A DNA stretch of 64,000 nucleotides from Archivesica marissinica. Lineage: Eukaryota > Mollusca > Bivalvia > Venerida > Vesicomyidae. The stretch lies in contig CM026391.1 of the NCBI GenBank assembly GCA_014843695.1, forward strand, positions 18,428,871 to 18,492,870, in the 5' to 3' direction. Positions 1 through 64,000 of this stretch are shown piece by piece; the stretch's first letter is position 1, and each line of letters opens with the position of its first letter. Under the pieces are notes generated by a model, which saw nothing but the letters and a program-made list of their open reading frames with translations, did not search any database and had not been told where the DNA came from. Position numbers and translations under genes: made by a program.

Positions 1-240
1 ACATATACAATCTGGGGCATCAGAGGGCACACTTGTAACAACTACGGTACCTGGTTCACACAATAGAAATATAAACAGTACATATACAATCTGGGGCATC
101 AGAGGGCACACTTGTAACAACTACGGTACCTGGTTCACACAATAGAACTATAAACAGTACATATACAATCTGGGGCATCAGAGGGCACACTTGTAACAAT
201 TACGGTACCTGGTTCACACAATAGAACTATAAACAGTATA
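1..240. repeat. Minisatellite, about 78-bp unit, 3 copies
   Basis: Three near-identical copies start at 1, 79 and 158. The first may be cut by the window edge. It lies on the 3' side of LARS1 exon 9, so it is intronic for that gene. Confidence 0.95.
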
Positions 241-399
241 TATATATAATCATTACAACATACAAAATTCAGGCTGCCTGTCCCTTAGGGCCGGGTATTT
301 TACCTGGCTATTCAAGCGCGAACCACCGGCTACTTGATCCCAAACAAGAGGGCCATGATGGCCCTGTATCGCTCACCTGACTCATATTTTACCCGGGGT

Positions 400-1320
400 C
401 ACCATTTTAACAACTTTGAAAGAACACTGTACATCGATCATTCCCACCAAATGTCACAAAATTGGACCGGTGGTTCGTGAGAAGATGCTAGAAGTACATG
501 TATTGGTGTTATTTTTAGACGGTGGCCATCTTTTCCTCGCAGGAACCTTCATTTGATCAAATCTATAAAGGCTACACCCATGGAATATAACTGTAAAATT
601 TGGCTACCATTGTCCAAGCAGTTTGGGCATGAAGAAGAATTTTGAAATCTACAATAAAATGACCTTTCGGCAGTCATCTTGGGTGACAAAATCATCTGAT
701 TTTGATACATTCGATTTGACAATATTCGTTCAAAAATAAAATAATCACTTCACAATTTGAAAGAACATTGTACATCGATTATTCCTACCAAGATTCGTCA
801 AAATGCGGCTGGCAGAATGTTTTAAGAATTTGTGCTATTTTTAACAAATTTGGAAAGGATTCACCTAAGGACCATACAAGTGGAGTTTCTTGAACATTGG
901 CTGATGAGTTTGTGAGAAGACGCTTGAAATCTCTCATAAAAGGTTGACATTTTGACGGGCATCTTGGAAGAAGAAATCATTCGATTTTAATGAAACTTTC
1001 ACTATAGCGATTGCCTAGTCGTTATGTGGTTTTGATATATGACATGACCATATTCACTCAAAAGTAATATTTGATCCATATTTCATATTGAATAACTTTG
1101 AAAGATTGATCATTCCAACAAATATTTGTCGAAATCCGGCTGTTAGGTAGTGAGAAGGCGATATTTTTAGAATTTGTGCTCTCTTTAGACAGCGGCCATC
1201 TTGGATTACGTAAGGAAGTGATTTTAACAGTTATGTAAACCCCCACCTACCCAAGTATCATGACCATAAAAGGTGGCTATAGATCCAATGGTTACCGAGG
1301 AGATGTTTGAAAATATTCAA
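400..1320. repeat. Old degenerate tandem repeat, about 340-bp unit, 3 copies
   Basis: Diverged blocks begin near 415, 757 and 1093. Each has a tttgaaagaa-like start, a cgattattcc-like stretch, a gtgagaaga segment and a tttagacggtggccatc-like segment. The divergence is much higher than in the other arrays here, so this is an older duplication. I see no coding sequence in it. Confidence 0.65.
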
Positions 1321-1745
1321 GGACGGACAAAAAAATCAATTCCCAACACTGCCCTCATGACCTCGATGGGGAGGAACCCCATACCCCCTTTATACTTTTT
1401 GGCTTCCCCCTCTTACTTCAAATCTTGGCTTTACCTTAATGTAGGGCTGTAAATGGAAAATGGCCATATAAAAGAGGAAATTTACTAAAATAGTGAAAAT
1501 GAGAGTAAATCCCCTACTTACTTTGTGGAAATACACATTTTCTGCACAGCTTAGATCAATTATAACTACATTTATATTTCAATATTTTGACCAAAAGGAG
1601 GAGATCCTCTCAAATGTGTGTGTGGGGGGGGGGGGGGTTAATTTTTCAATGGATCATGGTAAAATCATTGTCAATATTAAAATGCAAAAGAGTAAGGTCT
1701 ATGTCTTAAACACTATTTATATTTCAGTGCCAGCACTACAGCTAC
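1321..1745. other. Intronic stretch, nothing recognised
   Basis: This is LARS1 intron 9 sequence next to the exon 9 donor. It contains a run of G at about 1625-1637 and short AT-rich stretches. No repeat array or coding exon was seen. Confidence 0.5.
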
Positions 1746-1833
1746 CTTTGCCTTCTTTGATGTTGATCATGGGCAGTGTGTAGATCTTCTCATACACAGT
1801 CAGCGGTCCTGATAGAGCCACACCCATTATATC
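1746..1833 (-). CDS. LARS1: LARS1 exon 9 (editing-domain segment), gene continues beyond base 1
   Basis: This exon encodes about 29 residues of cytosolic leucyl-tRNA synthetase, predicted residues 355-383. The peptide runs DIMGVALSGPLT, then YTLPMINIKEGKG, and matches the start of the CP1 editing-domain segment of the eukaryotic cytosolic enzyme (ASLSAPLT and YVLPMLTIKEDKG type). The acceptor AG is at 1835-1834 (TTTTACAG|GAT) and the donor GT at 1745-1744 (AAAG|GTAGCT). The exon begins in phase 0, matching the end of exon 8, and ends one base into a codon. The enzyme charges tRNA-Leu in the cytosol and hydrolyses mischarged product in CP1. The remaining CP1, the KMSKS region, the anticodon-binding domain and the C-terminus are outside the window. 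Confidence 0.9.
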
Positions 1834-2106
1834 CTGTAAAATAGCAGCACATACAATGAGTACATTTTGTATGACATGCGTGGCTTTCCATAATAGTACA
1901 AAATGCTTAACCTTCTCACACGCGCTCATATCCGCGATAATTGTTTATTTAAGTGTATGATCGGAATGAAATGGAATTGAATCAGGGATACTCTGCAATC
2001 TACGTTGGAGACACCATGGTAGGGAAGGATACCACATTTGACTACTGATAATTGAAAGCCGTCAAAAGGATGGCATTTTCAACTGCTCATAATTTAAAGC
2101 CGTTGG

Positions 2107-2814
2107 AAGGATGACTACTCACCTGTCCCACTAGCTCAACCACAACATTCACCTTGCCGTCGACCACAACATCCACCTTGCCATCGGTCCTAGAGAAGCC
2201 CTGGCAACTAGATTGATGTTGGAAGGATGGCTACTCACCTGTCCCACTAGCTCAACCACAACATTCACCTTGCCATCGGTCCTAGAGAAGCCCTGGCAAC
2301 TAGATTGATGTTGGAAGGATGGCTACTCACCTGTCCCACTAGCTCAACCACAACATTCACCTTGCCATCGCTCCTAGAGAAGCCCTGGCAACTAGATCGA
2401 AGTTGGAAGGATGGCTACTCACCTGTCCCACTAGCTCAGCCACAACATCCACCTTGCCGTCGGTCCTAGAGTAGCCCTGGCAACTAGATTGATGTTGGAA
2501 GGATGGCTACTCACCTGTCCCACTAGCTCAGCCACAACATTCACCTTGCCATCGGTCCTAGAGAAGCCCTGGCAACTAGATCGATGTTGGAAGGATGGCT
2601 ACTCACCTGTCCCACTAGCTCAGCCACAACATCCACCTTGCCGTCGGTCCTAGAGAAGCCCTGGCAACTAGATCGATGTTGGAAGGATGGCTACTCACGT
2701 GTCCCACTAGCTCAGCCACAACATCCACCTTGCCATCGACCACAACATCCACCTTGCCATCGGTCCTAGAGAAGCCCTGGCAACTAGATTGATGTTGAAA
2801 GGATGGCTACTCAC
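2107..2814 (-). repeat. Exon 8/donor minisatellite, 92-bp unit, 8 donor copies including the real one
   Basis: Read on the minus strand, each unit holds about the last 60 nt of LARS1 exon 8, the donor ACAG|GTGAGT and roughly 27 nt of intron. Donor copies lie near 2119, 2235, 2327, 2419, 2511, 2603, 2695 and the authentic 2814. Spacing is 92 bp except for the first and last intervals (116 bp), where a 24-bp piece encoding DGKVDVVV is duplicated inside the unit. The copy near 2695 has lost the last exonic G (CAC|GTGAGT). Confidence 0.93.
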
Positions 2815-3040
2815 CTGTCCCACTAGCTCAACCACAACATCCACCTTGCCATCGTTCCTAGAGAAGCCCTGGTAACTCATGTTCAATGCAGCCCTCCTGG
2901 TGCTGATGAACACTTCCCCATTCGCTAATTCACACGCAACATATTTCATCTCTGGCTGTATCCAACAGTTTGTCTGTCCGTACATCGTCTCTGGTCGTAG
3001 AGTGGCTGCTACGAGGAATACGTCTTTCTGTTCTAGTGAT
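2815..3040 (-). CDS. LARS1: LARS1 exon 8 (CP1 editing domain, TLRPET motif)
   Basis: The exon encodes about 75 residues, predicted 280-354. They include [17 protein letters not shown], the threonine-rich TLRPET element of the CP1 editing pocket that recognises and hydrolyses mischarged tRNA-Leu. By my count the two threonines fall near residues 292 and 297, as in other animal enzymes. The acceptor is CTGCAG|A at 3042-3041, and the first base completes the AG|A arginine codon split with exon 7. The donor is ACAG|GTGAGT at 2814-2813. The C-terminal 20 residues ([20 protein letters not shown]) are the part amplified in the adjoining 92-bp array. Phase and length (1+225 nt) agree with both neighbours. 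Confidence 0.95.
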
Positions 3041-3165
3041 CTGCAGAGAGGATAGGCCAGACATATCAAATGCAAAGAAAATATCTAATATGCTAAAACT
3101 GACTGAATGGGCAATCTCATGGAAACACAGGTTACACTCTCTGATGAAAACGCATCAATTCATTA

Positions 3166-3557
3166 CAGGTATCCTTGGTAATTACATGTATTAATGGTAA
3201 TTACAGGTATCCTTGGTAAATACAGGTATCCTTGGTAACTACAGGTATCCTTGGTAAGTACAGGTATCCTTGGTAATTACAGGTATCCTTGGTAACTACA
3301 GGTATCCTTGGTAAGTACAGGTATCCTTGGTAATTACATGTACCATTGGTAATTACATGTACCATTGGTAATTACATGCAGCATTGATAATTACATGTAT
3401 CCTTGGAAATTACAGGTATCCTTGGTAATTACAGGTATCCTTGGTAAGTACAGGTATCCTTGGTAATTACAGGTATCCTCGGTAATTACAGGTATCATTG
3501 GTAATTACAGGTATCCTTGGTAAGTACAGGTATCCTTGGTAATTACAGGTATCCTTG
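3166..3557. repeat. Minisatellite, 19-bp unit, about 20 copies
   Basis: The unit is close to ggtaattacaggtatcctt with variants (aagtacagg, catgtacca). It starts about 125 bp upstream of the exon 8 acceptor, in LARS1 intron 7. On the strand antisense to LARS1, units read GGTAAGTACAGG, which looks donor-like but faces the wrong way for this gene. Confidence 0.93.
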
Positions 3558-4224
3558 ACTACAGTTCATATAGAAAGTAATGTATTATGCATGTACTTAA
3601 TGACATAGAAAATCAAATGCTATACAAAGGTTGAAGAATCCACGTATCTGTACGTTATTATGAGAAATCTCTGCTGCCAGGTGAGTTACAATTCTAGTCT
3701 GCTAGTCCTACAGGAGACGTCGTACAATCAATTATCATACACTCGTGTAGCATGGTAGTAGCATAATCATATTCACATCAACAGTATGCAAAGTAGTCGT
3801 TGGTGACTACAGGGTTCATTCTAGGTCAGAATTTTTGGGAGAAGTGAGAAAGCGCGTGATCGCTTCCTTAAATGGTGTTCTTTAATATACTTCTGCAAAA
3901 TAGGGTTAAAATGCACCTTACAACCATTAAATACAACATTTGAATAGAAGGAGTGCTTTATAATGGGCCAGACAAATTTTTTTTTTAGGGAGAAGTGGGG
4001 CTCCCAGAGGGCGAAGTCAGGGTCCCTAGGGTGACAATTTCGCCCACATCGCCCTCTAAACTGATCCCTGGTGACTAGGAGGAATTTACAACATGATATT
4101 TTAAATAACAAACCCACAACAATTTTCTCATAATCTGTTAAATCTGCCAAAACAGATAGACAGACAAAGGTAGTTTATTTGGCAAACAAATTATTAGAAG
4201 GATGAGTGAATGTTTTACTTTACT
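3558..4224. other. Intronic stretch, nothing recognised
   Basis: LARS1 intron 7 sequence between an array and a SINE. I found no convincing exon, array or RNA gene. The minus-strand frame at 3821-4150 is open but has no recognisable protein character. Confidence 0.45.
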
Positions 4225-4545
4225 ATGGATGTGGCGAAAATCGCAAGGAAAGTTCTGTGTGTGTGTTTTAATGTTTATTTATCATAGCTACCTGTTGCCC
4301 ATATGAGCGACGCCTCCAGAAGAAATTAGTCATTTTAGATTTTGGAGGATAGTGGTACAGACAGAGACACATTTCAGAGGCTCCTCTATTTCTTTTACAT
4401 GCACAGCAGTGTAAAGCACAGACATGACACCTCGGTTTAAAGTCCCATCTGAAAGACTGTTAATATTATTAGTGTCAGATGGGGGCTCAAACCTGTGATC
4501 CATGGATTCGCAGTCCAAAGTGTTAACCACTGGACTACCGACCCA
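4225..4545 (-). mobile_element. tRNA-derived SINE, family C (minus orientation)
   Basis: On the minus strand this reads a tRNA-like head (GTCCAGTGGTTAACAC A box, GGTTTGAGCCCCC B box). Then follow a body with TTAACAGTCTTTCAGATGGG, a RCGTTAAACCGAGG-like segment and a tail with CTCCAAAATCTAAAATGACT and GGCGTCGCTCATATGGGC. Four related copies in the window (near 26.9, 29.0, 32.9 and 62.3 kb) define the family. Confidence 0.8.
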
Positions 4546-4628
4546 GATGTGAATGTTCTGGCCATCCCCAGTTCCGACTTACGCCGATTCCCGATATACG
4601 CCGGTTCCATCGGAACCCCCCCCCCAAA

Positions 4629-5372
4629 AGAGATGACCCCTATATGAATGCGGACAGCTGACCCCTATATGAATGCGGACAGATGACCCCTATATGAATG
4701 CGGACAGCTGACTCCTATATGAATGCGGGCAGCTGACCCCTATATGAATGCAGACAGCTGACCCCTATATGAATGCGGACAGTTGACCCCTATATGAATG
4801 CGGACAGCTGACCCTATATGAATGCAGACAGTTGACCCCTATATGAATGCAGACAGTTGACCCCTATATGAATGCGGACAGCTGACCCCTATATGAATGC
4901 GGACAGCTGACCCCTATATGAATGCAGACAGTTGACCCCTATATGAATGCGGACAGCTGACCCCTATATGAATGCTGACAGCTGACCCCTATATGAATGC
5001 GGACAGCTGACCCCTATATGAATGCGGACAGTTGACCCCTATATGAATGCGGACAGCTGACCCCTATATGAATGCTGACAGCTGACCCCTATATGAATGC
5101 GGACAGTTGACCCCTATATGAATGCGGACAGCTGATCCTATATGAATGCGGACAGTTGACCCCTATATGAATGCGGACAGCTGACCCCTATATGAATGCG
5201 GACAGTTGACCCCTATATGAATGTGGACAGCTGACCCCTATATGAATGCGGACAGCTGACCCCTATATGAATTCGGACAGCTGACCCCTATATGAATGCG
5301 GACAGCTGACCCCTATATGAATGCTGACAGCTGACCCCTATATGAATGCGGACAGCTGACCCCTATATGAAT
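4629..5372. repeat. Minisatellite, 25-bp unit, about 30 copies
   Basis: The unit is gacccctatatgaatgcgga plus cagct, with scattered single-base variants such as gcagaca and gctgaca. It lies in LARS1 intron 7 about 240 bp from the exon 7 donor. Confidence 0.97.
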
Positions 5373-5611
5373 ACTCAATGCGTATAAATATCAGGCTAAC
5401 AACATCCTGCCCTTTTAAAAGACTAACAGTAGACGTCACACCTACATAATCCTACTTGGTAGGATAATATTTAATCATAAATGATGCTACAGCGCTGAAA
5501 CAAGCAGAAAAGGCTTAAATTTCGAAAGTTCCAGAAGTTAAGAAATATTCCGAATATTCGTCGGGAAGATCATCTGAATAGCAAAATCACAATTCGTTGT
5601 AATAGAATTAC

Positions 5612-5743
5612 CTTAGTTTGGGTGGGAATGGTTTCAGGACTTTCAGCTTGATCAATGTGTACTCCTGGGGACCGACTCCCTCCCCGCTACTCCTGTCGTG
5701 ATCCATACACGGCTGACCATCCTTCGGGGAATATATGGTGTAT
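5612..5743 (-). CDS. LARS1: LARS1 exon 7
   Basis: This exon encodes [17 protein letters not shown] followed by [17 protein letters not shown] and KPFPPKL, predicted residues 236-278, flanked by split arginine codons on both sides. It matches a highly conserved block of cytosolic leucyl-tRNA synthetase between the catalytic core and CP1. The acceptor is TTTCAG|A at 5745-5744 and the donor CTAAG|GTAATT at 5611-5610. Length 132 nt (1+129+2) keeps phase with exons 6 and 8. The acceptor is only a few bases from a 3.4-kb 15-bp array, so the polypyrimidine and branch region must lie within or at the edge of that array. Confidence 0.95.
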
Positions 5744-5749
5744 CTGAAA

Positions 5750-8700
5750 TACAGATATAGTGCATACAGATATAGTGCATACAGATATAGTGCATACAGA
5801 TATAGTGCATACAGATATAGTACATACAGATATAGTGCATACAGATATAGTACATACAGATATAGTGCATACAGATATAGTGCATACAGATATAGTGCAT
5901 ACAGATATAGTACATACAGATATAGTACATACAGATATAGTACATACAGTACATACATATATAGTGCATACAGATATAGTACATACAGTACATACAGATA
6001 TAGTGCATACAGATATAGTACATACAGATATAGTGCATACAGATATAGTACATACAGATATAGTGCATACAGATATAGTACATACAGATATAGTGCATAC
6101 AGATATAGTACATACAGATATAGTACATACAGATATAGTACATACAGTACATACATATATAGTACATACAGATATAGTACATACAGATATAGTACATACA
6201 TATATAGTACATACATATATAGTACATACAGATATAGTACATACAGATATAGTACATACAGATATAGTACATACAGATATAGTACATACATATATAGTAC
6301 ATACAGATATAGTACATACAGATATAGTACATACATATACAGTACATACAGATACAGTACATACAGATACAGTACATACAGATATAGTGCATACAGATAT
6401 AGTGCATACAGATACAGTACATACAGATACAGTACATACAGATACAGTACATACAGATATAGTGCATACAGATATAGTGCATACAGATATAGTGCATACA
6501 GTACATACATATATAGTACATACAGATATAGTACATACAGATATAGTACATACAGATATAGTGCATACAGTACATACATATATAGTACATACAGATATAG
6601 TACATACAGATATAGTACATACAGATATAGTACATACATATATAGTACATACAGATATAGTACATACAGATATAGTGCATACAGTACATACATATATAGT
6701 ACATACAGATATAGTACATACAGATATAGTACATACAGATATAGTACATACAGATATAGTGCATACATATATAGTACATACAGATACAGTACATACAGAT
6801 ATAGTGCATACAGTACATACATATATAGTACATACAGATATAGTACATACAGATATAGTGCATACAGTACATACATATATAGTACATACATATATAGTAC
6901 ATACAGATATAGTACATACAGATATAGTGCATACAGTACTACATATATAGTACATACATATATAGTACATACAGATATAGTACATACAGATATAGTGCAT
7001 ACAGTACATACATATATAGTACATACAGATATAGTACATACAGATATAGTGCATACAGTACATACATATATAGTACATACAGATATAGTACATACAGATA
7101 TAGTGCATACAGTACATACTATATAGTACATACATATATAGTACATACAGATATAGTACATACAGATATAGTGCATACAGTACATACATATATAGTACAT
7201 ACAGATATAGTACATACAGATATAGTACATACAGATATAGTACATACAGATATAGTACATACAGATATAGTACATACAGATATAGTGCATACAGTACATA
7301 CATATATAGTACATACAGATATAGTACATACAGATATAGTACATACAGATATAGTACATACAGATATAGTACATACAGATATAGTACATACAGATATAGT
7401 ACATACAGATATAGTACATACATATATAGTACATACATATATAGTACATACAGGTACATACATATATAGTACATACAGATATAGTACATACAGATATAGT
7501 ACATACATATATAGTACATACATATATAGTACATACAGATATAGTACATACAGATATAGTACATACATATATAGTACATAAATATATAGTACATACATAT
7601 ATAGTACATACAGATATAGTACATACAGGTACATACAGATATAGTACATACATATATAGTACATACAGTACATACATATATAGTGCATACAGTACATACA
7701 GATATAGTACATACAGATATAGTACATACAGTACATACATATATAGTGCATACAGTACATACATATATAGTGCATACAGTACATACAGATATAGTACATA
7801 CAGATATAGTACATACAGGTACATACATATATAGTGCATACAGTACATACAGATATAGTACATACAGATATAGTACATACAGATATAGTACATACATATA
7901 TAGTACATACATATATAGTACATACAGGTACATACATATATAGTACATACAGATATAGTACATACATATATAGTACATACATATATAGTACATACAGGTA
8001 CATACATATATAGTACATACAGATATAGTACATACAGATATAGTACATACATATATAGTACATACATATATAGTACATACAGATATAGTACATACAGATA
8101 TAGTACATACATATATAGTACATAAATATATAGTACATACATATATAGTACATACAGATATAGTACATACAGGTACATACAGATATAGTACATACATATA
8201 TAGTACATACAGGTACATACAGATATAGTACATACATATATAGTACATACAGATATAGTACATACATATATAGTACATACAGATATAGTACATACATATA
8301 TAGTACATACAGTACATACAGATATAGTACATACAGATATAGTACATACAGATATAGTACATACATATATAGTACATACAGTACATACAGATATAGTGCA
8401 TACAGATATAGTGCATACAGATATAGTGCATACAGTACATACAGATATAGTACATACAGATATAGTACATACATATATAGTACATACAGTACATACATAT
8501 ATAGTGCATACAGATATAGTACATACAGATACAGTACATACATATATAGTACATACAGATATAGTACATACAGATATAGTGCATACAGTACATACAGATA
8601 TAGTACATACAGATATAGTACATACATATATAGTGCATACAGATATAGTGCATACAGATATAGTGCATACAGTACATACAGTACATACAGATATAGTACA

Positions 8701-9190
8701 TACAGATATAGTACATACAGATATAGTGCATACAGTACATACATATATAGTACATACAGATATAGTACATACACATATAGTACATACAGATATAGTACAT
8801 ACAGATATAGTACATACAGTACATACATATATAGTACATACAGATATAGTACATACAGATATAGTGCATACAGTACATACAGTACATACAGATATAGTAC
8901 ATACAGATATAGTACATACAGATATAGTACATACATATATAGTACATACAGATATAGTACATACATATATAGTACATACAGATATAGTACATACAGTACA
9001 TACAGATATAGTACATACAGATATAGTACATACAGATATAGTACATACATATATAGTGCATACAGTACATACATATATAGTACATACAGATATAGTACAT
9101 ACACATATAGTACATACGCATATAGTACATACACATATAGTACATACACATATAGTACATACACATATAGTACATACACATATAGTACAT
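5750..9190. repeat. 3.4-kb minisatellite, 15-bp unit with 9-bp truncated units
   Basis: The units are mainly tacatacagatatag, tacatacatatatag and tgcatacagatatag, interspersed with 9-bp tacatacag units. A rare cataaatatat variant occurs at about 7577 and again at about 8121 inside matching flanks, which shows an internal segmental duplication of about 544 bp. All unit lengths are multiples of three and lack stops in several frames, giving very long but meaningless open frames (up to 1,167 codons). The array fills almost all of LARS1 intron 6. Confidence 0.98.
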
Positions 9191-9407
9191 ACGTTTCTCG
9201 GCTAGACATATATCTAGCAGTTGCCATTACTAAACTTGAGAGAAATTGTGTATTTCATTCAAAAATAAACATCTTTGTGGCATTTTCGAAGACACAATAT
9301 ATTATGGTCTGTTACGAGCCTCGTCGAGGCATAGTTCTTGACTGATGTATGGGTACATATATTTATGGTAACCATAGACCGAGCAATATGTGATCAATTT
9401 AACTAAC

Positions 9408-9520
9408 CTTTTACCATACTGGATCTTATTTCTTTCCTTTAGACGCCAGAATTGCCATCTGACAAATGAGTCATAGTATTTATTGACATCTGTGGTGATG
9501 AATGATCTTCGCCAATCAAT
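9408..9520 (-). CDS. LARS1: LARS1 exon 6
   Basis: The exon encodes [23 protein letters not shown] and ERNKIQYGK, predicted residues 198-234. It matches the conserved [11 protein letters not shown] / [10 protein letters not shown] block of the catalytic domain of cytosolic leucyl-tRNA synthetase. The acceptor is CTACAG|ATT at 9522-9521 (phase 0 after the exon 5 lysine) and the donor AAAAG|GTTAGT at 9407-9406. Two bases remain for the arginine codon completed in exon 7. No array touches either end: the nearest starts 217 bp downstream. Confidence 0.95.
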
Positions 9521-9849
9521 CTGTAGCACAGGGGACAAAGAATATAGTTCTCATAAGTACATGTGTATTTATTTACATATGATTGCTCATACAGACCGTT
9601 CTAGAAAGGTATGATTTGTTAGGCTGTATTATCGTATATCATCTAAACAACGTCATATCATCAAGTGCAAAGGCCAGAACAGTGTTTTACACAATCCAGC
9701 AAGCACGTTGAAGCACAGCTAGATGTTATACTTGTGTTGTACCTTCTGTAAAGCTATGCAATATTACATGAACGTTCAATGCAGGGGTCTTGGAGATGAA
9801 GCAAGGACATCGGTTGTTATTCAACATAGATAAACACAACTACATATTT
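9521..9849. other. Intronic stretch, nothing recognised
   Basis: LARS1 intron 5 sequence upstream of the exon 6 acceptor, AT-rich and without visible repeats or coding potential. Confidence 0.45.
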
Positions 9850-10366
9850 CAAAGCAGGGTGCCATTATGAATCTCACAAAGCAGGGTTGTCAATATGAAT
9901 CTCACAAAGCAGGGTTGTCAATATGAATCTCACAAAGCAGGGTTGTCAATATGAATCTCACAAAGCAGGGTTGTCAATATGAATCTCACAAAGCAGGGTT
10001 GTCAATATGAATCTCACAAAGCAGGGTTGTCAATATGAATCTCACAAAGCAGGGTTGTCAATATGAATCTCACAAAGCAGGGTTGTCAATATGAATCTCA
10101 CAAAGCAGGGTTGTCAATATGAATCTCACAAAGCAGGGTTGTCAATATGAATCTCACAAAGCAGGGTTGTCAATATGAATCTCATAAAGCAGGGTTGTCA
10201 ATATGAATCTCACAAAGCAGGGTTGTCAATATGAATCTCACAAAGCAGGGTTGTCAATATGAATCTCACAAAGCAGGGTTGTCAATATGAATCTCACAAA
10301 GCAAGGTTGTCATTATAAATCTCACAAAGCAAGGTTGTCATTATAAATCTCACAAAGCAAGGTATA
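9850..10366. repeat. Minisatellite, 28-bp unit, about 18 copies
   Basis: The unit is close to gttgtcaatatgaatctcac plus aaagcagg. Copies are almost identical in the middle and diverge at the right end (caaggttgtcattataaatc). It lies in LARS1 intron 5. Confidence 0.97.
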
Positions 10367-10579
10367 AATCTAGGGTTCAACTTTGGTCCAAAATTTAGAG
10401 GGAAGTCATTTCCTCCTTCAGCTAAGTTAGGGAGAAGTGAGGGGAAGTGTGCATTTCACCTACATATTTTACTTTAAATCTACATTTTGAGTATTCGCGA
10501 TCACACTTAGCCGTCATACGTTGAGTGTAATGCCATTGTCTTCTTGATACCAATAAAAATCATTAAGTTCTTCACGCTA

Positions 10580-10984
10580 TGAACCACACATAATTGTCTC
10601 AGAAGATAGCTCCTAAACATTTTTATCATACTTATAACTTTCTTGAATCGTTAGAGTTTACCCTCTCCCCCCCCCCCCCCCCCATCCAAAGCAGATATAT
10701 CCGAAAAGCATAGCTAGTAGCATTCGCAACAAATCATTTAGCATCAATGGTTAGTTGGCAAAAAATACAGCAGTAATTCAGTTAAATAAATGTGTCCGAA
10801 ATATTTACTAATCCGACTACTACTACAGTGTATGTGTTATACTGTTTAATTTGGTTTTAAATTGTTTGATGAAAGTCGAAAATTCTGAATGATACAGGGC
10901 TTAAACATCTTCAATGATGTATACAACATATTAATCAAATGTGACCTGTCAATGTTGACTGGATTAATCCTTTTGTTCACACCT
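10580..10984 (-). repeat. Dispersed repeat, copy 1 (empty-site copy)
   Basis: In reverse complement this 0.4-kb stretch matches 62572-63190. Shared landmarks include GAGACAATTATG, TTGCCAACTAACCATTGATG, CTGTAGTAGTAGTC and GACAGGTCACATTTGATTAA. This copy lacks the 231-bp insert present in the other one and shows a single TTAA at the corresponding site. It contains a C homopolymer near 10666-10683. The element class is unknown. Confidence 0.75.
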
Positions 10985-11267
10985 GGAGTCAGGTCTACAT
11001 ATACAGTGTTGTTTTAGACGATTTCAAGACTATTTAGCCTCCATCAATATTACACAATTTTGTTACTTGTATAGTCTAGAGAGTTAATTACATGTTCAGT
11101 TGATTAGAACTATGGATTAATAACATAACTGTCTATGGATAACAGGCCTCTATGACCACACATGTAGGCACTCGGCTGTAACACATAAAATGATAAAACA
11201 CTTTGTTTGCTGATTTCCATCAGATAATAGGACTCATTGTACTATGTAGCACCTGTTTTATAACTTC

Positions 11268-12180
11268 CGGTCAAGTGTACATACCTTGAGATCTGACCTG
11301 TTTAATAGCGTCCGATCCAGTGTACATACCTTGAGATCTGACCTGTTTTATAATGTCCGGTCCTGTGTACATACCTTGAGATCTGACCTGTTTAATAGCG
11401 TCCGATCCAGTGTACATACCTTGAGATCTGACCTGTTTTATAACGTCCGATCCAGTGTACATACCTTGAGATCTGACCTGTTTTATAACGCCAGGCCCAG
11501 TGTATGTATGTATGTTCCATTAATGTCTAACCCCTTGCGGGGACGTAGACATGTTTTTCCTGGGCAAGCTTAACCAACCTAAGTGGTTAACCAGTACTAA
11601 GCAATGTGTGTGAGGTGCCTTGCTCAATGACACTACATATGTGGCCTGACCGAGTATCGAACCCGGGACGATATATTCCAGATCCGACGCTCTACCACTG
11701 GACCACGGATGTCACACATACATACATACCTTGAGATCAGACCTGTTTTATAACTTCCAGTCCAGTGTACATACCTTGAGATCTGACCTGTTTTATAATG
11801 TCCGGTCCTGTGTACATACCTTGAGATCTGACCTATTTTATAACGTCCAGTCCAGGGTACATACCTTGAGATCTGACCTGTTTTATAACGTCCAGTCCAG
11901 TGTACATACCTTGAGATCTGACCTGTTTTATAACGTCCAGTCCAGTGTACATACCTTGAGATCTGACCTGTTTTATAATGTCCGGTCCTGTGTACATACC
12001 TTGAGATTTGACCTATTTTATAACGTCCAGTCCAGCGTACAAAACTGTACATACCTTGAGATCTGACCTGTTTTATAACGTCCGATCCAGTGTACATACC
12101 TTGAGATCTGACCTGTTTTATAATGTCCGGTCCAGTTTACCTTGAGATCTGACCTGTTTTATAACTTCCGGTTCAGAGTA
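11268..12180 (-). repeat. Exon 5/donor minisatellite, 45-bp unit, about 15 copies, interrupted by a SINE
   Basis: On the minus strand every unit contains CTCAAG|GTATGTAC, identical to the authentic exon 5 donor at 12186/12185. The exonic part reads CAGATCTCAAG. The real exon reads GCAGATCT, then GAAAAGAATGGGG, then CTCAAG, so the unit looks like the exon end with a 15-nt deletion across a CT microhomology. The array runs from the donor into intron 5. A SINE splits it at about 11507-11726. Confidence 0.92.
11507..11726 (-). mobile_element. tRNA-derived SINE, family B, inserted in the exon 5 donor array
   Basis: On the minus strand it reads ATCCGTGGTCCAGTGGTAGA (A box), CCCGGGTTCGATACTCGG (B box), a body with GAGCAAGGCACCTCACAC and GTACTGGTTAACCACTTAGG, and a CATA-rich tail. 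CATACATACAT-type sequence occurs at both ends, which may be a target duplication, tail repeats or both. A fragment of the same body (gagcaagacacgtcacgcac) appears near 26830. Confidence 0.8.
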
Positions 12181-12185
12181 CATAC

Positions 12186-12347
12186 CTTGAGCCCCATTCT
12201 TTTCAGATCTGCTTTACAGTTTGGTGGGAAGTAGTTCAGCCATTGTTGGGGGTCTGCAAACTCTCGTATCTCTTCATCACTAAGACCCAGCGATGACATA
12301 ATCAGCCACTGATACTTTAGATTTCCCGTCTTAGCCTTCACTTTACT
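12186..12347 (-). CDS. LARS1: LARS1 exon 5
   Basis: This exon encodes 54 residues (predicted 144-197), including [25 protein letters not shown] and [18 protein letters not shown]. It matches the [17 protein letters not shown] and [16 protein letters not shown] block of cytosolic leucyl-tRNA synthetase. The acceptor is TTTTAG|AGT at 12349-12348 and the donor CTCAAG|GTATGT at 12185-12184. It is phase 0 at both ends. The donor is the first of about 16 identical donors in tandem. Use of a later one would add KVCTLNRKL and then an in-frame stop. Confidence 0.95.
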
Positions 12348-12434
12348 CTAAAATGATGTCATAGAAAGTAATAGCCAATGAGTTAAATATGTTTTATACA
12401 ATTAGTTGACAGGTGTAGCATCATTCATGGCATA

Positions 12435-12590
12435 CAGTCAAACCTGTCTTAAGCAGCCAGCAAAGGGAGTAAGAGAAAGTGGCTGCTTAGCACAGGTGAC
12501 TGCTTAAAACAACATATTTGGAATCTTGAAACTGGCTGCTTAATATGGTTGGCTGCTTAATGGAGGTGACGACTAACACAGGGTTGACTG
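12435..12590 (+). mobile_element. MITE with CAGTCAAACCTGT-type terminal inverted repeats
   Basis: The left end reads CAGTCAAACCTGTCTTAAGC. The right end is ACACAGGGTTGACTG, which is CAGTCAACCCTGTGT in reverse complement. The body is about 156 bp with further inverted GGCTGCTTAA pieces and no coding capacity. The right terminal repeat is the seed of the following 39-bp array. Confidence 0.75.
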
Positions 12591-13917
12591 TATGCTTAAT
12601 GGAGGTGAGCACTAACACAGGGTTGACTGTATGCTTAATGGAGGTGAGCACTAACACAGGTTTGACTGTATGCCTAATGAAGGTGAGCACTAACACAGGG
12701 TTGACTGTATGCCTAATGGAGGTGAGCACTAACACAGGTTTGACTGTATGCCTAATGGAGGTGAGCACTAACACAGGGTTGACTGTATGCCTAATGGAGG
12801 TGAGCACTAACACAGGGTTGACTGTATGCCTAATGGAGGTGAGCACTAACACAGGGTTGACTGTATGCCTAATGGAGGTGAGCACTAACACAGGGTTGAC
12901 TGTATGCCTAATGGAGGTGAGCACCAACACAGGGTTGACTGTATGCCTAATGGAGGTGAGCACTAACACAGGGTTGACTGTATGCCTAATGGAGGTGAGC
13001 ACTAACACAGGGTTGACTGTATGCCTAATGGAGGTGAGCACTAACACAGGTTTGACTGTATGCCTAATGGAGGTGAGCACTAACACAGGGTTGACTGTAT
13101 GCCTAATGGAGGTGAGCACTAACACAGGTTTGACTGTATGCCTAATGGAGGTGAGCACTAACACAGGGTTGACTGTATGCTTAATGGAGGTGAGCACTAA
13201 CACAGGGTTGACTGTATGCCTAATGGAGGTGAGCACTAACACAGGTTTGACTGTATGCCTAATGGAGGTGAGCACTAACACAGGGTTGACTGTATGCCTA
13301 ATGGAGGTGAGCACTAACACAGGTTTGACTGTATGCCTAATGGAGGTGACGACTAACACAGGGTTGACTGTATGCCTAATGGAGGTGAGCACTAACACAG
13401 GGTTGACTGTATGCCTAATGGAGGTGAGCACTAACACAGGGTTGACTGTATGCCTAATGGAGGTGAGCACTAACACAGGGTTGACTGTATGCCTAATGGA
13501 GGTGAGCACTAACACAGGGTTGACTGTATGCCTAATGGAGGTGAGCACTAACACAGGGTTGACTGTATGTCTAATGGAGGTGAGCACTAACACAGGGTTG
13601 ACTGTATGCCTAATGGAGGTGACGACTAACACAAGGTTGACTATGCCTAATGGAGGTGACGACTAACACAGGTTTGACTGTATGCCTAATGGAGGTGAGC
13701 ACTAACACAGGGTTGACTGTATGCCTAATGGAGGTGACGACTAACACAGGGTTGACTGTATGCCTAATGGAGGTGAGCACTAACACAGGGTTGACTGTAT
13801 GCCTAATGGAGGTGAGCACTAACACAGGGTTGACTGTATGCCTAATGGAGGTGAGCACTAACACAGGGTTGACTGTATGCCTAATGGAGGTGAGCATTAA
13901 CACAGGGTTGACTGTAT
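12555..13917. repeat. MITE-end minisatellite, 39-bp unit, about 35 copies
   Basis: The unit is gcctaatggaggtgagcact plus aacacagggttgactgtat, i.e. the right terminal repeat of the MITE at 12435-12590 plus a few flanking bases. Variants are few (ggtttgac, gacgactaac). It lies in LARS1 intron 4. Because 39 is a multiple of three, long open frames appear on both strands. Confidence 0.97.
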
Positions 13918-14099
13918 AGTTTGAAGTACAAACATCTTACACTACCCTATATGATCTGAGACAAGGCTTGTGTTATTTGGAGCATGGAAATGGATATTTC
14001 AGTGTGACAAGCATTTAAATTGGTCGTTCCATTCACCTTTCTACTGTCACATGTGTACATTGGGGTGATTTGGAATAAAAGTAAAAGTATTTGTTTATT

Positions 14100-14350
14100 A
14101 TAGTGTCATCCCTATTTAAAGGGCCAGCCATTTCTGACTTATGAGACACCTCTTTTTCATGAACATCAGTACTTCCCGAATCCTATACTTGTATGCCAGG
14201 CGCCAGGCTGGTAGGCAATCGGTAACCATTATTTAACTAGCTGGCGGCTCACCAACCGGCCATATCAGAACGAACCCCTGACGAGATTCGAACTTTCGAC
14301 CTCCCGCTCCGTAGGCGGACGCCTTATCCACTAGGCCACCGAGACGGAAT
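14100..14350 (-). mobile_element. tRNA-derived SINE, family E
   Basis: On the minus strand the head reads GTGGCCTAGTGGATAAGGCG (A box) and AAAGTTCGAATCTCG (B box), tRNA-Arg-like. Its body includes GGCCGGTTGGTGAGCCGCC and TAAGTCAGAAATGGCTGG and ends in TATAATAAACAAA-type sequence. The head recurs at 58859-58926. Confidence 0.8.
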
Positions 14351-14727
14351 ATGTACCAGCACATGTTAGTTTGGCAAGTGTATTAATTATGTTGTTATAT
14401 AATGCCACTGTACCCCAGACCATGTATTTAAACAAGACATTCAATTTAATGGTCAATTCTTTTCAAACAATCTTCTGTGACTTATATTCATACATCGAGA
14501 ATTTTGAATTAGGGGTAGAAAACGAAGATACAAGGTTGCATCTACACCAATGAAATATCGGAAGGTATGAGATATATTTAGTGAATAGTGTAGTCAGCGC
14601 ACAGTGTGGAACACGAAGCTCCGTCGACGGCCAGTGAAACCTCAACAAGCTAAAATTATAATTTGTGTGTTCATAACTAGAGTCGAACTTCGTTATAGTT
14701 GTGTGGGTTGACCCATAATATCGACAA
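14351..14727. other. Intronic stretch, nothing recognised
   Basis: LARS1 intron 4 sequence between a SINE and an array. The short frames on both strands show no recognisable protein character. Confidence 0.4.
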
Positions 14728-15488
14728 ATTACATTATGTATTGGTAGCTTACTGTTATATGCAATATTACATTATGTATTGGTAGCTTACTGTTATATGC
14801 AATATTACATTATGTATTGGTAACTTACTGTTATATGCAATATTACATTATGTATTGGTAGCTTACTGTTATATGCAACATATCCAATATATTACATTAT
14901 GTATTGGTAGCTTACTGTTATATGCAATATTACATTATGTATTGGTAGCTTACTGTTATATGCAATATTACATTATGTATTGGTAGCTTACTGTTATATG
15001 CAATATTACATTATGTATTGGTAGCTTACTGTTATATGCAATTTTATTACATTATGTATTGGTAGCTTACTGTTATATGCAATATTACATTATGTATTGG
15101 TAGCTTACTGTTATATGCAATATTACATTATGTATTGGTAGCTTACTGTTATATGCAATATTACATTATGTATTGGTAGCTTACTGTTATATGCAATATT
15201 ACATTATGTATTGGTAGCTTACTGTTATATGCAATATTACATTATGTATTGGTAGCTTACTGTTATATGCAACATATCCAATATATTACATTATGTATTG
15301 GTAGCTTACTGTTATATGCAATATTACATTATGTATTGGTAGCTTACTGTTATATGCAATATTACATTATGTATTGGTAGCTTACTGTTATATGCAATAT
15401 TACATTATGTATTGGTAGCTTACTGTTATATGCAATATTACATTATGTATTGGTAGCTTACTGTTATATGCAACATATCCAATATATT
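14728..15488. repeat. Minisatellite, 38-bp unit, about 20 copies
   Basis: The unit is attacattatgtattggtag plus cttactgttatatgcaat. Copies are almost identical. An acatatccaatat variant junction recurs near 14880, 15272 and 15472, indicating a higher-order block of about 10 units (393 bp). LARS1 intron 4. Confidence 0.97.
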
Positions 15489-15644
15489 CTCCTCTCGTGG
15501 TTTCATATGATGGCATGATATTTCGTCTCCAAGGTTTTTTGGTCTAATTTCCGTTTTGCACCCTGTTTTCCGGTAGCCGACCTAGGTATCCCCCAGTTGC
15601 CGGGTCCTTCGCTAAGTTTATCGGCTTTAAGTTATGTTATATTT

Positions 15645-15835
15645 AGAGTTTTACGCCTGCATCAGCACCATTTTGGGCTATATCGTCGGCGGGCAGTTTA
15701 CCTAACAACACCTTTCTTGGACAGGCTCCAGCGGTTAACCAGTACTTGGTACACCAACCTCAGTAAGAAACTGCTAACTTTTCCATATAAATAGACATGG
15801 CCTGGGCGAGGCTCGGAGATTTTTCTCAATTTAAG
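15645..15835 (-). mobile_element. SINE, family A, 5'-truncated or partial
   Basis: The minus strand matches the body of the young SINE at 51915-52186: AAGTTAGCAGTTTCTTAC, GTACTGGTTAACCGCTGGAG, GGTGTTGTTAGGTAAACTG and ATGGTGCTGATGCAGGCG. It lies about 90 bp past the LARS1 exon 4 donor. Confidence 0.75.
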
Positions 15836-15926
15836 TTAGCTGTTGCTTAGCCTAGTTACATACACAACAGTTATGCCTGAGCTGACACATGTAAGACACA
15901 TGTATATATACCCGGCATGTTAATAC

Positions 15927-16058
15927 CTTTTTCCCTTTGGCCTTGTCTTTGATAACAATCTCTGTGTCTACTTCTTTCTTCTCTTCCTCTTCTTGTGCAG
16001 GAAACTGAGGCGGGTAACCAAAGTCCTCCATCTCTCGAGCTAGTTTGTCGGCACATGC
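15927..16058 (-). CDS. LARS1: LARS1 exon 4
   Basis: The exon encodes 44 residues (predicted 100-143): [20 protein letters not shown], then an acidic [22 protein letters not shown]. It matches the ACADKLKREIE / [11 protein letters not shown] segment typical of eukaryotic cytosolic leucyl-tRNA synthetase. The acceptor is CTACAG|GCA at 16060-16059 and the donor AAAAAG|GTATTA at 15926-15925. It is phase 0 at both ends. No array touches either splice site. Confidence 0.95.
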
Positions 16059-16194
16059 CTGTAGATGGACAATGATGTAAGAAATAACGGTCATTTAATT
16101 CATATGCCATCTTTTGTGTAATCTTTACTATCAACTATATGTAGCATATTCTTCTGAGGGTCCACTGTGTGGATTAGCTTAACAAGTCCCCACA

Positions 16195-16290
16195 CACACA
16201 AAGTATATCATACCTAAGTATGGCATAATACAACAAAGTATATCATACCTAAGTATGGCATAATACAACAAAGTATATCCTACCTAATTA
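16195..16290. repeat. Short tandem repeat, about 42-bp unit
   Basis: Two and a half copies of acaaagtatatcatacctaa plus gtatggcataataca. The core agtatatcatacctaa is the same as in the 37-bp array at 17918-18345, so the two loci share an origin. Confidence 0.85.
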
Positions 16291-16435
16291 ACGGGTTTCT
16301 AAAATTTTCAAAACTAAATTGGTCCAGGCCGAAATCGACAGTCAACTCCCCCACATGATCTTCTAATATTTTTTGCACCCCCCCCCACCATAATTTGTAA
16401 GTAACCACACTTTCTGCCATTTTCTGAGCATTGAA

Positions 16436-16782
16436 TTCCTGCAGTATTGCTCCATTGATAGACATGTTCCTGCAGTATTGCTCCATTGATAGACATGTTC
16501 CTGCAGTATTGGTCCATTGATAGACATGTACAAATTACTGAAGTATTGGTCCATTGATAGACATGTACAAATTACTGCAGTATTGGTCCATTGATAGACA
16601 TGTACAAATTACTGCAGTATTGCTCCATTGATAGACATGTTCCTGCAGTGTTGGTCCATTGATAGACATGTTCCTGCAGTATTGGTCCATTGATAGACAT
16701 GTACAAATTACTGCAGTATTGGTCCATTGATAGACATGTACAAATTACTGCAGTATTGGTCCATTGATAGACATGTACAAAT
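16436..16782. repeat. Minisatellite, 31/37-bp units, about 10 copies
   Basis: The core unit is gtattggtccattgatagac plus atgttcctgca (31 bp) or atgtacaaattactgca (37 bp). The two unit types alternate irregularly. LARS1 intron 3. Confidence 0.95.
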
Positions 16783-17690
16783 TGCTAACCGGCCAAAAAC
16801 CATATTGAAGAAATGTCCGAAAGTAATGAATGAATATGTTTGGGTTTTTCCAAAAGTAAGTACACGCGTATTTCTTTTCAGTGGAAAACTATACATAAAT
16901 ATAGCAAGCCATGTGCTCAGTAACTGTTAAGGTTTAAATTACCATACTGTTTATAAATTGTCATAGTTCAGTCGCGGTATGATCTATTGATCACAGCTAA
17001 TTTGCAAGTAATTTAAGGCACGCGAATAACCAATAATTTGGGAATTCCGTCTAATCAATTTACAGTTTAGTGACTGTTAGTCACGTAATCTTAAAATAGC
17101 TCATGCGTATTAATTAGACAAAATATAAATAAACAAACATCGACTTGAGGAGTATTTATTTATTCTGGTTTGTCAATTTCATTTATTCCGAACTTGTCTT
17201 GATGACCAGACTTGAAATGACAATCAGACTGGCAACCTGAATGAAACTCGGATATGCAAACCTTTTATAAAACCATTTTCTTTCATATATAATCGCCTGT
17301 CAATTATTCAATCCACTTCAAAGATACTAAAAACCGTCGGTAGCTACTATCATGTAATTGACATGCATTGATCGTCATGGATACATTGGGCAAATTCATA
17401 GCCCCAGGTGGCAATTAGCCAGTGTGAAGTGTTTATTGTGTTAATCGGAAACAGTGAACAAAGGATTAACGAGGATTATATTTACCAACTTAGGTTTGTT
17501 AGATAAATGTATTTGACCGATTTTCTTGGCTTTTTCAACAATTATCTGGACCGATTTTTAATGACTTTTTGGTTGCAACAACCAGCTGGCAGATGCCAGC
17601 TTAAAATTCGGCCCTGGACCGGGAGATCAGCGATGTTAGAAGCCCTGTTAATTAAGCTATGTAATACACCAAAGTTTGTTTGTTTGCTTG
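16783..17690. other. Intronic stretch, nothing recognised
   Basis: About 0.9 kb of LARS1 intron 3 without arrays, recognisable exons or RNA genes. Confidence 0.4.
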
Positions 17691-17912
17691 TTCGGGTTTT
17701 ACGTCTGCATCAGCACCATTTTGGGCTATATAGTTGACCTAACAACACCTTTCCTGGGCAGGGTCCACTGGTTAACCAGTACTAAGTGCCCAAACCTCCG
17801 TAAGAAATTGCCAACTTTTTCATATAAATAGACAAGGCCTGAGCTGGGCTCGACCCCGTGACCATCAGTGATGATAAGTATACATTGTCAACTCGACCAC
17901 GGTACCTCAGAC
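17690..17912 (-). mobile_element. SINE, family A, near full length
   Basis: On the minus strand: CCGTGGTCGAGTTGAC (A-box region), ATCACTGATGGTCACGGGGT, B-box GGTCGAGCCC, TTATATGAAAAAGTTGGC, TACTGGTTAACCAGTGGACC and TGATGCAGACGTAAAACCCG. It is the same family as 51915-52186 but more diverged. Confidence 0.8.
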
Positions 17913-17917
17913 TACAC

Positions 17918-18345
17918 ACCAAAGTATATCATACCTAATTAAGATATGTAGCACACCAAAGTATATCATACCTAATTAAAATATGTAGCACACCAAAGTA
18001 TATCATACCTAATTAAGATATGTAGCACACCAAAGTATATCTTACCTAATTAAGATATGTAACACACCAAAGTATATCATACCTAATTAAGATATGTAGC
18101 ACACCAAAGTATATCATACCTAATTAAGATATGTAGCACACCAAAGTATATCATACCTAATTAAGATATGTAGCACACCAAAGTATATCATACCTAATTA
18201 AGATGTGTAGCACACCAACGTATATCATACCTAATTAAGATATGTAGCACACCAAAGTATATCATACCTAATTAAGATGTGTAGCACACCAAAGTATATC
18301 ATACCTAATTAAGTTTTGTAGCACACCAAAGTATATCATACATAA
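17918..18345. repeat. Minisatellite, 37-bp unit, about 11 copies
   Basis: The unit is caccaaagtatatcatacct plus aattaagatatgtagca. It starts directly at the end of a family A SINE. On the LARS1 sense strand every unit contains TTAG|GTATGATA, a moderate donor-like match. Confidence 0.96.
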
Positions 18346-18787
18346 ATTTATGTTTGGTGTGTCATACCTAATTTATATAAGCTTAGCCTCGCAAATGTTC
18401 CTCAAATTAATTATGTTTATGTTGAAATATAACTACTCTCTCATATTTCCCATCGGCCATAATGCAGTGACGTTACAATGCTTTATTTTGTTACTTTCTC
18501 CAAAATCAGTATAGAAAAGCAACATAAGTTGGGCAGGACAGCATTGTTGGGTCTATGAATACCTAAGAGCATCTATATCCGTGCACTAATTACAATCCCC
18601 TGGTACCCGACAACAATCTTCTAATCGCAAAAATATTGGAATGACATGGTGGGGGGGGCATATTTTGGCCTGGACCAATTTGGTTTTGAAAATTTTATAA
18701 GCCCTGCCCCGGGTACCCGACAACAACTCTCTAATGGCAGCATGCCACTGGTATCTGATTGATAAAAGTAACATTTCTCTGATGGCA
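18346..18787. other. Intronic stretch, nothing recognised
   Basis: LARS1 intron 3 sequence. It contains a short G run near 18650 and two similar ggtacccgacaacaa pieces about 110 bp apart (18602 and 18714). No exon identified. Confidence 0.4.
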
Positions 18788-19147
18788 CCACTCTTATAAA
18801 CAACTGGTGTGGTGATGAGGAATGGCACCACTCTTATAAACAACTGGTGTGGTGATGCAGAATGGCACCACTCTTATATAAACAACTGGTGTGGTGATGC
18901 AGAATGGCACCACTCTTATATAAACAACTGGTGTGGTGATGCAGAATGGTACCTCTCTTATAAACAACTGGTGTGGTGATGCAGAATGGCACCACTCTTA
19001 TATAAACAACTGGTGTGGTGATGCAGAATGGTACCTCTCTTATAAACAACGGTGTGGTGATGCAGAATGGCACCACTCTTATATAAACAACTGGTGTGGT
19101 GATGCAGAATGGTACCTCTCTTATAAACAACTGGTGTGGTGATGAGT
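18788..19147. repeat. Minisatellite, about 41-bp unit, about 9 copies, next to LARS1 exon 3 donor
   Basis: The unit is aacaactggtgtggtgatgc plus agaatggcaccactcttatat or a shorter ...ggtacctctcttata form. The array ends about 20 bp from the exon 3 donor at 19167. It does not include the donor itself. Confidence 0.95.
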
Positions 19148-19167
19148 AAATACAAAACTTCACTTAC

Positions 19168-19248
19168 TTTAATGGGCATTCCAGTACAGTGAAAACCAAA
19201 TGGAAACAAGCACCTCTTGCCCCTCAATCGCTGGTAACCAAGCGAGAT
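19168..19248 (-). CDS. LARS1: LARS1 exon 3
   Basis: The exon encodes 27 residues (predicted 73-99), [12 protein letters not shown] then [15 protein letters not shown]. It matches the GYQRLKGK and [14 protein letters not shown] block of the class I catalytic domain. The acceptor is TTTGTAG|ATC at 19250-19249 and the donor ATTAAA|GTAAGT at 19167-19166. Phase 0 at both ends. Confidence 0.95.
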
Positions 19249-19985
19249 CTACAAATATGAAGTATTACTACACAATAGCTACATCTCAGTCTGTCTCTAT
19301 ACAGTACAACAGTTGTAAATACTAAAGCCCAGCGACGATCTCCCCTCTCCAACACTTCTCTCTATCAGGAAGAAAGATTGGCGCACATTCACAATGCTAC
19401 TGAGGCTGAAACCAGTCTGCTTTGAATACGATCTCTTGTAAAATGTTGTATCTGAACAAGCATTCGAAATACGGTAACTAGTTAACAAATTATTCTTAGT
19501 ATTGTCAATTGCCCGGAATATTGTACCTCGTCTACATCTGGATTTTTGCTTATTCCAGTGAGTTTGTTTACTTCCGGAACTCGAATGACGTCAATGCTCT
19601 CAGCAACATGTGCTTTGTTTAAGGGGTTCGCACTAGAGCAAAAGGCTAGTAAATATTCATATTTTATTTCGAAATATGCAAATGTGGATGTTGATTAATC
19701 CCTTGTGTAGTCGCCGTATGGCAACACCGGCAACAAAAGAGCTAAGGTGTTTTAACCCGGGGAAATGTAACAATGATTCTCAGATACAGTGTAAGTACTG
19801 GAATTTGAAACTAGAAAAACAACCCTACAGATATCTTTGTTTCACTTGCTAACAATTATTTTATGATATTTGTTAGGGGCAAGCTGATCAGGGAAGGGGA
19901 ATAATCAAAGTTATATTATGCATAATAGTCCCAGGGTGCAGTGTTTCAGACTTTCCTGCATTTATATTTAATTTGTCGGTCCAAA
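19249..19985. other. Intronic stretch, nothing recognised
   Basis: LARS1 intron 2 sequence with no visible array. It has a higher GC and CpG content around 19550-19760 than the surrounding intron, but I see no gene or RNA there. Confidence 0.4.
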
Positions 19986-20065
19986 GACAGGGAAGTATGA
20001 GAGATCGTATGGTGGTCGCTAGATCGGACAGGTGGCGTTTTCTGGGTATTCCGGTTTCCTCCAAC
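19986..20065. mobile_element. Fragment of a dispersed SINE-like core
   Basis: A block reading ggtggtcgctagatcggaca then ggtattccggtttcctccaa closely matches one at about 63920-63990 (ggtggtcgccagattggaca, ggtactccggtttcctccca). Two dispersed copies support an interspersed element. I cannot see a tRNA head in either. Confidence 0.6.
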
Positions 20066-20229
20066 ACAAATATATTTTATCTGCGTCAACGAATGTGATT
20101 TATACAAGTTGTTAAAGCTTGTTTCATAATACGGTAATTTTAAACATTTTTTACAAGTACATGAAACTTTTTACTGCATCAACGCATCACTGGTTTTTTT
20201 AAAATCTTAAACATTAGTGTTCTGTTTCA

Positions 20230-21010
20230 GTGAGAGAAGGAGTTACAGTGAGAGGAGGAACTACAGTGAGAGGAGGGGCTACAGTGAGAGGAGGAGCTAC
20301 AGCAAGGAGGAGCTACAGCGAGAGGAGCTACAGCGAGAGGTGGAGCTACAGTGAGAGGTGGAGCTACAGCAAGAGGAGGAGCTACAGTGAGGAGAGGAGC
20401 TACAGTGAGAGGAGGAGCTACAACGAGAGGAGGAGCTACAACGAGAGGAGGCGCTACAGCGAGAGGAGTTACAGCAAAAGGAGGAGCTACAACAGCGAGA
20501 GGAGTTACAGCAAGAGGAGTTACAGCATAGGAGGAGTTACAGCGAGAGGATGAGTTACAGCATAGGAGGAGTTACAGCGAGGGGAGGAGTTACAGCATAG
20601 TAGGAGTTACAGAGAGGGGAGGAGTTACAGCGTGAGGATAAGTTACAGCGAGGGGAGGAGTTACAGCGAGAGGATAAGTTACAGCATAGGAGGAGTTACA
20701 GCGAGGGGAGGAGTTACAGTGAGAGGATAGGTTACAGTGAGGGGAGGAGTTACAGCAAGAGGATAAGTTACAGCATAGGAGGGGTTACAGCGAGAGGAGG
20801 AGTTACAGCGAGGGGAGGAGTTACAGTGAGAGGAGGCGCTACAACGAGAGGAGGCGCTACAGTGAGAGAAGGAGTTACAGCGAGGGGAGTAGTTACAGCG
20901 AGAGGATAAGTTACAGCATAGGAGGAGTTACAGCGAGGGGAGGAGTTACAGCATAGGAGTCACAGCGAGAGGAGTAGTTACAGCGAGGAGCTACTGTGAG
21001 AGAAAGAGCT
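20230..21010. repeat. Purine-rich minisatellite, 15-18-bp unit, about 45 copies
   Basis: The units are gagaggaggagctacagc and gaggggaggagttacagc with 15-bp forms. One strand is nearly all purine plus TAC, so the array has marked strand asymmetry. It ends about 150 bp from the exon 2 donor in LARS1 intron 2. Confidence 0.95.
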
Positions 21011-21165
21011 ACATTTAAACACAATATTCGGGCTCATTACCAAACTATACCCTCACAAATCCTCTAACACTGGTACATGCCAACACCTGTGTTCTATAAG
21101 CACAAGTCCTGTACAGTATACACAGGTTAAATTTATTATGGAGTAAATGTACAATTATTGCTTAC

Positions 21166-21253
21166 CTCACATTTTGACAGTGAGAACGTATGCCCAAGAT
21201 GTAGACGTCCATTCATATATGGGTATGGAAAGGTTACATAGTACTTCTCCTTT
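21166..21253 (-). CDS. LARS1: LARS1 exon 2 (HLGH class I signature)
   Basis: The exon encodes [20 protein letters not shown] then HTFSLSKCE, predicted residues 44-72. RLHLGHT is the class I aminoacyl-tRNA synthetase HIGH signature that binds ATP, at about residues 61-64. The block [20 protein letters not shown] is nearly invariant in cytosolic leucyl-tRNA synthetases. The acceptor is TTTTAG|A at 21255-21254, where the first A completes the arginine codon from exon 1. The donor is TGTGAG|GTAAGC at 21165-21164. Length 88 nt (1+87) fits exons 1 and 3. Confidence 0.96.
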
Positions 21254-21282
21254 CTAAAATACAATATACATAGTCACTGTGT

Positions 21283-22225
21283 GGTATAAACAATCCAATG
21301 GAATACTGTACGGAGATATTATGTTGGTATAGACAATCCAATGGAATACTGTACTGAGATATTATGTTGGTATAGACAATCCAATGGAATACTGTACTGA
21401 GATATTATGTTGGTATAGACAATCCAATGGAATACTGTACTGAGATATTATGTTGGTATAGACAATCCAATGGACTACTGTACGGAGATATTATGTTGGT
21501 ATAGACAATCCAATGGAATACTGTACTGAGATATTATGTTAGTATAGACAATCCAATGGAATACTGTACTGATATATTATGTTGGTATAGACAATCCAAT
21601 GGAATACTGTACTGAGATATTATGTTGGTATAGACAATCCAATGGAATACTGTACTGATATATTATGTTGGTATAGACAATCCAATGGAATACTGTACTG
21701 AGATATTATGTTGGTATAGACAATCCAATGGAATACTGTACTGAGATATTATGTTGGTATAGACAATCCAATGGAATACTGTACTGAGATATTATGTTGG
21801 TATAGACAATCCAATGGACTACTGTACGGAGATATTATGTTGGTATAGACAATCCAATGGAATACTGTACTGAGATATTATGTTAGTATAGACAATCCAA
21901 TGGAATACTGTACTGATATATTATGTTGGTATAGACAATCCAATGGAATACTGTACTGAGATATTATGTTGGTATAGACAATCCAATGGAATACTGTACT
22001 GATATATTATGTTGGTATAGACAATCCAATGGAATACTGTACTGAGATATTATGTTGGTATAGACAATCCAATGGAATACTGTACTGAGATATTATGTTG
22101 GTATAGACAATCCAATGGAATACTGTACTGAGATATTATGTTGGTATAGACAATCCAATGGACTACTGTACGGAGATATTATGTTGGTATAAACAATCCA
22201 ATGGAATACTGTACTGAGATACATG
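21283..22225. repeat. Minisatellite, 43-bp unit, about 22 copies with 8-unit higher-order structure
   Basis: The unit is gacaatccaatggaatactg plus tactgagatattatgttggtata. Variants (gactactgtacggag, ttagtata, gatatatt) recur in the same order, with gactactgtacggag near 21472, 21813 and 22161. This marks an 8-unit (about 344-bp) higher-order repeat. The array starts about 30 bp upstream of the exon 2 acceptor. Confidence 0.97.
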
Positions 22226-22579
22226 TACAATGTTAGTTATAAAGAATCGAATGGAATACCAATGTTGAGATATGATGTAAGTATAAAGAATCGTTGGTAA
22301 GGAAGACAATCGCTTGATTCTAATAACACATTGTACATATTGGCTTCATTTGAGCCGGGCTCAAGGCAGTCTTCCCGAAATCCGCAGAACTGCCTGACAT
22401 ATCAGACAAAAAATCCTTCGGTCAGACAAAATATATTGAAAGTTTAAGTGCATTTTAATCATTTGTCTGACCGGTGTCAGACAAACTCTGGCAAAGTTTC
22501 GTGAAGACTGTCAAGGGCATCCATTTCTTACCATACTTCTTCGACGATTGACTCTGCAGCATCGAGCTGCAATAATCAG

Positions 22580-23193
22580 AGTCAGGCTTTGGGGCATCCA
22601 GTTCTTACCTTGTTTCCTTGGAGTCAGGCTCTGGGGCATCCAGTTCTTACCTTGCTTCCTTGGAGTCAGGCTCTGGGGCATCCAGTTCTTACCTTGGAGT
22701 CAGGCTCTGGGGCACCCAGTTCTTACCTTGCCTCCTTGGAGTCAGGCTCTGGGGGCATCCAGTTCTTACCTTGCTTCCTTGGAGTCTGGCTCTGGGGACA
22801 TCCAGTTATTACCTTGTTTCCTTGGAGTCAGTCTCTGGGGGCACCCAGTTCTTACCTTGCTTCCTTGGAGTCAGGCTCTGGGGCATCCAGTTCTTACCTT
22901 GGATTCAGGCTCTGGGGCATCCAGTTCTTACCTTGCTTCCTTGGAGTCAGGCTCTGTGGCACCCAGTTCTTACCTTGGAGTCAGGCTCTGGGGCATCCAG
23001 TTCTTACCTTGGAGTCCGGCTCTGGGGCATCCAGTTCTTACCTTGCATCCTTGGATTCAGGCTCTGTGGCATCCAGTTCTTACCTTGGAGTCAGGCTCTG
23101 GGGCATCCAGTTCTTACCTTGGAGTCAGGCTCTGGGGCATCCAGTTCTTACCTTGCATCCTTGGATTCAGGCTCTGTGGCATCCAGTTCTTAC
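22580..23193 (-). repeat. Exon 1/donor minisatellite, 42- and 34-bp units, 16 donor copies including the real one
   Basis: On the minus strand the long unit reads GATGCCCCAGAGCCTGACTC, then CAAGGAAGCAAG|GTAAGAACTG, i.e. the last 32 nt of LARS1 exon 1 (DAPEPDSKEA), the donor and 10 nt of intron. The short unit lacks one AAGGAAGC-like step, so the donor is CCAAG|GTAAGAAC. I count 16 donor copies from about 22606 to the authentic one at 23193. Variants include tggattcagg and ggacatcc. Confidence 0.95.
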
Positions 23194-23321
23194 CTTGCTT
23201 CCTTGGAGTCAGGCTCTGGGGCATCCATCTCAAATAATTTCTCATCCTCCCATTTTTGTTGCATCCGCTGTTCTATTGACAACAGTTCTGTCAGCTTGGC
23301 TGTACCTTTACGCTGGGCCAT
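23194..23321 (-). CDS. LARS1: LARS1 first coding exon (start codon at 23321)
   Basis: The exon encodes MAQRKGTAKLTELLSIEQRM, then QQKWEDEKLFEMDAPEPDSK and EA, plus two bases of an arginine codon. It matches the N-terminus of animal cytosolic leucyl-tRNA synthetase (MAERKGTAK..., QQKW). An acceptor TTTGCAG at 23330-23329 lies 7 nt upstream of the ATG, so the 5' UTR probably starts in an undetected upstream exon. The donor is GCAAG|GTAAGA at 23193-23192, the exon-proximal member of a 16-copy tandem donor array. Reading on past this donor meets TAA at once (AGG TAA). Confidence 0.95.
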
Positions 23322-23330
23322 CTCTTGGCT

Positions 23331-23920
23331 GCAAATAAAAACAATACAAACAATTTCAAACCAGTACAAGGTGCCCGTGATGATGGCAAAGACACCAAAA
23401 TTAATACAAGAAGAGATTATTAATCTTGTACAGAGTGTATTACATTCAAAGCATGACTGTGTACACTAAAAATTAATTGATTTCCCCCCTGCGATACAAC
23501 GTTTCAGTAAATCAGCTGATGGATAGCACAGGGATTCGGCACGTTTGGGGGTACTAGTATATATATTTAAGTACAGGGATTCTACTCTGTGGGATGTCAG
23601 CTTTCACATCTATCAGTAAAATGGCCCTATCTGAAACAATTGTGTACAAATCTGTCCAAATATAACGCCTATCCCGAGTCTTTATATTGTTCTTCAAATA
23701 AAACACAACTTTAAGCTGCGTGCATGTATACTTTGCAAACAATTGCCACAGACATTGGCCATAGCAGGTCACATTTCCATACTAGGACACGGGTTCTGTC
23801 AGCAACAAAAAAAAATCTTCGACGGAAGAGTATTAACAGTGAATAACATTATCAATAAAATGTGTTTCCACTAACGTGTAGGTTTATTCGGCAAAAATGT
23901 ACGTCAAAAAGAGATTTCGG
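23331..23920. other. Region upstream of LARS1 coding start, nothing recognised
   Basis: Presumed 5' intron or promoter side of LARS1. I could not locate a first untranslated exon, a TATA box or a CpG-rich core with confidence. Confidence 0.35.
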
Positions 23921-24120
23921 AGAATATTTCAATTTGTTTTGAAAATTTCTCAAGCGGCGCAGTTCGCGTTGAAACGAGCGTTCTGATTGGATTATGATTA
24001 TTCTTCATATAAAAAACAAACATCTTGTTACATTCTAATAATCCAATCAGAACGCTCATTTCTACGCTCGTTTCAATGCGAATTGCGCCGCTTTAAAAAT
24101 GTTCAAAACAAATTGAAAAA
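23921..24120. repeat. Large imperfect inverted repeat (foldback), arms about 75-85 bp
   Basis: The left arm (about 23921-23998) and the right arm (about 24036-24120) are reverse complements. Shared pieces are CAATTTGTTTTGAA, AGCGGCGCA, TTGAAACGAGCG and TTCTGATTGGATTAT, around a spacer of about 40 bp. The right arm has an extra TAGAAATGAGCG step. It is a possible foldback or MITE and directly precedes the hypothetical ORF. Confidence 0.8.
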
Positions 24121-24673
24121 TCTACATGGGGACGCCTATGAAGTCAAAGAGATTCATCGAGAAGTAGAGGTAAAGGACAATGGTGAAGGACACACAGTAG
24201 ATACTGCAAAGGAAGAAACAGTATTAGTAGATTCTGAGCTCAACTCAGATTATACATGTTATATTGAGGATCGTAAACCAGATGAGGTTTTAGTTGAAAT
24301 AGCTGATGTACCAGCAGATGCAGTAGCTGACGTACCAGCAGATGCAATAGCTGAGGTACCAGCAGAAGCAATAGCTGATATTACAGGAGGTTTAGATATA
24401 TCGGCAGATACAGGAGGTGCAGAATCTACAGTAGACAACAGCCAACGGATTACAGGAACTAAGGCAAAGAGGAAACTGCCTGCCAATCCTCAGAGCCTTT
24501 CAGACAGAACCAAGAAAGCACCAGAGAGGTATAAGGAATACCAAATGTATAGCATGGTAACCAGGCCATACAATTCCAGATTCCAGGCATTGGAAGCGAT
24601 GATGGCCTCTGGAGTACTGGACTGCATAGATGAGGAATTGGCACGCAAAGTTGTCAATGCACTTATGAAGTGA
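23987..24673 (+). CDS. Hypothetical acidic protein or terminal exon, start uncertain
   Basis: I do not recognise this 228-codon frame. From about 24116 it is acidic and has a short repeat, DVPADA(V/I)A(D/E)VPAEAIAD. A basic patch follows (TKAKRKLP, DRTKKAPERYKEYQ), then a compact C-terminus (MVTRPYNSRFQALEAMMA...DEELARKVVNALMK). The first 45 codons overlap the inverted repeat and are probably not native, so the true start may be an upstream exon. An AATAAA at 24690-24695 sits 17 nt after the stop. The balanced amino-acid use and positioned polyadenylation signal favour a real 3' exon or retro-inserted gene. It could also be transposon cargo, given the hairpin. It lies between LARS1 and NUDCD2. 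Confidence 0.4.
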   Translation: MDYDYSSYKKQTSCYILIIQSERSFLRSFQCELRRFKNVQNKLKNLHGDAYEVKEIHREVEVKDNGEGHTVDTAKEETVLVDSELNSDYTCYIEDRKPDEVLVEIADVPADAVADVPADAIAEVPAEAIADITGGLDISADTGGAESTVDNSQRITGTKAKRKLPANPQSLSDRTKKAPERYKEYQMYSMVTRPYNSRFQALEAMMASGVLDCIDEELARKVVNALMK

Positions 24674-24689
24674 TTAAAATCTTGTGTGT

Positions 24690-24695
24690 AATAAA
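24690..24695 (+). promoter_or_regulatory. Candidate polyadenylation signal AATAAA
   Basis: Canonical hexamer 17 nt after the stop of the hypothetical ORF, followed by a T/GT-rich stretch (agttttattgtttgtatttt). Confidence 0.5.
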
Positions 24696-24817
24696 CATTA
24701 GTTTTATTGTTTGTATTTTCATTGTATGCATTTTTAATTGTCAATGATTACTGTGTGTGAGGACACGCTTATTTTATGAGGGGAGAGGAAGAGGTGAATT
24801 GAAACAAATTGAATTGC

Positions 24818-25025
24818 TGAATGTTTCGTAATCATTGTTTTAATTAAGTACATTTTTTTGGACACTTTTTGCAGAGGTCTTGAATTTTTCAGGAGTCAAA
24901 TTTTGGAATGTTTCGTAATCATTGTTTTAATTAAGTACATTTTTTGGACGCTTTACGCAGAGGTCTTGAATTTTTCAGGAGTAAAATTTTGGAATGTTTC
25001 GTAATCATTCTTTTAACTAAGTACA
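24818..25025. repeat. Tandem repeat, about 87-bp unit, 2.4 copies
   Basis: The units start with gaatgtttcgtaatcattgt near 24818, 24905 and 24992 and share tttttggac, gcagaggtcttgaatttttc and aggagt. The third copy is truncated. Confidence 0.85.
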
Positions 25026-26790
25026 CATATTTTGGTTATGTATTAGTTGAAAGCGTACTGATAATGTTTTCCTTTATAAATGGAGTACACTTTACATATT
25101 TACATGGTTTCAGTAAATGGCAGCATATTAACTTTACTGTTACAGAAATATTTAAGTCACCTTTCATTCTATTGCACATTCTAATATCTTATCTGCAGAG
25201 TCTAACCAGCATGTCACAGTGAGAAAACACGGATGGGAGTGAGTGGGTGGACACAGCCTGAACCATCAATCGGTAGGTTAATTATGTAATTATCAGTCTG
25301 TGATACCTCTGTGTATAAGTAATATGTTTTACCTTTATATGTTAAATTGGGTCTTGTCACTTGACAACATGATATACATGATACGTCAGTTATTAGGGAT
25401 ATTGTAACAGCCAGGTAACGTAGAAGTCATGAATGTATAAATATATGTACGTTACATAAATTGTATCATTTACAATGTCATATATTTAGTGTGCTTCACG
25501 TTGTGTATTTTCAGGGCTCGTTATATCCACGGTTAGTTGTCATCCACTTATAATGCTATATATAAAGACTGCGTGTCTAACTGGATGTGAAAATAAAGGA
25601 CCTTCATAGAACTTATCCATGGACTTACGTTTTATTGTATAATTGGTAAATACGCCATGGGTAACACAATCAGTCATGATTATGATTGGCAGGCGCAGTC
25701 TAGAATATATTCATGTCAGACATGAATTTTTCTTGATGAAATCCTTTAATATACAATGTCTTGGAAGGATTTGACCCCAAATCTACGTCGGTACCGAAAT
25801 CGATACAGGCCGTAGCCTACATAACATTTTCTCCGCCATCGTATTTCAACCATTGTCGGTTGTTCAACCATTGCGGCTGGAAAATTTTCTTTTAGCTTCG
25901 TACTCTGTTTTTGATAACGCCTGTCGTTCAGGAGGCCGTTTCCCCCTCCCCGACTTTGCGCCCTCGACGTATCGCAGGAAACTCGACATGTTTACATGCA
26001 GTTGTTTGTTACAGGAAATGACCTAAGCGGTTCTGGATGTTTTGCCCTAATTCCCGTTTGCACCGGGTTTTTTCGCCATAACATAGATATCGGGGAGAAT
26101 GTGTGAAAATGGTGGACTAATCATACATCAACAGATCAATCAATGATTCATTCAACACGACAACATTTCAACAACTGTTCAATGCATGTTTTGCGTGAAA
26201 AACATATATGAATAAACATTTATGTCTACCTTGTACTGTATCACTATCTTGATTGATGATGCAATGTGACAATTATTCGTAAATATTCACAGCAGCAAGT
26301 GCTGAATGATGCAACCGATACGTAATCGGTCAAAATTTGTTTGACAACTTCAATCAACTTTTTTGTAAACATGTGGATGAACTGAAAGTGGTCTACTGTA
26401 TTGTCGTAAAACAAGTAAATTGGTGAATAATAAACATCGAAAGCACAATTGAATAGAAGAATATCGTCAACATTTATTAGTTTAACATCAATTTAGATGA
26501 AGATTGATCTAGATAGGTAATTTACAATTTATCACATTTTGCGACATACCTATATGATAGAGCAAAATAAACAGACAGAATTTGAACCATACGAAAAAGT
26601 AAGAATATACGTTAATTTAGTTAAGTGTGAACGTTCTGACGAATACAATCTAGCGTATCATTGAGTAGATTTTAGTGTGGTAACTTCACATGTTATCTTC
26701 ACGAACCTATAGATTCATGTCATGATTATACTATTGTATTATTCGGATGGTTTTATTTCCGGATAAATGTGTGTGTTCTGTGGTCCTCGA
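25026..26790. other. Intergenic sequence between divergent LARS1 and NUDCD2
   Basis: About 1.8 kb without arrays or recognisable coding exons. A CpG-containing stretch around 25780-26060 is the most promoter-like part by composition, but I see no defined motif. A piece near 26040-26095 (ccctaattcccgtttgcacc) resembles one near 15545, suggesting another dispersed repeat. Confidence 0.35.
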
Positions 26791-26894
26791 TACTCATGAA
26801 GTGCACGTACGTACGTGTATGTATTGTTATTGAGCAAGACACGTCACGCACATTGCTTAGTAGTGGTTAAATGCTTAACTGATCGTGTATCACA

Positions 26895-27178
26895 CTTTCA
26901 GACGTATCTGTAGTACAATGGTAACACGCTGGACTGGTAATGAAGGGATCGCAGGTTCGATCTCCCGTCTGACCCTAACAGTCTTTCAAATGGGACGTTA
27001 AACCGAGGTCTCGTGTCGGTGCTTTACATCGTGCATGTAAAAGAACCATAGGAGACTCTGGAATGGGTCTCTGTCTGTATCATTACACTATCCTCCAAAA
27101 TCTAAAATGACTAATCTCTTCAGGAGGCGTCGCTCATATGGGCAACCGGTAGCGACGATAAATAAACGTAAAACACAC
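26895..27178 (+). mobile_element. tRNA-derived SINE, family C
   Basis: The head reads GTAGTACAATGGTAACACGC with B box GCAGGTTCGATCTCCC. Then follow CAGTCTTTCAAATGGGACGT, TAAACCGAGGTCTCGTGTCG, CTATCCTCCAAAATCTAAAA and GGCGTCGCTCATATGGGCAA. The end is GACGATAAATAAACGTAAAA. Confidence 0.85.
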
Positions 27179-27455
27179 AAAGTATCACACTTGTGTGCTT
27201 GTCACATAATAATTTGCTGTTGAGAGGGAAGTTGTTTATTTCATTATTGAAAGAACCTCCCCGAATCTTCCATGAATTACATAAATGCCACAACGTGTTA
27301 ACCTCTTGCTTCATGTGAAGCTCCCTCCACCTCCTATAATTAGATTGGCTTAGCCTGTCCGGAAAAACATGTCTATGGCCCTACAAGGATTTTGACATAA
27401 ATGGAAATACAATAAATTATTTAGAAAATGACATAGCTAAGCTCAATAATGAGTG

Positions 27456-27733
27456 TGGAAGTCGTGATAGCACTAGAGTTCGAGCCCCGCTGGAGCCGTT
27501 ACGATTGTGTCCTTAGTTTATACAAATTTATTTTAGCACGATTGCGAAACAAGTTCTTTCAACTTATATAAATCACTCTCGAGACCTCATTCCACGAGGG
27601 AGAGAAGAGGCAACGTGGAATTTAAATGCCTTGCCTAAGGACACAATCGTAACAGCTCCAGCGGGGCTCGAACTCCGGACCTTTCGCACCTGAAGCGAAC
27701 GCGCACTCACTGCGCTATCACGACTTCCACTCA
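27456..27733. mobile_element. Two family D SINE copies in inverted arrangement
   Basis: A short plus-strand piece (27456-27512: GTGGAAGTCGTGATAGCACT, AGTTCGAGCCCCGCTGGAGC) is followed at once by a fuller minus-strand copy (about 27513-27733). The latter includes the B box, the GGCATTTAAATTCCACGTTG body and an AAATAAATTTGTATAAACTA end. The pair can form a hairpin. Confidence 0.8.
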
Positions 27734-27815
27734 ATAATTTCGAACCTCATCAAACTCATGACTAAGATGCATACATTTTGTAAATTGTCTGTAAATCTCC
27801 TGGAACATCAGTGCT

Positions 27816-27916
27816 CCAGCTAGGCCATGTTAGAAGGGCACCACTCTACCCTACTGAGTGCCCTGCCAGCTAGGCCATGTTAGAAGGGCACCACTCTACC
27901 CTACTGAGCGCCCTGC
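27816..27916. repeat. Tandem duplication, 50-bp unit, 2 copies
   Basis: ccagctaggccatgttagaa followed by gggcaccactctaccctact occurs at 27816 and 27866 with one base difference. Confidence 0.95.
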
Positions 27917-28096
27917 CATTTAAATATTTCAAATATATAAAAAAATTATATGTTATATACACATGGTAATTTTGAGATGTACATTTTTGTTATAAAAGTG
28001 ATTTGATTTGACTTCATAAGGATTACACATGTTGTTTCTGTCTAACGTGAAATGCATGAAATATACCTACTAGATAGTGTATGCATTTCTCACTAT

Positions 28097-28296
28097 TTAA
28101 CCATTTCCCTTGGCACCATTACCAATACGACGTACATTGACCCTTTCCTTCATAGCACCTCTTGACGCCATTACCAATACGACGTACAATGACCCTTTCC
28201 CTCATAGCAGCACCTCTTGATACCATTACCAATACAACATACATTAACCCTTTCCCTCATAGAAGCACCTCTTGATGCCATTACGACATACATTGA
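28097..28296. repeat. Tandem repeat of a piggyBac-like MITE end, about 50-58-bp unit, 3-4 copies
   Basis: Units carry ccctttccctcatag, agcacctcttgac and gccattaccaatacgac then atacattga. This is the left-terminal sequence of the MITE at 62716-62946. One unit keeps TTAACCC, the element's TTAA junction. Confidence 0.8.
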
Positions 28297-28312
28297 CCTT
28301 TTTGCTCTCTAT

Positions 28313-28412
28313 TGTGGAAGTCGTGATAGCGCGTCCATCAGGAATGAGGTCTCCAGAGTGATTAATATAAGTTGTAAGAACTTGTTTCGCAAAATAAATT
28401 TGTATCTCTATT
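28313..28412 (+). mobile_element. SINE, family D, internally deleted
   Basis: Starts GTGGAAGTCGTGATAGCGC, then jumps to TCCATCAGGAATGAGGTCTC, AGTGATTAATATAAGTTGTA and AATAAATTTGTAT. The B box and middle are missing. Confidence 0.75.
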
Positions 28413-28429
28413 GAATATCCGACTTTCTT

Positions 28430-28596
28430 GCTGATAGAACCCAGACAGTTTTTCTAGAGGTAGAAATATCACATCATGAGAATCCTAACGCACCTCCTTT
28501 TTCTTATCTATATCAATGAATTTGCAGATTACTTACAACACAATACCCTCACACTCTTTGCAAATGATTCTATCATTTACAAGGAAGTCCTGTGGG
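28430..28596 (+). pseudogene. Decayed non-LTR retrotransposon reverse transcriptase fragment
   Basis: The conceptual reading gives ADRTQTVFLEVEIS, a frameshift, then LLFLIYINEFADYLQHNTLT and LFANDSIIYKEV. This is the RTQxVxL ... PLLFLIYINDL ... LFADDS block of LINE reverse transcriptases. The catalytic FADD is changed to FAND, and the SGVPQGS segment is lost around the frameshift. It is about 165 bp long with no flanking domains, so it is a dead remnant. Confidence 0.75.
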
Positions 28597-28608
28597 AATT
28601 TCCCCGAC

Positions 28609-28652
28609 GGAACATTATCTCCCGAGGTGTAAGCCAAGGGAGATAATGTTCC
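28609..28652. repeat. Perfect 15-bp hairpin
   Basis: GGAACATTATCTCCC (28609-28623) and GGGAGATAATGTTCC (28638-28652) are exact reverse complements around a 14-nt loop. Flanking ATTTCCCCG / TAGGGGAT extend it imperfectly. It may be a MITE end or a solo palindrome. Confidence 0.8.
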
Positions 28653-28965
28653 CTAGGGGATATAATCCGCAATTTCCCTCTCGACCAAGTGCTCTATTTT
28701 ATTATACTGAATACAACTACATGAATTGATGACATATTTCACACATTCAACTGCTTCAATTGATTAATTATCATGAAATGGTGATTTTACCGTCACACCG
28801 GCACATCCAGATTTGGGATCCGATAAACGTTCAATAATTCTTATATTGTATTTCACTGTTAGTCTTGTCGTGTTATCATCTTTACATTGCGTAAAGTATA
28901 GAAAAGTTACATCGATATTTATTTCTGCATCTTGTACAGATTCATTACGCATCATCAAACCGGTT
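28653..28965. other. Intergenic stretch, nothing recognised
   Basis: No array, exon or RNA gene seen between the hairpin and the next SINE. Confidence 0.35.
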
Positions 28966-29225
28966 AACACGTGGACTGCGAATCCAGAGACCGCAGGTTC
29001 GACACTCCATCTGACCCTTATAATATTAACAGTCTTTCAGATGGGTCTATAAACCGAGGTCTCGCATATCAATGCTCTACACCAGGTATGTAAAGAACCA
29101 GGAATGCTTCTGGGATTGGAGTGTCCTCTGTATGCACTATCCTCCAAAATATAAAATGACTAATAATAGTTCTGGAGGCATCGCCCCGATTAACCAGGTG
29201 GACAACAATAAAATAACGTAGACTG
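28966..29225 (+). mobile_element. SINE, family C, diverged copy
   Basis: B box GCAGGTTCGACACTCC, then TTAACAGTCTTTCAGATGGG, TAAACCGAGGTCTCGC, CTATCCTCCAAAATATAAAA and a GGAGGCATCGCC tail. Many substitutions and a small deletion make it older than the 26.9-kb copy. It ends about 180 bp before NUDCD2 exon 1. Confidence 0.75.
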
Positions 29226-29406
29226 ACGTTATATCTTATACACATGTGCATGTATGACAAACTTATCCAGGAGCTCAATCAGTAGGGGAGACTACTTCTC
29301 TTAGTCGTTCTCTAACTCAAGCCCTGATACATGAGCTAATCGAAAAACTCCAAGCTCAATGATGTGGTATATTGTAATAGAATAATTACTAAATGTTTTT
29401 GTAGGT

Positions 29407-29592
29407 ATGTCCAACTTTGATGAGACAAGTGGTGTATCGGCTTGTAGCACAGAATGGGGCCGCTGGTACCAGACAATGGAGGAGGTGTACATTGAGGTGA
29501 TTCTAGATGAGGGAACCGGCAGTAAACAGGTCAAGGTCAACATATCACCTAAGCGATTTAAAGTGGCAGTGAAAGGGGAAACTTTATTTGAG
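29407..29592 (+). CDS. NUDCD2: NUDCD2 exon 1 (N-terminus and first half of CS domain)
   Basis: The exon encodes 62 residues beginning MSNFDETSGVSACSTEWGRW, then YQTMEEVYIEVILDEGTGSK and QVKVNISPKRFKVAVKGETL, ending in FE. It matches NudC domain-containing protein 2 (the CGTPWGQWYQTLEEVFIEV type N-terminus of animal proteins), a small CS/p23-fold co-chaperone linked to Hsp90 and dynein regulators. An acceptor TTTTTGTAG at 29403-29404 lies 2 nt before the ATG, so a 5' UTR exon is expected upstream. The donor is TTTGAG|GTAAGT at 29593-29594, phase 0. A 28-30-bp array starts about 30 nt into the intron. Confidence 0.95.
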
Positions 29593-29622
29593 GTAAGTGT
29601 TTCCTATGCTGATATGTGGATT

Positions 29623-32195
29623 CAGTCAGGTGTTAGAACTGTGTGTGGATGCAGTCAGGTGTTAGAACTGTGTGTGGATTCAGTCAGGTGTTAGAACTGT
29701 GTGTGGATGCAGTCAGATATCAGAACTGTGTGTGGATGCAGTCAGGTATCAGAACTGTGTGTGGATTCAGTCAGGTGTTATAACTGTGTGTGGATTCAGT
29801 CAGGTGTTAGAACTGTATGTGGATTGCAGTCAGATATCAGTACTGTGTGTGGATTCAGTCAGGTGTTTAGAACTGTGTGTGGATTCAGTCAGGTATCAGA
29901 ACTGTGTGTGGATTCAGTCAGGTGTTAGAACTATGTGTGGATGCAGCCAGGTGTTAGAACTGTGTGTGGATTCAGTCAGGTGTTAGAACTGTGTGTGGAT
30001 GCATTCAGGTGTTAGAACTGTGTGTGGATTCAGTCAGGTGTTAGAACTGTGTGTGGATTGCAGTCAGATATCAGAACTGTGTGTGGATTCAGTCAGGTGT
30101 TAGAACTGTGTGTGGATTCAGTCAGGTGTTAGAACTGTGTGTGGATTGCAGTCAGATATCAGAACTGTGTGTGGATTCAGTCAGGTGTTAGAACTGTGTG
30201 TGGATGCAGTCAGATATCAGAACTGTGTGTGGATTCAGTCAGGTATCAGAACTGTGTGTGGATTCAGTCAGGTGTTAGAACTGTGTGTGGATGCAGCCAG
30301 GTGTTAGAACTGTGTGTGGATTGCAGTCAGATATCAGAACTGTGTGTGGATTCAGTCAGGTGTTAGAACTGTGTGTGGATGCAGTCAGATATCAGAACTG
30401 TGTGTGGATTCAGTCAGGTATCAGAACTGTGTGTGGATTCAGTCAGGTGTTAGAACTGTGTGTGGATGCAGCCAGGTGTTAGAACTGTATGTGGATTCAG
30501 TCAGGTGTTAGAACTGTGTGTGGATGCAGCCAGGTGTTAGAACTGTGTGTGGATTCAGTCAGGTGTTAGAACTGTGTGTGGATGCAGTCAGATATCAGAA
30601 CTGTGTGTGGATGTAGTCAGGTATCAGAACTGTGTGTGGATTCAGTCAGGTGTTAGAGCTGTGTGTGGATTCAGTCAGGTGTTAGAACTGTGTGTGGATT
30701 GCAGTCAGATATCATAACTGTGTGTGGATTCAGTCAGGTGTTAGAACTGTGTATGGATTGCAGTCAGATATCAGACCTGTGTGTGGATTGCAGTCAGATA
30801 TCAGACCTGTGTGTGGATGCAGTCAGATATCAGAACTGTGTGTGGATGCAGTCAGATATCAGACCTGTGTGTGGATTGCAGTCAGATATCAGAACTGTGT
30901 GTGGATTCAGTCAGGTGTTAGAACTGTGTGTGGATTGCAGTCAGATATCAGACCTGTGTGTGGATTGCAGTCAGATATCAGACCTGTGTGTGGATGCAGT
31001 CAGGTATCAGAACTGTGTGTGGATTCAGTCAGGTGTTAGAACTGTGTGTGGATGCAGTCAGGTGTTAGAACTGTGTGTGGATTCAGGCAGGTGTTAGAAC
31101 TGTGTGTGGATGCAGTCAGATATCAGAACTGTGTGTGGATGCAGTCAGGTATCAGAACTGTGTGTGGATTCAGTCAGGTGTTAGAACTGTGTGTGGATGC
31201 AGTCAGATATCAGACCTGTGTGTGGATTGCAGTCATATATCAGAACTGTATGTGGATGCAGTCAGATATCAGAACTGTGTGTGGATTGCAGTCAGATATC
31301 AGAACTGTGTGTGGATGCAGTCAGATATCAGACCTGTGTGTGGATGCAGTCAGATATCAGAACTGTGTGTGGATTGCAGTCAGATATCAGAACTGTGTGT
31401 GGATGCAGTCAGATATCAGAACTGTGTGTGGATGCAGTCAGATATCAGAACTGTGTGTGGATTCAGTCAGGTGTTAGAACTGTGTGTTGATTGCAGTCAT
31501 ATATCAGAACTGTGTGTGGATGCAGTCAGATATTAGAACTGTGTGTGGATTGCAGTCAGATATCAGAACTGTGTGTGGATTGCAGTCAGATATCAGAACT
31601 GTGGTTGGATTGCAGTCAGATATCAGAACTGTGTGTGGATTGCAGTCAGATATCAGAACTGTGTGTGGATGCAGTCAGATATCAGAACTGTGTGGATTGC
31701 AGTCAGATATCAGAACTGTGTGTGGATGCAGTCAGATATCAGAACTGTGTGTGGATTCAGTCAGGTGTTAGAACTGTGTGTGGATTGCAGTCAGAAATCA
31801 GAACTGTGTGTGGATTCAGTCAGGTGTTAGAACTGTGTGTGGATTGCAGTCAGATATCAGAACTGTGTGTGGATTCAGTCAGGTGTTAGAACTGTGTGTG
31901 GATTGCAGTCAGATATCAGAAGTTGAACTGTGTGTGGATTCAGTCAGGTGTTAGAACTGTGTGTGGATTGCAGTCAGATATCAGAACTGTGTGTGGATTC
32001 AGTCAGGTGTTAGAACTGTGTGTGGATTGCAGTCAGATATCAGAACTGTGTGTGTATTCAGTCAGGTGTTAGAACTGTGTGTGGATGCAGTCAGATATCA
32101 GAACTGTGTATGGATTCAGTCAGGTGTTAAAACTGTGTGTGGATGCAGTCAATTATCGGAACTGTGTCAGTGTGTGTGTGGATGCAGTCAGACTG
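29623..32195. repeat. 2.6-kb minisatellite, 28-30-bp units of several variant types
   Basis: The units share agaactgtgtgtggat and differ in the middle: ttcagtcaggtgtt (29 bp), tgcagtcagatatc (30 bp) or gcagtcagatatc (28 bp). The types are shuffled along the array and give an internal variant pattern. It starts about 30 nt after the exon 1 donor of NUDCD2, within intron 1. Sense-strand units contain CAG|GTGTTA or CAG|GTATCA, weak donor-like matches. Confidence 0.97.
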
Positions 32196-32199
32196 TTAA

Positions 32200-32692
32200 G
32201 TATGGAAGGTATTGTACATTGACTGTAAGTATGGAAGGTATTGTACATTGACTGTAAGTATAGAAGGTATTGTACATTGACTGTAAGTAAGGAAGGTATT
32301 GTACATTGACTGTAAGTATGGAAGGTATTGTACATTGACTGTAAGTATGGGAGGTATTGTACATTTACTGTAAGTATGGAAGGTATTGTACATTTACTGT
32401 AAGTATGGAAGGTATTGTACATTGACTGTAAGTATGGGAGGTATTGTACATTGACTGTAAGTATGGAAGGTATTGTACATTTACTGTAAGTATGGAAGGT
32501 ATTGTACATTGACTGTAAGTATGGAAGGTATTGTACATTGACTGTAAGTATGGGAGGTATTGTACATTGACTGTAAGTATGGAAGGTATTGTACATTGAC
32601 TGTAAGTAAGGAAGGTATTGTACATTGACTGTAAGTATGGAAGGTATTGTACATTGACTGTAAGTATAGAAGGTATTGTACATTACAAGACT
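32200..32692 (+). repeat. Minisatellite, 29-bp unit, about 17 copies, each with a consensus donor-like motif
   Basis: The unit is tgtaagtatggaaggtattg plus tacattgac. On the sense strand every unit carries GTAAGTATGG, close to the metazoan 5' splice-site consensus, and ATTGACT, which fits a loose branch-point pattern. It follows directly on the 2.6-kb array and ends 67 bp before NUDCD2 exon 2. Confidence 0.96.
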
Positions 32693-32759
32693 CAACTGAT
32701 GTTTAGCAAGAATGAAATACTATAGAACATAATAATCTATGTTTTATTTGTTATTTCAG

Positions 32760-32808
32760 GGAGAGCTTCCATCAGCAGTGAAAGTTGATGACTCTGTGTG
32801 GACAATAG
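32760..32808 (+). CDS. NUDCD2: NUDCD2 exon 2 (CS domain)
   Basis: The exon encodes GELPSAVKVDDSVWTI plus the first base of a glutamate codon. VDDSVWTIED (completed by exon 3) is the conserved xxxxWTLED strand of the CS domain in NudC-family proteins. The acceptor is TTATTTCAG|GG at 32758-32759 and the donor ACAATAG|GTACAA at 32809-32810. Length 49 nt leaves phase 1, which is satisfied only by an exon starting with AG, as exon 3 does. Confidence 0.93.
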
Positions 32809-32854
32809 GTACAAAACAATCCTTATACACTTCATCACCACAACAATCTTAATC

Positions 32855-33035
32855 CAGGGATCGCAGGTTCGATCCCCCGTCTGACCCTAATAATATTAAC
32901 AGTCTTTCAGATGGGACGTTAAGATGAGACTCTGGAATGGGTCTCTGTCTGTATCATTGCACTATCCTCCAAAATCTAAAATAACTAATTTCTTCAGGGG
33001 GCGTCGCTCATATGGGCAACCGGTAGCGACGATAA
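32855..33035 (+). mobile_element. SINE, family C, lacking the A-box head
   Basis: Begins at tccagggatcgcaggttcga (B box) and continues through CAGTCTTTCAGATGGGACGT to GGCGTCGCTCATATGGGCAA and GACGATAAAA. A central piece (TAAACCGAGGTCTCG) is missing. NUDCD2 intron 2. Confidence 0.8.
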
Positions 33036-33132
33036 AACAGCACAATACAGGGGTATAACAACGAGTACTGCATTTTACATTTAGAGCTAGCACACCGGGT
33101 ACACTGAATACAGTTGAATTAACACTATCATA

Positions 33133-33370
33133 CTCTAGTTTATACAAATTTATTTTAGCTCGATTGCGAAACAACTTCTTACAACTTATATTAATCACTC
33201 TCGAGACCTCATTCCTGATGGAATCCATCGCCACGAGGGAGAGAGAAGAGGCAATGTGGAATTTAAATGCCTTGCCTAAGGGCACAATCGTAACGGCTCC
33301 AGCGGGGCTCGAACTCCAGACCTTTCGCACCTGAAGCGAACGCGCATCCACTGCGCTATCACGACTTCCA
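33133..33370 (-). mobile_element. SINE, family D, near full length
   Basis: On the minus strand: GGAAGTCGTGATAGCGCAGT, B box GAGTTCGAGCCCCG, GGCATTTAAATTCCACATTG, TGGCGATGGATTCCATCAGG, GTGATTAATATAAGTTGTAA and AAATAAATTTGTATAAACTA. It ends exactly where the 26-bp array of intron 2 begins. Confidence 0.85.
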
Positions 33371-35255
33371 ATATCATACTCTGAATACACTGTTTCTCTG
33401 GTTAAACTGAATACACTGTTTCTCTGGTTACTCTGAATACACTCTGTTTCTCTGGTTAGACTGAATACACTGTTTATCTGGTTACTCTGAATACACTGTT
33501 TCTCTGGTTACTCTGAATACACTGTTTCTCTGGTTACTCTGAATACACTGTTTCTCTGGTTACTCTGAATACACTGTTTCTCTGGTTACTCTGAATACAC
33601 TGTTTCTCTGGTTACTCTGAATACACTGTTTTTGGTTACTCTGAATACACTGTTTCTCTGGTTAGACTGAATACACTGTTTCTCTGGTTAGACTGAATAC
33701 ACTGTTTCTCTGGTTACTCTGAATACACTGTTTCTATGGTTACTCTGAATACACTGTTTCTCTGGTTACTCTGAATACACTGTTTCTCTGGTTACTCTGA
33801 ATACACTGTTTCTCTGGTTAGACTGAATACACTGTTTCTCTGGTTACTCTGAATACACTGTTTCTCTGGTTACTCTGAATACACTGTTTCTCTGGTTACT
33901 CTGAATACACTGTTTCTCTGGTTAGACTGAATACACTGTTTCTCTGGTTAGACTGAATACACTGTTTCTCTGGTTACTCTGAATACACTGTTTCTCTGGT
34001 TACTCTGAATACACTGTTTCTCTGGTTAGACTGAATACACTGTTTCTCTGGTTAGACTGAATACACTGTTTCTCTGGTTACTCTGAATACACTGTTTCTC
34101 TGGTTAGACTGAATACACTGTTTCTCTGGTTACTCTGAATACACTGTTTCTCTGGTTACTCTGAATACACTGTTTCTCTGGTTACTCTGAATACACTGTT
34201 TCTCTGGTTAGACTGAATACACTGTTTCTCTGGTTACTCTGAATACACTGTTTCTCTGGTTAGACTGAATACACTGTTTCTCTGGTTAGACTGAATACAC
34301 TGTTTCTCTGGTTAGACTGAATACACTGTTTCTCTGGTTAGACTGAATACACTGTTTCTCTGGTTACTCTGAATACACTGTTTCTCTGGTTACTCTGAAT
34401 ACACTGTTTCTCTGGTTACTCTGAATACACTGTTTCTATGGTTACTCTGAATACACTGTTTCTCTGGTTAGACTGAATACACTGTTTCTCTGGTTAGACT
34501 GAATACACTGTTTCTACAGTTAGACTGAATACACTGTTTCTCTGGTTACTCTGAATACACTGTTTATCTGATTACTCTGAATACACTGTTTCTCTGGTTA
34601 GACTGAATACACTATTTCTCTGGTTACTCTGAATACACTGTTTATCTGATTACTCTGAATACACTGTTTCTACGGTTACTCTGAATACACTGTTTCTGGT
34701 TACTCTGAATACTCTGGTTACTCTGAATACACTGTTTCTACAGTTAGACTGAATACACTGTTTCTCTGGTTACTCTGAATACACTGTTTCTCTGGTTACT
34801 CTGAATACACTGTTTCTCTGGTTAGACTGAATACACTGTTTCTCTGGTTACTCTGAATACACTGTTTCTCTGGTTACTCTGAATACACTGTTTCTCTGGT
34901 TACTCTGAATACACTGTTTCTCTGGTTACTCTGAATACACTGTTTCTCTGGTTACTCTGAATACACTGTTTATATGGTTACTCTGAATACACTGTTTCTC
35001 TGGTTAGACTGAATACACTGTTTCTCTGGTTAGACTGAATACACTGTTTCTCTGGTTACTCTGAATACACTGTTTCTACGGTTACTCTGAATACACTGTT
35101 TCTCTGGTTACTCTGAATACACTGTTTCTCTGGTTACTCTGAATACACTGTTTCTCTGGTTAGACTGAATACACTGTTTCTCTGGTTACTCTGAATACAC
35201 TGTTTCTCTGGTTACTCTGAATACACTGTTTCTCTGGTTAGACTGAATACACAAT
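33371..35255. repeat. 1.9-kb minisatellite, 26-bp unit, about 72 copies
   Basis: The unit is gaatacactgtttctctggt plus tactct, or tagact in the second main type. A few indel variants are clustered at 34695-34740. NUDCD2 intron 2. Confidence 0.97.
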
Positions 35256-35884
35256 GTTAATACAGAAGAATGAACAATTTTGTTTAGTGGAGAAACTGAA
35301 ACCAAAAGTGTCACTCTATTATTCAATGGGTTAATGCTAATATGCAACAGTGTTTAGTGGAACACAAATTCCAATTAAGACCAGCCAAGTTATCACAAAT
35401 TTACTGTTTACAAACATTAGATCAATGGATAAAATCATACACACATAGATCTGCTAATGTAATGCAATACAGTAATTGTAGTATTCAGGGGCAGTAACTC
35501 ACCAATGGCCCTCATTGGCTATTAACTATACACTTTATTATAGTACAACATTGGCAGTTTCGGATCAAAGAATTTTGGGGTCCAGTATTTAATTGCTAAC
35601 CACTTGCACTGTTTGTCATTATCTGCAGATAGGTACCAAAAAAGTTCCAATTCAAAAATGTTGAGGAATTCCATCATTTCTCAGCACAGTATGATATTGT
35701 AACAGTTGTATGTCGGAAGAAAGGGGCAGAGTAGTTACTCTTGTTGACTTCAAATCGCTCTATCGCCCTCTCCACTGTAGATTTGAATCACTAGTTGTGT
35801 CAAATTCCTTCAAGTGATAAAGTTATCCAGCTGGTGAGTCGCCATATGACCTAAGCTGTCAAATGCAGCTGTCAATTAGTGTAA
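35256..35884. other. Intronic stretch, nothing recognised
   Basis: About 0.6 kb of NUDCD2 intron 2 between arrays with no visible repeat or exon. Confidence 0.4.
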
Positions 35885-36706
35885 GCATACAGTCAAACCT
35901 GTGTTAGTGCTCACCTCTACAGTCAAACCTGTGTTAGTGGTCACTTCTATTATACAGTCAAACCTGTGTTAGTGGTCACCTCTATTAAACAGTCAAACCT
36001 GTGTTAGTGGTCACCTCTATTAAACAGTCAAACCTGTGTTAGTGGTCACCTCTATTAAACAGTCAAACCTGTGTTAGTGGTCACCTCTATTATACAGTCA
36101 AACCTGTGTTGGTGGTCACCTCTATTAAACAGTCAAACCTGTGTTAGTGGTCACCTCTATTATACAGTCAAACCTGTGTTAGTGGTCACCTCTATTAAAC
36201 AGTCAAACCTGTGTTAGTGGTCACCTCTATTAAACAGTCAAACCTGTGTTAGTGGTCACCTCTATTATACAGTCAAACCTGTGTTAGTGGTCACCTCTAT
36301 TATACAGTCAAACCTGTGTTAGTGGTCACCTCTATTAAACAGTCAAACCTGTGTTAGTGGTCACCTCTACAGTCAAACCTGTGTTAGTGGTCACCTCTAT
36401 TATACAGTCAAACCTGTGTTAGTGGTCACCTCTATTAAACAGTCAAACCTGTGTTAGTGGTCACCTCTATTAAACAGTCAAACCTGTGTTAGTGGTCACC
36501 TCTATTAAACAGTCAAACCTGTGTTAGTGGTCACCTCTATTATACAGTCAAACCTGTGTTAGTGGTCACCTCTATTAAACAGTCAAACCTGTGTTAGTGG
36601 TCACCTCTATTATACAGTCAAACCTGTGTTAGTGGTCACCTCTATTAAACAGTCAAACCGGTGTTAGTGGTCACCTCTATTAAACAGTCAAACCTGTGTT
36701 AGTGGT
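35885..36706. repeat. MITE-end-like minisatellite, 35-bp unit, about 23 copies
   Basis: The unit is cagtcaaacctgtgttagtg plus gtcacctctattaaa. In reverse complement (GAGGTGACCACTAACACAGG, TTTGACTG) it is clearly related to the 39-bp array at 12555-13917. Relative to the host gene both arrays read in the same sense. NUDCD2 intron 2. Confidence 0.96.
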
Positions 36707-36984
36707 GTTGTGTTGACTAATACAATAAGTTCTGAAATTCTTTAGCATATACCTAGAATAGATTTCATGTATTTTCATTATATATATATATATATATTAT
36801 TCTACTGCATATTGTATATCAATCAATTGATAGGGAGAAGAACTATATCAGTTTTCTTTCGTTCTAATCAGTCTACTGCTGTTAAAATATAAAATGTTCA
36901 TTTCTTGATTATATGTACAAATACTGACTGAAATAAATAATGATAAGTAATTGATTAATACTAGCTACCATTGATCATCAGCAA

Positions 36985-38510
36985 GCTTCCAAGTCATGTC
37001 ACACCCCGGATAGAACCTTCCAAGTCATGTCACAACCCGGGTAGAACCTTCCAAGTCATGTCACAACCCGGATAGAACCTTCCAAGTCCTGTCACAACCC
37101 AGGTAGAACCTTCCAAGTCATGTCACACCCCGGGTAGAACCTTCCAAGTCATGTCACAACCCGGATAGAACCTTCCAAGTCCTGTCACACCCCAGGTAGA
37201 ACCTTCCAAGTCCTGTCACACCCCAGGTAGAACCTTCCAAGTCCTGTCACACCCCGGGTAGAACCTTCCAAGTCCTGTCACACCCCAGGTAGAACCTTCC
37301 AAGTCATGTCACAACCCGGGTAGAACCTTCCAAGTCCTGTCACACCCCGGATAGAACCTTCCAAGTCATGTCACAACCCGGATAGAACCTTCCAAGTCAT
37401 GTCACACCCCGGATAGAACCTTCCAAGTCCTGTCACACCCCGGATAGAACCTTCCAAGTCATGTCACAACCCGGATAGAACCTTCCAAGTCATGTCACAA
37501 CCCAGGTAGAACCTTCCAAGTCCTGTCACAACCCGGGTAGAACCTTCCAAGTCCTGTCACAACCCGGGTAGAACCTTCCAAGTCCTGTCACAACCCGGGT
37601 AGAACCTTCCAAGTCCTGTCACAACCCGGATAGAACCTTCCAAGTCATGTCACAACCCGGATAGAACCTTCCAAGTCATGTCACACCCCAGATAGAACCT
37701 TCCAAGTCATGTCACAACCCGGATAGAACCTTCCAAGTCATGTCACAACCCGGGTAGAACCTTCCAAGTCCTGTCACAACCCGGGTAGAACCTTCCAAGT
37801 CCTGTCACAACCCGGGTAGAACCTTCCAAGTCCTGTCACAACCCGGGTAGAACCTTCCAAGTCCTGTCACAACCCGGGTAGAACCTTCCAAGTCATGTCA
37901 CAACCCGGGTAGAACCTTCCAAGTCATGTCACAACCCGGGTAGAACCTTCCAAGTCCTGTCACAACCCGGATAGAACTTTCCAAGTCATGTCACAACCCG
38001 GGTAGAACCTTCCAAGTCGTGTCACAACCCGGGTAGAACCTTCCAAGTCATGTCACAACCCGGGTAGAACCTTCCAAGTCATGTCACAACCCCGGGTAGA
38101 ACCTTCCAAGTTGTGTCACAACCCGGGTAGAACCTTCCAAGTCATGTCACAACCCGGGTAGAACCTTCCAAGTCCTGTCACAACCCGGATAGAACCTTCC
38201 AAGTCCTGTCACAACCCGGATAGAACCTTCCAAGTCATGTCACAACCCGGGTAGAACCTTCCAAGTCATGTCACAACCCAGGTAGAACCTTCCAAGTCAT
38301 GTCACAACCCAGGTAGAACCTTCCAAGTCCTGTCACAACCCGGGTAGAACCTTCCAAGTCCTGTCACAACCCGGGTAGAACCTTCCAAGTCATGTCACAA
38401 CCCAGATAGAACCTTCCAAGTCATGTCACAACCCAGGTAGAACCTTCCAAGTCATGTCACAACCCAGATAGAACCTTCCAAGTCCTGTCACAACCCGGGT
38501 AGAACATTCC
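36985..38510. repeat. 1.5-kb minisatellite, 31-bp unit, about 49 copies
   Basis: The unit is tagaaccttccaagtcatgt plus cacaacccggg. It has binary variants (catgtc/cctgtc, acccgg/ccccgg, gggt/gata). NUDCD2 intron 2. Confidence 0.97.
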
Positions 38511-38535
38511 AAGTTTCCTCACATGCTCTGATACA

Positions 38536-38666
38536 GATATGATTAGGAAGGAGAGCAACAACCTGCATGTGATGAGTATGATATGATTAGGAAGGAGAGC
38601 AACAACCTGCATGTGATGAGTATGATATGATTAGGAAGGAGAGCAACAACCTGCATGTGATGAGTA
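38536..38666. repeat. Tandem repeat, 44-bp unit, 3 copies
   Basis: Three nearly identical copies of tatgattaggaaggagagca plus acaacctgcatgtgatgag. Confidence 0.93.
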
Positions 38667-38859
38667 TTCGTAAGACTGTTTCTTAGACCACTCCTGTCAC
38701 ATAGATACCTGGCCTCGAGGTTCTGATTGGTTAAACTGAGAATAATCTCAGAATCAACCAATCATATTACTGGAGCTCGAGTTTGAGATTTGAGAAAAGT
38801 TTTATAACCTCCGACCCTGGCAGTTTATTGCTGCTATTTTCTGGAATAATCTGATATAA

Positions 38860-41793
38860 AGCTTGTTGTTTCACAGAGGACAGGACTTTCTACCTATCTG
38901 TTTATGTAAAGCTTGTTGTTTCACAGAGGACAGGAAGTTTCTACCTATCTGTTTATGTAAAGTTTGTTGTTTTACAGAGGACAGGAAGTTTCTACCTATC
39001 TGTTTATGTAAAGTTTGTTGTTTCACAGAGGACAGGAAGTTTCTACGTATCTGTTTATGTAAAGTTTGTTGTTTCACAGAGGACAGGAAGTTTCTATGTA
39101 TCTGTTTATGTAAAGCTTGTTGTTTTACAGAGGACAGGAAGTTTCTATGTATCTGTTTATGTAAAGTTTGTTGTTGTTTCACATAGGACAGGACTTTCTA
39201 CATATCTGTGTATGTAAAGCTTGTTGTTTTACAGAGGACAGGACTTTCTACCTATCAGTTTATGTAAAGCTTGTTGTTTTACAGAGGACAGGAAGTTTCT
39301 ATGTATCTGTTTATGTAAAGTTTGTTGTTTCACAGAGGACAGGAAGTTTCTGCCTATCTGTTTATGTAAAGCTTGTTGTTTTACAGAGGACAGGAAGTTT
39401 CTATGTATCTGTTTATGTAAAGTTTGTTGTTTCACAGAGGACAGGAAGTTTCTACTTATCTGTTTATGTAAAGCTTGTTGTTTTACAGAGGACAGGAAGT
39501 TTCTATGTATCTGTTTATGTAAAGTTTGTTGTTGTTTCACATAGGACAGGACTTTCTACCTATCTGTTTATGTAACGTTTGTTGTTTCACAGAGGACAGG
39601 AAGTTTCTGCCTATCTGTTTATGTAAAGCTTGTTGTTTCACAGAGGACAGGAAGTTTCTGCATATCTGTTTATGTAAAGCTTGTTGTTTTACAGAGGACA
39701 GGAAGTTTCTATGTATCTGTTTATGTAAAGTTTGTTGTTGTTTCACATAGGACAGGACTTTCTACATATCTGTGTATGTAAAGCTTGTTGTTTTACAGAG
39801 GACAGGACTTTCTACCTATCAGTTTATGTAAAGCTTGTTGTTTTACAGAGGACAGGAAGTTTCTATGTATCTGTTTATGTAAAGTTTGTTGTTTCACAGA
39901 GGACAGGAAGTTTCTGCCTATCTGTTTATGTAAAGCTTGTTGTTTTACAGAGGACAGGAAGTTTCTATGTATCTGTTTATGTAAAGTTTGTTGTTTCACA
40001 GAGGACAGGAAGTTTCTACTTATCTGTTTATGTAAAGCTTGTTGTTTCACAGAGGACAGGAAGTTTCTGCCTATCTGTTTATGTAAAGCTTGTTGTTTTA
40101 CAGAGGACAGGAAGTTTCTATGTATCTGTTTATGTAAAGTTTGTTGTTGTTTCACATAGGACAGGACTTTCTACCTATCTGTTTATGTAACGTTTGTTGT
40201 TTCACAGAGGACAGGAAGTTTCTGCCTATCTGTTTATGTAAAGCTTGTTGTTTCACAGAGGACAGGAAGTTTCTGCATATCTGTTTATGTAAAGCTTGTT
40301 GTTTTACAGAGGACAGGAAGTTTCTATGTATCTGTTTATGTAAAGTTTGTTGTTGTTTCACATAGGACAGGACTTTCTACATATCTGTGTATGTAAAGCT
40401 TGTTGTTTTACAGAGGACAGGACTTTCTACCTATCAGTTTATGTAAAGCTTGTTGTTTTACAGAGGACAGGAAGTTTCTATGTATCTGTTTATGTAAAGT
40501 TTGTTGTTTCACAGAGGACAGGAAGTTTCTACTTATCTGTTTATGTAAAGCTTGTTGTTTCACAGAGGACAGGAAGTTTCTATGTATCTGTTTATGTAAA
40601 GCTTGTTGTTTTACAGAGGACAGGAAGTTTCTATGTATCTGTTTATGTAAAGCTTGTTGTTTCACAGAGGACAGGAAGTTTCTATGTATCTGTTTATGTA
40701 AAGTTTGTTGTTGTTTCACATAGGACAGGACTTTCTACCTATCTGTTTATGTAACGTTTGTTGTTTCACAGAGGACAGGAAGTTTCTGCCTATCTGTTTA
40801 TGTAAAGCTTGTTGTTTCACAGAGGACAGGAAGTTTCTGCATATCTGTGTATGTAAAGCTTGTTGTTTTACAGAGGACAGGACTTTCTACCTATCAGTTT
40901 ATGTAAAGCTTGTTGTTTTACAGAGGACAGGAAGTTTCTATGTATCTGTTTATGTAAAGTTTGTTGTTTCACAGAGGACAGGAAGTTTCTGCCTATCTGT
41001 TTATGTAAAGCTTGTTGTTTTACAGAGGACAGGAAGTTTCTATGTATCTGTTTATGTAAAGTTTGTTGTTTCACAGAGGACAGGAAGTTTCTACTTATCT
41101 GTTTATGTAAAGCTTGTTGTTTCACAGAGGACAGGAAGTTTCTGCCTATCTGTTTATGTAAAGCTTGTTGTTTTACAGAGGACAGGAAGTTTCTATGTAT
41201 CTGTTTATGTAAAGTTTGTTGTTGTTTCACATAGGACAGGACTTTCTACCTATCTGTTTATGTAACGTTTGTTGTTTCACAGAGGACAGGAAGTTTCTGC
41301 CTATCTGTTTATGTAAAGCTTGTTGTTTCACAGAGGACAGGAAGTTTCTGCATATCTGTTTATGTAAAGCTTGTTGTTTTACAGAGGACAGGAAGTTTCT
41401 ATGTATCTGTTTATGTAAAGTTTGTTGTTGTTTCACATAGGACAGGACTTTCTACATATCTGTGTATGTAAAGCTTGTTGTTTTACAGAGGACAGGACTT
41501 TCTACCTATCAGTTTATGTAAAGCTTGTTGTTTTACAGAGGACAGGAAGTTTCTATGTATCTGTTTATGTAAAGTTTGTTGTTTCACAGAGGACAGGAAG
41601 TTTCTGCCTATCTGTTTATGTAAAGCTTGTTGTTTTACAGAGGACAGGAAGTTTCTATGTATCTGTTTATGTAAAGTTTGTTGTTTCACAGAGGACAGGA
41701 AGTTTCTACTTATCTGTTTATGTAAAGCTTGTTGTTTCACAGAGGACAGGAAGTTTCTGCCTATCTGTTTATGTAAAGCTTGTTGTTTCACAG
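38860..41793 (+). repeat. Exon 3/acceptor minisatellite, 51-bp unit, about 57 copies, with higher-order repeats
   Basis: Each unit is a copy of the NUDCD2 exon 3 acceptor: TTGTTGTTTCACAG|AGGACAGGAAG, then TTTCTACCTATCTGTTTATG and TAAAGC, i.e. polypyrimidine tract, AG and the first 36 nt of the exon. The authentic acceptor is the last copy (41792-41793). Variants include a +3 form with CACATAG, a -1 form (GGACTTT) and codon-level changes. A composite block starting with the +3 form recurs at about 39168, 39732, 40347 and 41422 (a partial one at 40860), showing recent higher-order amplification. The 51-bp length keeps one frame open as CFTEDRKFLPICLCKAC repeats over long stretches. Confidence 0.96.
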
Positions 41794-41945
41794 AGGACAG
41801 GAAGTTTCTACGTATCTGTTTATGTAAAGTGCTAACTACAGCTGACCAGTGCTGGAAGTCTCTACTGAAGGGCCAGTACCAGGCGGATGCACACACATTC
41901 GATGAGATGGAGAAGAAACTGACACTTCAGAGATACCAGTTTGAA
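41794..41945 (+). CDS. NUDCD2: NUDCD2 exon 3
   Basis: After completing the GAG codon from exon 2 the exon encodes DRKFLRICLCKVLTTADQCW, then KSLLKGQYQADAHTFDEMEK and KLTLQRYQFE. It matches the EDRKMVRIVLTKTKRDAANCW and RKLTLERFQKE segment of NUDCD2: the end of the CS domain plus the following helix. The acceptor is TTTCACAG at 41792-41793 and the donor TTTGAA|GTAAGA at 41946-41947. Length 152 nt (2+150). The first 36 nt are the part amplified in the upstream array. This real copy keeps CTACGTATC (Leu-Arg-Ile), which most array copies have lost to CCTATC or TGTATC. Confidence 0.94.
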
Positions 41946-41977
41946 GTAAGAGATCAGCATCTTTACATTTAAATTAC

Positions 41978-42213
41978 TGTGGAAGTCATGATAGCGCAGT
42001 GGATGCTTGTCGCTTCAGGTGCGAAAGGTCCGGAGTTTGAGCTCCGCTGGAACTGTTACGATTGTGCCCTTTGGCAAGGCATTTAAATTCCACGTTGCCT
42101 CTTCTCTCTCCCTCATGGCGATGGATTCCATCAGGAATGAGGTCTCGAGAGTGATTAATATAAGTTGTAAGAACTTGTTTCGCAATCGAACTAAAATAAA
42201 TTTGTATAAACTA
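41978..42213 (+). mobile_element. SINE, family D, near full length
   Basis: TGGAAGTCATGATAGCGCAG (head), GTCCGGAGTTTGAGCTCCGC (B box), GGCATTTAAATTCCACGTTG, GGCGATGGATTCCATCAGGA, AGTGATTAATATAAGTTGTA and AAATAAATTTGTATAAACTA. It lies only 32 nt past the exon 3 donor. Confidence 0.87.
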
Positions 42214-42507
42214 TTTAAATTACTGTTCGATAATCATAAAGATTTATCCTGCAGCATTCTAGGCCAATCTGTTTGAAAGATATAATAGAGTACACACACA
42301 CTATTTCAAACTAATGTCTTTCTGTTGCCTATCTGGAGTTTGCTTCATCAAATGACGTCTGATTTATGATACACCAGTAACTCTAGCCCCCCTGAGGTCT
42401 GGGAATGGGTATATAACTTGTTTTGTTAGCTGACCGGGTAAGGTTTCCCCTCAAAATAGTGGTCCTATTAGCTAATAGTCACCAAACCAGTAGGACTTAA
42501 CTAATTC

Positions 42508-42912
42508 TCTTAGTGGGTAGATGCACTGCTCTACGGACACAGTTTCCTGGTCATAGATGTGGTATACTCGATATCACTTAGTGGGTAGATGCACTGCTCT
42601 ACGGGCACAGTTTCCTTGTCATAGATGTGGTAAGCTCGATCTCACTTAGTGGGTAGATGCACTGCTCTACGGGCACAGTTTCCTTGTCATAGATGTGGTA
42701 AGCTCGATCTCACTTAGTGGGTAGATGCACTGCTCTACGGGCACAGTTTCCTTGTCATAGATGTGGTAAGCTCGATCTCACTTAGTGGGTAGATGCACTG
42801 CTCTACGGGCACAGTTTCCTTGTCATAGATGTGGTAAGCTCGATCTCACTTAGTGGGTAGATGCACTGCTCTACGGGCACAGTTTCCTTGTCATAGATGT
42901 GGTAAGCTCGAT
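42508..42912 (+). repeat. Minisatellite, 68-bp unit, 6 copies
   Basis: The unit is tagtgggtagatgcactgct plus ctacgggcacagtttccttg and tcatagatgtggtaagctcg atctcact. On the sense strand each unit has a donor-like GTGGTAAGC and an acceptor-like CTCACTTAG|TG. The array ends at a 40-bp piece of a family D SINE tail in minus orientation (about 42912-42950). Confidence 0.95.
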
Positions 42913-43214
42913 GCACAATTATTTTTAACTCGATTGCGAAACAAGTTCTTACAGCCAAAACTCTGGCTCTATCCAGGCTGGTTGGGGACAGAGATGAAAC
43001 CCTGACATTTCTGCTCAGCTATTAACTGTTCTTTCCCAGCCACTGTATTACAAATGACTAGTGCAGAAGTACCCCGCAGATTTTGATTAAATTTGGATAT
43101 TATTCAGGTTTGGTTAAACTGTCCGATAAAAACAAGATTTGACATAATTTCATCAAAATTGATCTGAACGCATCAATTAATATTTCCCGTTGTTCAGCTG
43201 ACCGGAGGTGGAAG

Positions 43215-44275
43215 TGCTCACATGGAGTGTTTACATATCAGATAACAGTAACCTAGATACGTGACCAATGGAATAGTGTTTACATATCAGATAACAGTAA
43301 CCTAGATAAGTGACCAATGGAATAGTGTTTACATATCAGATAACAGTAACCTAGATACGTGACCAATGGAATAGTGTTTACATATCAGATAACAGTAACC
43401 TAGATACGTGACCAATGGAATAGTGTTTACATATCATATATCAGTAACCTAGATATGTGACCAATGGAATAGTGTTTACATATCATATATCAGTAACCTA
43501 GATACGTGACCAATGGAATAGTGTTTACATATCAGATAACGGTAACCTAGATACGTGACCAATGGAATAGTGTTTACATATCAGATAACGGTAACCTAGT
43601 TACGTGACCAATGGAATAGTGTTTACATATCAGATAACAGTAACCTAGATAAGTGACCAATGGAATAGTGTTTACATATCAGATAACAGTAACCTAGATA
43701 AGTGACCAATGGAATAGTGTTTACATATCAGATAACAGTAACCTAGATACGTGACCAATGGAATAGTGTTTACATATCAGATAACAGTAACCTAGATACG
43801 TGACCAATGGAATAGTGTTTACATATCAGATAACAGTAACCTAGATAAGTGACCAATGGAATAGTGTTTACATATCAGATAACAGTAACCTAGATACGTG
43901 ACCAATGGAATAGTGTTTACATATCAGATAACAGTAACCTAGATACGTGACCAATGGAATAGTGTTTACATATCAGATAACAGTAACCTAGATAAGTGAC
44001 CAATGGAATAGTGTTTACATATCAGATAACAGTAACCTAGATACGTGACCAATGGAATAGTGTTTACATATCAGATAACAGTAACCTAGATACGTGACCA
44101 ATGGAATAGTGTTTACATATCAGATAACAGTAACCTAGATAAGTGACCAATGGAATAGTGTTTACATATCAGATAACAGTAACCTAGATACGTGACCAAT
44201 GGAATAGTGTTTACATATCAGATAACGGTAACCTAGATACGTGACCAATGAAATAGTGTTTACATATCAGATAAC
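43215..44275. repeat. Minisatellite, 49-bp unit, about 21 copies, partly in 3-unit blocks
   Basis: The unit is gtgaccaatggaatagtgtt plus tacatatcagataacagtaa and cctagatac. The gataag/gatacg variant recurs every third unit in the right half, a trimer higher-order repeat. NUDCD2 intron 3. Confidence 0.97.
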
Positions 44276-44544
44276 AGCACCGAGATATGGATTAATCTCC
44301 TATATTTGTGTTCTTCGATAATATTTTATTTTTTATAAATGTCTGTTTACTAAAGTTAGTATTATGATTGATTGTTAATCGATTTACATTTTTATTTTCT
44401 GCTTGAAGAAAAATAGACAATTTGGTCTTTTATAAAAACATTATGTTATTTTGCTATGCGACTACCTCACAGGGACCCCCATCATTATTAGTCGTCTAAT
44501 TTTCAGACTGAAGCTGCATACGAAGGTGCTCCATGAAGGTCCTA

Positions 44545-47500
44545 CTACAATACATCAACACCAAGTTACTTGTAGCCACATGCGGGCATGGATACCTTCC
44601 CCCGTACTACAATACATCAACGACACCAAGTTACTTGTACTTGTAGCCACATGCGAGCACAGATACCTTCCCCCATACTACAATACATCAACGACACCAA
44701 GTTACTTGTAGCCACATGCAGGCATGGATACCTTCCCCTGTACTACAATACATCAACAACACCAAGTTACTTGTAGCCACATGCGGGCTCAGATACCTTC
44801 CCCCGTACTACAATACATCAACGACACCAAGTTACTTGTAGCCACATGCGGGCTCAGATACCTACCCCCGTACTACAATACATCAACGACACCAAGTTAC
44901 TTGTAGCCACATGCGGGCTCAGATACCTTCCCCCGTACTACAATACATCAACGACACCAAGTTACTTGTAGCCACATGCAGGCTCAGATACCTTCCCCCG
45001 TACTACAATACATCAATGACACCAAGTTACTTGTACTTGTAGCCACATGCGGGCTCAGATACCTTCCCCCGTACTACAATACATCGATGACACCAAGTTA
45101 CTTGTACTTGTAGCCACATGCGGGCATGGATACCTTCCCCCGTACTACAATACATCAACGACACCAAGTTACTTGTACTTGTAGCCACATGCGGGCACAG
45201 ATACCTTCCCCCATACTACAATACATCAACGACACCAAGTTACTTGTAGCCACATGCGGGCTCAGATACCTTCCCCCGTACTACAATACATCAACGACAC
45301 CAAGTTACTTGTAGCCACATGCGGGCTCAGATACCTTCCCCCGTACTACAATACATCAACGACACCAAGTTACTTGTAGCCACATGCGGGCTCAGATACC
45401 TTCCCCCGTACTACAATACATCAACGACACCAAGTTACTTGTAGCCACATGCGGGCTCAGATACCTTCCCCCGTACTACAATACATCAACGACACCAAGT
45501 TACTTGTAGCCACATGCGGGCTCAGATACCTTCCCCCGTACTACAATACATCAACGACACCAAGTTACTTGTAGCCACATGCGGGCTCAGATACCTTCCC
45601 CCGTACTACAATACATCAACGACACCAAGTTACTTGTAGCCACATGCGGGCTCAGATACCTTCCCCCGTACTACAATACATCAACGACACCAAGTTACTT
45701 GTAGCCACATGCGGGCTCAGATACCTTCCCCCGTACTACAATACATCAACGACACCAAGTTACTTGTAGCCACATGCGGGCTCAGATACCTTCCCCCGTA
45801 CTACAATACATCAACGACACCAAGTTACTTGTACTTGTAGCCACATGCGGGCATGGATACCTTCCCCCGTACTACAATACATCAACGACACCAAGTTACT
45901 TGTAGCCACATGCGGGCACAGATACCTTCCCCCGTACTACAATACATCAACGACACCAAGTTACTTGTATTGTAGCCACATGCGGGCACAGATACCTTCC
46001 CCCGTACTACAATACATCAACGACACCAAGTTACTTGTTTTTGTAGCCACATGCGGGCATGGATACCTTCCCCTGTACTACAATACATCAACAACACCAA
46101 GTTACTTGTAGCCACATGCGGGCACAGATACCTTCCCCCGTACTACAATACATCAACGACACCAAGTTACTTGTAGCCACATGCGGGCTCAGATACCTTC
46201 CCCCGTACTACAATACATCAACAACACCAAGTTACTTGTAGCCACATGCGGGCTCAGATACCTTCCCGCGTACTACAATACATCAACGACACCAAGTTAC
46301 TTGTAGCCACATACGGGCTCAGATACCTTCCCCCGTACTACAATACATCGATGACACCAAGTTACTTGTACTTGTAGCCACATGCGGGCTCAGATACCTT
46401 CCCCCGTACTACAATACATCGATGACACCAAGTTACTTGTACTTGTAGCCACATGCGGGCTCAGATACCTTCCCCTGTACTACAATACATCAACGACACC
46501 AAGTTACGTGTAGCCACATGCAGGCTCAGATACCTTCCCCTGTACTACAATACATCAACAACACCAAGTTACTTGTAGCCACATGCAGGCTCAGATACCT
46601 TCCCCCGTACTACAATACATCAACGACACCAAGTTACTTGTAGCCACATGCGGGCATGGATACCTTCCCCCGTACTACAATACATCAACGACACCAAGTT
46701 ACTTGTACTTGTAGCCACATGCGGGCTCAGATACCTTCCCCCGTACTACAATACATCGACGACACCAAGTTACTTGTAGCCACATGCGGGCATGGATACC
46801 TTCCCCCGTACTACAATACATCAACGACACCAAGTTACTTGTACTTGTAGCCACATGCGGGCTCAGATACCTTCCCCCGTACTACAATACATCAACGACA
46901 CCAAGTTACTTGTAGCCACATGCGGGCATGGATACCTTCCCCCGTACTACAATACATCAACGACACCAAGTTACTTGTAGCCACATGCGGGCATGGATAC
47001 CTTCCCCTGTACTACAATACATCAACAACACCAAGTTACTTGTAGCCACATGCGGGCATGGATACCTTCCCCCGTACTACAATACATCAACGACACCAAG
47101 TTACTTGTAGCCACATGCGGGCATGGATACCTTCCCCCGTACTACAATACATCAACGACACCAAGTTACTTGTAGCCACATGCGGGCTCAGATACCTTCC
47201 CCCGTACTACAATACATCAACGACACCAAGTTACTTGTACTTGTAGCCACATGCGGGCATGGATACCTTCCCCTGTACTACAATACATCAACAACACCAA
47301 GTTACTTGTAGCCACATGCGGGCACAGATACCTTCCCCCGTACTACAATACATCAACGACACCAAGTTACTTGTTCTTGTAGCCACATGCGGGCATGGAT
47401 ACCTTCCCCTGTACTACAATACATCAACAACACCAAGTTACTTGTAGCCACATGCGGGCACAGATACCTTCCCCCGTACTACAATACATCAACGACACCA

Positions 47501-50500
47501 AGTTACTTGTAGCCACATGCGGGCTCAGATACCTTCCCCCGTACTACAATACATCAACGACACCAAGTTACTTGTAGCCACATGCGGGCTCAGATACCTT
47601 CCCCCGTACTACAATACATCAACAACACCAAGTTACTTGTAGTCACATGCGGGCTCAGATACCTTCCCCCGTACTACAATACATCAACGACACCAAGTTA
47701 CTTGTAGCCACATGCGGGCTCAGATACCTTCCCCCGTATTACATTACATCAACGACACCAAGTTACTTGTACTTGTAGCCACATGCGGGCTCAGATACCT
47801 TCCCCCGTACTACAATACATCAACGACACCAAGTTACTTGTATTTGTAGCCACATGCAGGCACAGATACCTTCCCCCGTACTACAATACATCAACGACAC
47901 CAAGTTACTTGTACTTGTAGCCACATGCGGGCATGGATACCTTCCCCTGTACTACAATACATCGACGACACCAAGTTACTTGTACTTGTAGCCACATGCG
48001 GGCATGGATACCTTCCCCCCGTACTACAATACATCAACGACACCAAGTTACTTGTAGCCACATGCGGGCATGGATACCTTCCCCTGTACTACAATACATC
48101 AACAACACCAAGTTACTTGTAGCCACATGCGGGCTCAGATACCTTCCCCCGTACTACAATACATCAACGACACCAAGTTACTTGTAGCCACATGCGGGCT
48201 CAGATACCTCCCCCTACTACAATACATCAACGACACCAAGTTACTTGTAGCCACATGCGGGCTCAGATACCTTCCCCTGTACTACAATACATCAACAACA
48301 CCAAGTTACTTGTAGCCACATGCGGGCTCAGATACCTTCCCGCGTACTACAATACATCAACGACACCAAGTTACTTGTAGCCACATACGGGCTCAGATAC
48401 CTTCCCCCGTACTACAATACATCGATGACACCAAGTTACTTGTACTTGTAGCCACATGCGGGCTCAGATACCTTCCCCCGTACTACAATACATCGATGAC
48501 ACCAAGTTACTTGTACTTGTAGCCACATGCGGGCTCAGATACCTTCCCCGTACTACAATACATCAACGACACCAAGTTACTTGTACTTGTAGCCACATGC
48601 GGGCTCAGATACCTTCCCCTGTACTACAATACATCAACGACACCAAGTTACGTGTAGCCACATGCAGGCTCAGATACCTTCCCCTGTACTACAATACATC
48701 AACAACACCAAGTTACTTGTAGCCACATGCAGGCTCAGATACCTTCCCCCGTACTACAATACATCGACGACACCAAGTTACTTGTAGCCACATGCGGGCA
48801 TGGATACCTTCCCCCGTACTACAATACATCAACGACACCAAGTTACTTGTACTTGTAGCCACATGCGGGCTCAGATACCTTCCCCCGTACTACAATACAT
48901 CAACGACACCAAGTTACTTGTAGCCACATGCGGGCATGGATACCTTCCCCCGTACTACAATACATCAACGACACCAAGTTACTTGTACTTGTAGCCACAT
49001 GCGGGCTCAGATACCTTCCCCCGTACTACAATACATCGATGACACCAAGTTACTTGTAGCCACATGCGGGCACAGATACCTTCCCCCGTACTACAATACA
49101 TCAACGACACCAAGTTACTTGTACTTGTAGCCACATGCGGGCATGGATACCTTCCCCTGTACTACAATACATCGACGACACCAAGTTACTTGTACTTGTA
49201 GCCACATGCGGGCATGGATACCTTCCCCCCGTACTACAATACATCAACGACACCAAGTTACTTGTAGCCACATGCGGGCATGGATACCTTCCCCTGTACT
49301 ACAATACATCAACAACACCAAGTTACTTGTAGCCACATGCGGGCATGGATACCTTCCCCCGTACTACAATACATCAACGACACCAAGTTACTTGTAGCCA
49401 CATGCGGGCATGGATACCTTCCCCCGTACTACAATACATCAACGACACCAAGTTACTTGTAGCCACATGCGGGCTCAGATACCTTCCCCCGTACTACAAT
49501 ACATCAACGACACCAAGTTACTTGTACTTGTAGCCACATGCGGGCATGGATACCTTCCCCTGTACTACAATACATCAACAACACCAAGTTACTTGTAGCC
49601 ACATGCGGGCACAGATACCTTCCCCCGTACTACAATACATCAACGACACCAAGTTACTTGTTCTTGTAGCCACATGCGGGCATGGATACCTTCCCCTGTA
49701 CTACAATACATCAACAACACCAAGTTACTTGTAGCCACATGCGGGCACAGATACCTTCCCCCGTACTACAATACATCAACGACACCAAGTTACTTGTAGC
49801 CACATGCGGGCTCAGATACCTTCCCCCGTACTACAATACATCAACACACCAAGTTACTTGTAGCACATGCGGGCTCAGATACCTTCCCCCGTACTACAAT
49901 ACATCAACACACCAAGTTACTTGTAGCACATGCGGGCTGATACCTTCCCCCGTATACATACATCAACGACACCAAGTTACTTGTAGCCACATGCGGGCTC
50001 AGATACCTTCCCCCGTACTACATACATCAACGACACCAAGTTACTTGTAGCCACATGCGGCCAGATACCTTCCCCCGTACTACAATACATCAACGACACC
50101 AAGTTACTTGTACTTGTAGCCACATGCGGGCATGGATACCTTCCCCTGTACTACAATACATCACGACACCAAGTTACTTGTAGCCACATGCGGGCATGGA
50201 TACCTTCCCCGTACTACAATACATCAACGACACCAGTTACTTGTACTTGTAGCCACATGCGGGCAGATACCTTCCCCCGTACTACAATACATCAACGACA
50301 CCAAGTTACTTGTAGCCACATGCGGGCTCAGATACCTTCCCCCGTACTACAATACATCAACAACACCAAGTTACTTGTAGTCACATGCGGGCTCAGATAC
50401 CTTCCCCCGTACTACAATACATCAACGACACCAAGTTACTTGTAGCCACATGCGGGCTCAGATACCTTCCCCCGTATTACATTACATCAACGACACCAAG

Positions 50501-53500
50501 TTACTTGTACTTGTAGCCACATGCGGGCTCAGATACCTTCCCCCGTACTACAATACATCAACGACACCAAGTTACTTGTATTTGTAGCCACATGCAGGCA
50601 CAGATACCTTCCCCCGTACTACAATACATCAACGACACCAAGTTACTTGTACTTGTAGCCACATGCGGGCATGGATACCTTCCCCTGTACTACAATACAT
50701 CGACGACACCAAGTTACTTGTACTTGTAGCCACATGCGGGCATGGATACCTTCCCCCGTACTACAATACATCAACGACACCAAGTTACTTGTAGCCACAT
50801 GCGGGCATGGATACCTTCCCCTGTACTACAATACATCAACAACACCAAGTTACTTGTAGCCACATGCGGGCATGGATACCTTCCCCCGTACTACAATACA
50901 TCAACGACACCAAGTTACTTGTAGCCACATGCGGGCATGGATACCTTCCCCCGTACTACAATACATCAACGACACCAAGTTACTTGTACTTGTAGCCACA
51001 TGCGGGCATGGATACCTTCCCCCGTACTACAATACATCAACAACACCAAGTTACTTGTAGCCACATGCGGGCACAGATACCTTCCCCCGTACTACAATAC
51101 ATCAACGACACCAAGTTACTTGTAGCCACATGCGGGCTCAGATACCTTCCCCCGTACTACAATACATCGACGACACCAAGTTACTTGTACTTGTAGCCAC
51201 ATGCGGGCTCAGATACCTTCCCCCGTACTACAATACATCGACGACACCAAGTTACTTGTAGCCACATGCGGGCTCAGATACCTTCCCCCGTACTACAATA
51301 CATCAACAACACCAAGTTACTTGTAGCCACATGCGGGCTCAGATACCTTCCCCCGTACTACAATACATCAACGACACCAAGTTACTTGTACTTGTAGCCA
51401 CATGCGGGCTCAGATACCTTCCCCCGTACTACAATACATCGATGACACCAAGTTACTTGTACTTGTAGCCACATGCGGGCTCAGATACCTTCCCCGTACT
51501 ACAATACATCAACGACACCAAGTTACTTGTACTTGTAGCCACATGCGGGCTCAGATACCTTCCCCTGTACTACAATACATCAACGACACCAAGTTACGTG
51601 TAGCCACATGCAGGCTCAGATACCTTCCCCTGTACTACAATACATCAACAACACCAAGTTACTTGTAGCCACATGCGGGCTCAGATACCTTCCCCCGTAC
51701 TACAATACATCGACGACACCAAGTTACTTGTAGCCACATGCGGGCATGGATACCTTCCCCCGTACTACAATACATCAACGACACCAAGTTACTTGTACTT
51801 GTAGCCACATGCGGGCTCAGATACCTTCCCCCGTACTACAATACATCAACGACACCAAGTTACTTGTAGCCACATGCGGGCATGGATACCTTCCCCCGTA
51901 CTACAATACATCAAGTCCGCCTCCGTGGTCGAGTGGTTAAGGTCGCTGACTTGTATACCACTGTAACCTATCATCACTGATGGTCACGGGTTCGAGCCCC
52001 GCTCAGACCGTGTCTCATTTATATGAAAAAGTTGGCAGTTTCTTACGGAGGTTGGCGCACCCAAGTACTGGTTAACCGCTGGAGCCTGCCCAGGAAAGGT
52101 GTTGTTAGGTAAACTGCCCGCCGGCGATATAGCCCAAAATGGTGCTGATGCAGGCGTAAAACCCGAAATATAAAAAAATAAAAAAACAATACATCAACGA
52201 CACCAAGTTACTTGTACTTGTAGCCACATGCGGGCTCAGATACCTTCCCCCGTACTACAATACATCGATGACACCAAGTTACTTGTAGCCACATGCGGGC
52301 ACAGATACCTTCCCCCGTACTACAATACATCAACGACACCAAGTTACTTGTACTTGTAGCCACATGCGGGCATGGATACCTTCCCCTGTACTACAATACA
52401 TCGACGACACCAAGTTACTTGTACTTGTAGCCACATGCGGGCATGGATACCTTCCCCCCGTACTACAATACATCAACGACACCAAGTTACTTGTAGCCAC
52501 ATGCGGGCATGGATACCTTCCCCTGTACTACAATACATCAACAACACCAAGTTACTTGTAGCCACATGCGGGCATGGATACCTTCCCCCGTACTACAATA
52601 CATCAACGACACCAAGTTACTTGTAGCCACATGCGGGCATGGATACCTTCCCCCGTACTACAATACATCAACGACACCAAGTTACTTGTAGCCACATGCG
52701 GGCTCAGATACCTTCCCCCGTACTACAATACATCAACGACACCAAGTTACTTGTACTTGTAGCCACATGCGGGCATGGATACCTTCCCCTGTACTACAAT
52801 ACATCAACAACACCAAGTTACTTGTAGCCACATGCGGGCACAGATACCTTCCCCCGTACTACAATACATCAACGACACCAAGTTACTTGTTTTTGTAGCC
52901 ACATGCGGGCATGGATACCTTCCCCTGTACTACAATACATCAACAACACCAAGTTACTTGTAGCCACATGCGGGCACAGATACCTTCCCCCGTACTACAA
53001 TACATCAACGACACCAAGTTACTTGTAGCCACATGCGGGCTCAGATACCTTCCCCCGTACTACAATACATCAACAACACCAAGTTACTTGTAGTCACATG
53101 CGGGCTCAGATACCTTCCCCCGTACTACAATACATCAACGACACCAAGTTACTTGTAGCCACATGCGGGCTCAGATACCTTCCCCCGTATTACATTACAT
53201 CAACGACACCAAGTTACTTGTAGCCACATGCGGGCTCAGATACCTTCCCCCGTACTACAATACATCAACGACACCAAGTTACTTGTATTTGTAGCCACAT
53301 GCAGGCTCAGATACCTTCCCCTGTACTACAATACATCAACAACACCAAGTTACTTGTAGCCACATGCGGGCTCAGATACCTTCCCCCGTACTACAATACA
53401 TCAACGACACCAAGTTACTTGTAGCCACATGCAGGCTCAGATACCTTCCCCCGTACTACAATACATCGATGACACCAAGTTACTTGTACTTGTAGCCACA

Positions 53501-55448
53501 TGCGGGCTCAGATACCTTCCCCCGTACTACAATACATCGATGACACCAAGTTACTTGTACTTGTAGCCACATGCGGGCTCAGATACCTTCCCCGTACTAC
53601 AATACATCAACGACACCAAGTTACTTGTACTTGTAGCCACATGCGGGCTCAGATACCTTCCCCCGTACTACAATACATCAACGACACCAAGTTACTTGTA
53701 GCCACATGCGGGCTCAGATACCTTCCCCCGTACTACAATACATCAACAACACCAAGTTACTTGTAGCCACATGCGGGCTCAGATACCTTCCCCCGTACTA
53801 CAATACATCAACGACACCAAGTTACTTGTACTTGTAGCCACATGAGGGCTCAGATACCTTCCCCCGTACTACAATACATCAACGACACCAAGTTACTTGT
53901 AGCCACATGCGGGCATGGATACCTTCCCCCGTACTACAATACATCAATGACACTAAGTTACTTGTAGCCACATGCGGGCTCAGATACCTTCCCCCGTACT
54001 ACAATACATCAACAACACCAAGTTACTTGTAGCCACATGCGGGCATGGATACCTTCCCCCGTACTACAATACATCAACGACACCAAGTTACTTGTAGCCA
54101 CATGCGGGCTCAGATACCTTCCCCCGTACTACAATACATCAACAACACCAAGTTACTTGTAGCCACATGCGGGCTCAGATACCTTCCCCCGTACTACAAT
54201 ACATCAACAACACCAAGTTACTTGTACTTGTAGCCACATGCGGGCACAGATACCTTCCACCGTACTACAATACATCAACGACACCAAGTTACTTGTAGCC
54301 ACATGCGGGCATGGATACCTTCCCCCGTACTACAATACATCAACGACACTAAGTTACTTGTAGCCACATGCGGGCACAGATACCTTCCACTGTACTACAA
54401 TACATCAACGACACCAAGTTACTTGTAGCCACATGCGGACACAGATACCTTCCCCCGTACTACAATACATCAACGACACCAAGTTACTTGTAGCCACATG
54501 CGGGCACAGATACCTTCCCCCGTACTACAATACATCAATGACACCAAGTTACTTGTAGCCACATGTGGGCACAGATACCTTCCACTGTACTACAATACAT
54601 CAACGACACCAAGTTACTTGTAGCCACATGCGGGCACAGATACCTTCCCCCGTACTACAATACATCAACGACACCAAGTTACTTGTAGCCACATGCGGGC
54701 ACAGATACCTTCCCCCGTACTACAATACATCAACGACACCAAGTTACTTGTAGCCACATGCGGGCACAGATACCTTCCCCCGTACTACAATACATCAACG
54801 ACACCAAGTTACTTGTAGCCACATGCGGGCACAGATACCTTCCACTGTACTACAATACATCAACGACACCAAGTTACTTGTAGCCACATGCGGGCACAGA
54901 TACCTTCCCCCGTACTACAATACATCAACGACACCAAGTTACTTGTAGCCACATGCGGGCATGGATACCTTCCCCCGTACTACAATACATCAACGACACC
55001 AAGTTACTTGTACTTGTAGCCACATGCGGGCACAGATACCTTCCCCCGTACTACAATACATCAACGACACTAAGTTACTTGTAGCCACATGCGGGCACAG
55101 ATACCTTCCACTGTACTACAATACATCAACGACACCAAGTTACTTTTAGCCACATGCGGGCACAGATACCTTCCCCCGTACTACAATACATCAACAACAC
55201 CAAGTTACTTGTAGCCACATGCGGGCACAGATACCTTCCCCCGTACTACAATACATCAACGACACCAAGTTACTTGTAGCCACATGCGAGCACAGATACC
55301 TTCCACCGTACTACAATACATCAACGACACCAAGTTACTTGTAGCCACATGCGGGCTCAGATACCTTCCCCTGTACTACAATACAGCAACGACACCAAGT
55401 TACTTGTAGCCACATGCGGGCTCAGATACCTTCCCCCGTACTACAAGA
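44545..55448. repeat. 10.9-kb minisatellite, 65/71-bp units, about 160 copies, with kilobase-scale internal duplications
   Basis: The 65-bp unit is gggctcagataccttccccc plus gtactacaatacatcaacga, caccaagttacttgtagcca and catgc. The 71-bp form has an extra ttgtac. Main variants are ctcag/catgg/cacag, ccg/ctg and caacga/cgatga/caacaa. Rare variant strings recur at 47925, 49135 and 52364, and at 48456, 51402 and 53500, so multi-kilobase blocks were duplicated. A family A SINE interrupts it at 51915. It fills most of NUDCD2 intron 3. Confidence 0.98.
51915..52186 (+). mobile_element. Young family A SINE inserted in the 65-bp array, 11-bp target duplication
   Basis: The head reads CTCCGTGGTCGAGTGGTTAA (A box) and CACGGGTTCGAGCCCCG (B box), tRNA-Ser/Leu-like. 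The body includes TTATATGAAAAAGTTGGCAG, TACTGGTTAACCGCTGGAGC and ATGGTGCTGATGCAGGCG. The tail is AAATATAAAAAAATAAAAAA. CAATACATCAA flanks it exactly at 51904-51914 and 52187-52197. Confidence 0.95.
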
Positions 55449-55888
55449 CTTCAGTAACACTAAATTACATGTATCCGGTAGTCGCATACCGTGGCACAGT
55501 TGCCTTCCATGACACAGTAATCACAGTTGTCATAGTGAAATGAATTTGATAACTGTTGTCATGGAAACTGATATTGTGTTGCCTACGAAACTGCTGTACG
55601 TGTGTCATGTTAATGAAATCTTGTCTTCAATTGTTATAGAAGGCACAACTCGCCATACGGTGTCTTTGTATCAGAGCTCTAGTCAAATGGTTCACAAGAT
55701 TTTTCAAAAATTGGACTTCTAATGACAAAGAGGCGACTGTTTTGAAGTGCTGGTGTCAGTTTACTCACTGTTGTATTCTTTAATGATCAAAAATGGACAA
55801 ATGCAGAATTATATACATGTTAAGACATTTTTGAAAATGAAAAACAAATTCTGAAGAAATTGGACGCTTGTCTTTGTTCTGCTTGCAG
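55449..55888. other. Intronic stretch before NUDCD2 exon 4
   Basis: Single-copy sequence between the 10.9-kb array and the last acceptor. No other element seen. The acceptor tract is TTGTTCTGCTTGCAG. Confidence 0.45.
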
Positions 55889-55966
55889 AATCCTGGGATG
55901 GACTTCAGTAATGCCGAGATAACTGGAAACTACCACAGTGGAGGACCACAGCTTCCCGGCACGTAG
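55889..55966 (+). CDS. NUDCD2: NUDCD2 exon 4 (last coding exon)
   Basis: The exon encodes NPGMDFSNAEITGNYHSGGP then QLPGT and a TAG stop. It matches the conserved C-terminal tail NPGFDFSGAEISGNYTKGGPDF of NUDCD2. The acceptor is TGCTTGCAG at 55887-55888, and phase 0 fits exon 3. With exons 1-3 this gives a 154-residue protein, close to the 157 residues of the human protein. The extreme C-terminus (QLPGT) differs from vertebrate proteins. Confidence 0.95.
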   Translation, partial: NPGMDFSNAEITGNYHSGGPQLPGT

Positions 55967-56065
55967 CATACACAATTTGTAGACATGAGATTTTGATGTG
56001 GCACATAATGGGTCGAACCCTAGCTTCCAGGCATGGGCAGTCATCATGCGACAAATGAAATTGTT

Positions 56066-56370
56066 ACATACTGAAGCGAGTTTATCTTGAAGAACTCAAT
56101 GTCATATTGAAGCGAGTTTATCTTGAAGAACTCAATGACATATTAAAGTGAGTTTATCTTGAAGAACTCAATGACATATTGAAGCGAGTTTATCTTGAAG
56201 AACTCAATGACATATTGAAGCGAGTTTATCTTGAAGAACTCAATGTCATATTGAAGCAAGTTTATCTTGAACTCAATGTCATATTGAAGCGAGTTTATCT
56301 TGAAGAACTCAATGTCATATTGAAGCGAGTTTATCTTGAAGAACTCGATGTCATATTGAAGCGAGTTGAA
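56066..56370. repeat. Minisatellite, 36-bp unit, about 8-9 copies
   Basis: The unit is atattgaagcgagtttatct plus tgaagaactcaatgtc. It starts 100 bp after the NUDCD2 stop, so it is probably in the 3' UTR. One unit contains ATTAAA (near 56143), a possible secondary polyadenylation signal. Confidence 0.95.
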
Positions 56371-56489
56371 CTGCAGTACTATGCACATCCACCCTGGACC
56401 ATTTAAGAATATTTCATTACAGGAAGCATTATCATCTAGGCTCAGCACTGGTTCTATTTAGGCAATGCCATTCATGACACACCTTGTCC

Positions 56490-58090
56490 TTCCAACAGTT
56501 GTCATCTAATCTATTCCCCGGTCCAACAGTTCTATCAGGTCTATTCCCCGGTCCAACAGTTCTGTCAGCTGGTCTATTCCCCAGTCCAACAGTTCTGTCA
56601 GCTGGTCTATTCCCAGGTCCAACAGTTCTATTCCCCAGTCCAACAGTTCTGTCAGGTCTATTCCCCAGTCCAACAGTTCTGTCAGGTCTATTCCCCGGTC
56701 CAACAGTTCTGTCAGTTGGTCTATTCCCCGGTCCAACAGTTCTGTCAGGTCTATTCCCCGGTCAAGCAGTTCTGTCAGCTGGTCTATTCCCCGGTCCAAC
56801 AGTTCTGTCAGCTGGTCTATTCCCCAGTCCAACAGTTCTGTCAGCTGGTCTATTCCCAGGTCCAACAGTTCTATTCCCCAGTCCAACAGTTCTGTCAGGT
56901 CTATTCCCCAGTCCAACAGTTCTGTCAGGTCTATTCCCCGGTCCAACAGTTCTGTCAGTTGGTCTATTCCCCGGTCCAACAGTTCTGTCAGGTCTATTCC
57001 CCGGTCAAGCAGTTCTGTCAGCTGGTCTATTCCCCGGTCCAACAGTTCTGTCAGCTGGTCTATTCCCCAGTCCAACAGTTCTGTCAGGTCTATTCCCCAG
57101 TCCAACAGTTCTGTCAGGTCTATTCCCCAGTCCAACAGTTCTGTCAGGTCTATTCCCCAGTCCAACAGTTCTGTCAGGTCTATTCCCCGGTCCAACAGTT
57201 CTGTCAGGTCTATTCCCCAGTCCAATAGTTCTGTCAGCTGGTCTATTCCCCAGTCCAATAGTTCTGTCAGCTGGTCTATTCCCCAGTCCAACAGTTCTGT
57301 CAGCTGGTCTATTCCCCAGTCCAACAGTTCTGTCATCTCAGCTCATCTGGTGTAATTCTACAGTCCAACAGTTCTGTCATCTCATGTAATTCTACAGTCC
57401 AACAGTTATGTCATCTCGTGTAATTATACAGTCCAACAGTTCTGTCATCTGGTGTAATTCTACAGTTCTGTCATCTGGTGTAATTCTACAGTCCAAAAGT
57501 TCTGTCATCTGGTGTAATTCCCCAGTCCAACAATTCTGTCACATAGTGTAATTCTACAGTCCAGCAGTTCTGTCAAGTCTATTCCCCGGTCCAACAGTTC
57601 TGTCAGGTCTATTCCCCAGTCCAACAGTTCTGTCAGGTCTATTCCCCGGTTCAACAGTTCTGTCAGCTGGTCTATTCCCCATTCCAATAGTTCTGTCAGG
57701 TCTATTCCCCGGTCCAATAGTTCTTCAGCTGGTCTATTCCCCAGTCCAACAGTTCTGTCAGGTCTATTCCCCGGTCCAATAGTTCTGTCAGCTGGTCTAT
57801 TCCCCAGTCCAACAGTTCTGTCAGGTCTATTCCCCGGTCCAATAGTTCTGTCAGCTGGTCTATTCCCCAGTCCAATAGTTCTGTCAGCTGGTCTATTCCC
57901 CAGTCCAACAGTTCTGTCATCTGGTGTAATTCTACAGTCCCAACGGTTCTGTCATCTGATGTAATTCTACAGTCAAACAGTTCTGTGTACAGTCCAGTCA
58001 AGTATGTTCCCCAGTCCCACAGTCTGTCATCTGGTCTATTCCAGAGTTCTGTCATCTGGTGACCAGGTCTATTCCCCAGTTCTGTCATCT
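56490..58090. repeat. 1.6-kb minisatellite, about 27-33-bp units, with a second subfamily
   Basis: The core unit is ggtctattccccagtccaac plus agttctgtca, often with an extra gct. From about 57350 some units switch to a catctggtgtaattctacag form. A block (about 56560-56760) recurs almost unchanged at about 56800-57020, a higher-order duplication. Pyrimidine-rich on the plus strand. Probably in the NUDCD2 3' UTR or just downstream. Confidence 0.96.
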
Positions 58091-58858
58091 GGACTGTATA
58101 TTGGACAAGAAACACAAGTCATAATATTAGGTTGTGAGTCATTTAATATATCTCATAGATCTGGCATGTTTTCATAAATACAAATATTTACATTATTTTT
58201 AATATAAAAACAATATATTGTTTATATAAAAATGAACTTACAATAAACATGTGTTGTATCTTCATTTTTAGTCTTTGTTGATTGTTCAACCCCTGTCTAG
58301 ATACTGTTAACAACAACACCAGTAACATGTATCAATGCATTTAAGTGGATGTGTATGTCTCAATATTCCTATGTAACTGTCATAGGCATAGCTTGACCGA
58401 GATTTATATGTAGGCATCGGGGGGGGGGGGGAATTCCCCCTGGAAGATTGATGAAAGTATATTTTCCGTACCTGCATTCTGAGGAATTTTAAAGTAGGCA
58501 TTGGCGTGAAATAAAGAAGAACAGTTCTGAAAATGTTACCAATTAAAAAGTAATGAAATACCCACTGATTTTCATATTCGATTCGATTGCTGCACCTTCA
58601 TTTTTTTTTTATTGCATTTTGAAGAAAATGTGTAGGCACATGTCTACAGGGTCTATAGGAGCGACACCACTGCCTGTGGAGCACTAGTGAGGAGGGAGAA
58701 GTGTGTGCATATATTAGTTACATTTTGTCATGGGCCAAAGTGAATTGAGGGAACTGTTTGATAGATGGATTCTGAAGATGTTAATAATATAATAATAATC
58801 CAATGTTACACCTCATACTGCTAACAATTCTTGGACATATTTCATCATGAAGATCACA
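58091..58858. other. Single-copy sequence downstream of NUDCD2
   Basis: AT-rich sequence with a candidate polyadenylation signal at 58242 and a G run at about 58420-58431. No exon recognised. Confidence 0.4.
58242..58247 (+). promoter_or_regulatory. NUDCD2: Candidate NUDCD2 polyadenylation signal AATAAA
   Basis: First AATAAA on the plus strand that I see after the NUDCD2 stop, followed by T/GT-rich gtgttgtatcttcattttta. If used, the 3' UTR is about 2.3 kb and contains both arrays between 56066 and 58090. Confidence 0.4.
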
Positions 58859-58926
58859 CCATCTCCGTGGCCTAGTGGTTAAGGCGTACGCCTACGGAGC
58901 AAGAGGTCGAAGGTTCGAACCTCGAT
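58859..58926 (+). mobile_element. SINE head, family E (tRNA-Arg-like), body missing
   Basis: CCGTGGCCTAGTGGTTAAGG (A box) and CGAAGGTTCGAACCTCG (B box) match the minus-strand SINE at 14100-14350. Just after the B box the SINE body is replaced by the 28-bp array. Confidence 0.8.
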
Positions 58927-59820
58927 GAATTGGTATCCCATCGGTAAACTCAATTAATTGGTATAACTCGATGAATTGGTATCCCATCGGTAAAACTCGA
59001 TGAATTGGTAAAACTCGATGAATTGGTATCCCATTGGTAAACTCAATTAATTGGTATCCCATCGGTATAACTCGATGAATTGGTATCCCATCGGTATAAC
59101 TCGATGAATTGGTATCCCATTGGTAAACTCAATGAATTGGTATCCCATCGGTAAAACTCGATGAATTGGTATCCCATTGGTAAAACTCGATGAATTGGTA
59201 TCCCATCGGTAAACTCAATGAATTGGTATCCCATTGGTAAACTCAATGAATTGGTATCCCATCGGTAAACTCAATGAATTGGTATCCCATCGGTAAAACT
59301 CGATGAATTGGTATCCCATCGGTAAACTCAATGAATTGGTATCCCATTGGTAAACTCGATGAATTGGTATCCCATTGGTAAACTCAATGAATTGGTATCC
59401 CATCGGTAAACTCAATGAATTGGTATCCCATCGGTAAAACTCGATGAATTGGTATCCCATCGGTAAACTCAATGAATTGGTATCCCATTGGTAAACTCAA
59501 TGAATTGGTATCCCATTGGTAAACTCGGTGAATTGGTATCCCATCGGTATAACTCGATGAATCGGTATAACTCGATGAATTGGTATCCCATTGGTAAACT
59601 CAATGAATTGGTATCCCATCGGTATAACTCGATGAATTGGTATCCCATCGGTAAAACTCGATGAATTGGTATCCCATCGGTATAACTCGATGAATTGGTA
59701 TCCCATTGGTAAACTCAATGAATTGGTATCCCATTGGTAAACTCAATGAATTGGTATCCCATCGGTATAACTCGATGAATTGGTATCCCATTGGTAAAAC
59801 TCGATGAATTGGTATCCCAT
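58920..59820. repeat. Minisatellite, 27-29-bp unit, about 32 copies, starting at a SINE B box
   Basis: The unit is cgatgaattggtatcccatc plus ggtaaaact. Variants are ggtataact, ggtaaactcaa and cattgg. The first unit is continuous with the B box TTCGAACCTCGATG of the SINE head. Confidence 0.96.
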
Positions 59821-60261
59821 ATCACCAGGGCGTTCACTAGACTTTGAAAGTCAAGAGTCAATGACCCTTGAGGTCAAAATCTCAAGCCAAGCTGGATTTT
59901 TCAAGAGTCAATATGCATATTGGTACTTTCTGTACAGATAACTTTTTCCCGACCTCTGGACCAAGATGTGTCTTGGGTGCAACCAGTAATTTTGTAATTA
60001 GAGAAAACACTGACTAGTTTGCTGAGCTATTAAATATCCCAATAAATGAAACACAGGTCGATTACGTTTCCTAAATTATGGAGTTACCTGACATATGTAC
60101 TTTAGGATTCTATCTGGACTGTAAATAAACTCGCGTACGGTAGAGTGTAGGTTTTATCTCTACCGTAGCTTACAACCTACACATTTGCACAACACCATAA
60201 CAAAGCACGTTGTGTGAAATCACTTTTCTTCTTTGTTCAAACACATAAGAACGAGAATACG

Positions 60262-61321
60262 GATTCATTCGTGGTAGGTATGGAAAAAGCCGAGAGCAAC
60301 TCAGCAAAGAAGAGAAAAAGCCGCTATGACTTGTTACAGAAACAATTCGAACACAAGTATGCTAGTCTCGAAAATAGACTGACAGCATATTCAATTTAAT
60401 AGAGCAGTCCGTCATAAAGACGTGAAACTGTTTCTTCACCAGGCAATAACAATAACCCTGAAGACGTTCTACCGGGCAATAACAATAACCCTGAAGACGT
60501 TCTACCGGGCAAAAACAATAACCCTGAAGTTCTACCGGGCAATAACAATAACCCTGAAGACGTTCTACCGGGCAAAAACAATAACCCTGAAGACGTTCTA
60601 CCGGGCAAAAACAATAACCCTGAAGACGTTCTACCGACCCCTGGGCAGGGGAATAACAATAACCCTGAAGACGTTCTACCGACCCCTGGGCAGGGGAATA
60701 ACAATAACCCCGAAGACGTTCTACCGACCCCTGGGCAGGGGAATGGCAAAAACACCATTATCAACAGGACAAGTCGATACACCCTACAGGACAATAGTTT
60801 GTCGATACACCCTACAGGACAATAGTTTGTTGATACACCCTACAGAACAATTGTCCGACTCGGAAACTCAGTGACATTGACAATGATGAAAATGTGCAAA
60901 TTACAAAAATGTTTACGAGAGAAATTTGATGAGGATGCATGTTTAAAGAAGCCTGTGACTAAACAGGGCATTCACATAGAGAATTCTCAACAAGAAATTA
61001 TTGAACAGGGTAATAGGTTTGATACACCCAATAGTGTGACTGCTTTTGCGAAAGAAAATAAGGTTGATTAAAATAAAAATGTGCAAGTATCGACACTGAA
61101 TATGCTCGAAACATGTCTTATAAGAAATCATGGTTCTAGAGGTAGTTTTGCAAAACATGGAACTATGTAAAATGGTTGAGAAAACGGCATATAATGGACA
61201 ACAAGCAGCACATATTGTACATCCAACAAGAACTTTAGACAGTTCCATCATATGTTGCTTTAGAAGGTTAGAAACCTCATCACATCTGAAACCCACCACC
61301 AAGAAGGGAATCGAATCCTAA
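60262..61321 (+). pseudogene. Broken coding remnants inside the inverted-repeat element
   Basis: The interior carries short, separately framed open stretches: MEKAESNSAKKRKSRYDLLQ KQFEHKYASLENRL (to 60399, ends in a stop), a repeat-bearing stretch readable as NNNNPEDVLPG units, one near 60871-61071 with KLQKCLREKFDEDACLKKP, and one ending at 61321. A 3-nt unit deletion (near 60525) leaves the repeat frame intact. I cannot assign a family. The basic, coiled N-terminus resembles the gag-like ends of some retroelements, but this is weak. Confidence 0.35.
60440..60735 (+). repeat. Short minisatellite, 33/45-bp units, 8 copies, possibly coding
   Basis: The unit is ggcaataacaataaccctga plus agacgttctaccg, extended in the last copies by acccctgggcagggg. 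Unit lengths are multiples of three, and one frame reads PGNNNNPEDVL. A second small repeat (tcgatacaccctacaggaca, 28 bp, 3 copies) follows at about 60770-60850. Confidence 0.93.
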
Positions 61322-61607
61322 AGTATGTATGTCAGGTAAGTCCATAATTTAGGAAATGAAATTTCTAAATTTGTACACGACTTGTAATTTTATGAGTAAA
61401 TTATACTTAACCTGACATGTACGACCCCCCTTCTCTCCTTCAGATTCAGATGCCTTCAAAGGCACCGTTGAAAGTGATTTCACACAACGTGCTTTGTTAT
61501 GGTGTTGTTTGCATGCGTAGGTTTTAAGCTACGCTTGAGATAAAACCTACATTCTACCGTACACGAGTTTATTTACGGTCGAGATAGAATCCTAAAGTAC
61601 ATATGTC

Positions 61608-62285
61608 GGGGGAATATCATTTTCTCATAAAATTACAATTTGAGTACAAACTTAGAAATTTAATTTGTTATTTTTACATTGCATTTTCTGAACATTTCAA
61701 GTATGACCATAAGTGGTACAAAAGTTGTGGTATAAACCTGTATTTATGTTGTTTCAATTTGCTGACATTACTAATGCAGCACTGGGTATTATTTTGTAAC
61801 GGTATAGAGACAGGTGCCATGTGTGACGGCAAACAACCATAACCAATCAGCAACATCACAGGTAAAGTGTTGCGTTTACCGGAATGTAAACGGAGTAGAC
61901 TGGAATGTGCTCAACATGACCGGGATAATACAAGGTACATATTCTCCAATGATGATGAAATTGTGAAGATTCTGCAATAGATTCCGGGAAACTAGTCAAT
62001 AATATCGCAAATGATATTGCTGAGAAAACAAACATTTAGTATAAGAATGAAATATATATATGCAAAATTTAGAACATTTTCATTGAAAAAACTATGTCAA
62101 CATCAATGTTTGAACTATCAAAAATTCTCAAATTAATAGATATTTACTCTCTGACCAGTTTCCATAGACTGTCATTAATTCATAGTTCTAATCAACTACA
62201 CAAATAACAAAATTGTATAACATTGCTGGAGACTAAATGGTCTCAGGCGCAACTAAAACAACACTGGAGACCTCTCCCCCCAGCT
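61608..62285. other. Intergenic stretch, nothing recognised
   Basis: No array, exon or RNA gene seen between the inverted-repeat element and the next SINE. Confidence 0.35.
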
Positions 62286-62572
62286 AACAAGACGGATCTG
62301 TAGTCCAGTGGTAACACGTTGGACTGGTAATCCAGGGATCGCAGGTTCGCTCCGCCGTCTGACCCTAATAAAATTAACAGTCTTTCAGATGGAACGTTAA
62401 ACCGAGGTCTCGTGTCGGTGCTGTACACCGTGCACGTAAAAGAACCAGATTCTGAAATGGGTCTCTGTCTGTATCATTGCACTATCCTCCAAAAATCTAA
62501 AATGACTAATCTCTTCAGGAGGCGTCGCTCATACCGGTAGCGACGATAAATAAACGTAAAACACACACTCCC
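62286..62572 (+). mobile_element. SINE, family C, near full length
   Basis: GATCTGTAGTCCAGTGGTAA (A box), GATCGCAGGTTCGCTCCGCC (B box), TTAACAGTCTTTCAGATGGA, TAAACCGAGGTCTCGTGTCG, TATCCTCCAAAAATCTAAAA, GGCGTCGCTCATACCGGTAG and AATAAACGTAAAACACACA. Confidence 0.87.
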
Positions 62573-63190
62573 CCAGCTATGAACAAACAGATTCATCCAG
62601 TCGAAATTGACAGGTCACATTTGATTAATATATTGTAAATAAACATCATTGAAGATGTTTAAACCATGAATCATTCAGAATTTTCGACTTTCAAATGTTT
62701 TTTTAACCATATTAACCCTTTCCCTCATAGAAGCACCTTTTGACACCATTACCAATACGACATACATTGACGATGTAGTGGCCAAACCAATGTTCATAAT
62801 AAAGGCTAGAATCTCGTGTAGTCCCAGTAATATCTATGGAGGTGGGATATATATGGCAACTATTTATCCACTGCATGATAGTTAATGGCTGTCGTTTGTA
62901 TGGAGATATAATAGTATATTAACCTAAATCTCTATGAAGGAAAGGGTTAAACAAGTAATATATGTACGACTGTAGTAGTAGTCAGACAGGTAACTATTTT
63001 GGACACATTTAATTAACTGAGAATTTGATGCATTTTTTGCCAACTAACCATTGATGTTCAATGATTTTGAGTGATGCTACATGCTATGCTGTTTGGATGG
63101 GGTAGGGGGTAAACTCAAAAATTCCAGTAAGTTATAAGTCTGATAAAAAATATTTAGGAGGTATCTTCCGAGACAATTATGGGTGATCCA
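62572..63190 (+). repeat. Dispersed repeat, copy 2 (carries a piggyBac-like MITE)
   Basis: Matches 10580-10984 in reverse complement on both sides of a 231-bp insert at 62716-62946. The class is unknown. It directly abuts a family C SINE. Confidence 0.75.
62716..62946. mobile_element. piggyBac-like MITE, 231 bp, TTAA target sites
   Basis: The ends are CCCTTTCCCTCATAGAAG and, in reverse complement, CCCTTTCCTTCATAGAG. Both are flanked by TTAA (62712-62715 and 62947-62950). The homologous repeat at 10580-10984 shows a single TTAA at this point. The ends start with CCC, as in piggyBac relatives. No coding capacity. Confidence 0.9.
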
Positions 63191-63904
63191 AAATGTAATG
63201 AATCTGAATAAAATGTGTGCAAACCGCATCTCTATTAAATAGTTCTACAAAGGTTGATTTAAATCAGCCAGATCATGTACGAGATATTGTGACGGACGGA
63301 CGGACGGATGGATGTACAATGTCAATACAATATCTCACCACCTTCGACAGGGGTTAACAATGAGCCACAACATACGACAACAACTCAGAAATCCTCCATT
63401 GCACATACATGTATATCTGCATCATGCTTAATCAGTTTGAACAAAATCAGCACAATAATGAATTACGAGTTTGCCAAAAACAATTTTACAACAGACTGAC
63501 AAAGTCAAACCTATAACCTCCAGTTCATGTTTGACAAACAAACCTGGTAAACGTGACAGCATTATTTTATCTGACGAATAGCGTATCTCTACTGGTTGGC
63601 AACCATTTTCCATTCGAAAACGATGTTTTTTAATCATAACTTTAACTGTTTGTGCTCCAGCGTCACTCTTTACATTAATAAATAGGTCAGCTTGTCATAC
63701 ATGTAATACCACAAAACAACTAATATCAAGGGAGGTAAATGCCAATGTTGAGGCCACAAATGGGGTAATTAAAATGCCAATTAATATTTGAGAGAAGACC
63801 CATTATCCGGACACTTCTATCTTCTGCCATCGTTTGTTTATATCTAACAGAATCTGCATTAATACAATAAAACATAATGTGTGCAACTTGATCAAATAGG
63901 AGGA
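63191..63904. other. Intergenic stretch, nothing recognised
   Basis: Contains a short GGAC/GGAT simple repeat near 63291-63312. No exon recognised. Confidence 0.35.
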
Positions 63905-63992
63905 CAAAATAGTAAAATGAGATGGTACGGTGGTCGCCAGATTGGACAGGTGGGTTTTCTCCGGGTACTCCGGTTTCCTCCCACACGAATGA
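63905..63992. mobile_element. Second copy of the dispersed SINE-like core
   Basis: ggtggtcgccagattggaca, ggtgggttttctccgggtac and tccggtttcctcccacacga match the block at 19986-20065. Near the window edge, so its extent is unknown. Confidence 0.6.
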
Positions 63993-64000
63993 CCACATAT

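Follow-up and report, generated by a model that had tools for sequence, protein, structure and literature searches.

An extreme mirage at the intron 2/exon 3 junction of NUDCD2 in the bivalve Archivesica marissinica, most likely neutral and probably with its exon-side acceptor in use

Results

NUDCD2 and LARS1 lie in a repeat-rich window

The window analyzed here is a 64,000-nt stretch of the A. marissinica genome (GCA_014843695.1, contig CM026391.1, positions 18,428,871 to 18,492,870 of the forward strand), and it contains the neighboring genes NUDCD2 and LARS1 (Table 1). The four NUDCD2 exons joined encode a protein of 154 aa without an internal stop. Among 39 homologues, this protein is 78% identical over 84% of the query to NUDCD2 of Mercenaria mercenaria and 67% identical to that of Mya arenaria, and the top three homologues reach 79, 75, and 72%. 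Exon 3 matches NudC domain-containing protein 2 (PDB 2rh0) with an E value of 1.7e-10. The lone G ending exon 2 and the AG opening exon 3 form GAG, a conserved Glu codon; this split codon and the continuous 154-aa protein therefore fix the start of exon 3 at 41794, exactly where it had been placed in the original prediction. LARS1 is encoded on the reverse strand by ten exons, which run from 23328 to the left edge of the window and give one continuous protein, and its residues 1–397 match human cytosolic leucyl-tRNA ligase (E 5.9e-193).

After merging, 37 tandem repeat arrays with unit lengths of 15–92 bp occupy 61.4% of the window. Most of NUDCD2 intron 3 is taken up by a 10.9-kb array with a 65-bp unit (44543–55453), and a 3.4-kb array with a 15-bp unit (5749–9192) stops 5 bases before a LARS1 exon, beside its AG. 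The open frame at 23987–24670 on the forward strand includes 3.4 copies of a 24-bp repeat (24298–24379), which would code for VPADAIA-like repeats. Similar translated stretches (MAMDSIRNEVSRVINIS) are found on opposite strands in NUDCD2 intron 3 (41986–42233) and intron 2 (32965–33331) and probably represent a dispersed repeat.

Table 1. Features of NUDCD2, LARS1, and their junction-spanning arrays, in window coordinates
Feature	Position	Strand	Basis or remark
NUDCD2 exon 1, coding part	29407..29592	+	joined reading frame
NUDCD2 exon 2, 49 nt, last base G	32760..32808	+	split codon with exon 3
58-unit tandem array across the NUDCD2 intron 2/exon 3 junction	38857..41829	+	final 5 bases are the shared TAAAG
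Unit 1, intron-side edge, CTGAT at −23	38857..38906	+	unit cutting, motif scan
Unit 4, sole decoy with the CGT Arg codon	39009..39059	+	codon count
Unit 53 acceptor to real acceptor, in-frame exon extensions of 51–255 nt	41539..41793	+	exon 2 joined to each acceptor
Unit 58 with real acceptor, AG at 41792–41793	41774..41824	+	unit cutting, gene model
NUDCD2 exon 3, 152 nt, donor GAA/GTAAGA	41794..41945	+	PDB 2rh0 match, frame
NUDCD2 exon 4, coding part with stop	55889..55966	+	joined reading frame
Array across donor of first coding LARS1 exon, junction 23193/23194	22579..23227	−	repeat listing, gene model
Array across LARS1 donor, junction 12185/12186, 6 exonic nt in repeat	11251..12191	−	repeat units read
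Array across LARS1 donor, junction 2814/2815	2139..2854	−	40-mer scan, repeat listing
LARS1 acceptor and exon start array, 3 acceptor copies	1..244	−	real copy beyond left window edge

Fifty-seven decoy copies precede the acceptor of NUDCD2 exon 3

Tandem Repeats Finder reported the array across the NUDCD2 intron 2/exon 3 junction with a period of 51, 58.1 copies, and 89% matches. Cutting at the repeat start yielded 58 head-to-tail units of 17 sequence types, with lengths of 51 bp (n = 44), 50 bp (n = 6), or 53 bp (n = 8). The unit is made up of 20 nt of the intron end, namely TAAAG, the polypyrimidine tract, and AG, followed by 31 nt of the exon 3 start. Exonic and intronic sequences with a splice site are contained in one unit, as in the repeats called mirages in amphioxus. 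The left edge of the array is plain intron DNA, and the right edge is located inside exon 3, where unit 58 continues into the remaining exon.

Unit 58 is the sole unit joined to the rest of exon 3, and the other 57 copies precede it as decoys. The proposal of 57 tandem copies in front of the true acceptor, with the true one as the last copy, is borne out by the gene model, in which unit 58 joins exon 3 to give the 154-aa protein. As in mirages, the authentic site is the exon-joined copy, an assignment made by the gene model only. The anatomy originally proposed was right in its 51-bp repeat of polypyrimidine tract, AG, and exon start, but not in its 36 exonic nt, because the TAAAG common to both ends had been counted. 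This pentamer is present at both unit ends, in the intron as GATATAAAGC and in the exon as TATGTAAAGT, which suggests that the duplication was bounded by a 5-bp microhomology.

The array has drifted and its interior is homogenized

The CGT Arg codon is limited to the real copy and unit 4, matching the two copies (the real one and one near 39043) to which the original prediction had assigned it. The other units have CCT (23), TGT (20), CAT (8), or CTT (5) at this position; TGT and CAT would be the expected outcome of CpG decay of CGT. The further claim that the array is free of coding constraint is supported by a 1-bp deletion in 14 of the 58 units, TAG in 8 of 58, and the absence of a full frame for 52 of the 58 acceptors. 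In the 51-bp units (n = 44), variation is confined to 3 of the 20 intronic columns and 4 of the 31 exonic ones. The junction AG is retained in all 58 units.

An exact twin is present for 51 of the 58 units, and those without a twin are units 1–5, 39, and 58. As in mirages, the edge units (1–5 and 58) are unique and stand outside homogenization, and so does the internal unit 39. The longest exact repeat within the array is 766 bp at an offset of 1075. Recent block duplication together with old edges fits unequal exchange.

Local sequence does not single out the real acceptor

The 23-nt sequence of the real acceptor is identical in 11 of the 57 decoys, so that 12 of the 58 acceptors carry it overall, and 10 of these 11 decoys also match unit 58 over 20 intronic and 15 exonic nt. 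Local acceptor sequence therefore cannot decide which site is used, and a special acceptor in unit 58 was rejected as a candidate on the same count. Branch-point-like motifs follow the consensus yTnAy. Such a motif is found at positions −17 to −42 of 53 of the 58 units; that of the real acceptor, TTTAT at −23, originates in exonic sequence of unit 57. As TTTAT at −23 is present in 44 units including unit 58, a special branch point in unit 58 was likewise rejected. CTGAT at −23 in unit 1 is probably the old branch point.

Folding of 41519–41945 gave a z score of −0.31 relative to shuffles, lending no support to an RNA structure that hides the decoys. Of four small pieces, unit 58 extended by 5 bases of its exon tail scored −2.00 (7 of 200 against shuffles), and the other three scored −0.61, −1.13, and +0.75. 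As the pieces differ in length, no weight is placed on the value of −2.00, although a structural role of unit 58 is conceivable.

The acceptors differ in the exon 3 that they would produce: 152 nt from unit 58, 203 nt from unit 57, 407 nt from unit 53, and 3069 nt from unit 1. When exon 2 was joined to each acceptor in turn, the full frame was retained for 6 of 58 (units 53–58) and lost for the rest, and the proteins encoded via units 53, 54, 55, 56, 57, and 58 were 239, 222, 205, 188, 171, and 154 aa, respectively. We infer that the acceptor of unit 58 is used because it alone gives an exon of ordinary size beside its donor.

In terms of coding potential, units 53–57 could possibly specify candidate isoforms of +17 to +85 aa. 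Mixed use of the acceptors of units 53–58 would generate a ladder in which the NUDCD2 isoforms carry between 0 and 5 inserts, each 17 aa long. The six acceptors are indeed all in frame, from 154 to 239 aa, the acceptor 23-mer of unit 57 equals that of unit 58, and a tandem array of splice sites in human UBC is reported to be spliced stochastically (PMC10809524). We nevertheless consider this ladder unlikely. The exon-3 start motif appeared twice in none of the 39 homologues, which represent other species and of which only 14 matched the strict pattern once. A database search with the extended frame returned five proteins, all of them known NUDCD2 matches, and the four that were aligned (P0004, P0001, P0002, and P0039) showed no second exon-3 start. 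Moreover, the insert would sit within the CS domain. The five decoys nearest exon 3 are open and in frame, but 8 of 53 runs of five consecutive decoys are just as open; the open stretch is thus no sign of selection, and selection for an in-frame array is unsupported.

Four further arrays span splice junctions of LARS1

The original prediction, confirmed as to the NUDCD2 array and partly supported in its interpretation, overlooked four further junction-spanning arrays in LARS1 as well as the earlier description of such repeats in amphioxus. NUDCD2 and LARS1 together harbor 28 arrays, five of which span a junction (two acceptors and three donors). A 40-mer scan was performed over 26 junctions of the two genes, one of them (the 5′ end of NUDCD2 exon 1) presumed. 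Extra copies were detected at 4 of the 26, with GT or AG kept in each, and none at the other 22. The donor at 12185, whose repeat includes just 6 exonic nt, was missed by the scan and was added from the repeat units. Another copy was also found for 2 of 99 exon-internal 40-mers. The donor cores in LARS1 are present in 15 (AAGGTAAGA), 15 (CTCAAGGTATGT), and 8 (GGGACA[CG]GTGAGTAG) copies including the real site, and the acceptor core at the left edge in 3 copies. The donor array at 11251–12191 is broken by a stretch that contains a GGTTCGA box-like motif and resembles a tRNA-derived SINE. For the NUDCD2 array and the three LARS1 arrays with their exon copy in the window, the site that keeps the protein was the exon-side copy in 4 of 4 cases, which is no test of a splicing rule because this outcome follows from the way the exon-side copy is defined.

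The five junction-spanning arrays exceed random placement. With the 28 arrays placed inside the two genes, 1.4–1.9 spanning arrays were expected versus 5 seen (P(≥5) 0.0115–0.0345), and a rerun of this null with 6 nt required on each side gave P 0.0096; with all 37 arrays placed in the whole window, 1.1–1.5 were expected (P(≥5) 0.006–0.019). As judged by reading the units, four arrays passed a stricter overlap of 9 nt on each side, with P(≥4) 0.024, and three passed one of 15 nt, with P(≥3) 0.023. These values come from a post hoc test in one window, in which the presumed 5′ end of NUDCD2 exon 1 was entered about 1 base off, and they are a hint of a junction bias. Such an excess is not predicted by a purely neutral origin alone. 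Junctions might in this lineage be preferred birthplaces of minisatellites, where a junction-linked process, e.g. slippage coupled to transcription or splicing, would build the decoys and exon definition would rescue the gene, with some in-frame leak in NUDCD2 that would add 17 aa per unit to the leaked isoforms. We regard this combination as quite unlikely.

The copy number might also be an artefact of assembly, which we judge to be very unlikely. The exact 766-bp repeat is of the kind that would raise this suspicion, and one amphioxus mirage is reported to have been mis-assembled in the draft genome (PMC3087553). Against this stand the 17 unit types with their patterned order and unique edges, and the presence of such arrays at five different junctions. 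Unit variety and the five junctions argue that the array exists, but they do not vouch for exactly 58 units.

Discussion

The organization of the locus makes it highly probable that the NUDCD2 array is a neutral, junction-spanning minisatellite, i.e., a mirage, whose exon-side acceptor is used via exon definition. Slippage or microhomology repair would have tandemly duplicated a 51-bp segment that straddles the intron 2/exon 3 junction and is bounded by TAAAG, and the array would have grown to 58 units, with a recent internal block duplication that would account for the long exact repeats observed. Copies 1–57 would be intronic and free to drift, as reflected in their frameshifts, stops, and lost Arg codon, and the acceptor of unit 58 would be spliced. 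The decoys offer equivalent acceptors and branch-point-like motifs, but would produce exons of 203–3069 nt, five of them in frame. The choice would then be set by position and by the remaining exon 3, rather than by the acceptor, and no function would be required of the array.

A regulatory role, in which the decoy acceptors slow splicing or lead to NMD and thereby set NUDCD2 output, appears highly improbable: the frame is lost via most of the acceptors, as such a role might predict, but arrays are abundant within both genes and elsewhere in the window. Least probable of all is the birth of intron 2 itself by tandem duplication (the Rogers model) with the array as its remnant; it has been suggested that new introns can arise from mirages (PMC3087553) and some new Drosophila introns are explained by tandem duplication (PMC2891723), but the array is at the acceptor end only, the exon 2 donor region (32809) recurs nowhere else at 80% identity over 40 nt, so that donor and acceptor do not come from one unit, and in the homologue P0039 (from a 1352-bp contig) the residues on either side of exon 3 turn unrelated at the same two points, and the 46 residues before it contain no second exon-3 start in the one frame read. 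The flanks in P0039 hint that intron 2 may be older than the array.

If the neutral mirage with exon definition is the right reading, the NUDCD2 locus provides a natural test of acceptor choice, in which the sites are set apart mainly by where they lie and by the remainder of exon 3. One RNA junction at unit 58 would show that local splice-site strength is not decisive here. It would also extend mirages from cephalochordates to molluscs and provide several donor and acceptor examples within a single genome.

Among known systems, the Caenorhabditis minisatellites tied to alternative splicing (PMC4039745) were set aside, since they are not described as junction repeats. Human UBC resembles NUDCD2 in that one gene carries a tandem array of splice sites; its repeats, however, are described as coding monomers with AGGT cores that are used both ways as dual-specific sites (PMC10809524). 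At the NUDCD2 repeat junction the sequence is CAG/AGG or TAG/GAC in place of the AGGT core, and AG/GT is found in some LARS1 arrays. In human segmental duplications, minisatellites at exon–intron boundaries can form new introns; these repeats have units of about 30 bp in 4 copies and are linked to new introns and alternative transcripts in recent paralogues (PMC2812944). NUDCD2, in contrast, carries a long array and looks like a housekeeping gene present in a single copy.

The closest counterparts are the amphioxus repeats across exon–intron boundaries for which the name mirages was introduced, in Adh3 and the globin genes BflGb6 and BflGb9; the Adh3 data and globin RT-PCR are said to suggest regular splicing despite the mirages (PMC3087553). 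TnC and PGBD5 were added in a further paper, which likewise reports normal splicing of amphioxus mirages (PMC3902484), and the Adh3 mirage has been cited as unstable. No mollusc mirage was recognized by title or the start of the abstract among the best-ranked 10–25 of up to 406 literature matches per search, in a collection with few subscription journals, and this supports novelty weakly. The bivalve host, and with it the phylum, the copy number, and the occurrence of five such arrays in two neighboring genes seem to be new.

The NUDCD2 and LARS1 arrays and the amphioxus mirages are alike in being minisatellite-like, in lying across exon–intron boundaries, and in involving both acceptors and donors, and edge units escape homogenization in the amphioxus mirages as in the NUDCD2 array (PMC3087553, PMC3902484). 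They differ in scale: the NUDCD2 array has 58 units of 51 bp, whereas 6 and 3 copies are described in two BflGb6 haplotypes, and the units are 150–160 bp in BflGb6 and 10–72 bp in Adh3 (PMC3087553). The host is a bivalve rather than amphioxus, and five junctions in two neighboring genes are involved. The NUDCD2 array is an extreme mirage, and judging from its sequence it is most likely neutral, with the exon-side acceptor in use.
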